Source: Daphnia pulex (lineage: Eukaryota; Arthropoda; Branchiopoda; Diplostraca; Daphniidae). From it: 64,000 bases of DNA. The DNA lies in assembly GCF_021134715.1 (NCBI RefSeq), contig NC_060026.1, positions 186,001-250,000 of the forward strand, read 5' to 3'. The notes under the pieces were generated by a model that did no database searches, was not told where the DNA came from, and worked only from the letters and a program-made list of their open reading frames with translations. This document shows, one piece after another, positions 1 to 64,000 of the stretch; the first letter of the stretch is position 1, and every line of letters begins with the position of its first letter. The position numbers and the translations under genes were made by a program.

Positions 1-9
1 AACTTTTAG

Positions 10-231
10 ATTGACGTCGGCGGTCCAGTCGTCACTTTACCATCGCCAGGGGCCTGGACCGTAGTCGGAATCAACAGCTACACCAAGGGTAAGTGCATTA
101 TATAGTCATATTATATAGGAAATAGACGGGCGGATTTTAATTGTTTTCTTATATCGACAGATTGCGCTACCAACGGCCTGAAAACCCGAGTGGCTGCGTT
201 CAGGGCCTGGATCGACACATACATGAAATAA
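10..231 (+). CDS. Trypsin-like serine protease homologue, C-terminal exons only
   Basis: These are the last two coding exons (10-88 and 161-231, with a 72-bp GT-AG intron) of an S1-family protein whose start lies outside the window. The frame gives a DVGGPVV motif, then W-x2-VGI-x-SY, a Cys and a C-terminal AFRAWIDTYMK, which is the usual trypsin-fold ending (GDSGGP, W..VGI.SY, V..F..WI). The catalytic Ser of GDSGGP is replaced by Val, so the product is probably a non-catalytic serine protease homologue; such proteins act as cofactors in arthropod immune cascades. It would be secreted if it has the usual signal peptide, which cannot be seen here. An AATAAA overlaps the stop codon. The family is sure; the loss of activity is inferred from the one visible catalytic position. 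Confidence 0.85.
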
Positions 232-1821
232 AAATGTAAACCGGAAAACGGCCAATCGGAAATAGCCAAGACGACGAACAACACGGAATGACACGATTCT
301 GAAATTCTAGCCATTCTTTTCTAGTTTTACAGTTTGTTGAATTCGGTTTTAGTTGAGTGATAATATTGATGATTATTTAAAACCCCAAGAGAATTCCGAG
401 TTTTATTAAAACTACCCCAAAGTATATCAAATTTTCCCAATAAAATGAAAATCCTTTCGCGTATAGGACAATACGAGTCCTCCAATAAGAAAGAAAAATT
501 GGGTCACTGACCTGTTATGGACATGACATTTTATAAGCTGGGCAAAGGTTCTTGACAGTTTCCAGGTGATGGGTTCCGAAAGGGAAAAAGTTGCCGTGAC
601 AGATCGGGAATCACGTGTGGAGAAGACTGTGAGGCAGTAGAAGCAGAGACAAGAGGAAAATAGCAGCTGATGAAATTCAATCTTCCTCTTGCACGTTCAC
701 ATCTGGCAAGAGTTGACTGTCGACGTCACCAGCACTAGAAATGAAAATCAGATAAATTCAAACGTAATTTGCTAATGCCAAAATTATTCAAATGACACAA
801 TAAGAGAGTGTCGGTCTAGATTCTTATTTGAAAAAGAACTGCACACTTGACCCCACCCCCAAAAAAAAAATGTGATTCCTATTCAGTAGAAAGTCTTATA
901 GGGCGGAAGATTTGAAATGGAATTTCAAATAGAAACGAGACGCTGTTGAAAATGGGAAGAAAGAGATTGCAACAATTGCCAATTAACCCGCAGACGTCCA
1001 GTCATATCAGATTTATATATATTTCAAGTCAGAAAGGTTATATCAATCACCAGGTGTCACAAGACACACGATACAGGTGCTAATAGAGAAGAAGGGAAAT
1101 CGACTTTTGTTGTCGAATCAGCCATGTAATAAAATTGACGAAAATTTTAAATTGGACTGCGTCATTCAATCACCGGAATGAATTCAAGCCGACAGTCGCG
1201 CGACTGCCGGAGTTGATCTCATTTTCTAGCCAAAGCAGCGGCCTCCAAGTTACCAATTATTTATCACGCTAGCTACTTGCACAAGCGCCTCCCAGTACTA
1301 TATAGACTATATATACTATTGGATCGACCAATGAAGAATCAATCAGAGCCTCGGCTATACCAAGATGCACTTTAATCTGTCAACAATTCACAAGACATTC
1401 AGACCCCGTTTTGTGAGCCGTAAGGGCACTAAAGCCCGATCTAATCGAGTTCTTTCTCAACTTTTCGACCTATGCAATTAAATAAATAGAAAAATTATAC
1501 GTCAAATTCACCCCAGATTTGTTCAATACTGTTCATCTAGCATTGGCTGCTGGCCATAAAATGTCGACACAGAATAATATTTAATTTGTGACTGCAAAGT
1601 GAATTGGATTCGTTTCTTCCCCCGAGGAAAAATGTACAAGGCAAGGTGTTGGCACGGAGATTTTACTTGGTAACCCAAAATGGTCGTGATTTAACATCGA
1701 CTTTGACAAACAAATGACCAACAATTTTTCATGGATTTCGCTGGGACGGAAAGTTAAAAAAAAAAAAAAAAACAGTTTCTAAATTTGACTGTGGATAACG
1801 TAGAAACACGGTAATATATAG
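232..1821. other. Non-coding stretch between genes
   Basis: I see no convincing gene. It is AT-rich, with a TATA-like cluster around 1299-1320 followed by a 38-codon open frame at 1364-1480 (ATG in a favourable context, no signal peptide, no recognisable domain). A 17-bp A tract lies near 1757-1773. Confidence 0.5.
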
Positions 1822-1951
1822 TGCGCCCTACCTTAAAGTCTGCTGGGAATTCAAGTTCGACATCTCCAGGTGCCCCATTCACACAGCAGAAGAAATCCAG
1901 GTGGACGCCAAGACAATAAACGAGGGCGAGTACTGTAGGACATGCTCGTGA
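1822..1951 (+). CDS. Possible terminal exon of a Cys-rich peptide (tentative)
   Basis: After an acceptor-like TATATAG, one frame is open to a TGA at 1949-1951. It encodes about 42 residues containing CWEFKFDISRCP and ending GEYCRTCS, and looks like the end of a small Cys-rich domain. An AATAAA lies about 190 bp downstream (2144-2149), consistent with a short 3' UTR. I could not find the upstream exons. The opposite strand also has an open, splice-bounded frame here (acceptor near 1945, donor AAG|GTAGGG near 1830), so strand and reality are uncertain. Confidence 0.25.
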
Positions 1952-2149
1952 ATCCTACATTCACACTCGCAATCTCGCATGAATGTACATTGTACACATG
2001 GGCACAGGACCTGGGGATTCACGGATGGAAGAGAGAATCCATTTGTCCGATATCTATATCCAAACATGCTGACCTTCAAGGTAAAACAAAACAAAAAAAG
2101 GACTCATATAAAATTATGTCAAAGGAAAACCATGGGGATCATAAATAAA

Positions 2150-4187
2150 AAAAAAATAACCATAGCTCTACTGGACAGTCAAATAACGTTAGGAATCCAT
2201 TGTTCGGATGAGAAAATTGAAACGGAACTAAATGCATTTCGCATCTGTTGGACTCGAGCTCAAAAATGACTACCACTATACTGCTACTACTATATACAAC
2301 TGCAATCAACAAATTTCCTGCACACATCATTGTCCAGGAATCATAAAGCAAATCAGCCAAGGACAATTTCTGATCACGATAACATCTGCCATGGGAAATG
2401 TGCCATAGCAAAGAGATTTTCGGAAGGGATACTAACTATAAGCCGAAAAACGTGGGCTGTCAGTTTTGTGGTAGAAGTCGATCCAGATTGAAGCTTCTGT
2501 GTCAGATTAAAGGTAACGGCTGTTGTTTGGTAAAAGAAAAAAGTGTTTAATTGCAAAAATGTTTAAACCAAGACGGTGGATGACCATCTACAGACTAAGT
2601 GACTGCAAAACGTTGGATGGGCCACACAAAACTGTACAAGTATTAATTGCTGGTCTACAAACTTACGCCTGAAGCATGTAGAATATTGAAGCACATTTGA
2701 CGCCAATCACTGAAAGCAAAGGCACAGCAGATCAAGCAAAGTAGTAGCAGCCTAAAAACCCTGTTGATGAATCCAAGTCTGCTGCCGTGTGAAGCCACCA
2801 AAAGCAAAAACTTGCAATTGTCATTGATGCATGTCAATCATATCTGCACAAAGGTTCAAACAAACAATATAATAACATTGCAATCATATAGTAAAGAGAA
2901 AACATTAAGAGAAAATCAGAAAATGCATACACGAGATGTGTTCGACAATTGCCATGCACAAAATCATCAAAAGTTTGGGTCAGTTACTCTTATCAATCGT
3001 AATGTTTTGTTTCTTATTTTATAAATGATTTACCTTTAAACCAGCGTCAAGTGCATTCTACTACTATTAATATTTAAGCAATTCTATTCTAGAAACGGAC
3101 ACGAGACACAAAACACGACCAGACGAGACGACGATCACATTTTTCGAAATTTCCCGTGCAGCCATTAACACCGTTGCCAGATGCACTTTTGTTCCCACTC
3201 GGCTGATCCCGCGTCCCGCCAAAATTTAAAATGAAAAATTAATTCGGCATCCGTGAAAATGTGAACATGTCATTAGCTCCGTTGCAGTGTTCATTCTTCA
3301 AGGGAAAATTCGTTGCAATAGCTGCTAGAGACTTATAGATAGTCAGCGATAGACATGCATTCTAACTTTTGAGTACTTAATAACTCCAGACAACAAAAAA
3401 TTGGCAGTTTTTTCTTAAATTTGTTCCTGCTGGTCAACTTGCACTCTCCACATCCCAAATCTAAAGGCGATATTTTCACGTTACATAATAGGCCTAATCA
3501 CTAAAATTGCCCTTTTACGTGCAACGTTAGCTGTGAATAAACAACAGGATGTGACAACTGAAACAACCCAGGAGATGGAGTGTGGCGCGCTCTCCTAAAT
3601 ATAACATTAGTTTGCTTTTTGCCGAGAAAATGATCTTCAGATGTTGTGCGATGTTGTCACTCTGCTGAGGGCTCAGCTATAAACGATAAGCGGATAATAA
3701 TATTAAAAAGAATATTATAACAGGTGTAATACATAAAAAGAAAAGAAACTCAAGACTTGACAATCCATGGTTTTATAAAGAGCATAATATTCATAGTTTA
3801 TTTCAATAGATAACAATTTTATAGCGGCTGGATGATTAAATCACAACAGCTGACGTCCTTGACGATGAGTGACGTCACGCCTGGATCTGAGCCCAGCGAC
3901 GACCCCCTCGGAAACAAGAGTCTCATATTCAATGGCCAATTTTTCAAATCAAAAGGCGGTGAATAGATCAACGTTCCCGGCTAACGATGAATAAAAGGAT
4001 TTTACGTAATACTATGTCAAGGTCAAGCATTCCTATACGTTCTGCGTCAACGGAATATCCCTTAGGGCAGAGCACAAGCGGAAAAGCCGCTTCTTTTTTT
4101 GCTCCCCCCAAAGTATCTCCAACACTATATGTTGAAATGTCAGCTGTTTGGGTGTGGCAAGTCTGAGAAAATATCAAAAGTGCAACC
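2150..4187. other. Non-coding stretch
   Basis: Short open frames occur on both strands, but none has codon-like composition, plausible splice partners or a recognisable domain. AT-rich intergenic DNA; I see nothing functional. Confidence 0.5.
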
Positions 4188-4960
4188 GTCAACTAAATAA
4201 GGTGTTTTTCTCTTCTAGTTGTTAATCTTTCTTCATTAATAAGTGACACTAGGCAGTTTTCAATTGTATTAAACCCCGTCAAAAGGTAAATAATCAAGCA
4301 ATCATTTACATTGATTTCATTCTGATCACATTATTTGTTGGTGTCATTCAATATTAGGAATAAAACAGATAAACTGTGTCATAAAACGAAGAAGAAATGT
4401 CAAGATCGACTGGTTTCACTTCTAGTTTTTAATCTGTCTTCATTAATAAGTGACACAAGGCAGTCTCTAATTGTATTATCTCGTCAAAAGGTATATAACT
4501 AAGCAATCATTTACGTTGATTTCATTCTGATCACATTATTTGTTGATGCCATTCAATATTAGGAATAAAACAGTTAAACTGTGTCATAAAACGAAAGAAG
4601 AAATGTCAAGATCCACTTCGTCAGACCTCGCCAAGGGGAGAAAATTGGCAAGTCATCTGAGAATAAATTAATATCAATAGTGTAACTAACTAACATAAGG
4701 TGTGTTTTTTTTTCACTTCTAGTTGTAAATCTTAATTCATCGAGACACTTTAAGGCAGTCGTCACTTTTAAGTTACCCTGTCAAAAGGTAAATTAAATCA
4801 TTATTTATTTGTGTTGTTCCATCACTTTAATCCGATTATTTGTTGGTGTCATTCCATATAGAAATTGAAGAATAACAACCAGAAATAAAAACAAATCAAA
4901 TTTGGATCATAACAAGGCGAATAAATGTCGAGATCGGGTGCGTCATCGGACCTCGCCAAG
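4188..4960 (+). repeat. Triplicated 5' UTR exon plus start exon of ankyrin gene A
   Basis: Three diverged tandem copies (about 4188-4412, 4413-4690 and 4691-4960) each carry the same layout: CTTCTAG acceptor, a roughly 65-bp UTR exon ending CAAAAG|GTA, a short intron with a CATTATTTGTTG block, an acceptor, and an exon with ATGTCNAGATC. Copy 3 opens the full ankyrin gene at 4925. Copy 2 (ATG 4603) matches the first 14 or so codons (MSRSTSSDLAKGRKL) then stops after 22 codons. Copy 1 (ATG 4397) stops after 11. The copies could be alternative promoters or decoy starts, or remnants of tandem duplication. Confidence 0.85.
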
Positions 4961-6979
4961 GGGAAAAAATTCACCAAGCAATTGCTGTACGTACAACTTG
5001 TCGATAAAGAAAAGGACACGGCCAGTACATTCTCCGAGCAATCCCTTGACGAATATTTCCTAAACAACAGAAAAATATTTTCAGACTTGAGTAATCCTAA
5101 AGCAAATGTCGACATTCTGAAATCATCTTTACAAGATGAGATAGTTTTCGGCGCGGCTGTCAACACCAATCCACTTCCAGCAATCCGTAAAACGGCTGTC
5201 ACCATTCACGCTTTCGTCGTGTTTCAAACGGAAAACTTGAAGACGAACGATCGGATGTGGTACTCCATGGAAAAGAACGGGCAGTACATAGTTCTGCAGC
5301 AATCACCAAACTTAGGTGACGTCATGTATAAATTATATGACCCCGTAGAGAAGAAACTTGTCAAAAGACTTGGGCCGGTGAAACGAGAATGTTTTGCTAG
5401 AGGCAATGGAAAGGAACTTGAATATTTAATACGAGCCATTTGGAAAACCAAACAACTCAGCACTAAATATAACCTTCTATTTTCAAACTGCCAAAACTTT
5501 GCTGAATTTGTCTTTAAAGAGGCAAGTTTTGGGGGAAACAAGTGGTCGACGTGGATTAGTTCCTTCGTCAACCGAATTGGGTTGAGTCATAAGAAAAGCC
5601 AAACCGAAATCGAAGCGGATACACTCAAATACATTTGGATTAAAAAAGACGCCAAATTTGCCTATTACAAAGCCATGGCAGAGGGAAGGAGACAGAACTT
5701 TGAAGACCTTGCCAGTAACCTGACGATCGAATCTTTAAACAGCGTCGATTCCCAAGGCTACACGTTACTCGAATGGGCCACTGTTTTCTCCACGTCCGAT
5801 TGGCCAATCGACCAGTTTTTAAAGGAAAAAGGCGCCGAAATTCAAACAGACAAAAAACTGTTTCGCCGAAATATGTTTTTCATAGCCCTGCAATATCTTC
5901 CTTCGAAAAAAGAATCTCGGTACTTGTCGTTTGACGGGATTGATATTCGTGGCGTGAACCAAACGGGTGACACAGCATTGCACTTGGCTTTGTACGGAAA
6001 GAAATGGAACGTGGCCGAAAAGATTCTCGATCAATTTCCAGATTACGACGTCAACGTCACCAATTCTGAGGGGTGCACAGCGCTTCATCTAGCTGTTCAC
6101 CCTAAATGTAAAATGGACTTGTTCAAAAAGATTTTAGCTCGAACCAATTCGGAAAGCGTCAACGCACAAGACGAATACGCAAACACTGCTCTTCTTTATG
6201 CAATTGTAAACCAGTCGGAAATTGCCGTAAAAGAACTGCTCAAACGAGATGACGTGGACGTGAACCTCAACAACAACGACAACCACACGGCACTCCATTT
6301 CGCTGTTGTGTGGAAAAATATGCCAATTGATTTGTTCAGATTAATCCTAGGAAAATCAACCGACGTCAACGCACAAGAAAAAGATGGATGGATTGCTCTT
6401 CACGCTGCAATTAAAGGAGAAAACAGAACTGCGGTGGAGGAACTGCTCAAATGCAAGGACGTGGACGTGAACCTAAGAAACAACTACAACCATACAGCAC
6501 TACATTTAGCTTCTAGGTGGCAGAATATTCCAGTTGAATTGTTCAGAGTAATTCTAGAAAAAACAACCGACGTCAACGCACAAGAAAAAGATGGATGGAC
6601 TCCTCTTCATTGTGCAATGAGGTTCGAGTCGGAAACTGCAATAAAGGAGCTGCTCAAACGAGATGACGTGGACGTGAACCTCAAAAACAAAAACAACCAA
6701 ACAGCACTACATTGCGCTGCTAAGTGGAAGAGTATGCCAATTGAATTGTTCACAAAAATATTAGAAAAATCGACAGATGATGGTATTGCAGAAGGCGTAT
6801 TAAGACTGCACTCGGCAATTCTTTCCGAGTCCAAAAAAATCGCGATAAGGAAACGGCGTGAACGCAAGGACGTGGACGTGAACCAAATGAATAACAACAA
6901 CATTTCTTTTTTCTTTCTTCCACTTTTCGTTTTGTTTTCTCTCCTCCTCATTCACTTTATTTTTGTTTATAGTGGTTAG
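4925..6979 (+). CDS. Ankyrin-repeat protein A with N-terminal permuted papain-like domain
   Basis: A 684-aa single-exon product. Residues 1-215 contain LLYVQ, then His95 in HAFVVFQTE and Cys189 in SNCQNFAEFVF. This His-then-NC-x-x-F order is typical of permuted papain-like folds (LRAT, PPPDE), suggesting a thiol protease/acyltransferase or a binding relative. From about residue 250 there are at least nine ankyrin repeats with TALHLA motifs. The last ones come from nearly identical 207-bp DNA units at about 6240-6860. The array breaks off within a unit and the ORF ends in a hydrophobic stretch (about 660-681) that could anchor a membrane tail or be read-out after a truncating deletion. The start is chosen because paralogue B shares the early DLAKGKK motif. 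Ankyrins imply protein binding; the substrate is unknown. Confidence 0.85.
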   Translation: MSRSGASSDLAKGKKFTKQLLYVQLVDKEKDTASTFSEQSLDEYFLNNRKIFSDLSNPKANVDILKSSLQDEIVFGAAVNTNPLPAIRKTAVTIHAFVVFQTENLKTNDRMWYSMEKNGQYIVLQQSPNLGDVMYKLYDPVEKKLVKRLGPVKRECFARGNGKELEYLIRAIWKTKQLSTKYNLLFSNCQNFAEFVFKEASFGGNKWSTWISSFVNRIGLSHKKSQTEIEADTLKYIWIKKDAKFAYYKAMAEGRRQNFEDLASNLTIESLNSVDSQGYTLLEWATVFSTSDWPIDQFLKEKGAEIQTDKKLFRRNMFFIALQYLPSKKESRYLSFDGIDIRGVNQTGDTALHLALYGKKWNVAEKILDQFPDYDVNVTNSEGCTALHLAVHPKCKMDLFKKILARTNSESVNAQDEYANTALLYAIVNQSEIAVKELLKRDDVDVNLNNNDNHTALHFAVVWKNMPIDLFRLILGKSTDVNAQEKDGWIALHAAIKGENRTAVEELLKCKDVDVNLRNNYNHTALHLASRWQNIPVELFRVILEKTTDVNAQEKDGWTPLHCAMRFESETAIKELLKRDDVDVNLKNKNNQTALHCAAKWKSMPIELFTKILEKSTDDGIAEGVLRLHSAILSESKKIAIRKRRERKDVDVNQMNNNNISFFFLPLFVLFSLLLIHFIFVYSG
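6240..6870 (+). repeat. 207-bp tandem repeats coding for pairs of ankyrin repeats
   Basis: Units starting near 6238, 6445 and 6651 share long identical stretches such as GACGTGGACGTGAACCT and CGACGTCAACGCACAAGAAA. A fourth start near 6857 is cut short. The period encodes 69 residues, two ankyrin repeats. The near-identity indicates recent expansion by unequal exchange. Confidence 0.85.
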
Positions 6980-7240
6980 AAACCAATCGCCTTGTCCCAG
7001 CTTTCAAGGGCATGAGAAAGCACAATCTATTGTCTTCTTCCATATAGGTCTATTCTACGCTTTGACATCAGTTTCTTCCCTCTTCAACGCACTCTGTCGC
7101 TCCGTAAGCTCACCGTCTTGTACTACTCCCGCCAGTTGACTAGTAATGCACCATTAGTCATTTGCTCCAAGGTGCCTTGTCTTTACTACTTGAGAGCCGT
7201 GCCACACACGCGCACTGCATTCGATTTATGTTCCTAGTGG

Positions 7241-7416
7241 AAAGATTTTCCAGGGGTGTGTCATGTGAAGAATCCGGATTCATATTCTTCCCATATAAGG
7301 ATACACGCAAAATTTAGTTCAAACGGATTGCCGATAGAGGGCAAATGTCACGTGTATTCTTATGGGAAAAATATAAATCTGGATTCTTCACTTGACGCAC
7401 CCCTGGAACATCTTTT
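7241..7416. mobile_element. Palindromic MITE-like element
   Basis: Left arm 7241-7307 and right arm about 7349-7416 are imperfect reverse complements over about 67 bp (for example CCAGGGGTGTGTCATGTGAA pairs with the reverse complement of the right arm), around a loop of about 40 bp. There is no coding capacity. The shape suits a foldback MITE or a long-hairpin transcript. No clear target-site duplication is visible. It lies between two convergent genes. Confidence 0.7.
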
Positions 7417-7813
7417 GAAGATCATTCAAGATAAAACAGCTGATGAGTGATGACAATAAGCACAAAGCAAAGCCAAATAAACCTCCCAGCAAATAAAGCA
7501 TTTAGATTAATAGGATTAGAAAACGAATATGTTTTATACCTTTTATGAGTGAGCATTTAGCTATGAGCATGCCATTTACTCCCTCTGTTTTCCTATTGAC
7601 ATAAACATTTTCAATATCAATTTATTTCGATGTGATACACATTGTTATCAACTTAATTTTTGATGCTACAAAGTTTGATTTTCGAATAAATACACACAAC
7701 ACATTTCAATCAACAACCAGAGGATCACAGTCGAGTCGATCAATTGCAGACGACACGGCAACATTTAATTTCATTTTACGCGCGCTAATCAAATATTACA
7801 AGTGTACTTCAAT

Positions 7814-10800
7814 TTAATGGCAATAATTGCAGAGGGGATGACATTTGACGCCGTCGACGCCACACCGACAGCCGCCACTCGTGTCACCTTTGCCCTAAAT
7901 TTCCCAAAGTCAATTTAAATTCCTTTTAAAAAATGATTCTAATTATCTAATACCTTTGGACCCCAGCGATTTTGTTTGGTGACCCAACAGATTTCCGTCC
8001 GGCAGACGGAACAGCGGACCCAGTCGCAGCCCCAGCGTTTCATCAGGACCACCTGACACTGCGGGCACGACAGAGCCTCACCGCTGGTCACCAGCGCCTA
8101 TATAAATATATTCTCCAATTCTAATTCAATTAAATAACAATTTTTCAAATTTATTACTTCAATCATTTCTTTGGTCCGTCTGGCGTCGTCGTCCGTCTCG
8201 GCGGTTTGGTTGACTCGATCCTGAAATTCCTTGCAGTTGACGCCCTCGTGAATGGCCTGGCAGGTGAGGCAGTTGCTCTGGCGACAGACTGGGCAGCGGA
8301 AGACGTTGACGTTGTCGGCCTCGACGACGGCCCAGCCGGGGCAGTCGGCCGTCTGGCAGTGGAACGTGTTGGCCATCGCCTTTTCGGCCAGCCGCATCGA
8401 ACGCTCCAAATGTTTCTCGTACAATTTGGCGCACACCAACTTTTTCCCACCAAAATTTGAATAGAACCAAAATTTAAAATTCAAAATCAATTCAAATTAA
8501 ATTAAATGTTTAAAAATACATTTTTGATTTCGAGTTCCTGGAGGATGGCGTCGCAGGCGTATTGGTCGTCGCGGTACGGGCAGGTCACGGTCGCATCGTC
8601 GCTGAATTCAATCACGTGAGCCAAACAATCCCTAATGCGACATATAATTGCCATTTTTTAAATTTAATTCATTTGAAAAAAATTAAAATTAGGATTAGTA
8701 ATACCGGCAGAAATTGTGGAGACATTCCCTGAGGGTGACGCCCACTCCGGCCGGAACGGTCATCAAACAGACGGGACAGTCGAAAGGGTCGGCGTTGGTC
8801 ACGACGTCGCTCCCGTCCAGCAGGTCCACCAGTTTCTTGTAATCCACTTTCGGCTCAGTCCCAGTCACTGCCGGATCAAGTGAATCCATCGGCCGCTTAT
8901 TATCCGCTGGATCCCATCCGCCAGTCGCACCTAATAATCCATCCAAATGGCATTTAATCCGCAGGAATAAAGAATTAACTGTTTTTCATACCTTGATCAG
9001 AATTCAGCACCTGTTGCTGTTCGATATTGTTGGTTGTTGTTGTTGTTAGTGGAGGGTTAGCAGGTTGGGTAATGTTGTTGGCCGTCGCTTCCAGCGGCCC
9101 GTCCTCCTCCTCTTCTTCGCATTCGCTGTACCGATCCTCCTCGTAATTGTAATACTTCCGGCTGGCTGGATCATCGGGCCGGGCGGATTCAATTTGAGTA
9201 TTAGTTGGACCCGCCGGTTGATGCAGGCCGTTGATTTTCATTTTATTAGAAGCTGCTGCTGGTGGGGCCGGATTGTTCTCCAGGACGTAGAGGAAAAGTG
9301 AAGAATTGGACGGGCAAATGTCGTAGTCCTTGAGCGTCAGCTGATCCTGCTGGTCGTTGGCCAGGCGACGGCCGAGAATCCATCGCTGGCACTCGACTTT
9401 GACGCCGTGCGGACTCTTGGCCATCCGTTCCTTGAGCTCCAGCAGAGTCGTGGCCGGCCGGACGGGCAGCTGGAAGGGTCCGCTATGCGTCGATCGATCC
9501 TCGATGAAGACTTCTACGCTGAGGCACAGCCAACGGATTCCGGCGACGACCATTTTTATTCCAGACAACAACAACAACAAATTGAGATTCAGGTCAACAC
9601 GTCCGTCGTTGAATTGAATTTTTTAACCAATTTTTTAAACTTTAAACCATTTCAAATTTTGGCGGTTAAATTTAAAGTAAAGGAGGAGGAGAGACAGTAC
9701 CTGAAAGTGTCGTCGACGATGCAACTCCGAGTCCGCCTCTGTGGGTTCATCTGAATATTCTCATCCGAATTGGCGGATGATTTTTTCTGGAAAGTCAACG
9801 TCGTCTGCTGACCGGAACTGGTGACTTTGACGCTCGTCCTCCGCTTGGTCCGCACGCTGACTTCCGGCGTTGAAACGGCAACAATATTCGGCTGCTGTTG
9901 GACTGATGCAACAGCACCGATGACCACAATTCCGGGGTGAGCCGGGACAACTTCAGCTGGTTCTTCCGGCTGGATTGGCGGATGGACTAACGGCTCAACT
10001 GGCGGCTGGATTGGCGGATGGATTGGTGCCTGGACTACCGGTGGTTCGATGGAAACGGATGCTATTTCCTCTTCTTTCGGTTTTGTCGTTTCTTCCGCCT
10101 TTTCTTCCGGCCGGATGGATTTCCTGGGAAGAGGCGAAGGTGAGGCTAAATGGGACAATCTTTTAGCCGGAAGAGGCGCAGTGCTGACGGCCGGATTGTC
10201 TTTTGGTTTCCTGGCCGAGACTGGCGACGATTTGACGGGCTCAGATTGTTGTTGTACAGCAACAACAACCGGAACGACGGAACGCGGAGCAGCCACCGGT
10301 TTGGGGACGACGACGACCGGAACAACTTCAGTTTGACTGGGCACAGGTGAGGCAGGTGAGGAGGGCGACGGGGTCCGTTTGATGGCCGCCAATTCCTTGG
10401 CCAAAACGGCGGCCTTGTCAAACTGGCCGGCAGCGATGGCCTCCTCCAGCCGCAACAACATGACCTCCACTCGTTTGTCTTCGCCCATCTCATCCGCCGC
10501 CAATTCGTCTGCTGTCAATTTTCAATTCATTTCCATTAAAACAATCAAATAAGCAAATGAACTTTAATACCGGTACTCTTATTGAGCTGGACATCGCTGG
10601 AACCGGATTCTCCTGGTGCTGGTTGCTGGCCACCGATGCCCTTGCCGGCCTGCTGCTGTTGTTGCTGGAGGTATTGACTCAACTGCGTGCGAGAAGGAGA
10701 AACAAGTGCGAAATTGGTTGGATGGACATCCTTCAAAACGGCCGGAGCCAACACCACGCTGCGCTTATTGGATAGACTATTAACAGACGGCCCGGAATCG

Positions 10801-13800
10801 ACCGGAGGCGGAATTATCGAGATGCTGTTTTTGACACTAGGACTACTACAACTCTTGGCCAGCATGGAAACGGGCCTGTGTTGCTGACCATTAACACCCG
10901 ACGTGCTGCTGCTGCCGATTTGACTGGGCAGCTGAACGAACGGCTGCGTCTGACAGCCGGACGAGACTTTAATTCCGCCGTGCTGCGAATGTCGCTTGTT
11001 GTTGTTGTTCTTGTCATCCCCCTTTTGCTCATCTTTTTTTATGGCTTCCGGCTTGTTGTTGATGTTGTTGTGCTGGCCGTTGAGGAAGAAAGCCAGACGG
11101 GCCTGGCGCAGCGCTTCGGGACTGCTGGGCGTCGTTGCAACAACAACAGTCGAGTTGTTGCCGGAATTGGACAGAGATGAAGTTGTTGTAGTCGATGGAG
11201 TTGGACTAGTCGTAATCACTTCCGGCGTTTGAACAACGGCGGGAATTGTTTTCACCGTTTCCTTGACGACGGCCGGCCCAGCAGCGTTGGTGGTCGATGA
11301 TGTCCGGCCAGCGAGTTGTCGTGGCTTCAAGGCCGTGCAAGCCTCGCACCACAAACGGGCGTCGCTGTTGACCAAAGTGCAAACCTGACACGCCCACCCG
11401 CCTGTTGTCGTTGTTGTTTTATTTAATTGTGGTTGCAGTTGTTGTTGTTGTTGTTTGGAGTAACCGTTGACTAGTGGCGATTTATCGTCTGCCGGACAAG
11501 AAATGGAAGGCGAATGTTTGGGTCGGGCACCTCCCGATCCAGCGACGGTGGCCACTTCCAATTTCGGATTGAAAATCGATTGTTGTTGTTGTTGTTGTGC
11601 TAATTCAGGCGATCCGGCCGGAACGGTAACTCTCAGCCTGGTGATGGTGTTGGTGTTGACGGCCTTGATTGAGGTCGACTCGTCCGACGTCTGCAACAAC
11701 CTGGAACTGCTGGCGCTGGTGGGTGGCGATGTTGTTGTTGTTGTTGTGACTTGACGATCAGCTGTTGGCACGTTGACAGTCCCAGCGCTGCAGCCGGGCG
11801 GTGGTGACTCCCTGGTGACTTGGCCATTGTAGGTGTGGCCCGTTTGACTATAATTAGCATCCGCCCGCTGCTGCTGTTCCAGCCTGGGCAACTCTGCCGT
11901 CGTCGTCTGCTTAGTCGCTGATGCTGGGCTATTGATAGACGAGACAGACGGAACAGGAGGAGCTGCTGCTGCTGATGGAGGCGACGACGAGTCCGTCAAA
12001 GAGTTGAACATGTGAATCAACTCCCGGGCGCATTTCTTGCCCAGCTGAGGCTGATGGATGTCGCCCGGCAGTGGCGGTGGCGCTGGATCCCTGGGCGGTA
12101 GCAAAGGAGGTGACTCGTCGTCTGGGACGTCGGCAACGGTGGGCAACAAATGGGAGGTGGTGGTGGGTGGTGGTGGGAGGACGGCCAGCAGTTGTCCGTT
12201 GCTGTGACTGTAAAACTTGTCGTCCTCCAATCGCCTCCGCTGGGATTCACGGGCTCTTTCCCGCTGGATGATTTCATTAGCTTCACGATCCAGCTGGCTG
12301 ATGTTGACCAGCAACGACTTGCGGTGATGTTGTTGTTGTTGTTGTTTGCCTTTGCTTCCATCGCTACTGCAGACGGAAGAAGATCCATCGCTCCGGGTTG
12401 ATCCGCCGGGACTGACGCCGTTCGACGAATGATTGGAGCGCATCGTGTTCGATTCCGGCGGATGAAGGAGGTGGTGATTGGCCACCAATCCCATGGCCCA
12501 GCTGCTGCACTCGTCCGTCACCGCCGGAAGAGCCGGAAGAGCCAGAAGAACAGGAGGAGGGGAATGATGGAGAATAGCCGCGTCCTTCCATTTGGATCGA
12601 GTCGCCGCGTTGGCGGATGAGTGGTGGTGATGCAACGGGCTGCTTCCGCTGATAATTCCGTTGCTTCCGCCGTGCTGATTCCGGCCTCGTTTGTACCACG
12701 GCTTGAGCGGAAGGGTCATCATATTACTTCCCCGGTGGGTGGGATAATCCATCGTCGATCCGGAAGCTTCCGCTTGTTGTTTATTGGCAGTAGAATCCAG
12801 CGGGCGGAGGACTCCGCCTTCCAGTTTGAGGATGTCGTTGTGCGGACAGTCGTTGTCGAATTTGTTCTGCTGGTACCGCAACACTTTGCTGCTGCTCCGC
12901 ACTTGGTTGTTCTCATCCAGCAGCAAATTGCAATTCAAGTCGTTGCTCCATTTGTTGTTCTCCACCGGAGGAGAAGCTTCCGGCGGAGTCGATTCCATCA
13001 GGTCGGGTAAAACCGGATGAGAAGGAGCGACGATGTTGAAGGTGTTGGTGGTGGTGGAATCCGGCGGAGAAGGGGCTTTCCTCTTGCCCGGCACGTGAGT
13101 GAATCCGCTGCCGGATGCGACGGATGAACTGGATCGATTGTGGGTGGAATGGCGGGACGAAGTGCCGGAATTGGGAGGAGGTGGTGGCGGTGGTTGAGGT
13201 GCCGGCCTCTTTTTCCTGGCCGTCGAATTGTTGTTGTTGTTGGTCTGCGACAACCTTTTGTTGTTGTTGCATTTGTTGTTGTCCGGCTGTTCTTCTCGAC
13301 TCCGCAGGATTTCATCCATCTGTTTCATCTGAGTCTCCCACTGGGTCCGCATGGCCCGGATGGCGTCACCCTCAATGTTGTTGTGTAGGTTGTTGCCCGG
13401 CAGGACCTTGTCGGTGGATTCATTGCTGCAGGCCATCAATCCATACTTGCGCCGGAGTGTCAGGGCCGCCACCGCTGGATCGTTGTTCTTATCGGTGGGT
13501 GTGCGGATGAAAGAGAAACTGTTGGTGCTGAGTGAGTCGCTGTTGTTGTCACTGCTGGCCAGCTGGCCACTAGATCCCGTCATCATGGACGGATGATGAC
13601 GTAATCGACGACTAACGACTGGACTATTTTCGACGCTGTGCGACCGGCTGCCAGCAGCGCCACCGCCACCACCTCCGCCGTAAACAGCCGCAGAAGAAAA
13701 CGGACGGATGGATGACGATGACGGCCGATGGCTGTTGTTGTTGTTTCGCCGGAACCAACGAGCCCAAATGCTTGAAATCCCTCCGCCTCCTCCACTGTTG

Positions 13801-15414
13801 GAATCCTGATGATAACAAAAGAAGAAATGAATCCATCAGTTGAGAGATAACAATGGGAATACAACGGACGGCCATCAAAATGGAAGGAAAAACGGGCCGT
13901 GTGTGCAGTTCTATTTCCAGACTCGTCTCAAGATGGAAACGGAATTTTTTCAAACGTGTTGGTGGGGAAATAGCCCCCGGGGGAAAAAACATTTGAAAAA
14001 TCTGCGCGCGGGCGCGAAAATAACAAAAATTTAAAAATACTAAAAAAAAAGAACCGGGAAATTTGAAATTCCAACGACCACCCGCAATTTAGTAGGTCGC
14101 GCCAACTCCAAACCCAAATAGAAGAGGATGGGTATTATAAATATCAAACTCGACTAGAAATTTCTAAAAAAGTTCCAGTTTACGTCGAAACTGGAATAAA
14201 AGAAACTGGACCAACCACTTTGATTTCTCTTGTGAAAATTTGGCACACATTTGAAATTGGCGCCAATAATTAAAATTGCAATTGAATTAAATATCAACTC
14301 ACTTTGATGTGATTGACGTTGTTAAGGGAAGAAGAGGCGCTGCCGTGTTGATTGCCCAGGCTGCTGAGGTTGACGGTGCTGGACTGGAGTAGTGAGAGAT
14401 CGGCAGCGCTGCTGGACCGACTGTTGCAATTGCTGTTGACGGACTGCTGCTGGCGCTGACGACGGGCGTGATAGTGATGCGAATGAAATAATTCAGACGA
14501 CCCACCACAACCGACTGAGCCGTTGCTGTTGTTGTTGTTGCTGGCCGGTTGGACGACAGCCAAACTGGGATCGGAGAAACCTCGACTGACTGCCGACGGT
14601 TGGAGGGCCGTCCATTGTGCGGGTACGGGGGACATTCCATCACGTCCCGGCCGAATCTCGTGACGACTGGGCTCCTGATTCTTGACGATGGCTGCGGCGG
14701 CTGTTGAGGGAGGCTGCCCGTTGTGTTGGTTGACGTTGTTGTTGCCCTGTGACCTCATCATCATGTCGGGCTGCTGCTGCTGAGACTGGCCCTTGGCGCT
14801 CATTGGCCAGCTCTGCTCATCCCCCTGCAATAAGAGACAGACAGCAAAGGTCAGGTGTGATGGGGTCAGCCTCCCTCATCCGCAATTTGATCCATCCATT
14901 TCCGATTTCTTTCAATTTTTTCCAAATTTCGGCAGACGGCCAATCCAATCAACTCGTATCTTATAATCATTTCCCAGAGTTATGTGTGTCTGGTCACCAT
15001 CCGTCAAATATTTACAATTTCGACAATAATCGAAATTCCCTGGACGACATCCAGTGACCTGGGCCAACTGGATTTCCTCTCAATTCTCATTCGATTTTTT
15101 CAAATAGAAAATTCGACAGGCAAAATAAAAAGAAATGGCGCATCAGCACAAAATAGAAAACTGACCTGAGCCGAGAGGATGGAATTCCAGTTTGAATTCC
15201 ATTCCTTATTCTCTTTACTGCTGCTGCTGCGATGGTGCTGGCTGGCCCGGCTGGATTGGTGCTGTCCCGACGACCGGTTGGCCGATTGATTCATTTGCTG
15301 TTGTTGTTGCTGTTGTTGTTGGAGAAGAAGAAGTTGACGGGCGATTTTAGGTCGTGCTCCCAATTGTTGGCCACTGCTGCTGGACGCCGAGCCGCCCGAA
15401 TAAGACGACGACAT
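7814..15414 (-). CDS. RBCK1: HOIL-1/RBCK1-like RBR E3 ubiquitin ligase, 2062 aa
   Basis: Ten exons: 15414-15166, 14824-14303, 13805-10571, 10511-9701, 9518-8992, 8930-8705, 8631-8520, 8439-8158, 8097-7954, 7894-7814; they join in frame to 6189 nt. The first 1330 residues are low-complexity (Q, N, S, P runs from CAA/AAC repeats) and hold one RanBP2-type zinc finger ([10 protein letters not shown], about 1060-1085). Then come a helix resembling the LUBAC-tethering motif ([20 protein letters not shown], about 1347), a ubiquitin-like domain (about 1607-1690), RING1 (FDCPVCL, about 1828), IBR and RING2. RING2 keeps the catalytic-type Cys in GCDWVRC and the HOIL-1-specific C-terminal Cys/His cluster ([19 protein letters not shown]). 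Human HOIL-1 is 510 aa with the zinc finger between UBL and RBR; here it is N-terminal. The expected role is ester-linked or linear-ubiquitin-complex ubiquitination in the cytosol. Confidence 0.88.
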
Positions 15415-17718
15415 TTTATTTCTCCTGGAAATAATCTCTCTTAATACTGTTTAAATGGCTTATCGCCTATTACAGTAGCAGGTCCTCCTCTTGCCCGTTT
15501 TTACTTCTTAACTGTCGGGACAACCACGCACGCGGTCGAAATAAAACTGGGACAACTGGACGCCAGTCAAAAAAATCTTCTTATGGAAATGTAACGGAAT
15601 TGAACCATTCAAAAAGGTGTGCTGGGCCAATTTCTCTCTTTTCCGCCCGCCTCAATGGACACACACACAAACACACACACAAGAAATCACGCGGGACACG
15701 AGTCGAGCAGCTTCACGCGCGTACGGGAGCCAAACGGAGACTGTGCAGCAGCAGCAATACAGGGGAGACTAGAAACTATTGCGGGAATATAATCCGACCA
15801 GAGTAGAGAGAGAGTTGCATGGGGAAATGTGTGTGTGAGCCAGTGCCAAAGATAGCGCATAGCTGCTGCTGCTGGACGGGACCCGGGCTTCAACCATCTT
15901 TTCTTTTTCTTTTTGGAAAAGAATGGACGACGATTTAGTCGCATTGAATAATCATTTCGGCGGCTCTACCTGATGATATAGGGAAATTGACTTTTGGGTT
16001 TTGGTTGGCTATGCAAGGCCATCCGAGTCCCTTTTTAAAAACCAGTTTTACTAATAGGAAATGTGTGACGAACATTATTTTTGTATGAGAAATGTGTTGG
16101 GAGAAACAGCTGAAGGCTAAACGCGTTATTATAATACGCACGTTGGCTGATATTTACTACTAGACTCTCTCTTGTTTGGTTTTATTTCGCCAACGTCCTT
16201 CTATTTTGTATAGAGCTGCTGGACGCGGAATCTATCGAATGTCTAAAATGCCTCTGCATTAAATATCGGTCGCTCTCTCTGCTGCTAGCTGCTAGCTGCT
16301 GCCCAGTCCCGGACCTTAAAAGGTGCACAACGCCTTCGGCCACCTTTATCGAACTCTATTTCACTTCCTTCTAAATTTTCGACTAAACCCAAACCCAACA
16401 AATATTTTTCTTTTAACTTTTTTCGTCGGCCCACCTTTTCGCACAATTAAATTTGGCCAGTCGGTGAATTTTCACTTTGGCCAACACAAGCGATACATCA
16501 TCGGGAGTTGAATATCATTTCAAATGACGTGGTGATTGGCTGTAAAAATCGGCAAAACGGACCACCTTCGATTTGATCAAAAAGCCAAAAAAGAAGAAGA
16601 TAAAAGTGACGAGCGCCAAAGAGAAAACGAAGATGATTTCACCTCTCAGATGACATCATTTCCTTTTTGCTTGTGCAGGAAAAAATTTACACCAAAACAT
16701 TTATTTTTTTATTTTTTTCGGCAAATTTATTTCATTTTATTCCGTCAGGGGCGGATGGACGACTCCACGCTGGGCCATACACTTGTTCGCGCACAACAAG
16801 GAAATAACTAAAAATATTTTTGGCCCAAGTTTTCCCTTTTTTTCTACTCGCCAATGTATTCGACTTTCTTCGTCATTATTCGGCGTCCTCCAACATTCTT
16901 TTCGGCTGTGCCCACGCACTTTTGGCCTGCAGGGACCTGCTAGTTTATATATTACGGAATCCGTGTAGCTACAATAATCATGACAAAACGAAAAAATCAC
17001 GACGGGAACGCCCCGATTGCTATCTCATCGATTGCCTTAATTAGGTAATCACGCCAACGTGGCGAAATAAAAAAAAAAAAACAGAAAACAAGGTTTGGTT
17101 GAAACCAAATCACTCTCAATCTCTTTCCTTGTCTATCCACTTTCTCTTTTTTCTTTTTAAAAAAAATTTCTTTTAGTATAATTCAAAATTCGCTCGCTAG
17201 ATGGAACCTTTGTTGTGGCGCAGTGTCGTCTGCTCTGAGAAATCGTTTGAGTTTTACGTTTATTCAAACTTGAAGCACTTTCGACCATGAATAACTGGGA
17301 AAAAGTATAATTTCTTATTTAGAAATGATAAATTTGGTCATATTAATACTCTCAATTTATGATTTATAGTTGGTGAATAATGTCGAACCAGGTCGAATCA
17401 AACGGAAGTCGACGTTCAACGGAAGTGATACTGGCACATGTTTCCTGCTGTGTGTTTTCCACTTTGACAAACTTTGTGGTCGATGACATTACCAAAGCAA
17501 TGTAAACTCGAACCGCTATCAATTGATCTGCACCACAAGGCTCAGCTCAAAGCAAGCTGGTGAACAATAGTGGAAGGTGTGGCATTTGTTTCTCAAAAAC
17601 AAAACCGATCAGCTCAAAGTTTTCGTCCCAGTTTTTTTAACTGGACTGACTTTTTCGTTTCTCTAATGTTGTTCAGTTTTGTTACAGAAAATCAACTTTC
17701 AACACTAGTCATCTGAAA
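15415..17718. promoter_or_regulatory. Divergent promoter region between RBCK1-like and receptor kinase genes
   Basis: This 2.3-kb stretch separates two head-to-head genes and must hold both promoters. Visible: a CA microsatellite at about 15659-15683, a CTGCTAG-rich repeat near 16278-16303, and at 17197-17234 a CTAGATGG followed by TCGTCTGCT, a pair also found before the gene at 22650. No supported coding exon. Confidence 0.55.
15659..15683. repeat. CA microsatellite
   Basis: An interrupted (CA)n run just upstream of the RBCK1-like start, probably in its promoter or 5' UTR. Confidence 0.8.
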
Positions 17719-20700
17719 ATGTATCGGCAATCAGACCTGGTCTTGTTGGTGATCTTGCTCGGACAATGCTGCCAACCACTCTTGGGTAAAAATGTGTGCA
17801 AAAATAATTTTCCTACCTTGCGTGAAATTCATGTTGACATTCACAGTTGGGGGAGTCGAAGTAACACAGTTACCTCAACGAGTGCAACTGGGTATTCCAC
17901 TGGAGATCGTTTGCCGTGCCGAGCAGAGAGCCGGGCAACCCGTAGTTTTATCATGGCGATGGATAGCTAACGGTGTAGTCGTCAATCTCGACCATAATCG
18001 CCTACCACCAGGTAAAATGAATAGGGGAAATCATTGTTTCATACTGTCACCATAAACAGACGTTTTTAATTATTATAGGAGCTGAAAAGATAGTAAATGG
18101 TGTTCTGAATTCCGGCCCCAGTTCCATCGCGTCTGTCGTCAGTCGCATCCGGTGGACTACAGTCCCAAAAGAAGCTTCGGGCATCTACCAGTGTCGAAAT
18201 TTGAACAGCGCCAACCAGCTGACAAGCAACACCACCTTGACTGTCTCTAGTAACTAATAACTTATTAAGCTAAATATTATTTGATTTTTTTAAAATCTCA
18301 ATCCTTGTTTTGGCTTTTCAGCTTCGACCCTGAATGGCGATGATAATCGTGGGATGCGCGAATTCCACGATCGGACAAGAGACGTCCACATTTTCACGAG
18401 AGGATCGACTTTCAATTTGACGTGCTATAATGGTGACGCATTCGGTCAGGTGGAATGGCTCGGACCTTACAGAATGGAGGAGGATGCTTACTATCACCGC
18501 GAAAAAGTGACCATTTGATTGTATTTCATTTAAAGTTTTTGAAATTAAACTCGGGTATGTTGTCCATTTTTAAAATGTTTCCTTAACAGGAAACACCCCC
18601 AAGATTTCGGTGGATAAAAAAACTCGAATTCGGCGATTACTCCGAGTCCACCTCTATTCTGATTGTCCAGAACGCCAGTTATTTGGACACGGGCTATTAC
18701 ACCTGCTACAATAAAGATAACCTGAACGACATTTATTACCGTCAATTTGTTTACGTCGAAGGTGCGATAAATATAACTGAGTGGGTATTTAAGCTTTGCT
18801 TGACTAATAATTCTGTTCAATTTTCTCAACTAAATAGATCCTGAACATTTGATACTTCCACCGGCCATGCAGCCCGCGGGACCCAATCGAGACTTGCGAG
18901 TCATTGGCCATTATTCAGAATCCAATGTTCAGGTTGGCTGTGGCCCGACTCATCCATCCGTTCGGGTCATCCTCAAAAAATTCGACGACGACAATAAAGT
19001 GACTTGTTAGCTCGTACATCAAATGTTTCACATTTGTTATAAACCAGCACATTGAAATATCCGTTAGATAATCGCCTCCTCTGAAGTACCCGACGATCCC
19101 AAAAGTGACTGGAGTTTCAATCCCTTGGAAGGATTCCGGATCAAGATCGTCGATTCGTGGGAGATGAAAGGCCAACACCAATGCGAGGCGACGTGGCCTA
19201 AATCACTCAAGAAGAGCATTTCTATGAAATTCAAAATAAAAATTCAGGGTATGTATGCCAAAATGTTCAAACATTTTGTATAATTGATTCCTTATTCCTC
19301 TTTTTCACTTGACACAGGAGTGCAAGTATTGACCAATGTTGATAATTCCACTCCGATCGTAGAGGGAGATCAAATCACTTTGACGTGTCGCAGTAAAAAC
19401 AAAGACGCGATGAACCTAGCCTGGCGATGGTTGCCCGCTGTTTCTCCGCCTAACCAGACGATCAATTCTTTCATGGAAATCAGCTCAGCTAGTCTCCCAG
19501 CCGGTATACCACTTAACCTCCCATTTCTATAGTCTTTTAATTAGTTTTCATTGGGTTTGATTGTAAATGATTCAAATTGACAGGTGGGAAAGGTTATTCC
19601 CTGCCGTTCGAGGATGAAACCAGCCCCCAGGAATACCCACCACCTTTGGGAACGTTCCAGGTACACCGATTGAATTGGACCAACATCCCGATGGAAGCCA
19701 AAGGAATATACCAGTGCTACGACGCCAATAATTTGAATATTCCCGTCAGCAACGTCACAGTGAATGTCGCTAGTATAAATAAGAGTCATTGGAATGATGT
19801 CACAGAGCTGATTTGATTCAATTTGAATTTTGTCACTAGGTTCTATGGCACCGTTTATAGTTAATGCGGATGATGAACCTAAAGACGTTGATCTGAGAAG
19901 CGAATTTTCACTTGAATGCCGGGACACTGCCGCCGTCCCAAAGCCCAGAGTCCAGTGGTTCATGAGAATTGTAAAATCCATCATTTATTTTATTTTGAAA
20001 AATCCTTGTGTCACATTCTCAATTTCGTAAACAGGGAAACCATTCGGCTGAAGAAATCCTGGACGACGGACGGACCAAGTACCACGACATTAACACGACG
20101 GATGACAGACGCAACAGCGTCCTCATCGTTTACTACGCCAGCACCGACATCACCTACTTTTGCAAGTTCAGCAACTTTCAAGGATCGAAGGAAAAGTATT
20201 TCCACGTCAAAGTTCACGGACTGGGAGCCGGAATCATCTCCGCCATCGCTATCGTAGTAGCCTTCATAGTCGTTGGCTTCATCCTGCTCGCCCTCTTCCT
20301 TAAAAGTTCCTTCCAACAAAAGGTTGTGCCTCATTGCAGTTGAAAATGTCATGGGAATTCACTTGAAGTTTAAAATTGTCCAATTGATTCGAGTGCAGAA
20401 AGTCTATCAAGAGTTGATTAACAACCGTTTGAAGCTCCTGGAAGGCAATTTGGAAAGAATTAATCCCGACTCGCCTTTGGAGGACCAACTGGACCTTTTG
20501 CCCTACGACAACAAATACGAATTCCCCTCCAATCATCTGGTTCTTGGTGAGTCTTGGACGAAAAGCCAGTGAAATTGTTCATTTAATCAGAATATTCATT
20601 GAAATAGGGAGACAATTGGGTGCCGGGCAGTTTGGTCGTGTCGTTCAAGCTAAAGCCGTGGGTATGGGCCCTGGGAACAGCAAAGTCGCTGTGAAAATGG

Positions 20701-22207
20701 TCAAGTCAGCCCTGGACAACACTGGACTGACGTCGCTGGCGTCTGAGCTCAAGATCCTGATCCATCTGGGCTTCCATTTGAACGTCGTGAGTCTTCTAGG
20801 AGCCTGCACCAAAAATCTCATCAAAGGCGAGTTGATGGTCATCGTGGAATTCTGCGCCTACGGCAACTTGCAGGACTTTTTGATGACCAATCGCAGCCAT
20901 TTCATGAACGAACTGGACGAAGAAGGTGATCCCTCACCCGTCTGTCAACAGTAAGTCGACCCAACCCGCATTCAAATGTTTGAAATGAGCCGCTTGATAA
21001 AGATGATGAATGATAGGAAAGCTGCGCCTCAGCTGGTGCCTCAATTGATTCAAAATATTCATAACATGAATTTGAGCTCGACGCCGGAGGAAAGCGCTGC
21101 CAAACCGACCCCACCTGCTCAAGTTCCCAGCGGCAACAACAGTTCGGATTACAAGCCTCGCTACTGGTCGCCCAACAGCAGCAAGAAGGAGGAGTCCCGC
21201 AGTCCGATCGTCTGCACTCACGACCTGATTGAATGGTCCTACCAAATCGCCTGCGGAATGAACTACTTGACTAAGCGAAAGGTTAAAACACTGTCGTTTA
21301 AATTGGTAAAGATAGCTCTGTGACATTTATTTTTACCCCAAGGTGTTGCACGGAGATTTGGCGGCCCGTAATGTTCTGCTGGCCGACGACAACATTGTCA
21401 AGATCGCCGATTTCGGACTGTCGCGCCAAGTCTACAAGAATTGCAACTACCAGAAACAAGGACAAGAAGCTCTGCCTGTCAAGTGGATGGCCATTGAATC
21501 TCTGGTCGATCGAGTCTTTTCTTCCAAGTCGGATGTTTGGTCCTATGGCGTGACCATTTGGGAACTCTTTTCACTCAGCAAACAACCCTATCCAGGTATA
21601 CTGTTGTTCAATTTTAGTTGCTTTCAAAATGAATTATTTTTATGTTTGGACAGAGGTGAATGAACTGGCGGAATTGATCCGCTTTCTGCAAAGTGGCCAG
21701 CGGATGGAGAGACCGGAATTGATGCCCAGAGTCATCGGCAACGTCATGGCGGATTGCTGGAAGCACAATCAGGAAGAGAGGTTGACATTTGCTCAATTGG
21801 AGGAGATTTTGGGCGAGATGGTGACTCCAATCATTCGCCAACGTTTCGCCGGTGCGGAGGAGGTGGAAGAAACGAATAATTACATGCAAATGAACAAAGA
21901 AACTGATGGGCACAGTAATGCTGGGGCAGCAGAGTCCATGCCCGACTATTTAAGGATGAACAGCACTGGCAAACGAGAAGATTCTCCACCATCAAATGCT
22001 CCCACTTCATCACAGCCTCCGAATGTCCCTCTCAAATTGTATCCGAAGTTGAGTGTGACGAATTACATCAACACCAGCACAGAAATCAACACACCTCCGC
22101 AAACGCCGATGGCTTACGCCAATATCGGAGGACATGCGCCCTTGTCTCCCACAGAGAGTCTTGCAGACACCAACTACTTAGCCATGTTACCTGCCGGACA
22201 AGTTTGA
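17719..22207 (+). CDS. VEGFR/PDGFR-like receptor tyrosine kinase, 1152 aa
   Basis: Sixteen exons: 17719-17785, 17847-18011, 18079-18249, 18322-18506, 18590-18761, 18838-18998, 19068-19248, 19318-19503, 19584-19772, 19840-19970, 20035-20322, 20399-20546, 20608-20950, 21017-21281, 21343-21595, 21654-22207 (3459 nt in frame). A signal peptide (LVLLVILLGQCC) is followed by several Ig-like domains with YxC motifs (GIYQC, GYYTC), a transmembrane helix (about 599-625), then a split kinase: GAGQFG loop (about 684), VAVKM, a 90-residue insert, HGDLAARN (about 886), ADFGLSR and PVKWMAIESL. HGD replaces the more common HRD. The insert and Ig ectodomain place it with the VEGFR/PDGFR class (Pvr-like in arthropods), acting at the plasma membrane in growth, migration or haemocyte signalling. 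The ligand is not visible. Confidence 0.92.
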
Positions 22208-22649
22208 AATATTTGTTTCTTTTCCCATTCATTCCCGCCAATGTATCTGCCGTGTTGCGTCACCATTAAGCATTCGTCGTGTCTCCTCTGTTTCATGTTT
22301 TTTCCCAATTTTCTTGATGTCGGTGTATTATGGAGTATGTTATAATGACTAAATTGATGGTGTATTTAAAATCTCTGACGATTACAAACAGCCACCATTG
22401 CAGTAATAAATTAAAATAGATAAACGCACAAATTTGACAGTAAAATTGGAAAAATTCACGAGGCAATTTTACATGGTTGACGGCAGAACAAATGTCTAGC
22501 AAATTTTATAGTCATCATCTCAATGAAATCGGATCGAAAGAAATTCAAAATAAAAAATTAAGTGTTGAGAAATAACTCCGCTAGATGGAAGAAAATCGAA
22601 TCGTCTGCTCACTTGTTTATTATTCCTCGTGTCCTTTACCAGTCAAATC
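22208..22649. promoter_or_regulatory. Receptor 3' UTR and promoter of the pseudouridine synthase
   Basis: It contains an AATAAA (about 22405) for the upstream gene and, at 22581-22609, CTAGATGG followed by TCGTCTGCT about 45 bp before the next ATG. The same pair occurs upstream of the receptor gene. Confidence 0.5.
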
Positions 22650-23819
22650 ATGCCGATTTCGCTGAGATTTTACAGTAGTTTAATCAAATGCAGCCGGCAG
22701 AATTATAGTTCAATCAGAAAAACCAAACCGAAAATACAATTAGAGTCGGAAGAAGTTCGTGAGTCGAAGCCTGTTCATGTGCTGCGTAATCCTTATCCAT
22801 GGAAAACCAAGGAGCAATTTGTTGACCATTTAGCCGCAAATGTAATATACAACAAAGGTAATTTGTGGCTACATTCGATTCTTTAACCGCAATGACGGTA
22901 TTCATCTTTTTTTTTATTCAGATGGACTTGTAGCCATCAACAAACCATATGGGGTGCCACTGATGAAAAGTGGGTTAACAACCGGCCACAATGAAAGCCT
23001 CTTCTCAATAGACGAGGTGCTGATTCCATTGGCCTCTAAACTCAATGTAGAAAAACTCTTGCCAGCCAAATCGGTTGAGAGGTTTGCGAGTGGAATTTCC
23101 TTATTCACTTGCCAGGACGAGAAAGTAGTTGACAAAATTAGGCAGTGCTACAACACAAACAAGTTGAGAAAAATCCATACATTCAAATATTTGGCGGTAA
23201 CCATTGGAGAACCCAAACCCTCTGAATCCAAAGGCACTGTTGGGATGGGGCTTTTTGAGCACAAGGATTTAACACGAAAACTGGTAATACCCTTAGTTCC
23301 TTCACATAAACTCTCTTTGTGATCATAATTCTTATTTTTCAACAGCCTGTCATCATGAAAGAATACAGCAAGAAGAAAGTAGCTGAAAACCTTGTCCAGG
23401 AGTACAAAATAAACTACAAAACGTTATCCCATGGAGATGGACCTTGCAGTCTGGTGGAAATCAATGTCTCGTCCGTCAAAAATCACTTTTTGCGTGTGTA
23501 CTTTGCCCACCTGTTCTCACCTATTCTTGGAGATCACATATTCGGCAATCGCGTTCAAGAAATCAAAGGCAAACGTTTAACCATCAGCCCCGTTCAAGCT
23601 GACTACTTGTCAAACTTTCAGAAAATCCCTGCAGCCATTTTAGCTCGACTTAAGGTGGTTGAAAGTGGATCAGTACCCAATTGTCTTCATCTAAGTCAAA
23701 TTAATCTGGCAAATTTCGCCAGTCGAAATTCAAATTTAGTTCTTAAAGCTGAACCTCCTCCTGGTTTTCAGTTCATCTGTGAGACCTTTGGTTTAAATTT
23801 GCCCAACTCTAATGAATGA
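22650..23819 (+). CDS. RluA-family pseudouridine synthase, mitochondrial RPUSD3/4-like
   Basis: Three exons (22650-22857, 22922-23283, 23346-23819) encode 347 aa. The N terminus is rich in Ser, Arg and Lys with few acids, as in a mitochondrial targeting sequence. The core starts DGLVAINKPYGVP, the RluA motif I. Motif II, normally HRLD-x-x-TSG with the catalytic Asp, reads SVERFASGISLF and lacks that Asp. Later LRVYFAHLFSPILGDHIFG matches motif III. The family modifies rRNA, tRNA and mitochondrial mRNA; this member may be catalytically dead or use another residue. It is close to RPUSD3/RPUSD4 but I cannot choose. The ATG at 22650 is preferred over a GTG in the same frame 21 bp upstream. Confidence 0.8.
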
Positions 23820-23899
23820 CAACTTTTGTAAATAAATTTATAGTAAAAACATTTGTTTTGTTAACAACTCAGTGTATATGTCAAAGTAAGTTACAATTT

Positions 23900-25730
<1,831 letters not shown>

Positions 25731-27780
25731 TTCTTAAGAAGGAAATATTTATACACGTGAAAATTTAAGGACCTAACCAACTTTGTCGCACATTGCTACA
25801 CACTCACATTGGCATTGGCTGGAAATAAGTAATCGTCTGCTAGCCTAGCTACGTTGAAATCTTGAAAACTTAAAATTTTAAACTAAATTTTTCAAGTTTC
25901 AAATAATTAAAATTGATCTAATTAATCAATCGCAATCACCTTGAAAATAAGATTTTTAAATTTTTTATTTCACAGAAATCGTTCGTGAAGGTTACAATCT
26001 GACACCGGTGTATTTTCGCGACTTCTTTTCTTCAGTTTTAGAGCCACTAGACAATAGACGTGCATGGTTCTGCGCGGTTTCTTCCAGCAGGTTTGTCTTT
26101 AGATGAGATGAGTCATGAGTGTAAGCAGAGAACGGAGATGGACACTTGCGGATGTGGTTAGACTAACACGGTTTTGGAGAAGGTTTGTTCTTATGTAATT
26201 TAATTGAACGAAGTGATTTTTACTAATTTGGAACAAATATTTTTGTTTATTACTGTAGTCAATTTGTGTCTCAGAAGTCAGAACGTTCAGCAAGTCATAC
26301 CACGACGTAGAGCTGTGTTTCACTGGTTTTAGACGTCGGCTTGCAATGAATCCTACGGTAAATCCATTCAAGTTAAATTGTACCACTGTAAGATTACTTG
26401 TGAATAATTTTAGAAAAAAGGACGTTGAATTGTTATAAATCATGTTATGGCATATGCAAGTAGTTGCCATGAGAGAAACCTTTGTGGTTTCTTCCAGGTT
26501 CATCCTTGAATGAGTTCAAGTTAAAAATATTCGTATAAAACTTGATAATTTGAATAAGGAATGTAATTTCACTAACTTTAATCCGTATAGTCAGTGTTTA
26601 ACAGAACGTATAAAGTGCGTCACACCCACGTAGAGCTGTTTCAGTTAAGATGTCTAGAAAATCGAACACGAATTCTATCCCGTAAGCATATTCAAACTAA
26701 ATTGTTATGTTGTTAAATTACTTGCGAATAATTTGGGGAATGAAAAAGGGTTTGGATTAATTGATAGTAACCTTCATACTTTGTGCTTTGTGGGCTAATG
26801 TGACCGTCGTCACTGAGAATATGGCATTGACTTTTTCATGCCACGTGATGGCTCCCAGTGGGCAGTGCTATTTTCCTGTTGATTTATTTAACGATTCAAT
26901 GTTTTTTACTTGCGGTGTTTTGATTATGTCTATAACGAGTATACGTACACAATATTTTGAGGTGTCACCAAGATCTCGGTTTTCGAGTTTATCCCTGGTT
27001 AAATTGGTTAAGTTTTCGAATCCACATTTAATGCAGTGCATGAGTTTCAAACGAGTAAAATAGGACGAAAAATCTTATGAAATAATGGCACACCAACACA
27101 AGAACACATAAGACGGAAATTGGTCGTATTTTTTTGCATAATTTGTTTCTTCCAAAATTATTAGGCTTTTTATGTCTTCCTTTTCTTTTTTTTAAAGTGC
27201 ACAGTGCACACTCGCTACATGTGAGTGTGCGACCGATAGGAAACTTTGTTCCATTTGATGAATGTCAAAGACAAGAAAACAAACAAACAAAAAAGAAATA
27301 AGCATTTCTTTCCTATGCGAATAAAAAATGCCCCAAACAAAAGATGAAAACAACTTTTTGAATTCAAATGTGGCATCATGGTTGTCTTCAGTGTTCTTCC
27401 TTGCGTTGTTTACTGTGCCTCATAAAAGCTAATTCTATTTTAATATTTCATGCAATCAAACGCGGCAGCTCGAAAGGGATGAAAAGGATCAAAATTTTAC
27501 ATTCAAGGACTTTATGGCACTAAAAACGTGCCATAAATTTTATGACCAATGCCAGGAAGAGATTACGTCGATAAGAAAGTTAAATCCCGTGAAACTCAAT
27601 TTTGAGCATTGCAACTTTTCCACATTTGTTTGAGCTTCCTAGCTGCTAGCTTCAATTTTTACTTCTCGATTATTCACTGTTTCATTCGGTACGTAATTAG
27701 TGTAACATTTTAATAGTTGTCTGCATGGAAAATTGTATCGTGTGTACGATCTAAAATATATTCGCATTTACATTTTTTTA
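25731..27780. other. RIOK2 promoter and non-coding stretch
   Basis: The motif TCGTCTGCTAGCC lies at 25833-25845, about 100 bp upstream of RIOK2. The segments 26215-26420 and about 26560-26745 look like diverged tandem copies (shared ACGTAGAGCTG, CATTCAA, AAATTGT, ATTACTTG, GAATAATTT blocks in the same order). The 100-codon open frame at 26761-27063 has no recognisable domain and starts only at TTG. Confidence 0.5.
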
Positions 27781-27782
27781 CA

Positions 27783-28761
27783 GTTGGACTGACAGTAATT
27801 TGAAGGGAGTACATTTCAGAAGTTTTGTACGAGGAAGCAACGCGGTGCTGCCGAACAAAGTAAGAACATTTTGTACAATTTGTCTACTTCTTAATTCTCA
27901 TCGTGATGATCTCTTAAATGTGCGAATGTATTTTTTCCCTTCAAACCCATCCTGTTTTACACTAAACAAAATTAGTTTGCCTTGCAAAATGATGATACGA
28001 ATCTTCTGTTTTATCCGGTTTTATCGAGCGTTTTGTATTTCTTTTAGTCGAAATGACTGGAAACAATGTAATTACTGAAATAATTAGCCATTAACTGAAA
28101 TAAGTTATTATACGCCTATACGGTGCGTTAATGGTGTGATATAAATATGCAAAATGTAGCGGCCACTCTTTAAAAAAGATTATGTCGGAACATTTTGCTT
28201 GTATTTGTTTAACGAAGTATCGCCGACGAAAGGCATAAGGGATCAATATGTGTCTGGTCTCCACGTCTCTTCGCACACATAGAACGTTTTTTTTTTTTTT
28301 TTTTTTTTATCGTTAACACTGCTGTTCTCTCCGGGATCTGTCAAGTACAAAACTACGAATATGTATACTTGAACGAAATTTTTAACTTAAAATATATATT
28401 TGTTCTTTGTTCGTAAGTAGACACGTAGACAGTTTAGTGTTATCATTTGTAGAATAATCCATGAAATGGCATCGCTAGTCTTATCGTTTTTCTTACGTTT
28501 TATTTGACTTTGGTGGTTAGTTATTACGGATTGAATTCCCCCTTATCACCTTCTCTTTTTTTTTTAGTTTTTCATACGATATTTCGTAAGTTTTTAGGAG
28601 CAGTATGAACCGGCTTTCAATTTTTACTTTTTATTACAACAGGCGTATAAACTGTTATATTGGACACAAGTGGAACATGACCTTTTACAATGCAGATCAG
28701 CAAATCCCTTGACAACTGTTAGTTGCAAAACCCAAGATGAACGTCAAGTGTAAACCTTTAG
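27783..28761 (+). promoter_or_regulatory. 5' leader of the giant SecA-like gene
   Basis: Two untranslated exons are suggested: one ending at the donor AACAAA|GTAAGA (27859), and one from the acceptor ACAACAG (exon from 28643) to the donor TTTAG|GTAATA (28761). The second holds two short upstream ORFs and then the ATG used (28737). A 22-bp T tract lies near 28288-28309 in the intron. Confidence 0.45.
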
Positions 28762-31700
28762 GTAATACGAATGATGCCCTAAACTTGAACTGATAGCGTT
28801 TATATTTTAGTTTCCAATGCTCACCGTATTGTAGGCCTAAGTAGAAATTCAGTATTAATTTCAATGCTTTTTTTTTTAATTGCACTTATTCGCTTAAAAA
28901 AGGTTCACCTTTAAAAAAAAATTTTTGTTTTCTTTTTTAGGAATCAAGGGAAAAGCGGGTTTCGAACTTGATCGCCACCGCATAGAAATCGATACTCAAG
29001 AAAAGAATACCGACGCTTTGCGTGAGCATTTAGAGAAGCAATGCGCCGGTTTAACGTCGAACCACAAGAATGACGACTTGACAACCGAAGAGTCGCTCGT
29101 CCTGAGTCTTGTCCAGCATTATTCTTCACATTATTGGCTCAAAAGCCTAGACTATGCATCGCTAGCCGTTATGAAAGGCTTCGAATGGCTTGACGAATCG
29201 ACCTGGAACAAGTTTCGAGCAACGATTGGTATGTCAGAAACCATTACCGTTAAGCACGTTGGCGAGTTATGGAAAAGATTTCACCACTTTTGGTTTCATC
29301 AACACCCAAAGAGTTCTGTCCCTCAAATCATTTGCTTCGGTTTTGATAAAGGCTTCAAGTTGTCACTGTCATCAACTCGTCCACTCACAAGGTACTACTT
29401 GTGGTACGACGGAGTAACAAAACGTTTCGACGCCATAACTTGTCTGTCAAACTTTGATCAAGACACGGCTTCCTATTGGGAATGTCTGATGTTGCGAACC
29501 GAAATTTGTCTTGACAATTTTTTCGAAAGCCAATTTGACGATTTATCCGACGAGATGCTGGAATCACGATTCTCGCAATTGAACGATGAAGTCAAATCAA
29601 TCGGAAATGAATTTGATTCTTTTAAGCGACAGTTTAGAAAATGGAAAATTGGCAAGGAATTCGACCACTTGGTTTTAGACATGGACAATTGCATCCAATC
29701 ACCGGACGAGGATTCCAAGGATTCCGCCTCGGCGTGGTGTGAGCAACTTTGGCAAGTCACGGCACGCTGTTTGTCCCGTCAAATGGAGCAGGGCTACATC
29801 GACAGAAAGAGGAAAATTGAGATGAATCGCCGAGTAAGAAATAGCGAAATCGACAAGATCCGAGAGAACGTTGAACGCTGGAACTGGGAACTTGCCAAAG
29901 CCCGCCAACGCAAAAGCGAACTAGATCGACGCGTGGCTGACGAAACCCAGCTGTTGGAAAAATTAGCTTGGAGTCAATTGCTGCTCGATTTGGCCAATCC
30001 CGGCTTTGTTCCCGACTACAACTTGGCTTGCCAACGCCAAGATCACGAAATCTACCAAGAAAAGAATGCTCCCCAATTAGCCGTCAAGGTTTTCGACCTT
30101 ATACATCCTCCAACGTCTGCTAATAAAGAGAAGCGGGCCGCATTAGAGAAATACGTGAACAACCCGTCAAATAAGAATCAGGTGCTGAAAGAATTGCACT
30201 CGGCGTTGGACGAATTTGTAGGACGAGAAGTCGGTAGTGGAGTTACACACAATCAAGTCTTAACTATTAAAGGAGAAGCGAGTGTCGTGCTGAAGAAAAT
30301 TGCATCGTCGGTAGAACTTGGCAACTGCAGAGAAATCGTCATCAAAGCGGAACGAGTCATCTACTTGGATTGCGACTGGACAGTGGCCGGCGTCAGCGTG
30401 AGCCTGATGGCTCCGCGCATTGAAATAATCTGTTCACCCGGCAACAAAATCCGGGCCATAACAACGTCGGGTCGTGATGGCAAAGAGCACGAGCATACGA
30501 AAGCAGCCGACGGAAACGGAGCGGGCGCCAGTGGAAGCCATGGAAAAGCAGGTCAAGATGGTGAGAATGCCGGAAACGTCAAGATTGACTGTCAAAGTTT
30601 CATCGGTCGTTTGAAGATTGTGGCTCACGGTGGAAAAGGAGCAGACGGCCAGGACGGCGGTGACGGCCAACCCGGCCTTAAAGGACAGGATGGAGCTGAC
30701 GGAAAATTTCCCAGCGATCAAACAGAAGAATCCACTTGGCATTATTTGTATTTCGGCACCAAATTGTACGCAAGCGAAGGCTGGCCCGGATCACGGGGTG
30801 GAGATGGTGGATCGGGAGGCAACTGCGGCAAGGGCGGACGAGGTGGGCTCGGTGGCCAGGTGCATTTTGTATCATCCCATCGTGATCGACCCACCGATTT
30901 ATCTCAATTCATCGAACGAGACTGTGCCGATGGGCAGAATGGCAAGGACGGCCAACCGGGTCGTGGTGCTCCGGGAGGAACGGGCGGCAAACGCGGACAA
31001 GACGCGGTTTTGTATTTCAAGCCAGACAAATCATGGTCATACATTTTGAAGGGGCAGTGGCGACGTCACAAGGGTTCCCGAACCGATCTGGATAAGATCT
31101 ATCTTTTGAATATAATAATGGGATACAAGATTCGTGAAGATAGTTGTCCAAGGAGGCAGCGTGCTGCGGAAGGCAAATGCGGAAACGAAGGCAAAATCCC
31201 CGTGGCTGATCATCTGCAACAGAGAGAGCACTCTTCTCGCAACGCAACTGCTGATGTTGCTTCGAAACTTGATAGTCTTCGTCAATCAGGAAGCGACGAA
31301 CGAGAAAGGCAGTTGGAGGCGACACGTTACGATGAACGGGCAAATGAAACGGAATCCATCAACCGAATAGTCGAAGAGCGGAATGTCATTTCACGTCACG
31401 AAGAAGCGCTGGCCGTCGATCGCCAACGGCTCGAGCGGCTGGACGAAATCTGCCTGCGCGTTCGATCAAAAATGAAAGAAACATTTGAGCAACGCATCGT
31501 TCTTCAGTCCGTTGTCGGCCAAAGGATAACGAGACAGATGAAAAAGAATTTCGAAGACGAGGATCTCGGCCTTTATGCTTCCGGCGGTGTCGCAATAACG
31601 GATTTTCGGAGAGATATTCGATCCGGTCATCCGGTTTCAGATCAACTTGCAGCGGCAATTCGTTGCTTGGCTAAACTCGATGCTTGGATCAGCTCCCTTA

Positions 31701-34700
31701 TGATGGGCAAAGACGACAACAACAAGAATGTGCTGCCAATTCTTCGGACAGTTCAATCGCTCGTCCTCAACTTGAGTCTCGATGACCACGAAAAAGAATG
31801 GAATTCCATTGAGAAAATTTTCAACGAAATGTCGAGCGATCCGCTAAAATTGGCCGATTCTCTGAAATTTATCGGATCGAATCTTCGGTTGATTATATCA
31901 CTTGCTGACCAGTCGCCGGCGACGGATTTGATCAAAAATCTCGAGAAATTTCTGGCAACGACTGGCCGCAACCGAGAAGCTGCAACGAAAAACACCATTT
32001 GTGTATTGCACGAATTCTACCAGCACCCTATCGAATTTAGAGATGTCATTAATTTGCTTACACGCCCATCTGACTGTGACTGGACCCAGCAGAGTGACAT
32101 TCGATTGGGCCTCTTTTTCGACAAATGGCTACTTTCCGTCATAACGAAAACAATCTTTGAAGTTTATGATGATGAAGAACTCGGTACATCAAGGGCCAGT
32201 CTTTTCACCAAAGTTTGGCTGCAATGCTCACCGCTGTCGAAGTGGACCAGGTCTGCTACTTCATCGGATGCTGTAGAAAAATGGTTGAAGCAAGTTAATT
32301 TTTTATTCTTGAACCAACTTCAATGTTCAATTTCGAGTCGTGACGAGGTATTTATATTTTATATATTATAATTTCATAGAGAATTTGAATTATTTTATTT
32401 TTTTTTAGAAAAACAATGTCTTGCTACAATTTGCTCGAAAACGGATCGGAATACCCCAAGACTTATCGACGATTGACGACACATTAAAGAGATGGCAATT
32501 GGTTTTTGTCGTGAATCACTTTCAACCGGAAGTCAACGAGATGGACGCGATCGGCAAGTGGGCTCGCAAAAAGAGCGATCGCCACTTCATGGCGTATGTC
32601 GAAAAAGCGTTCAGTGAGAGATTCATAGCGCCACTTTGGTCCGAAATCCAGTCGCTTTTGAAGGAGAATCTCCCCGAAGATGCCAACAGCGGAAAGGTGA
32701 ACGAGGACATTAGAGAGGCGATCAATCGGCTGGAAACGACAATCCGTTCGTCGTTCACCAATTTATCGTTTCACGAACGATGGAAGTTGGGATGTGATTT
32801 AAAGGAAAAACTTGATGTATCCTCTTATGAAAAAGAACAATTCTCTGAATGGATCAAACAACAGTCGATTAAAGCGTCAACGCAGTTATTCTTACCAAAC
32901 AAAGATGATGCTGACGATGAAGTGGAAATTATTTGGTCTCTGCTGGATGGTTCAAACAATTTAAGAGAAAAGAGCTTGGAATTGCACTACCGTCTGAGTC
33001 ACCTTACTGATGCGTCGTTCAAACCGAGTCAAATCGAGAAAATCGCTGGGATTTTGCTCAACGAGTCGTCCGATCGCTCAGTCACCGACGATTTCAACAA
33101 TTACCATTGGCACTGCTTCCGGTCGACGTTCCTTGAAAATTGGAGCAACTATTTCTTCTCGCATTGGAGTAAGTGCCATCAACAGACGGAACGTTTTCGT
33201 GACAGGGTCGCCGACAGAAATCCCGAAGACGACGATCGAAGCTTAAACTCTTTGGAGTTGGCCCTTGAACGATATTTGCTTTTCACAACGGGTCTGCCAC
33301 CGCTGGATGCCGTCGAAAAATGGCGTCAACTCACGAACCTGCCTTTGCTTAAGAAACGCACCGAATTCATTGCAAAAGATCTCAAAGGAGCCAGTGAGTA
33401 TCAATAAATTTTTAAAGGAGTGATAAATGATGCTTAAATTTTTATTTTATTGCTATACAGTCAAGGAGATCAAATCGACAGTTACTCCAAGAATCAACCA
33501 ACTCTATTCGAATCTATTTTTGGACATCACAAATAAAGGTAATCCTGTTCATTTGCCAGAGAATTACATGGCCAGAATTATTAAATGAATTAATTGTTTG
33601 AATTTAGAAATGAATGCCGACACAAACATCGTAGCTTTGACGGATGCTTTGTTTGAAATTATTTCAAGAACGACAATTTCGTTTTTCGATGATGCCGAAT
33701 CGGTTCGATCGCTAGTCGACGTGATCGAAGCAGTTCAATTGATGATATACCTGACAAATGACGATCTCGTTCAGCCAAATAGCAACAGCCAGGTGATATC
33801 TTCAGCTAAGCTCGGCGAATGGAAAAAGAAGTTGGTCCAATGGAAAGACATTGATCGGGAGGCGGCATCTGTGGTATACTTGGCCGCCAAAGAATTAGTT
33901 GAAGCCGCCGAATCCCGGTCATCAAGTGGGGACGACTGCAGCAGAAAAATCTACGAGCGCATTGCCGCTCGTCGTCGAGATATGTTGCACACGTTCGATC
34001 AAGCGCTTTCCTGGTTGGAGACGTTTGTTGGTTATTTGGCCGATTCCCGCTCCGGTATCGACACGCTCACGGTTATCGAAGCAACGATTGCCTCTAGCCA
34101 GTTTCTCAGCTGGAACAAACTGAAAAATGGTAAAACGTCTCTACCCCAAGTGGTAACTGACATTTCGACGGCATGTAATTTAATACCAAAACCCGATAAA
34201 ATCAGCTGGAGCTCTTTCTTTGGCGCTATTTTAAACCTTAAATGCAGTGAGGTACGTAAAGTAGCTACGTCTAGTTTCATTTTTTAAAAGTATCCTTTTA
34301 TCTTAATTCTGAATGGTGAAATAGAAGACAATTTGGCTGATTACAACATTGGCAAATTTCGTCGGCGGACAACTGAGCAACGAACGAGAACGAGCAACCT
34401 GGACTGAAGTGAAAGGTTGGTTCGATGGACTTGAATCCCTGATAAATGACACGAAGGAGATGAATGACACATCTCCTGCTGCTAAAAACCACTGGGAGGA
34501 GATGATGAGAATCCAGCAAGTGTTGATCGATTATTGCCACATTTGCTACGAGATTAAATTGTTGACGGATCAGGAAAAGCGTTCGAAGAACAAGATGGAC
34601 TTGAACCTCGTGTGCTTCACTTTTAAAAATGTCGTCGAACTAATGACTAATATCATCCGACTTGTGCGGTCAAAAAAGGAAGTTTCCAGCAGTCGACAGC

Positions 34701-37700
34701 AGGGCAGCCAAACTGAATTTCTGATGGATCAACTGGAAACCCGCCAACTTGTCCTAAAGTCGTTGATCCAACTAGGACAATCCGATTCCTTTTATTGGGA
34801 TGAAGAAACTGTTCATCGATTTTTAAAAGACTTTTTATTCCCAGGTAAATTTAAAGTACTCAAGTTTTACAAATTATTATAACCATAATTTATTTATTCC
34901 ATTGAAGAACTCAAACCATCACCTGATGAATTATGTATCCTGTCAAATATGCTGGTGAGCGGACCTCGAAAGGCTTTCATCGAGCGATGGATATCCCTGG
35001 AAAGCTGTTGGGAGCCGGAACGAATTCGAGTTTTGGTCAAGTCGCTCCAGGACAAGAATCACAGCCTAAATGACGCCCAGTTATTTTTTTCCATCGACGG
35101 TTACGATATTTTCAACGAAGAAGAAAAATCGTACATCAATTTGATTGACGATAATGCGGCGGTGGAGAGTTCGCTGCTGGTCGACGGCCAACATCCGTCC
35201 TGTTTCTTGGACGCGTTGCAGAAATTGGCCATTGAGCGCATCCGAGCCGAGTTTGTGCGCTGCTTCGAGCCGTCCATTACCGTCCAGGACATGGATCGTT
35301 ATTTACCAAAGCCCAGCAAGGATGGCACTCTATGTAGCCAGGGAACTTTAGCAGACAAGCAGCACATCACCCAACTTTGTCGATCATTCAATCGGTGTAT
35401 CCGCACGAAGATAGAACAAGGCGAAGAACTGCTCGATTGGCTCCATTGGATTCGTGAAGTCGTCGTTCCTTCACTGAAATCATACGAGGCGGAACAAGGA
35501 TTGTCCGTCCAGCAGATAACCAAATTCTTCGAAGATGCAGAAGAATTTCCGCTCGACTTGTGTCGATACGTCACGACTAGAAGCCGACCTCACCAGTGGA
35601 TCGACATGCTCGCCATTTTCGCCATTAAGGAATTATTCGATCAACTTATCGAGAAGTGTCGTGAGGACCGAATAAAAATGAAGAGTTCCGATATTGTCGA
35701 ACAACTGGTTCAATGGTGGACATCGTCCGGAGCACCAGCGTCGTTTTTGCACATTTTCCATCACAAGATTCGGCAGGAAATGGCGGGCGATCCGCACGAG
35801 TTTTTGACACTCGTTCAAGAGTTGACCAACAAATTGACGGCACTTAAACTTCATTCTCTGCTACACGAAGACGTCATATTGGGCCGTTTCTCCAGTGCTT
35901 CTTTGAACGATTGGCCGTCAGTGATACGCTACGTCCAGCTGGCCGTTGATTGGACGCCCGACCTTGCCCTTCGCCTGACGTCTGTACTCGATGTTCAATT
36001 CGGGCAGGAAAGAACCGACCAGTTTCTTCGTTTGATCGTTCATCGCCACCCGGAACTAAACGATAAGTCGGACGATGATAAAACACAATTGAGAAACATC
36101 CTGAAGAATTTGATTCGATACTCCTGTATTAATGATCGATGCATTGCCTTGATCGATAATAGTTTGCAACAAGACTCGATTGAGGTTAGTGATCCGTGCT
36201 GGCATTCGCTGTCTGATTCGGATGTCATCGAAACAGAGATGAGTAAATCGAGTAGAGTCGATTTGAGTGTCGAGAAAATTTTGACCATCATGAGCCAAGA
36301 TTCCGAGTCGAGCAAAGTCATCGGCAATAGCAGCGAAATGGCCCAACGGATCACACGCATCCGGGAAGAAGCCAAGAAAATTACGAAAATAAACGTTGGA
36401 CAATGGACTAAACAAATCAAGAAGAAGAGCGACGAGACATTGAAAGTGGACGACTTTCTGTCCGTTGCTTGTCGGGTCGTTCAGGATAAAAAGGGCTACT
36501 TGCCGAGAGACGTTCAACTCATCGCAGTCGTCGCTTTCGTTTCTTCCGATGATCAACAGCAAGCCGGACGGATGCCACGACGGATGGGACAAATTTCAAC
36601 CGGCGAAGGCAAAACGCTCATCTCTGCCCTGGTAGCCATTTACCACGTCCTGTGTCACTGGAACGCGGATCGGCACGTCAACATCATCACGAGTTCTCCC
36701 GTGCTGGCCGAGGCCAACATCGCCGAAATCGGGTGGCTCTTCCAATCGTTTGGCGTGAGCGTGAGCAACAATTGTGACCAGAAATGTTCCAACGATGAAG
36801 ATGTTAGGCGGGAACGATACAACAACGACGTGATTTATGGCGACCTGAGCAGTTTCATGCGTGACATTCTCCTCACGCGCTTCTTCGAGGACAAGGACGT
36901 GACCCGCAACCGCAACCCGGGAGCCATCATTGTCGACGAAGTGGACTCGATGACCCTCGACAAAGGTATTTATTCGCGATTATCGATTAAATAATTAGAA
37001 AATAATTATTTATAACTTAGGCGAAAATGTCCTGTACTTGTCGCACAACATCCCCGAAATGTACAATCTCATGGGCCTCTTTGTTGAAATTTGGACGTTG
37101 GTCAACGCTCCGGATGTCGTCCGTTTGGCCGAATCGAGTGACATTGTCGATGAAATTCGCCAGTTGATTGAGCCGACGCTTCCAACTTGCGTTCCCAATG
37201 GAATAAAGAAATTCGCCGAGCGGCAATTGCCGGCGTGGATCAAAAGCGCCTTCCGGGCTTGTTACCTGCTCCAACCGAACGACACCTACAAGGTGGATGA
37301 CTGCGGTGACGGCCAAGGCAGACGGATCGTCATCATGGACAAGGAGACGGGAGTGGAGCAAGTGCAGACCGAGTGGTCGGACGGATTGCAGCAGTTCTTG
37401 CAGTTGAAACACGGCCTGAAATGGACGCCCATCTCTTTGAAGGCCATTTTCATGTCCAACATTGGCTACTTTAGCGAATTTGAGGGCCGCATGTACGGAC
37501 TGACGGGCACACTCGGTTCCACGGCCGAGTGCGACCTGCTGCGCCATGTCTTTGGCGTCGATTTTTTCCGTTTGCCGCGATTCCGGCAGCGCTTTTGCAT
37601 CCAGCACGATCCGATCACCGCCCACAGTCGGCAAGATTGGCTGGATCAAATGCAGCAGGTGGTCGCAAGCTTCGCTTCCATGTCCAATCACAATAGACAA

Positions 37701-40700
37701 CGGGCCGTTCTAGTCGTTTGCGAAAATGTTGAATTTGCCGATTCGGTTTACCAACGCCTTAAGCCGTCCGATCAAATTCAAGTCGTCAAATACGTCAGCT
37801 CATTCGACAAGGCCTTCAAGAATTACCAAGAGCAAGAAATTCTTCCCGGACAGGTGATCATTGCCACTAACTTGGCCGGTCGGGGTATGGATTTAAAGCC
37901 AAGCCAAAGTCTCGTGGACAACGGCGGTCTTCATCTGATAATCGGATTTGTTCCATCAAATGCCCGCGTCGAAGCCCAAGCCGAAGGACGAACAGCCCGC
38001 GCTGGCCAACCCGGAAGTTTCCAGTTTGTCATCGAGATGGTGAAGGATGAGAATCGTGATGACCCTTACGGCCGAATACTTGAGTTGAAATCGAAGCGCG
38101 ACGACGACGAACGGCTCCGATTGGACAACATCCGACGAGAAACTCTGCCAAAGATCAAACTGGAAGAGAAACTCTTCCACGAATTCTACAAGAAATGCGT
38201 CGCTCCATTGGAGGAGATTAAGTCGCACTTGCATTTACAACAAGAGATTAGAAAGATAAAGAGGAGTTGTTTGAATAATCGCTGGGCGCTGTGGCTCGAT
38301 GAAAATTCCGGCCTCATCGAGAAAGCCCATCGCGATCCGGTGGTTGACGTTAATCTGAACAATAGTTTCGATCTTCTAACCATGTCGGTCCAATATTCGG
38401 ACGTCGAGTCCATCGTGTCCAGTCCGAGCGAATGGATGATGCTCGCCCGTCACTACGAGGAATCATCACTCCCAGACAAAGCGGCAGAGTGTTACAAACA
38501 AGCGGCGAGTTTAGAACCCAATTGGTGCGAAAACGCCCTGCTCGATGGCGCCCGCCTCGTCCTGGCTAAAAGCGCCAATTTTGAAAAGAAAATGATTGCC
38601 AAAGGCTATTTGAAACGGGCGCGCCAATTGATTGACAATCGAATCGACGTGCTCGTCAGTCTCCACCAACAAGTCGATCAATGTTTGAACAGACAAATGG
38701 AACGCGGATCGGCCCTCTGTCACAAGCGGTTTGAAGAACAAATCAACAATCAAATCCGTTTGTGGCGGATTCACTCGTCCCAAATCGACAACCTTCTCGG
38801 CGTGCCGTTGAAAAGGGCCCTAGTTGCCGTCCTGCCCACCGAAGACATCGATCAAGTCATCGACTTACTCGTAAGTATCAAACAACTTGACAGCTCAACT
38901 ATCAGAATGATGGAATTATTTCCAATAATATTTAGGGGGATTTTATGAAGCCACGCCGCTATTCGAAAAAAGCTGAGAAAAGGTCATTCGATTGGCCGCC
39001 GTTTGTCGCCCACTGCCGTGAGCCGCTCATGGAACTTGTGAAAAATGGACAAAATTGCAAACTGTCGGATTTCGAGAACGCGATCGGCCAAGCGGAAACA
39101 AAACTTTGGACGAGTTTAATCTCCGTTTATATCGACATTGGCAAAGAAACTGGCGGCGGGAAAATAATCAAGGCTCATCAGGACGTTGGTCTAGAAATAC
39201 CCGACACCATTTTACCAAAAGGTTACCGGCCTATTTTGCCCGGTTGGTTGAAATGTCATGACGGCCAAGATTTTTCGCTCGTTTCCTCCACACTTGGTCT
39301 CGACGACGACGACCGGCAATTGAAAGACCTGGAAAAGTGGCTGGAAGATAAACAAGTGCTGCAAGTAGCGGACAACTGCTTTCGTCATCGACTTCTAAAA
39401 CAGATTCCATCGATGGACGAGGATCCCGACGCTCAACTGGTGGAAGGTGTGGCCCTCTCGTCTTGCGCCGATGTTGTGGCCTCTTGGTTCTCTTCGCCCA
39501 TTGTTGAAACAAACGGAAATGAGTACGTTCTTCGGCCCCTTTTCGATGAGCGCAAAAAGAAATTGGCCAAACAATTCCTCGATTACCTCATTGACGTGGG
39601 TGTGGTCAAAGATGGGGCCATTCAATTTCCGTCAGCCAGAATTGAGCGATCCAGAGAAGAAATGAAACAAGATTTCGATGAGATCAAGAGTAAAATCGAT
39701 TCTCTTGATGATTTGAACCGGCTCGCTGAGCTCTTTTACGGCACACATAAAAAAGTGGAAAAGAAGAAAGAAGACGTGAAGGCGTTAAGCAATTTGGAAC
39801 AAAGCATTAAGGGATTGCTCCCACCGACCGTGTCATCCCTTGTTCTTTCTGTTGCTAATGATGTTTCAACTGTTTTTAGTCATTTGAATGAGATGAACAG
39901 ACAACGTCAAGAGACTAATGCTTTGAAAGAGAAGAAGGGAAAACTGTCGACAGCGCTCATGCAAGCCATCGGTATTCACCTCGGCCAGCTGAAAACATTG
40001 GCACAAGTCAAATCCTCGTTCTGTTCGCTGCACGCCGCCCTTCCGCAACCCGGCGACGACCTTTCGAGTCCCACCGACGAGGTTCATCAGTTCAACAATC
40101 AACACTTGGATCGTGTTCTCAAGGTGGATGAGCACGTGTCACGATGGGATTGGCGGATTCTCGTCGTCGCCCTGATTGGAGTTGCTCAATTGGTCGGCGC
40201 CATAGCTTTCCCTTTCTTCAGTGTGAGCCTCGTTGGCGAAGGCATCAACGACTTGATGTTTGCCTTTCAGTGTCTCCAGACATTGGGATCCTTCTCCTGG
40301 AAATCCTACCTCGTGAGCAAGGGCATAAGTTTGGCGCTAACTGCCGTCACGATGGGACTAGGAGCTACCCGGCTCGTATTAACATGTGGTAGTTACAGAC
40401 TAGCGGCCGAAATTATTTGTCGATTTAACGGAACACTCAATGGATGGTGTCAGGCCGGCAAGCAGGTCTTGCTCCAGTGCGCATACATCATTAAGTCGTC
40501 CATCGTCGGCCAAGTTGTTAGCCGCTTCCTCACGTGGCTCAACAAGTTCATCCTGGAACAGGTGCTGGAGCGCATCAAGTCGTCCTTGTTCAACAACTCG
40601 TTTCTACGTCCAGCTTTCACTCTGCTCAAAGATTCCATGAGATCCCTGATGACTGCCATGGTCGAAAGCGGCAAGAGCGCCAGCGAAGCCAGCCAAATCA

Positions 40701-42373
40701 TCCTGCAAGTGCTGAATGGAGCCAAGAATAAATTGGCCGCCGGTGATTGGTTCACCGAACTTCGCACAAACGCCTCATCCATCGCCAGTCGCATGATGCG
40801 AATCTTCAATGACTCGTCGGCCGGCTTGTCTAACTTGCAGGGCAGCTACGTCAGCACTCGAAATACCCAAGGCATCACCGCTAACGCTGGTACAATTGAA
40901 ACGGCCATCCAAATGGCCAAGAGTGTCATTGATTATGGCAAAAAGGCGGCTGAAGTGGCCGAAAGAATCAACACGTTTACCACCACTTGCCAGACGGTCA
41001 CGAAATTGGCCACACACGGAACGACGTACGTCGGTGATTTGAATGCCGCCCTGCAGGACGAGCTGAGGGCATTGAAAATGAAAAGTCAGCAAGGGCAGGA
41101 ACCAGCAGCAGCTGGCCAAAGTAGTGGTGAATTATCCAAAGAAGAAGCAGAACGATTCGAGGAATTGATCGATGAAACCGAGGGTGAAATTCAATCGTCG
41201 ATCATGAAGACAACTCTCGACACGATCCAAACGGCGTGGCTCCAGCCCATGATCCAACTCAAAATCGAGCAACACATTTCGAAAATCGGCTCCAAACTCG
41301 TCAAAAAATACTGTCCATCTTTGTTACCGGAAGGATTTGACAACAAGGGTGATGAAAGTAAAAATAGCGGGGACGACGATAAAGAAATACCATCCGAGGA
41401 TGGATGGATCGATGACATGGGCAACGGCAATAAATTAGCCAGGCCGATCGAAATGCAGAACTCGGCAGACGCAAATGGTTGGGTGTTCGAATTTGAAGAT
41501 GAAACCGGCCAGTATTCGCAAGGAACTCAAGGTGCCAACACCGTCACCTACTATCCTGATGGCAATCCTTACTCGCAAAAGCCCGTCCTTAAAATGACTT
41601 GCACGCAGAATAAGGAAGGGAGCACGCAATTCCGTATTACCATGCCCGATGGAGAGATTCGTGAATATGTGCCGAATCCGTTGGAACTTCCTGGCCGCTG
41701 CTTCTTTGGCGCACTTTCAAAGGCTCAAAACGATCCCTCGATAGATTATACGATTCAAAAGTTAAAGAATCACGCCAAAGGAAACGACCGAGTTCGATAT
41801 ATGAACAAACTGGGAGTCAACCAGAGCTACAAACCGTCCAATTCAAATTCCAGGATGATCGATGGGAAAACAACACTTCCTAATGTGCAAATTTCAACAG
41901 ACGTTATTAAAAAGAAAACGGAGAGACAACAGGCGCGTGACACGGAATCTAATTTAGAGAAGATAAGAAAAGATGATCCAGGTATCCAACAGGAAGATGT
42001 ATACCATGAATCGCACGATTGTGAAGTTGTCGAAGAATTTTGGAAAATTTCTAAAGTAACACGCGAGGGCAATATCTATGTCGAAAGAGTATACGGCGAG
42101 AGTGCTGACAAGTTTTACGAAGAAAATCAAGAATATGGGTCGCCTGAAGCTATCACCAGGAAGATCAAGAATCACTACAGAATTCACTGGAAACATACTA
42201 GCGAGACACTGGAGTACGAAACAACAAATTATAAAACCAAGGATATCAAGTACGATATTTTTACTGGGTCGCCGAATCATCTGCAAAACAAGTACCACAG
42301 AGGCTTCGTTTCCAACTGGAATGGACCCCAGGGGGATAATCAAAAACAATATAACTTAAGTAAAGAAGACTGA
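28737..42373 (+). CDS. Giant SecA-like DEAD motor protein, 4334 aa
   Basis: Nine coding exons: 28737-28761, 28941-32347, 32409-33393, 33461-33538, 33608-34251, 34325-34844, 34908-36965, 37021-38870, 38936-42373 (13005 nt, open throughout). The layout is: coiled-coil segments about 295-345 and 790-860; a Gly-rich collagen-like region with GxDG/GxxG repeats about 518-698; a long helical region; SecA motor with Walker A TGEGKT (about 2450), DEVDSM (about 2561), a SecA-type insert, GRMYGLTGTLG (about 2730), IIATNLAGRGMDL (about 2851) and EGRTARAGQPGS (about 2892); TPR-like WMMLARHYEESSLPDKA (about 3042); a hydrophobic stretch about 3594-3671; a charged C terminus with RCFFGALSK (about 4110). SecA is the bacterial preprotein translocase ATPase; animal versions are rare and uncharacterised. 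There is no signal peptide, so it is probably cytosolic. Function unknown. The 25-nt first exon is the weakest part of the model. Confidence 0.88.
30470..31010 (+). other. Collagen-like Gly-rich segment of the giant protein
   Basis: About 180 codons with frequent GKDG, GQDG, GQPG, GRGGLGG and GGTGGKRG motifs, interrupted by two non-Gly blocks. The Gly-X-Y register is imperfect, so a true triple helix is unlikely across the whole segment. It follows a beta-rich stretch (IVIKAERVIYLDC, VSLMAPRIEI) that could be a beta-helix. Confidence 0.75.
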
Positions 42374-44342
42374 TATCACGACCAATAAAACGCACATGGA
42401 AAACTAACGTGGAGGTAACATCTCGGTGACTAAGCAGTTCAGATTAAACAAAATATGAAATATTCCTTATACTTTCGTTTAGGTTGCCGCACTTTCGACT
42501 TTGATTACAGCCAATTACGTTTACTTCAACCTCGTGATTGCTCTGATGTGCAATCAACTCTGTCAGCTGAGATGGAATATATGATCCACAAGCAATTTCC
42601 TTCCATCTCTGGGTGACTGTGAAGGATCGTAACTTGTTTTTTGTGTTCTTTTTTTTTAGTGCGTTGAGCAACAGCCATTCTTCTACTTCTTTTAAAAACA
42701 AAACTTTTGTTAGTAACCTTTCATTAACTAACCCTAACTTTAACTTTGTGTTACTCTTCACATACCGTCTAGCCTATACTAGGAAAAACTGTCTTTCTTT
42801 CTCTTAATCCAAACCCTCCTTCAGTTTCTAGTTTTCCAAAAGATACTTGTTTGCTTTAACTCCTCCCTATTAGTTCTTTCTTTTCAACTTTTACTATTCA
42901 AACAAACCTTGTTTTAATAACAGTCATTTAAGACAACCTTATATAAATATGTACAACACAATATAACTGGTAGAAATGGGAAATTGTTTTACTTATTCTT
43001 GTGTTCAAGTCTAAATGTACCTCTATTTTAACCACTTCTTCTTTTACTTCACATACAGCACATATAAGTCATATATGAGTAGAGAGGAAAATTATACAGC
43101 CACACAATCAACCAAAATTGCCTTTAAAATATCTTACAAGTTATCATGAATTCAATTACCAACAAAAATTTGCCATGGAAGAGAGTTTTTTGCTACCATC
43201 CAACAAGCCTTGTGTGGCATATTCAAGTGATGGAATCCAGTCCTGAATGGATTGAGTTCAGATGCCTGTGACAGTGATGCTGCCTACTTTAGCTTCAATT
43301 TAAAAAAAATCTGGATCTTCTCAATTATTCATTTAGTGAACCATGCCAATGTTATTCAGTGCTGCAAGTTTGACCCTTTTCTCTGTAACTTTTTATTTCT
43401 CTCCGGCACCAAAAAATCATTTCAGTGTTGCATTAAAATGTTTTACAACTATTATGTAACCAACCAACCTCATCAGAATTTAATGAGCTTTCTGAAAAAA
43501 AGGTTAAGGGGTAGCTTAGTTTTTAGGAAAGCAACCGACTGACCGACCTTTAGTGACGAGATTTGTCATGCTCATGTCAATCTGTCAAAGAAAAGTTAAC
43601 GAATTGGTGATGAGTTTAAAACGATTATTTATTATTTTTACAGTACATAGTTATTTAATGGTTACCAAATCCTGAATATCTTGTGTATATAAGTTCAAAC
43701 AAAAGGAAAGCTGATTTTTATTCTCATTTTTATTTTTCCATCGGAAACTTTACAGTTGATGATATTTGTTTTAACGGTGCCACCGAAGGGGGAAACTTTA
43801 CAGTTTCGAAATTTCATACACAATCAACAATAGTCGTCTGCTAGCCTGGCTGCGTTGAATTTTGAAACTTGATTTTCTGATTTTCGACTGACTACCAAAA
43901 AAGAATTTAATGAATGATATTGTTATAAATATAGTTTTATAAAAAATTCGTTTAATTTTTTTATATGCCTAAAATCAGAAAATCACTATGAAAATTTGAA
44001 TTGAACACCAGTCACCAGTGTAGAAGGGGTTGCTGTTTACTGGAAATCGTACATGTTCGTTTTTATTCGTGAAATTTCTCGCCGACTGCTTCCTTTGAGA
44101 CTGATATCAAACTGTTATTTTGAAAGGTTCGTAATATTTCTACCCGAATAATTCCTTGGTTTATTACTAAATACTGAGAAAACTTTACTAAATCCAGTGG
44201 AAAAATATAAGATTGTGTTTGGAGGCGGATCCAAGGCCTAAGGCTTCGAACTGTTCTCGCTCTTCCCGGGCTTTTATTCTTCTGGCTTGTTATATGCTTG
44301 TACTTTAATTTCAAAACTTTTTGTTTTCAATTTTAGTGCGAT
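42374..44342. other. Intergenic stretch between giant gene and PRPF38B
   Basis: No supported gene. TCGTCTGCTAGCC recurs at 43834-43846, as at 25833, here about 500 bp before PRPF38B. Short ORFs are AT-rich and featureless. Confidence 0.5.
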
Positions 44343-45997
44343 ATGGCGTCAAGTAATGACGAAGAATCTGATTCGGAATACGTCCATCCAAGAGGAGTAC
44401 CTCATTTTCCAGGACATGAGAGACGGTCCAACACATTGCCGATATGGGGGAATGAAAGGACTATGAATTTGAACCCCCTCATCCTAACAAACATTCAAAC
44501 GTCACACTACTTCAAAAGTATGTTCCTTCTAAAAATTAGTCTGTCAACTCCTGATTAATCACAAATATTTTCTAGCAAATCTGTCAGAATTGAAGACATA
44601 CCATGAAGTGGTTGACGAAATTTACTACAAAGTTCAACATTTAGAGCCATGGGAGAAAGGTAGTAGAAAAACCTCTGGGCAAACTGGAATGTGTGGTGGG
44701 GTAAGTAAATACATTCTAGTGCGATTTTTTCATTCTGGTTCAGTAATTCAACAACATTGGTGTAGGTTCGTGGAGTTGGTGCTGGTGGAATTGTTTCTAC
44801 ACCTTATTGCCTGTTGTACAAGCTTTTTACTTTAAAGTTAACAAGGAAGCAACTTATAGGATTGATTACTCACTGTGACTCTCCTTACATTCGGGGATTG
44901 GGTTTCATGCACATCAGGTACGTAATCATCTGTAAATCTGTCATTTAGAAAAAATATTCTCATTGCTGTTTCTTAGGTACACGCAACCTCCTGCTGATCT
45001 CTTTGGTTGGTTTCAGCCTTATTTGGAAGATGAAGAGGTAAGCATATCAGGTTTCAAATCAACTTTCAAGTGTGTTTAGCTTTTGTTCCGATGAGGGTAC
45101 GGGTTTCTCACGATTTTGCCTAAAGAGTCCAAGTTGGTGAGTTTGCAAATTTATTTATCTCTCAGTTGTAACCAATGGCCAATAACCGTTCGAATGCAAC
45201 TGATCTTGTTGTTCTTCTTCAGAAGGTTGTCGTATGATACGCGGATCTCTCAGTCTCTCTCACACCCGCTAATTGACCAAATTGACAAGTAAAAATACCC
45301 AAACAGAACAACCAGTTTCAGTGGTTTTTTGTTGTTGCTGTATCTTTTAATGTGTCTGCCACTTTCAACTCTCAAAGAACCACCAAATTAATGAAATTTC
45401 TGTTCTATTTTGTGCTCTTTTCCCCAACAGGAAATCGATCCGAAAGCGGGCGGTGGTCATCCAATGACAATAGGAACGATGGTCCGTCAATTGCTCACAA
45501 AACTGGACTGGTATGATAGCCTCTTTCCTCGAATTCCCGTGCCTATTCAGGTACTAATTTAACTTATATTCTTCTTATTATTTTCTGATGTTACATTCAT
45601 TCTTTGTTTGTCTCATTAGATAAACATCGATCGTGAATTGGCCAAAAGTTTTCCTCCCGTCCAACAGCAGAGAGTTGCCCAACAACCAGAACTTCCTGCC
45701 GCAACGGGCAGGGATCAACGTGATTGGCGCCGTGAAGAACGTCCCTCCCGTTCGCCTCCACCTCGAAGGGATAACGTGCGTTCACGCTCGAGATCACGGG
45801 AAAGGGAAAGAATTCGTGACCGCAGTCGAGAAAGAGATCGAGACAGCAGGTATCGCTCAAGTCGTGATCGCGATCGGGAGCGCCGAGATCGCGATCGTGG
45901 CTCAGAAAGAGACAGCAAGAAGCAGAAATCATCGAGCCGACATCGAAGTCGAAGCCGAGATCGAGATCAACGAAGACGACGTGACGATCGGCGCTAA
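44343..45997 (+). CDS. PRPF38B: Pre-mRNA-splicing factor 38B
   Basis: Six exons (44343-44517, 44576-44700, 44766-44917, 44977-45037, 45431-45550, 45620-45997) encode 336 aa. The PRP38 domain runs from LPIWGNERTMNLNPLIL through GVRGVGAGGIVSTPYCLLYK, YIRGLGFMHIRY and MVRQLLTKLDWYDSLFPRIP. The last exon adds an RS/RD/RE-rich tail typical of SR-related splicing factors. The protein joins the U4/U6.U5 tri-snRNP in the nucleus. It is intact and convincingly orthologous. The 393-bp fourth intron is longer than the rest and shows no coding content. Confidence 0.95.
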
Positions 45998-46352
45998 AAA
46001 CTTCAAAAAAACAAACAACTAAACTTTGCTTCATTTCCTTATTTTTGCTGTAATTTTTTGCGTTTCAACCTTTTTTTTTTGTTTTTTCTTCCTTTTTTAG
46101 TTTTGACACGGATCCTACAGTTTTTGTAATGGTTCGATAACCCTTCACTGTTCACATTCATCGTCATGGAATTACAGTCTTTTTCGATAATCAAAATGTG
46201 TGCTCAACTGGTGATTGATTGCCGTTAGGCTAAGTAGAAAATTAGAGTATATAGAATTTAAAAATGTTTATTTCGAAACCGCTTGGATAATGTTTTTATG
46301 ATTACAGGTTTTTTAGAGTTGAAATGTTGCGAGGGACGTGAGGTGTAGTCGT

Positions 46353-46716
46353 TTACTTGCAGCAGGCCGATTTGCACGGGCAGCTGGTACTGCATTGGCA
46401 GTTGCCGCTGCATTTACATTCTAAGTAACAAACCCGGACGTATCGGTTAGACAAGTGACGCAATCAAGTAAGGAAAGCTTTGAAAAATAATCTTACCACC
46501 ACCAGTAGCGCATGCGCAGGTTGCGGCAGCCGGGCATTGAGCGCAGTTGGGTCCGCATTTGCAGTTGTCTCCACACGAGCATTTGCCTATTCGTTTACAA
46601 GTTTATCAATCATTCAGTCCATTTTCATTTCACAAAAAGAGACAAAGGAACAAACAATTCAAAAGAGAAAAAGACAAAATGGTGGTGTGGTTACCTTGGC
46701 AACAATCTTTAGTCAT
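46353..46716 (-). CDS. Metallothionein, 59 aa, 18 cysteines
   Basis: Three small exons (46716-46695, 46586-46497, 46420-46353) join to 180 nt. The peptide starts MTKDCCQGKCSCGDNC and ends CPCKSACCK, with 18 Cys in CxC and CC patterns and no aromatic residues. It binds Zn, Cu or Cd in the cytosol through two thiolate clusters and protects against metal and oxidative stress. Eighteen Cys is usual for crustacean metallothioneins. It is too short for ordinary ORF calling. A TATA box and a candidate metal-response element lie upstream. Confidence 0.93.
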
Positions 46717-46803
46717 GTTGATTCCGTTGGGTAGTTTTTATCAGCTGCAGTAGACAAGTTGGAACTGTGGGTTGGTTGTTGAGGGAGTTGCAGCGGGTCG
46801 GTT

Positions 46804-46963
46804 CTTTATAGGTCGGACTTTGGCGTGCCGTGTTAAAAGATTCTTAGAGCGTGCTCACACTGTCATCCGCAACGGACCAATCGCAGGGGAACGATTAGGG
46901 GGAACCGGCCAATCAGAGCGTTGTGTGGACGGCACTCCCGCACGGCACGTTTGAGCGCGCGCA
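46804..46963 (-). promoter_or_regulatory. Metallothionein promoter: TATA box and metal-response element
   Basis: On the minus strand TATAAAG lies at 46810-46804, about 90 bp upstream of the ATG. TGCGCGC, a match to the metal-response core TGCRCNC bound by MTF-1, lies at 46963-46957. The interval is GC-rich compared with its surroundings. Function is inferred from motif and position. Confidence 0.6.
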
Positions 46964-46969
46964 TCGCCC

Positions 46970-47700
46970 TTAGCCTTCTTTTTTTCTTATTTTTGTTTTT
47001 ACCGACAACCTTATCAGCTACGCAGTTAGAATTATCTATGAATAGGCCATTACAATTCAATGCCATTTCAATTAGGGGTTACCAAGTAGGACCTTATTTT
47101 TGAACGTGAACGCTAAACATTATTGAAGACTATATTTTGGGAAGTTTTTGGACATGTTGTATTTACTAATTTATGTATTATTAGAAGTAACGAGAAAAAC
47201 ACTAATAAAGTGAAGATGACGTAATGTTCGGAGTCATGCCATCTAGTAGCAACTTGGAAACTCAATTCTCCATTGCCGCCTTTTTATTTGAAGATTTCAA
47301 ATGTTAGCATCTTCTCATGACATTTGCGGAGAGACAATTATTGATATTAACTTTTGATGTTATCAAAAGTTGAAACGTCTAAAGCATTTTCGATGGTGCA
47401 GTACCCAACACACGTCATTCGTATTTAAGGAAGTCTTATTTCAGAAACTACCACCTACTTTTTACAAGTATGAGAATCAAATTACGAAAAGAGAGAAAAA
47501 TGTAAATGTTTGATCTACAGAAACCATCCGGATAACCGAGGATGTTGGCGCTAAATAGCTAAATCCAGCAATGCTTAGATGCCTCTACAGCAGTTAATTA
47601 ACCTAATTGTTATTCCTGATCTCCAAATCCATAATATGAGTGATGTTGAATCCTCTAAAAGACAATCATGATTCCTTTTAACCTTTTCTTTTTCTTGCAG
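46970..47700. other. Non-coding stretch
   Basis: No supported gene. CCATCTAG, the reverse complement of CTAGATGG, occurs at 47239-47246. Confidence 0.5.
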
Positions 47701-47701
47701 C

Positions 47702-47766
47702 TGTTCTAGATTATTTGGAGTGGTCCTTACCAACCGTACCTTACATGAGCGCCAATTTAGTTGAGG
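47702..47766 (+). CDS. Possible orphan exon (tentative)
   Basis: After TTTTTCTTGCAG one frame reads VLDYLEWSLPTVPYMSANLV and ends at GAG|GTAACT. It is bounded by good splice sites and looks like coding sequence, but no upstream or downstream partner was found. It could belong to a gene with long introns, or be a fragment left by a duplication. Confidence 0.3.
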
Positions 47767-48021
47767 TAACTAATTTTGGTTTCCTTTGATTTGTCGGAAT
47801 CAAATGACCTGAATTAAACAAGACCATAGAGAGAGAAGATTTGTCATCTGTAGTAACAATAAAAATCCAAAGAGAGAATTTCAAAGTTCAATTTGAATTT
47901 TATTTGTTTTAACAGTTCAGAATTATCTGTGGAAGCAATTACAGGTTATGTTCGAGTATGGAATCGTGTGCGCTTACAGGAGTTGGATTAGAAAAACGTT
48001 AATGAATTTGAACTTGAGGTT

Positions 48022-48304
48022 TTAGCCTCTGAATGCCCCGTAACCAGCTTTGTAAGCCCCTCCAAAGAACCTTTGATTTCCATCTTTATTGGCATTGCTG
48101 GGCCTTGGTGTTTTGGCTACTAGATCAGAGTCATCGACATAATCATATGCTGATCGTTTCTCAACAGGTCCTGATACGGAAACAATTGACAATCAAATCA
48201 TCGTCAGTCACCTGAAACAAATCTAAAAAGTTACCTGCGAGTGCGATGGGGCCACAAACAGCCAAGACGACTAAACAGAGACAGACAACCTTAAGCATCG
48301 ACAT
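48022..48304 (-). CDS. Small secreted propeptide, 72 aa
   Basis: Two exons (48304-48235 and 48170-48022, with a 64-bp intron) encode a signal peptide (MLKVVCLCLVVLAVCGPIALA), then PVEKR, a dibasic cleavage site, then about 43 residues starting SAYDYVDDSDLV and ending RFFGGAYKAGYGAFRG. The mature part is Gly/Tyr/Phe-rich at its end. I do not recognise a family; neuropeptide-like, antimicrobial or cuticle-linked peptides are all possible. The ATG at 48304 is chosen because the signal peptide follows it directly; an in-frame upstream ATG would bury it. Confidence 0.7.
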
Positions 48305-49034
48305 TTTGTTGAATAATTTTTCTTTAAATTGGGCTACATCATAATCGGAGCATGCAGTATTTATAGGGGACAACAGGAATCGAGACAAGGTTATTCAGCC
48401 ACAATAATTTGTCGGTCCGGAAACCTCAAACGAAATAATGAAATATTATCCAGAGCTGATGGGGGTGGCGGTGTGAATTATGCAAGGTTGATGATTTATT
48501 TACGTGAAGAAAGCGGATGAGCAACACATTTTTATTCTTTTTTGTGGTGAAATAATAATTAATTAAAATTTAAAAGTTAAATTTAAAAAAAAAAGTTGGT
48601 TACTCATTTAAAACGGTTATTTTGAATTCCGCGCCATGCCGCCATCTAGGAGTCACTCATTAAAGCTTGTGGCAACAACAAACTAGACCTATTTTCTTCG
48701 AATTTCTGTTTTTCCCGGTTTTTTCACTTTTTCCCATGGACACATCACATCAGACAACATGCACATGTAAAATAATAATATCGTAAAGAAACTATTGATC
48801 TTTTTATCTTTCAACATCTTCCATGACAAAGACGAATCCAAAAGAATCTCGTAATGTGCTTAAGACGCAATTGTCTGAAAATCAGAAACATGAATTTTTC
48901 TATTTTGGAGACCCAATTTTGACAAAGTGAGCAATTTACTTGAGACATGATACAAAACTAACAGGGAAGACTTATAGTTCTGAAAAAGTTGCACGGCTTT
49001 GCTGGGCAAAGAACAAAGAAGATGAAAGAACACT
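48305..49034. other. Promoter of the small peptide and spacer
   Basis: CCATCTAG occurs at 48642-48649. No coding exon is supported. Confidence 0.45.
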
Positions 49035-50154
49035 TCATGGATAAACATGCTTCAAGTTATTTCTCCTCTTATTGTGAAACATTCGCTTGTGTTGCCTGCT
49101 GGATTTGGTGAATGATGCTTTGCCGGGGTACATTATCATTTTGTTGGTGGGGCAGTTAGTAACACTCTGCAAGCCTGTCGATCTTTGACTATGTTTGCAG
49201 TCCACCAAAGTTAGATCTCGTTGAAAGCACAGCCTAATCTCTGACAGGTAAACATTTCCAGTATCCTATATTTAGAAAAGTTTCCATGTTATGGCCAGTG
49301 ATGTTATAAGATTAAATTTGTTTTACTTTGTCAAATTCACAGCCAATCGTTGGAACAGCTCCTAAAGCTTCTTGAAGCACATTGTGGATCATTGTTACAT
49401 TGTACCGAGTTGACATGGATGGAACAACCAGTTTCTGTGACAGTATCTTAGTTATATGGTAATTCTTCACCTGTAAGCATCATTATTTAAATAATTATGT
49501 TAACCTTAATTTCTTTAAAGTAATTTTCCAACTAACCCATTGAATTCCCTGATTGAAATAGAGTTCCTCTGAACCAAATTTGGGATCAAGGGCAGCACAG
49601 GTGCCGTGCTTCTCCCACTCGTGTTTCCACAAAGAATCGTCGGTGTCGTTTCCGTGAATGTTGGGCCAAACTTTGAGCAACTGAGGACGAAGAGTGCCGA
49701 TCCTATCAGGATCAAAGACCCAAGTTCGGTTACAGAAGAAAGGTCCTTCCTTTCCCTCTTCATTTGGCCTGCAAGGTAAAAGAGAAATTTCAGTGTCAAA
49801 CTTGTTTGCTTTAAATTAATGAGAATTTCTTTACCAGATGCCATGAATGGTCCAGACATGATTCTCTGGCAGAATGCAGGTATGGGCCGGCTTTCCTTCT
49901 TTCCAGATGAGGCAAGTCGTTACAGGCCAGTGAACGGTGAAGATGAGTGAATCCCAATCAGCCAAAGAGACATCAGTTCGGACGACATCAAACATCAACC
50001 TGCGGGACCACACAATTTCGGTAAGAAAACAAATCCAAGTCAATTTATATTAATGATTAAGAAACTACCTGGCGTGCACTGGTAGTTGTAACACAGCAAA
50101 CATCCAAATCGCTAAGAGCCATTTGTACAAATCGAGTTTGACAGCTGAAGTCAT
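49035..50154 (-). CDS. Ribonuclease T2, secreted/lysosomal, 285 aa
   Basis: Five exons: 50154-50069, 49999-49835, 49768-49537, 49470-49327, 49265-49035 (858 nt). A signal peptide (WLLAIWMFAVLQLPVHA) precedes FTVHWPVTTC, the first active-site block WTIHGIWPN with its catalytic His, and the second block KHEWEKHGTC with the catalytic Glu, Lys and His. Later Cys residues (TIGCEF, RLCFQRDLTLVDC) match the family's conserved disulphides. RNase T2 enzymes cleave RNA through 2',3'-cyclic phosphates in lysosomes or outside the cell. A basic C-terminal tail of about 40 residues goes beyond the usual family end. Confidence 0.92.
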
Positions 50155-51020
50155 GACAAAGGCGAAATGTCCACTGTGTCTTGTACTACGACTATGCCCC
50201 TTCTTTATTCGATGCGTACCCCGATTTTGCTTTATTTTTATTTCAGCGCCGTTGGCAGAAAGCCGCAACCAATCACAAAGGACTTTGGGTGTCACGTGAT
50301 GCTCATGCGTCTGTTGGATAGTGGGTTCAATGGGGAATGGGTCATTTGAACAGGATCGTGTTGTTGTGGAACAAATACCAGAGTCAGTGTTATACGATGT
50401 AAGGTTACGTCATTTATAATTGAGTTCATCGCAAACGTCCCAGAATTTCGTTTCTTTTTTTGCTAAAATTTTTCTTTGGGCGTAGCGGGGGGAGGGGCTT
50501 TGACACTAGGGTATACTTGCACAAGTTCCATTTGATATCTAGCAGCAGACGGACAGCTCCATTTCTTATTTGCGACATTATTTCGACTATCTGGCTATTA
50601 AATGCGGAGCATTCTATTCTTTTTTGTATCAGTCAAAAAGCTAACCTAACCCTTGGACTGATTTAACAGCTTTTTTTACTGATGCGTTCCAACATTTAAG
50701 ATCAAAATCCAAATTGTCATTCGAACCTTCGTACTCTTTAAGCGTTGACTTTTCTTTTCTAAGAGATCTTTCATAGATAAAGCGCTTTCTTTCATCATAG
50801 TCAAAATGTCACTTGGAGGCAAGTAACAATAAGTGGAAAGTGGCCCTTGTATCCCTTTCTCTTCTAGGAGCCGGATGATTTCCGGTTATTTTTCTTTATT
50901 ATCGCATTCCTGTTGTAAATTAACAACAGATTCGTATAGCAGTTAGTTGAGAAGACAAAAGTCCAGCTTTTCAAATTATTTCTTATTTTTTTATTGAATA
51001 ACAATTGCTAATGTGAAATT
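50155..51020. other. Intergenic stretch; right part duplicated at 63251
   Basis: From 50821 on (AAGTAACAATAAGTGG...) the sequence matches 63251 onward, the 3' flank of the two BTB copies. Nothing else identified. Confidence 0.6.
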
Positions 51021-51731
51021 TTAAGAAATTTTTGCCAATATGCATTCTTGAATGTCACCCAACAAAGATGGACATTCCTGTTCCACCAGTTTCCATTTGT
51101 CTGTCGCCATCACCCGTTCTTTGTGTCGCCGGAAGTAGACGGCCGCTTCTTCCTTTAATTTCGCCAAATTGGGGAAATCGGCCTGAAGGAGAAGTTCGAG
51201 ACAGTTGACGGGAGTCATTTTGTAGAGGAGAAACAGTTCGCACTTGTCCTTGAGTTGATCCAGCAGATATTTATCCGCCGCGATGAACAGGGCGACGGCC
51301 ATCGTTTCCATGGTCTCTAAACTCAGTCGGCCCGTGTAGATGAAGCGCAGCAGCTGCTGGAACACGTCCGGCTCGACATCTTTGATTTCAATTTCGTTGC
51401 TCAACTTTTCTTTGGTCTCGTGCTTGAACATGGCCGCAAACACTTGGCATCTGGTCACTAAAATGAGTTTGTGGGCGGGAAATGGGCGGCCTCCGATTTT
51501 GAAAATGACGTCGCTGTTCTCCATACTGTCGAATAATTCTTCGAACTGAGTAGCCAATCCGTCGCTGCAGTTGAGTGCAATACCTGCTGGAGGATTGCTG
51601 GACGAATCGGGTGTCTTTCTCACGAGGGTACCGGTAAGAATCTCACAGCTGAAAGTGAGACGACCTGACCGATCGACCAACTGTCGACATTCAGATTTGA
51701 GCATTTCACATCCGGCCGGACGCGATGCCAT
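51021..51731 (-). CDS. BTB/POZ half of a MATH-BTB (SPOP-like) protein
   Basis: A 236-aa frame. It contains the end of a MATH domain (SGRLTFSCEI) and a full BTB domain (ENSDVIFKIGGRPFPAHKLI, FIYTGRLS, AADKYLLDQLKDKCELFL), then a BACK-like helical tail ending DIQECILAKIS. SPOP-type proteins bring substrates to cullin-3 ubiquitin ligase. The frame continues upstream into a MATH domain after a single TGA (51740-51738), so this may be the surviving half of a pseudogene or a shortened protein from an internal ATG. A near-identical copy begins at the right edge of the window. Confidence 0.75.
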   Translation of the reverse strand: MASRPAGCEMLKSECRQLVDRSGRLTFSCEILTGTLVRKTPDSSSNPPAGIALNCSDGLATQFEELFDSMENSDVIFKIGGRPFPAHKLILVTRCQVFAAMFKHETKEKLSNEIEIKDVEPDVFQQLLRFIYTGRLSLETMETMAVALFIAADKYLLDQLKDKCELFLLYKMTPVNCLELLLQADFPNLAKLKEEAAVYFRRHKERVMATDKWKLVEQECPSLLGDIQECILAKIS

Positions 51732-51737
51732 TTTTTT

Positions 51738-52031
51738 TCAATCATTTCCATTTTCAATTGACGTCGTCAATCGGTCTGTCTTAACTTTGTGTACGGTGTT
51801 CACATGTTCGTCCATGGTTATTTGTAACACCCCGAATAGAATTGCTGGTCCGTTGTCAAACAATAGCAGTTTCCATTTACTTCCAGGAGATTTAAATGAT
51901 GAATATAAACGTGAATCGATTGCTTCCCCACCTCCGTCTGTCGTTTGAAGGAACGGCACTTCAACGGACCAAAAGAAGTGGACTTTGACGATTTCACATC
52001 CGGTACTAATGCAATCCAAACACTTTGGCAT
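51738..52031 (-). pseudogene. MATH-domain half, cut off by an in-frame TGA
   Basis: The frame MPKCLDCISTGCEIVKV...FFWSVE...SPGSKWKLLLFDNGP has the look of a MATH domain (FFWSVE, GSKWKLLL). It runs in the same frame as the BTB half but is stopped by TGA, followed by an eight-A run. An intact paralogue would read straight through, so a nonsense change or decay is likely. An acceptor-like CTTACAG at about 52045 suggests an upstream exon. Confidence 0.6.
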
Positions 52032-53467
52032 TTTGTAGGGACCTGTAAGAGTTTGGAGTCAACGTTAGCCAACGAATGCACAGAAACTTTAATTTGAAAA
52101 GAAATTGAATGTATTTTTAACTGGAACGGTGTCTTGTGTGCTGCTTGTGTTATGAGATGAGGGTGAACAAGAGGCGAGTCCTCATCGTAAAGACTATCAG
52201 CAGACTGCGAACCAGGGTGTCAGTTAACGGTCGGATAACAACATTGGCAGTCGTATCATGAGCGAAGGTCTTTTACTGAGAATTATCCCCGTTTCTTGGA
52301 AGGAGAAAATGTTTGTGCGATTCTCCCTTCAAGGAGATTTACGTCATCAATGCCGGTTAATTGAATCCCTTGATGGAATATTCCTTATTCTCTTACGTCT
52401 AGTCTTTTCATGTATTGAAGACTTGTAGTCTTAGACGTCGCTGTTTTATTTTTATTGAAAAATACTTTATACTTAAAATTGTGCGTGGCTTCTCTTAAAA
52501 AGACGTTTTAAAAACAAATTTTATGCATTGTCTGGTGCCGTTTAAATAATTTAGCTTCGGTATATCATTTTCATTCTTCTTTTCATTTCTAGCAGTGACG
52601 TCAACGGTCGACTTGGTAAATGTCAAGTGGCGACTGTAGAGAGTCGACGATTGACAATGCTTCACCGCACATGATTCGCGATCCAGTGTCAACCATCACC
52701 TCTCCCGCCTTTTCCGGAAGTACTCTCACCTGATGAAGACTGGGCTTTGGGATTTGATATCCAGCAGGTCAGTTTTTCTGTTCGTTTTTTTTTTTTTTAT
52801 CAAAAATCTTGGATGAACCTTCAGTGGAGGTTTGAAATTACAATCTTAATTTTTGAGGAGTTGAGCTATCCTCTCTCCTCCAAACACTATTTTGTGGCTG
52901 CCTGTCAGCTTTCAACTTAATTGTTTTATCAATTCTCGATTTGGCAGGTGCGTAGTGCAAATGACCTCAAGGAGAAACGATTTACGTCAGGAGAGGGGTG
53001 GGGTGGGTTAAATAAGAAAAATTTGAAAGAAGAAAACCAAACGAAAGAAAATGAGAAAATGAAAAAGTGGGCGTTTTAAAAAAATGTGTCCTTGATTTGG
53101 CCTGTTCGTGCCATTTTATTCAGTTTTCCCGAGCGACCTATAGCCTGTAACTCACATAATTCTGTTAAGATGTCGTTATTTTAATTGAATTAAGGCGTTG
53201 TCAGTGTTTTATTTTTTTAAAAAATGTTCTGTTGAAAGTTTGAACTCGTGTCGTCATTGTGGATGTGGTTTTTGTTGTGCCCGTCTGAATGGTCTGGCCA
53301 TTTCACAACCGAATAAGATCATTATCGATTTTTATTTTGTGAGGTCCTTGATTTTAGTGACTTTGATCCTGCCTGAGAAGTGATGCTTGTAGTGGTAGAC
53401 TAGCAGAGATCTTGCCGTAATGTTGTTAATAAGTGCGTGAGTAATTTGGCAAACTGACTAGCATTTG
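52032..53467. other. Non-coding stretch
   Basis: Only short frames without a domain. The interval about 52590-52770, ending CCAGCAG|GTCAGT, could be a 5' UTR exon on the plus strand but has no supported partner. Confidence 0.4.
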
Positions 53468-54497
53468 CTGACTGTGTTACACAGCCCAGAATGTAGCCGA
53501 TCCTACCAAACTGTTGTCCCCAAGACTGCTGCTCTCTTAAATGCTGTCTAATGTCCAATCCAGAAATAACTTTTTTCAACAAATATAAATCTGGTGGTCT
53601 AGACAGAATTACCAGGGATTGCACTTCAGCTTCCGAACTACAAATAGATCTGGACATCAAACAATTCTTCCTCGAGGAAAAATAATCAATATAAACATTC
53701 GAGATGTTTCACATCATCTCACAAAGTGCGCTTTTCACACTTGCACGTAGTTGAATATTTTTTCTCTCTTCAAGTTTTCCTTAGAGATTGATTAAAATCG
53801 TAACTGGATGAGAGATCATTTTATCTTTCTCTTCGCCACCAGTGCTGGCAACAATGCTGCTATAGATCTTGATATTTAAACGTTGACTATTTGAAACTGT
53901 AATCGGCCGTAATCGTGCATGCGGCACGGCTGTCTCATAGAACTGATACGAACTGATATAACCAATAAACCATTCATAAAACACTGGCACTTGCTGGCGG
54001 GCTTCATGACAGCGTTCTCCAATGTAAAATGTGTTTTTAGTTAAATTGGCATTATTAGCTTCTTCGTTGATGTCTGATATTCCGTTTCTTTTCCCTATGC
54101 AGTCACGCTGGAAGTTATCTCCGTCGCGTGCCTCCCGCCTGCAGCCGAGTTCGATTGATGGTCGTACGTTCATCAGTATCCGGATGATCCTCATTCGCTC
54201 TGATTTGAGAATCATAGAGACTCATTCCAGAAAATCCTCGTCGCTGTTTCTCCAGTTCGGATCTTCGACATGGTGACCGAGCTGTCATTGCACTTTCAGG
54301 TTAGTTTTCACTTTTCACCGCATTTGTTTCTTTCTATTCCGCTGTTCCGTCCTGCCCAGTTGCTTCAACTTTATCTATCCGAATTGATTTAGTTTTTTGG
54401 AGATTTTGTTTAAATAGGACTAGAACACCTCAGACTAAGCTTTTTCTATGTTTATAGGGAAATTTATGGCATTTTTTTTTCTAATTGTGGTTTATTC
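53468..54497. repeat. Segmental duplication block, copy 1
   Basis: From CTGACTGTGTTACACAGC to near the 3' end of ankyrin gene B, this matches 60419-61370 in the same orientation, with small insertions and deletions. Both copies keep a plus-strand exon-like unit (here 54103-54299) ending ATGGTGACCGAGCTGTCATT...CAG|GTTAGT. Confidence 0.8.
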
Positions 54498-55688
54498 TTG
54501 AATGTTATCACTTTGTTTTGTTATCACTTTGTCTACGAGCAATTTCTTCAGCTTTTTGAATTCTTTTTTTGGAGCGTTGCCCCACCTTTGCACGGCAAGT
54601 TGAAGTGGTGATTCGCCGTTGACGTCGTTGACGTGGATTTCAATATTTGCTCCTTTTTTTATCAACATTTTAATTTTCTCCAGTGAACGCGTGTAAAATG
54701 CCCAGTGCAGTGGAGTATAGCCATAGTTATCGACTTTATTGACAAATTCTAGATTATTTACTTTGTCAAGGAGCATTTTTAATGTATCAGTCGTACAATT
54801 TGACAGTTTTGCTGCTAGATGAAGTGGAGTTTCACCAAAAGAATTTGCTGCATTTACCGAATCCGGGTGTTCTTCCAGAAGTTGTCGCAACTTTTCTTTA
54901 TCTCCATCCCCTAAAGCCTGTCGAAGCAATACGTTGATTGCGTTCTTATCGTCGTTCTGAATGGAATAGTTCATGACAGTCTCGTCATCCAACCCAGGCC
55001 GTCCAATAACAGTCGATGATAAACAATTAAATGCTCTCAGCTTTTTGTACCCGACGGGTGGTGTCCATTTTCCCCCTTCTGTGTTCAATTTTTCAAAAAC
55101 AAACTCCGCAAACTGCCAACAATTGGACAAAAACAGATGGTATGAAAGGTAAATCTGACCAGCATTCCAAAAATATCTTAGTAAATTTTCAAGTGTTCCT
55201 TGGGCCGGAGCACTGGTTTCTACTTTCACTGTTTCAAGTCGCGAGATATTTTGAGTTTTTGTGTTGTCGTAGATGTACTTGGTGACGTCCTCTTCGTAAG
55301 GAGACTGTTGAAGAACAATATCTTCTCCATTCTTTTCAAAGGACCACCACATTTGTTTTTGTTGAGTGTCTTCAGTTTGAAAAACCGCGTAAGTGTGAGG
55401 TATCCATTCTGGAGTGTCATCCATTGGACAGGAGTAGACGTGAACGTTGATGATTTTGTCAGAAAGCGCGTTTTTCAAAATGTCGAGATTTGAGCCCCTA
55501 GTTGATGAGGCATAATACGTGAAATACGGATCGGAAAATTTCACGTCCAAGATGAAATCCTTGAGGAATGGATCAGTTATTTCGTGCTTGGTTTCGATAT
55601 TGAGGTCAACGTACTGGACGTACAGCAATTTTCCGCTGGACTTTTTCCCTTTTGCCAAGTCCAATTTGTTTTTCATTTTAGAAAACAT
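54492..55688 (-). CDS. Ankyrin-repeat protein B with N-terminal permuted papain-like domain
   Basis: A 398-aa single-exon product and clear paralogue of the gene at 4925. Shared features are DLAKGKK, LLYVQYVD, His98 in HTYAVFQTED, WWSFEKNGEDIVLQQSP, and Cys190 in LSNCWQFAEFVFEKL. Three to four ankyrin repeats follow (GETPLHLAAKLSN, YGYTPLHWAF, GESPLQLAVQRWG). It lacks the expanded array and hydrophobic tail of gene A, so it may show the ancestral form. The strictly kept His and Cys between diverged copies suggest the fold, and perhaps the catalysis, is under selection. Substrate unknown. Confidence 0.85.
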   Translation of the reverse strand: MFSKMKNKLDLAKGKKSSGKLLYVQYVDLNIETKHEITDPFLKDFILDVKFSDPYFTYYASSTRGSNLDILKNALSDKIINVHVYSCPMDDTPEWIPHTYAVFQTEDTQQKQMWWSFEKNGEDIVLQQSPYEEDVTKYIYDNTKTQNISRLETVKVETSAPAQGTLENLLRYFWNAGQIYLSYHLFLSNCWQFAEFVFEKLNTEGGKWTPPVGYKKLRAFNCLSSTVIGRPGLDDETVMNYSIQNDDKNAINVLLRQALGDGDKEKLRQLLEEHPDSVNAANSFGETPLHLAAKLSNCTTDTLKMLLDKVNNLEFVNKVDNYGYTPLHWAFYTRSLEKIKMLIKKGANIEIHVNDVNGESPLQLAVQRWGNAPKKEFKKLKKLLVDKVITKQSDNIQE

Positions 55689-57033
55689 TTTCTTCTTTTA
55701 TTTATTTTTCAAGGGTATTATTTGCCTGCCATGTACCAAACATGCGACATGAAAAAAAAGAAAAAAATCCGTTTGAATCAATTGAGTTACTTGTAAAAAC
55801 AAAATCAAACAAAAGCAAATGAAACGTATGACGTAGTGACGTGTATACTGCAAGAATGAGCTAGTCCGCCCTTTTTCCCCATGTACCTGAGCAAATCTGC
55901 AGTTTGGAACAGTAGGTGAGCGATGTGAATCGTTTAACAGATAAAACCTTATCTCTGGCATCAAATTTAATTGGACAAAGAAACTTGTAAAACTCTACTG
56001 AGAACGACAGTGCATCAGAGATACGGAAATACCTGCAACCGATCACATCGTTAAACGACTGTTCAACTTAATTGTAGTATTTTACAACACTTACTGTGCA
56101 ACGGAAAGAAATCGAAAATCAAACTGTTGGCAATACGGTATAGAGAAACTCTAAGACTGCAGGACCTCTGCTACGTATTTCGAACTAAACTATGTGCTTT
56201 ATTATCTACTAAGGCTTGGTGGGTGTGGTTATTCCAAGTACACTACGCGTTTGACATCTTTTATGTGTGTTGGATTTGCAAGTCATTGCGCTGTCACGAC
56301 GCCAGCTAGCGACACAACCTTGAATCCCGCTCCGAAGGGAGGAGAGAGGGGGGTTACTGCCTCCTCCTTTTTTCCCCTCCACTCGACAGTCGGAGATAGA
56401 CCGCTCGTTTGGTGTGTGGCATATGGAAATGAGATAAGATACTTTCTTCACAAAATGTCCACTCTTTTGTTTTAACCATCTTTTCGTGGCGGCCTTTTTT
56501 CTTTTATTATTTTCACGCAATCAAGAGGCAAAAGTCCGGGTCTAAGCCCATAACCAAACGGGCCGACCCGTCACAAGAGAGAGAGAAAATCAAGAAGGAA
56601 AACGACCGGAAGAGTGAAGGAGGGATACATCATTTCCAGTGGGGAGCGTCGGTCGGTCGGTCGTCTATTTGGCGTCACGTCTTTTCTTTTTTTTTCCCCT
56701 CCCGCGTTCAATCCCCACCCACCAACACCAACAACCCACCAAAGAGCGTGAATCAATTTTCACGTTCAGCCAGCTGGTTAGATAGAGATATCGCTACCAA
56801 CAACATTTTTTTTTTAATATTTCGATTCTATAGTTTCCGTCGACAAATATTAGTAACACACATGGTTGAAGATTTTTGTTTTGCTTGCTATTTAAGGCCG
56901 GCATGCTTATAGACACTAGACAATCTTTTGCCCAGTGTTTAAATGCAGACAAGCCACTCTGCGGCTAGTTTATCTTTATACTATTTGAGCGTCTGCTGTT
57001 GTCCCGATGTTTGTTGATTGAGTAACGCACCAG
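55689..57033. other. Intergenic stretch
   Basis: No supported gene. The stretch around 56320-56760 is pyrimidine/purine-biased (TCCTCCTTTTTTCCCC, GAGAGAGAGAAAA) and could be promoter or simple sequence. Confidence 0.4.
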
Positions 57034-57300
57034 TTACGTTCGAGTTACGACTGCAAAGTGGATGGCGGTTTCTCCTGAAGCTTTGTGCGTTGGCTGTGCT
57101 GCTGGGTCTTCTGGGAATTTTTTGGCACACGTGAGATGAAATATCCTTATATTTGTCCAAATTGACAAACTAACTTGGTTAGCAATTGGTATTTTGGACC
57201 ATCTTGACATTGTAGTACATCTGGTGAAGGAGAACATTTGTATTGCAGACGCCACCACCAGGGGTACAATCAAATCAGCATCTTTATCGGGTATAGTAGA
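57034..57300 (-). pseudogene. Decayed ankyrin-like fragment (tentative)
   Basis: The minus strand reads DADLIVPLVVASAIQ and further on ASGETAIHFAVV, both like ankyrin-repeat starts (xTPLxxA, GETAIHxA). The expected helix pairs are missing or out of frame and the reading stops at once. Best read as a remnant of a third ankyrin gene. Confidence 0.3.
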
Positions 57301-57591
57301 CTAACATCCGCATTTGCATCCAATAGTTTGACAATTAAAGTTTCAGATTTCAATGGTATTGTACAGTTGGGGGGCAGTTCTTCTACATCAATCCTGCGCG
57401 TCTAGATTCGCTTCAGGTTTTCCCAGAATGATCTCGAACAAATTTATGGGAATACTCGACCAGAAGGCGACCAGATGAATGGCTGCAAGTGGAAAGTGGC
57501 TGTCCAAAAGTAGAAGAGTAGTTTAGCCGAGTTAGTTGGCGGAGAAAAATGGCAAATTTGTGATTTTGAGAGATATTAGAAGAGGAGGAAT

Positions 57592-60081
57592 TCAATGCAC
57601 TTCCTCCATGGTAGACAGCTTCTGTTTGATTTCGTTTTCTAGCAAGTTCAATTTTTCAGACAAGTCGTCAATGGCAATTACTGCTGGATGGTTGTTAGTC
57701 CAGGAATTCACCAGGGAAACGATTTCAAACACGACCATACCAAAGTTGAGTGCTATAAAAGATCCCTCAAGGACTTTGCCAAGTACGGTCGCCCCAGTCC
57801 TGGCAACTGCAAAGATATTCTTGACGGCTGCTGTTTCGACTGCGGTGAGCTCGCTCAGCGTTTTAGTGATGACGTAGGACGTGCCTCCTGTGGCTGTTGT
57901 GGTTAATGTGCCGACGGATTTGGCAATTTCGATTGTTCGGTACAGTTCACCAGCCATTGCGAAGGCGGCCACATTTCCCTTGGCACTGTGGGCTAGCGCG
58001 CAATTGCCAAGTTGTTGTAATAGGGAAACCGACCAATTTTCGTCCAATCCGTGGCTTTGTTTCAACCACTGGACGATTGTCCAGTACTGGGCCAGACTCA
58101 TTTCTAGTTCCTCGAAGCGCTTTTGAAGACTAGAAGCTAAATTGGTGATGGTCTTGAGATATCCTTTGGTCCAAATTTTGTCAGCCAAATCGGCGCCTAC
58201 ATTGACACCCGTTCCGGCCACAGTGGCAGCCAAGCCACCAAATGTCAACACTAAAGACACTCCTCCAGTCACGAAAGCCAAAGCACATCCACCTTTGAAT
58301 GAATGAAAAAATATAATCATTTTAAAATAAAATTAATTGAATTATTCGTTAGCCATATCTTGTAATGTGGTCATTTCGGTTGAATTTTGGTCATTTTTAA
58401 TTTAGTGCGCATGCTGGGCTTTTCCATACCTATAGCCAATCCGACACCGACAGCGTTAGTCGCCGTTCCCACTGTTTTGCTAATGTTGATATCCTGTTGA
58501 AATTTCTCCACCTCCATTTTCAGATCGCTTAGCGTTTTTCGAATATTGTCGACATCGGTCAACATGCATTTCATTTTCGCTATGGCATCGTGACGTGCCG
58601 TGGCACCTTGAGCAAGCATACGGGTATCGTTATTCGCCATTCTCTAAAGGATTGTCAAATAAAAAAGATGAATTAGCGTTTATTATGCACAAGCAAATGA
58701 TGTAGATGTAAAAAAAAATAACTTTGAGTCTGTCACGGTGTTGTGCAATGGAGATTTAGTCGCGAATCATTACATAAACTGTCTAAATACATCATCATAA
58801 CTTGAAACTTAATTTTAAAAGTCTACTGTGTTACGTATTGTTATTGGCACGATACTTCCATAGGATAATAACAATTTCGTAGAGCTGTTGGCCAGCAACG
58901 TTAAGACAATAGTATAGTGTTTTCACTTTTCTTCCTTGCTGGAACTCTATTTTTAAAACCCTCTGCGATCAATTCTATATGCACAGTCAAAGACAGACTG
59001 ATGACGTCATGCGGCACTATGTTGTTTCTTACTTCAACTTTGTCACTTTTTTTCTTTTTGAATTAAAAAAACAAACAAACAAAACATAAATACCAAAATG
59101 TCTTTTGTCTCCTGCAGCGATTTCGTCGGCATGACTGACAACTCATCGAAAAAGGACTTGAAATTCGTCATTCCGTTTTTCCATTCATTGGGTGACATGT
59201 TGTCCTCTTCATCTTGGTTATTAACGTAAATGGCGCCGTTGTTGAATTTTTGATAGCACGGCAATCCCTTGGAGTCCGTCTGACAGGCAAGTTTGGCCTC
59301 TTTGATGGCATCCAAGACTAGTGGTTTTCTTCCATCACAAAAGGTGACGAGGAATCGGATATTTTCTTTAACGCCATTGGCGAACATACCATCAATCACA
59401 CTGAAAATGTATTTTTGCGATTGCGTGAGACGGGCCAGTGGGGATTGGACGACGAAGCCGACGGCTTCCAATTCCTTGTTGATAAATAAGCATATCAACA
59501 TTATCCATTAACGAAATCAATTTTCTCACTGAAGATCACAGAATGAATTTAAAAAAAAGGGAAATAGACGCTACCTCGATGCCCTTATCATCTTTAAAGA
59601 GCTGTTCGATTCCCGAAATGATTTCCCTTTCTCGTGCAATTCCTCCGGTGTCGCCAAATCCCGGCGTGTCGACGATAGTCAGCGAAAATGGAATGCGGAA
59701 TCCGTCTTGACAGTGCAGGTCGTAGACAGTGACTTCTTGGGTTTGACTGTGAGCTTGCGACCCTCCTCTGACCTCTTCGTCGACGAGAATAAAGCGGAAT
59801 GGATCGTCCCATTCGACACCCAGGACGTAATTGACCATGGCGTTGATCCACGTCGTCTTTCCCGATCCCGTGGCTCCCATCAACAGAATTGTTTTCTTCG
59901 TTTGACATTTTAATTGGTTGGGTTTGCCGAAAGAGAATCGCTTGACTATGGCGGATGCCTCCGAAAAGTTGGAGGAATTTTCCAATGGTAATTTGCACAA
60001 CTTCATCTGATTCTCGTGTCTGAAATCGGTGCATTGATGTGCGATGGAAATGGCCAGTCTCTCTGTTCTTAAGTGAGACAT
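57592..60081 (-). CDS. AIG1-like GTPase fused to ApoL-like domain, 600 aa
   Basis: Four exons (60081-59575, 59474-59094, 58643-58430, 58292-57592) join in frame to 1803 nt. Residues 60-300 form a P-loop GTPase: GATGSGKTTWIN (69), a switch segment, DTPGFGDTGG (138), then FVVQSPLARLTQSQKYIFS and LVTFCDGRKP, as in uncharacterised animal relatives of AIG1/GIMAP. After TKSLQETKDIL a coiled coil leads into Gly/Ala-rich hydrophobic helices (VGTATNAVGVGLAIG, VTGGVSLVLTFGGLAATVAG) and a long helical tail, like apolipoprotein L. Nucleotide binding could drive membrane insertion. The 450-bp third intron is long for this locus, so two genes remain possible, but phase and family alignment support one. Cytosolic, membrane-active; an immune role is inferred. 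Confidence 0.75.
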
Positions 60082-60418
60082 TTCAATTCACTTACTGCAA
60101 ATAGGAAGAAAATAAAGATTTTTTAATTAATACTCGTTTTTATTTGTTCAATAACTCGATATTGAACACCGTAGTCAAATATTTCATTTTTTATTTGCTT
60201 TTTTTATAATCATTCTTGTCGTGAGTTACGACTGACGAAAGCGATTGTAAAATCGTAATTCAAACGGAACAAATCCTGCAGAATGTTAACGCGTGCTGTT
60301 ACAGAAACCTATATAGGATGACAATTTGATAGGGTAATTACCAAACAATATTATGCAGCTCTCTTCTGTTGGGCTCACAATCAAAGTCTGTACGTATCGT
60401 TTCGAACTCGGTTACCGT
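60082..60418. promoter_or_regulatory. Upstream region of GTPase-ApoL gene
   Basis: An acceptor-like CTATTTGCAG lies about 12 bp before the ATG on the minus strand, so an untranslated first exon is likely somewhere upstream. Nothing else seen. Confidence 0.4.
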
Positions 60419-61370
60419 CTGACTGTGTTACACAGCCAGAATGTAGCCGATCCTACCCAACTGCCATCCACTAGACTGCTGCTCTCTTGAATGCTGTCTA
60501 ATGTCCTGTCCAGAAATAACTTTTTAAACAAATATACAGACAGCTGGTGCTGGTCTAGACACAATTGCCAGGGATAGCAATTCAGCTTGCAAACTATAAA
60601 TAGACCCAATCGAACGATTCTTCTTCGAGGAAAAATAATGAATAAACTTTTGAGTTCGTCTCACAAAGTGCGCTCTGCACACTTGCATACTTGACAATTT
60701 AAAATCAATCCTTGGTTGAACACGATCGAAGCTAAGCGGCTGTTAAAATCGTAACTGGTCGGGACGATTTGATTTTCCTCTTCGCTACCAGCGGCAACAA
60801 TTTTGCTTTGAATTCTGATAATTTTAAAACGTTGACTATTTGAAACTGGAGACACCGCATAATCGTGCATGCGACTGGCTCAGTGTTCTCCAATGCAAAA
60901 TGTGTTTTTAGTTAAATTGGCATTATGAAATTCTTCGTCGATGTCTGATATTCCGTCTCTTTTTCCTTTATGCAGTCGCGCTGGAAGTTATCTCCGTCGC
61001 GTGCCTCCCGCCAGCAGGATCCAGATTATCCTCATTCACTCTGATTTGGGAATCATTGACACATTACACGAAATCCTCTTTGCTGTTTCTCCAGTTCGCA
61101 TCTACGACATGGTGACCGAGCTGTCATTGCACTTTCAGGTTAGTTTTCACTTTTCACCGCATTTCTTTCTTCCAGTCCGCTGTTCCGTCCTGCCCAATTC
61201 CTGCTTCTTCATCAAATCAATCCGAATTGATTTTGTTTTGTTGTTTTTTTTGGAGGGAGTTTTCTTATCAATAGGACTAAAACCTCAGACTGAGCTTTTT
61301 TTACGTTTACAGGATAATTTATAGTCCGTTCATAACTTTTTTTTTTCTTATCACGGTTTTTCTTGGGTAT
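60419..61370. repeat. Segmental duplication block, copy 2
   Basis: Direct-orientation partner of 53468-54497. Its exon-like unit is at 60976-61138. Indels and scattered substitutions suggest a moderately recent duplication. Confidence 0.8.
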
Positions 61371-61470
61371 GCTCTAGAGTTAAGCCGCTTGAATTGCATA
61401 TGCATGTAGTCGAGTTTTGACACTTCCCTAGGGAACTAGTGTCTGTTTTCTGAACTATTGGGAATATTTA

Positions 61471-61668
61471 TCAAGATTCATCTTCTTCTACCGTCCCACT
61501 TATCTGTATATTTGATACCAGATACTTATACAGACAGTTTGGTTCATCAAGCATGTAAATCAAGAATCCGGAATTGAAATCGAATAAGGCCATTTTTTTG
61601 TTCGTCAGCAGATCGACTTTTAGACCCTCTCCTGTCGAAATCTTTCTTTCAGTGATTTCTGATGGCAT
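61471..61668 (-). other. Short open frame next to ApoL-like debris
   Basis: Sixty-five codons (start MPSEITERKISTGEG, end GTVEEDES) with balanced composition but no recognisable domain. It adjoins the decayed ApoL-like segment and may be part of the same broken gene. Confidence 0.25.
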
Positions 61669-61674
61669 ATAATG

Positions 61675-61870
61675 TGTGCCGACTGTTTTAACAATCTCTA
61701 CCTATTATATTGCTCGGCCAAATTCACGGTCTGCTACTTGGGAGGCAGCCTCACTTCCCGTGTATAGTCATTGCGGTTTGTGTATTCTACCTCAAAATGC
61801 TTTCATTAGGCAAACCGACAAATTTTCGTTCAATCCGTGCCTTTAATTCAGCCGTTGTGGTTTGCGGCCA
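61675..61870 (-). pseudogene. Fragment of an ApoL-like exon
   Basis: The plus strand GTGTGCCGACTG...GGCAAACCGACAAATTTTCG...CAATCCGTGCCTTTAATTCA follows, with gaps, 57910-58070 inside the last exon of the GTPase-ApoL gene (GTGCCGACGG...GGAAACCGACCAATTTTCG...CAATCCGTGGCTTTG). The frame is broken. It marks a second, dead copy in this array. Confidence 0.6.
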
Positions 61871-63250
61871 AATTTTTTTAACATTTCGTCGTAAGATATT
61901 TTTTTTTCATAGATTGCGTTTGCGATATTTCACCGATTAGTGATTTCATGGACGAAATTTTCTCAGGCCTGTACTTTGGTTGATTTTTCGGTATTAACAG
62001 ACAGCAAGTTGAAAAATCGGCCGAGATGACGTCACCATCAAACATGGCTGAGAAATAAAATCCAGTATTGTTGGTGGCTTGGTGCTGTGTAAAATTAAGG
62101 TCCCTATTTTGCTTATCGAATTATCAATGAAAAACCTGTGCTTATGCTGACTTTGACACTTTGAATTTCCGCGATTTATTTTGGATTTCCGTAAATCGTT
62201 ATCAGAAGATTCAGCAAACTGTTATTACTAGTATAGAGATTTTTAATTCTATTCCGATCTGGAAGAGGAATGATGGTTGTCCAAAGAAGTTTTATTTTCT
62301 TTATCAATAGTCGTGAATTCAGATTTAAAATGATTTTGCAACTCTTGTTTTTCGAAAATGAAACCGACAATGTCGTCTGCTAAATCAGTCTCGTTCTCGA
62401 CAGTCGACTCACCACACAGACACCATCCCAGGAATCGCTCTGAAGATGATATAACAGAGATTTACTCATTTACAGTTGACTAAATCATCAGCTAACGAAC
62501 TATACAGCCGTCACACAGGTTGACCTCATTCTCCCTGCTGTTAAAATCGGCTTATCCTTGTTTCCTAGTGCATATGCAGGTTAGTTTTATTTTTCAACCA
62601 TATTTTTCTTCAGTTTGCACCCAACACTTTCATCCAGTTCCTTTCCGTATAACCGTTAGTGTCGCATTGGTCGCCGCTCATACCCTATTTGACATCGGGG
62701 AGTCTTTTTCAAAAGCAGTTATCTTTAGATAACATTCCCTTTCTCTACGTTCACTGCTCAAATGTGAGTTGTGAGGCAACGGGTATATTGCTGTTTGCTC
62801 TATTTCATTTAGACTGTGTTGGTTATAGCTTTTCAGTGAGAGATATTTGATTATTCACAATCCCATTGATTTTTTTTTCTTTTTAATGAATGACTGTTTA
62901 GTTTTTCATTTTTCAAAACTGCGATAGTTTTTTCATCACTTGCCAATTTAGACAGTTACATTTTCCTAGTGCAGCGTAGGTTATTACTTGTGCCTTGTTC
63001 AAGATAGAATAGGTAAAAACAAATCGAATCTGTTGCAACAATTAGAAACAAAGACAATCTCAAAAATGTTCAATCCCTCCTTTTTGTTTTGTTTAGCTTC
63101 TCTTCCAGGCTCTTAAAGATTTTTTTCCCCCGTTTCCCTTCAGACCCCCGAGATGAAATCAAGTCGACGGTTATTTCACCTGTGTGGTATGAGTTGCATC
63201 CTTAAAACGTTAAACGAAGCCGTGCGATTTCAGGATTTTTGAAGCCAGGG
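61871..63250. other. Non-coding stretch with repeat remnants
   Basis: No supported gene. Near 62570-62590, TGCATATGCAG|GTTAGTTTT recalls the donor context of the duplicated exon-like unit. The rest is AT-rich. Confidence 0.4.
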
Positions 63251-63495
63251 AAGTAACAATAAAAAGTTGAAAGTGGCCCTTGCATCCATTTCTCTTCTAG
63301 TGGTCGGATGATTTCTGGTTATTTTTCTTTATTACGGCATTCCTTTTGTAAATTAACAACAGATTCGCATAGCAGTTTTTAGTTGAGAAGACAAAAGTCC
63401 AGCTTTTCAAATTATTTCTTATTTTTTTATTAAATTCCCAAAATTAATTTACAAATGATGAATTGTTATTGAATAACAATTGCAAATGTGAAATT

Positions 63496-63999
63496 TTACG
63501 AAATTTTGGCCAATATGTATTCCTCAATGTCACCCAACAAAGATGGACATTCCTGTTCCACCATTTTCCATTTGTCTATCGCCATCACCCGTTCTTTGTG
63601 TCGCCGGAAGTAGACGGCCGCTTCTTCCTTTAATTTCGCCAAATTGGGGAAATCGGCCTGAAGGAGAAGTTCGAGACAGTTGACGGGAGTCATTTTGTAG
63701 AGGAGAAACAGTTCGCACTTGTCCTTGAGTTGATCCAGCAGATATTTATCCGCCGCGATGAACAGGGCGACGGCCATCGTTTCCATGGTCTCTAAACTCA
63801 GTCGGCCCGTGTAGATGAAGCGCAGCAGCTGCTGGAACACGTCCGGCTCGACATCTTTGATTTCAATTTCGTTGCTCAACTTTTCTTTGGTCTCGTGCTT
63901 GAACATGGCCGCAAACACTTGGCATCTGGTCACTAAAATGAGTTTGTGGGCGGGAAATGGGCGGCCTCCGATTTTGAAAATGACGTCGCTGTTCTCCAT
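63496..63999 (-). CDS. BTB/POZ protein copy 2, N terminus outside the window
   Basis: A 167-codon frame nearly identical to 51021-51524: only a few residues differ (AIDKWKM for ATDKWKL; IEEYIL for IQECIL). It covers the BTB domain from MENSDVIFKIGGRPFP to the end. The upstream MATH part is cut by the window edge, so it cannot be told whether this copy has the in-frame stop. The 3' flank (63251 on) is duplicated too. Confidence 0.8.
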   Translation of the reverse strand: MENSDVIFKIGGRPFPAHKLILVTRCQVFAAMFKHETKEKLSNEIEIKDVEPDVFQQLLRFIYTGRLSLETMETMAVALFIAADKYLLDQLKDKCELFLLYKMTPVNCLELLLQADFPNLAKLKEEAAVYFRRHKERVMAIDKWKMVEQECPSLLGDIEEYILAKIS

Positions 64000-64000
64000 A

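Follow-up and report, generated by a model that had tools for sequence, protein, structure and literature searches.

A 4,334-residue Daphnia pulex protein with a SecA-type motor belongs to a family of giants spanning eukaryotes and intracellular bacteria

The window analysed here, a stretch of 64,000 nucleotides of Daphnia pulex DNA, holds a gene of nine exons encoding 4,334 aa (28737..42373, + strand, as for all features below). The exons lie at 28737-28761, 28941-32347, 32409-33393, 33461-33538, 33608-34251, 34325-34844, 34908-36965, 37021-38870 and 38936-42373. Joined in the splice model, they give 4,334 codons with a single stop, which is terminal. The eight introns are GT-AG, frame-compatible, 55-179 nt long and 71-90% A+T; the first was picked by eye. 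A Daphnia pulicaria model (P0001) was 78% identical to the window protein over residues 1-3920, and the two N-termini were similar (MAVKCKP.. in P0001 and MNVKCKP.. in the window protein). As P0001 starts alike and aligns over this length, the splice model is supported, and the intron-bearing animal gene for a 4334-residue protein, which a sequence-only reading of this DNA had proposed, is real as modelled here.

We observed a SecA-type motor in two parts, assigned by Pfam, motifs and solved SecA chains. The first part (aa 2411-2572, 36479..36965) contains TGEGKT (36599-36616) and DEVDSM (36935-36952), while the second (aa 2573-2925, 37021..38078) contains GLTGTLG, ATNLAGRGMD and EGRTARAGQPG, starting at 37497, 37863 and 37983. 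All five landmark motifs of the earlier reading were thus located over two exons, the SecA-type NBD1 and NBD2 motifs being in order. In Pfam, SecA_DEAD (1.8e-22) and P-loop_SecA (2.9e-8) were both above the cut-off, and the motor matched solved SecA chains at 3e-27. Every solved chain matching the motor (24/24) was a SecA, and the alignment continued across the segment that separates the ATPase domains, giving the order of NBD1, middle region and NBD2 seen in bacterial SecA and SecA2. The HMM search that had been proposed came out in favour of SecA_DEAD and gave a weak PPXD match in the second part of the motor (PF01043; E 2.9e-4, 21.9 bits against a cut-off of 23.5), a region that the PDB alignment does traverse. 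On sequence grounds, a chance match to SecA is excluded and the SecA-type motor is real.

The motor had also been called complete, and this is too strong. In contrast to bacterial SecA and SecA2 (about 900 aa, against 4,334 aa here), the SecA scaffold with its two-helix finger, the helical wing and the C-tail were not recognisable from the sequence of the window protein. Motif V reads GRGMD, as against GRGTD in 104 of the 109 homologues having the motif; one other homologue has Met. The best solved SecA chain was aligned to residue 531 of 765, and all 24 chains to 589 at most. In the relatives P0061 and P0013, the best stretches reach no further than position 588 in SecA models of 762-814, or 743 in one of 1,118, and the scores were 77-190 bits, while curated SecA models require 725-1,493. 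Since there is no recognisable scaffold, the length is extreme and the tree position is apart from housekeeping SecA (see below), bacterial-style secretion is probably not the job of this motor, and the earlier suggestion that it was reused away from standard secretion probably stands.

Upstream of the motor, a glycine-rich, collagen-like stretch (aa 441-700, 30236..31015) in exon 2, an exon without a Pfam match, showed local matches to ciliate, cnidarian, rotifer, mosquito and other giants, with E values of ~1e-5 to 1e-19 that may be inflated, since the low-complexity filter was off. C-terminal to the motor, there is a single weak TPR-like match (38430..38522; PF07719, E 9.5e-4, 19.6 bits, cut-off 27). 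Further on lies a hydrophobic module (about aa 3590-3690, 40136..40438), recognised by hydrophobicity and conservation in relatives, which includes the 19 consecutive residues of highest hydrophobicity in the protein. At E <= 0.1 nothing in Pfam matched exon 9, and by this measure the module does not correspond to a Pfam domain. A genome scan with the module alignment of 5 closer sequences gave 159 pattern matches and 0 confirmed relatives. The position of this module C-terminal to the motor is a family feature found in this analysis, and giants of bacteria and other eukaryotes also have both the module and a protease-like domain. The flanks, described earlier as unrelated to bacterial SecA, are indeed unlike housekeeping SecA, but these two parts are common to other giants.

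The protease-like domain (about aa 4012-4148, 41402..41812) was delimited by profile, motif and fold comparison, and has the His-before-Cys order. Using predicted structures of exon 9 and its end, the top fold match was EschOTU (6w9s), a permuted OTU deubiquitinase, with a modest Z, while Foldseek with the predicted structures gave nothing significant. Taking the profile, the motif and the VIA rank together, the domain looks like an OTU-like domain of permuted order. On bacterial loci the first-round OTU profile gave 0.11 at best; the iterated profile found L035 and also L037, where it matched an additional stretch that has no explanation, with 0 reversed matches. Both Cys and His are present in 72 of 86 family members, and paralogue C12 of the same genome has the pair. 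In the window copy the pair is not intact: Cys4111 is kept (41699-41701), but Gln4087 (41627-41629) replaces the catalytic His, so that this protease is probably a non-catalytic binder, or on its way out. EschOTU shares the His-before-Cys order but lacks this Gln, and it is an effector domain in a much smaller construct rather than a domain inside a giant (PMC7396840). The same source, from 2020, gives the permuted order as seen only in EschOTU of Escherichia albertii.

The C-terminal tip (41813..42370) is eroded, and occupies the site where Daphnia relatives have an Endonuclea_NS_2 nuclease. Branchiopod relatives end in this domain (PF13930, E down to 1.6e-11 in five relatives chosen from those already listed with PF13930), and it is present in 11 of the 14 branchiopod-type proteins of the homologue list. 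Most of these relatives have the GH..LGG..N motif of Endonuclea_NS_2 and EssD; in the window copy the motif is not intact, there was no Pfam match to Endonuclea_NS_2 at E <= 0.1 and no match to the nuclease profile of the relatives, and the nuclease part was mostly at pLDDT <56 in both predicted models. Copies C2, C4 and C12 of the same genome do match that profile. As its 13 matches among 120 were its 12 seeds and P0006, the profile indicates absence elsewhere at that sensitivity and not spread. The protease His is lost in two copies of this genome (the window gene and C8), and both are without a detectable nuclease.

SecA_DEAD was found at 12 places in this genome, the window gene being one. 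The family of SecA-domain giants spans animals, ciliates, rotifers and intracellular bacteria, so the reading of the gene as a singular animal invention is not supported. Almost all members combine the motor with this hydrophobic module, and most also have an OTU-like domain with His before Cys. The phylogeny that had been called for set the window motor apart from housekeeping SecA, a split (100/99) placing 67 rows on one side and L042, L043 and 6 rows of housekeeping SecA on the other, with long branches present. The window gene and two Wolbachia proteins fell in different clades. A genome scan with the NBD1 alignment gave 14 loci, of which two, L042 and L043, were rejected as giants (frames of 1,041 and 1,023 aa, beside housekeeping SecA). 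Duplouy et al. (2013; PMC3639933) had earlier pointed out a SecA family of eukaryotes and intracellular bacteria. The eukaryotic-type giant secA genes of Daphnia, insects and Wolbachia, including wBol1_1092 and the phage WO EAM SecA, share the giant length, the SecA domain and the separation from housekeeping SecA; the available parts of these sources describe the SecA domain alone (PMC3639933; Bordenstein 2016, PMC5062602). In the literature covered, with few subscription papers, we found no description of the hydrophobic module or of an OTU domain in these giants.

The family has a SecA-type ATPase core with a conserved hydrophobic module, and a predicted papain-like, OTU-like domain (His before Cys) in most relatives, with an extra nuclease tip in branchiopods. 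Our favoured but tentative reading is that the window gene is a host-encoded member of this cross-domain family, which intracellular bacteria also have, and encodes a membrane-held polypeptide-threading motor with an OTU-like protease. The hydrophobic module would anchor the protein in the membrane, the motor would unfold and thread polypeptide using ATP hydrolysis, and the linked protease would act on ubiquitin of the threaded client or nearby. The analogy is with Cdc48/p97 and its OTU partner Otu1/YOD1, where a polypeptide-threading ATPase is likewise coupled to an OTU protease, although the ATPase is of another type and Otu1/YOD1 acts on ubiquitin in trans. In the window copy, with the protease probably non-catalytic or vanishing and the nuclease tip eroded, the motor and module would be the parts under the clearest selection. 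The family's distribution would fit a part played in conflict of Daphnia with intracellular microbes.

A captured toxin-like effector is an unlikely alternative, in which motor and module carry the C-terminal tip of the same protein over a membrane, where the protease frees it, following polymorphic-toxin logic, with Daphnia keeping the machine and altering or losing the tip. The nuclease ends of branchiopod relatives point this way, as does the joint loss of protease His and nuclease in the window copy and C8. Among solved structures, the D. magna tip was closest to the T7SS protein EssD, a nuclease toxin, at only E 0.022, and the toxin-type families PF14411, PF15538 and PF14113 occur in single homologues. 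However, polymorphism of the tips is not high (one of the 16 single-linkage clusters takes in 79 of 110), the OTU-like domain rather than the nuclease is the common end across the family, and several copies are maintained in an animal genome. Published descriptions also speak for the toxin-like reading, with SecA-like ATPases inside large toxins and effectors: giant actinobacterial toxins have such domains, predicted to aid secretion (PMC8195603), and Amoebophilus effectors have Otu peptidase or SecA-like C-terminal domains, with toxin domains also in Daphnia (PMC3482391).

It is also unlikely that the gene is decaying, or survives from an expanded family as a relic with almost no function. 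The Gln at the protease His position, the eroded tip, the Met in motif V, an identity to the D. pulicaria model of 78% and the three in-frame TGA of paralogue C5 are consistent with decay; against it, all nine exons are open, the motor is 88.5% identical to D. pulicaria compared with 66-68% in the module and coil, and its dN/dS is 0.19-0.23 (exon-8 part), although much of that history may precede any decay. A helicase-like motor that works on nucleic acid, perhaps for defence, is improbable. DEAD and Helicase_C in the motor are also above cut-offs and the relatives have a nuclease tip, but the matched solved chains were all SecA, aligned through the middle region, and a PADLOC scan of P0013 and P0061 turned up no family at E <= 0.01. 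No positive evidence was found for the nucleic-acid translocase suggested earlier. Contamination or an endosymbiont insert can practically be dismissed despite the relatives in intracellular bacteria, since the gene has eight spliceosomal-type introns, sits among frames of animal-type families on a 16.3 Mb contig, has a similar gene in D. pulicaria and falls in a Daphnia/Moina clade, which is in practice sufficient.

Returning to the membrane-held threading motor, the combination of motor, membrane-like segment and protease-like domain also occurs in intracellular bacteria, so this may be a shared translocation machine. A stronger version, which we consider doubtful, is that it is an undescribed one-polypeptide machine (SecA-type translocase, membrane module and permuted OTU-like protease) that moved between intracellular bacteria and hosts and would serve as a ubiquitin-directed, membrane-attached translocase in animal cells. 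SecA is regarded as a motor of bacteria and plastids, and we know of no SecA-driven process in animal cells; with the giant family, animal cells could turn out to have an ATPase that translocates proteins. Should the protease-like domain prove to be OTU-like as it seems, the permuted OTU order would be common and present in animal-encoded proteins. The family also makes the 'eukaryotic secA' genes of phage WO and arthropods, known for a long time, accessible to testing.

The contig bearing the predicted gene (28737..42373, forward strand) is 16.3 Mb long, in a 133 Mb genome of 13 contigs. All five motor motifs were found where the sequence-only reading had placed them, and its eight coding introns (55-179 nt, A+T-rich) have frame-compatible GT-AG pairs, giving a consistent nine-exon splice model with a predicted product of 4,334 residues and a single terminal stop. 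A region-restricted homologue search returned 490 proteins, the best 120 of which were used for all counts; among these, the closest named relatives belong to Daphnia pulicaria, D. sinensis, D. carinata, D. magna and Moina, which makes the genome that of a Daphnia. P0001, the D. pulicaria model, starts similarly and agrees at 78% over residues 1-3920. Its last part differs, which may be due to a gene-model problem in P0001. Neighbouring frames (window 4925-6979, 21629-22207, 51021-51731, 54492-55688 and 59536-60081) gave ankyrin, kinase, BTB and septin-type family matches. With the low-complexity filter off, a collagen-like Gly-rich stretch (window 30236-31015) matched giants of ciliates, a cnidarian, rotifers, mosquitoes and unnamed sources.

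The proposal of a SecA-like motor stood for the core, since SecA_DEAD, DEAD, P-loop_SecA and Helicase_C all exceeded the Pfam cut-offs; the preprotein cross-linking family (SecA_PP_bind) fell just below its own. The solved chains matched (phmmer, E ≤ 0.001) comprised 24 distinct sequences, all SecA (best E 3.2e-27). The best alignment starts in NBD1, crosses the middle region and stops at residue 531; no alignment extends past residue 589. NCBIfam SecA models, scored on the relatives P0013 and P0061, gave 77-190 bits against cut-offs of 725-1,493. These three sets of results indicate a SecA-type core in a protein distinct from housekeeping-type SecA. In the window, motif V reads GRGMD; where the motif was found in the homologues (109 of 120), the residue at the Met position was Thr in 104, with L, M, K, A and P once each.

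A tree of 75 motors, including bacterial and animal homologues, likewise set the window motor apart from housekeeping SecA: six housekeeping rows plus L042/L043 were separated from the remaining 67 (100/99). The window motor paired with P0001, and next with the own-genome copies C12 and C2, in a Daphnia/Moina clade of 14 rows (100/100), two of them without organism name. A 33-row group (100/99) encloses this clade, together with Parachlamydia, Adineta, Tisiphia, Stylonychia and metagenome proteins. Six other own-genome copies (G000:C10:968360, C11:1329842, C7:1985165, C7:2095111, C7:5619256 and C3:2501758) grouped with insect and Wolbachia giants in a 16-row clade (99/88). As the own-genome copies fall in two separate clades, Daphnia has two lineages of giants. 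Copy C4 was represented by its relative P0010 alone, and C5 was absent; finer placement is unsafe owing to many long branches. The motors of P0076 (Artemia franciscana) and P0082 (Chilo suppressalis) joined those of two Wolbachia proteins in a clade of four rows with short branches, suggesting either recent transfer or contamination. Copy C2 (L021/L022, G000:C2:7136843) has ~6.7 kb between matches to window-protein residues 2244 and 2243, either a large insertion or a long intron, and the SecA_DEAD copy at G000:C5:2028940-2029902 has three in-frame TGA within the match.

The giant SecA family itself is already published. Duplouy et al. 2013 (PMC3639933) describe eukaryotic secA giants, including a large Daphnia clade, and argue for transfer from eukaryotes to Wolbachia. 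Because our search admitted only candidates of 0.55-1.75 times the query length, their large size is in part a product of the search. Named homologues among the best 120 of 490 include Daphnia, Moina, Artemia, mosquitoes, bees, ants, Clytia, Mytilus, bdelloid rotifers and Stylonychia, and, among bacteria, Wolbachia, a Tisiphia endosymbiont and Parachlamydia; many others are metagenome proteins. An NBD1-alignment scan of 84,980 prokaryote species (one genome each) found at least 14 loci, a lower bound since two exact patterns were used and Wolbachia, Tisiphia and Parachlamydia were missed. The loci belong to Legionellales (4), Rickettsiales (5, including one Orientia and two Rickettsia endosymbionts), Bacteroidota (3), an alphaproteobacterium and an unclassified source. 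Two Legionellales loci, L042 and L043, were rejected as giants, having short frames and lying beside housekeeping SecA in the tree. Ten of the 14 scan-locus genomes were searched for a separate housekeeping-type SecA match (>300 bits), and seven had one. Two IMG/VR contigs filed as viral, L065 and L067, carry frames of 3,555 and 3,557 residues with motor and module.

Aligning the window's C-terminal exon with relatives revealed this module, a conserved hydrophobic stretch. A profile built on 15 branchiopod-type sequences, of which 14 belong to the 120, matched 116 of the 120 proteins (domain E ≤ 3.5e-6), or 102 of 106 once the seeds are excluded, and none of the 120 reversed sequences. The four missed (P0066, P0095, P0103, P0108) end 442-831 residues past the last motor motif. 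From that motif to the start of the module the median distance is 749 residues (10th-90th percentile 635-899; n=111), and from the module's end to the C terminus it is 654 (450-851). Ten columns were invariant across twelve diverse sequences, and the most hydrophobic 19-residue stretch fell inside the module in 16 of 20 proteins examined. Searching with the P0064 module returned seven proteins including P0064, all bearing SecA_DEAD. The module occurs in nine of the 14 bacterial scan loci, three weakly (iE 0.003-0.018), the other five either running off the contig (three) or being short frames (two), and on two of three IMG/VR contigs. In the six second-lineage copies, it matched only C11 and, weakly, C7:2095111.

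In the OTU-like domain, Cys was kept in 18 of 18 branchiopod-type sequences and His in 16, the exceptions being the window (Gln) and own-genome C8 (Arg); the nuclease profile matched neither of these two copies. The Endonuclea_NS_2 family (PF13930) was over cut-off at the C-terminal end of all five relatives scanned, which were chosen because PF13930 was already listed for them. The branchiopod tip profile matched 13 of the 120 (its 12 seeds and P0006), and the D. magna tip found EssD as its best solved match (E 0.022). Among 12 own-genome places, the module profile matched seven (one weak), the OTU-like profile six and the nuclease profile three. Apart from SecA places, Endonuclea_NS_2 was over cut-off at G000:C10:12379253 and G000:C8:13318451. 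A second OTU-like match (iE 2.8e-4) lies far from the tip in a Cytophagales giant (L037:3566-16150, residues 1011-1114). Delivery of a toxin by the giant is a serious alternative. SecA-like domains inside giant toxins are already reported (PMC8195603, PMC3482391); the nuclease is not a constant part of the family.

Taken by itself, the window copy could plausibly be a protein in decay or one put to a new use. Nei-Gojobori dN/dS of the window against C12/C2 (dS 0.32-0.83) was 0.19/0.23 for the motor's exon-8 portion, 0.44/0.52 immediately after the motor, 0.29/0.24 for the module, 0.25/0.30 for the OTU-like domain and 0.70/0.65 for the tip; C12 against C2 gave 0.17 (motor), 0.82 (just after) and 0.62 (tip). 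The motor is 88.5% identical to that of D. pulicaria, the module and coil 66-68%. The low OTU-like ratio is oddly at odds with the lost His, and may reflect the time before that loss or a retained binding role.

In the literature searched, as far as its text was accessible, we found no description of the constant module, the His-before-Cys OTU-like domain or the branchiopod nuclease tip, which does not prove them unpublished. The giants' parts (motor, module, OTU-like domain and tip) and their linkage are shown by sequence, at the level of predicted proteins. We prefer to read the giants as a putative membrane-attached translocase that carries an OTU-type protease in the same chain, since it is these parts, and not the nuclease, that stay constant across the family. 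The hydrophobic module would attach the protein to a membrane, the SecA-type motor would thread a polypeptide, and the OTU-like domain may act on ubiquitin.
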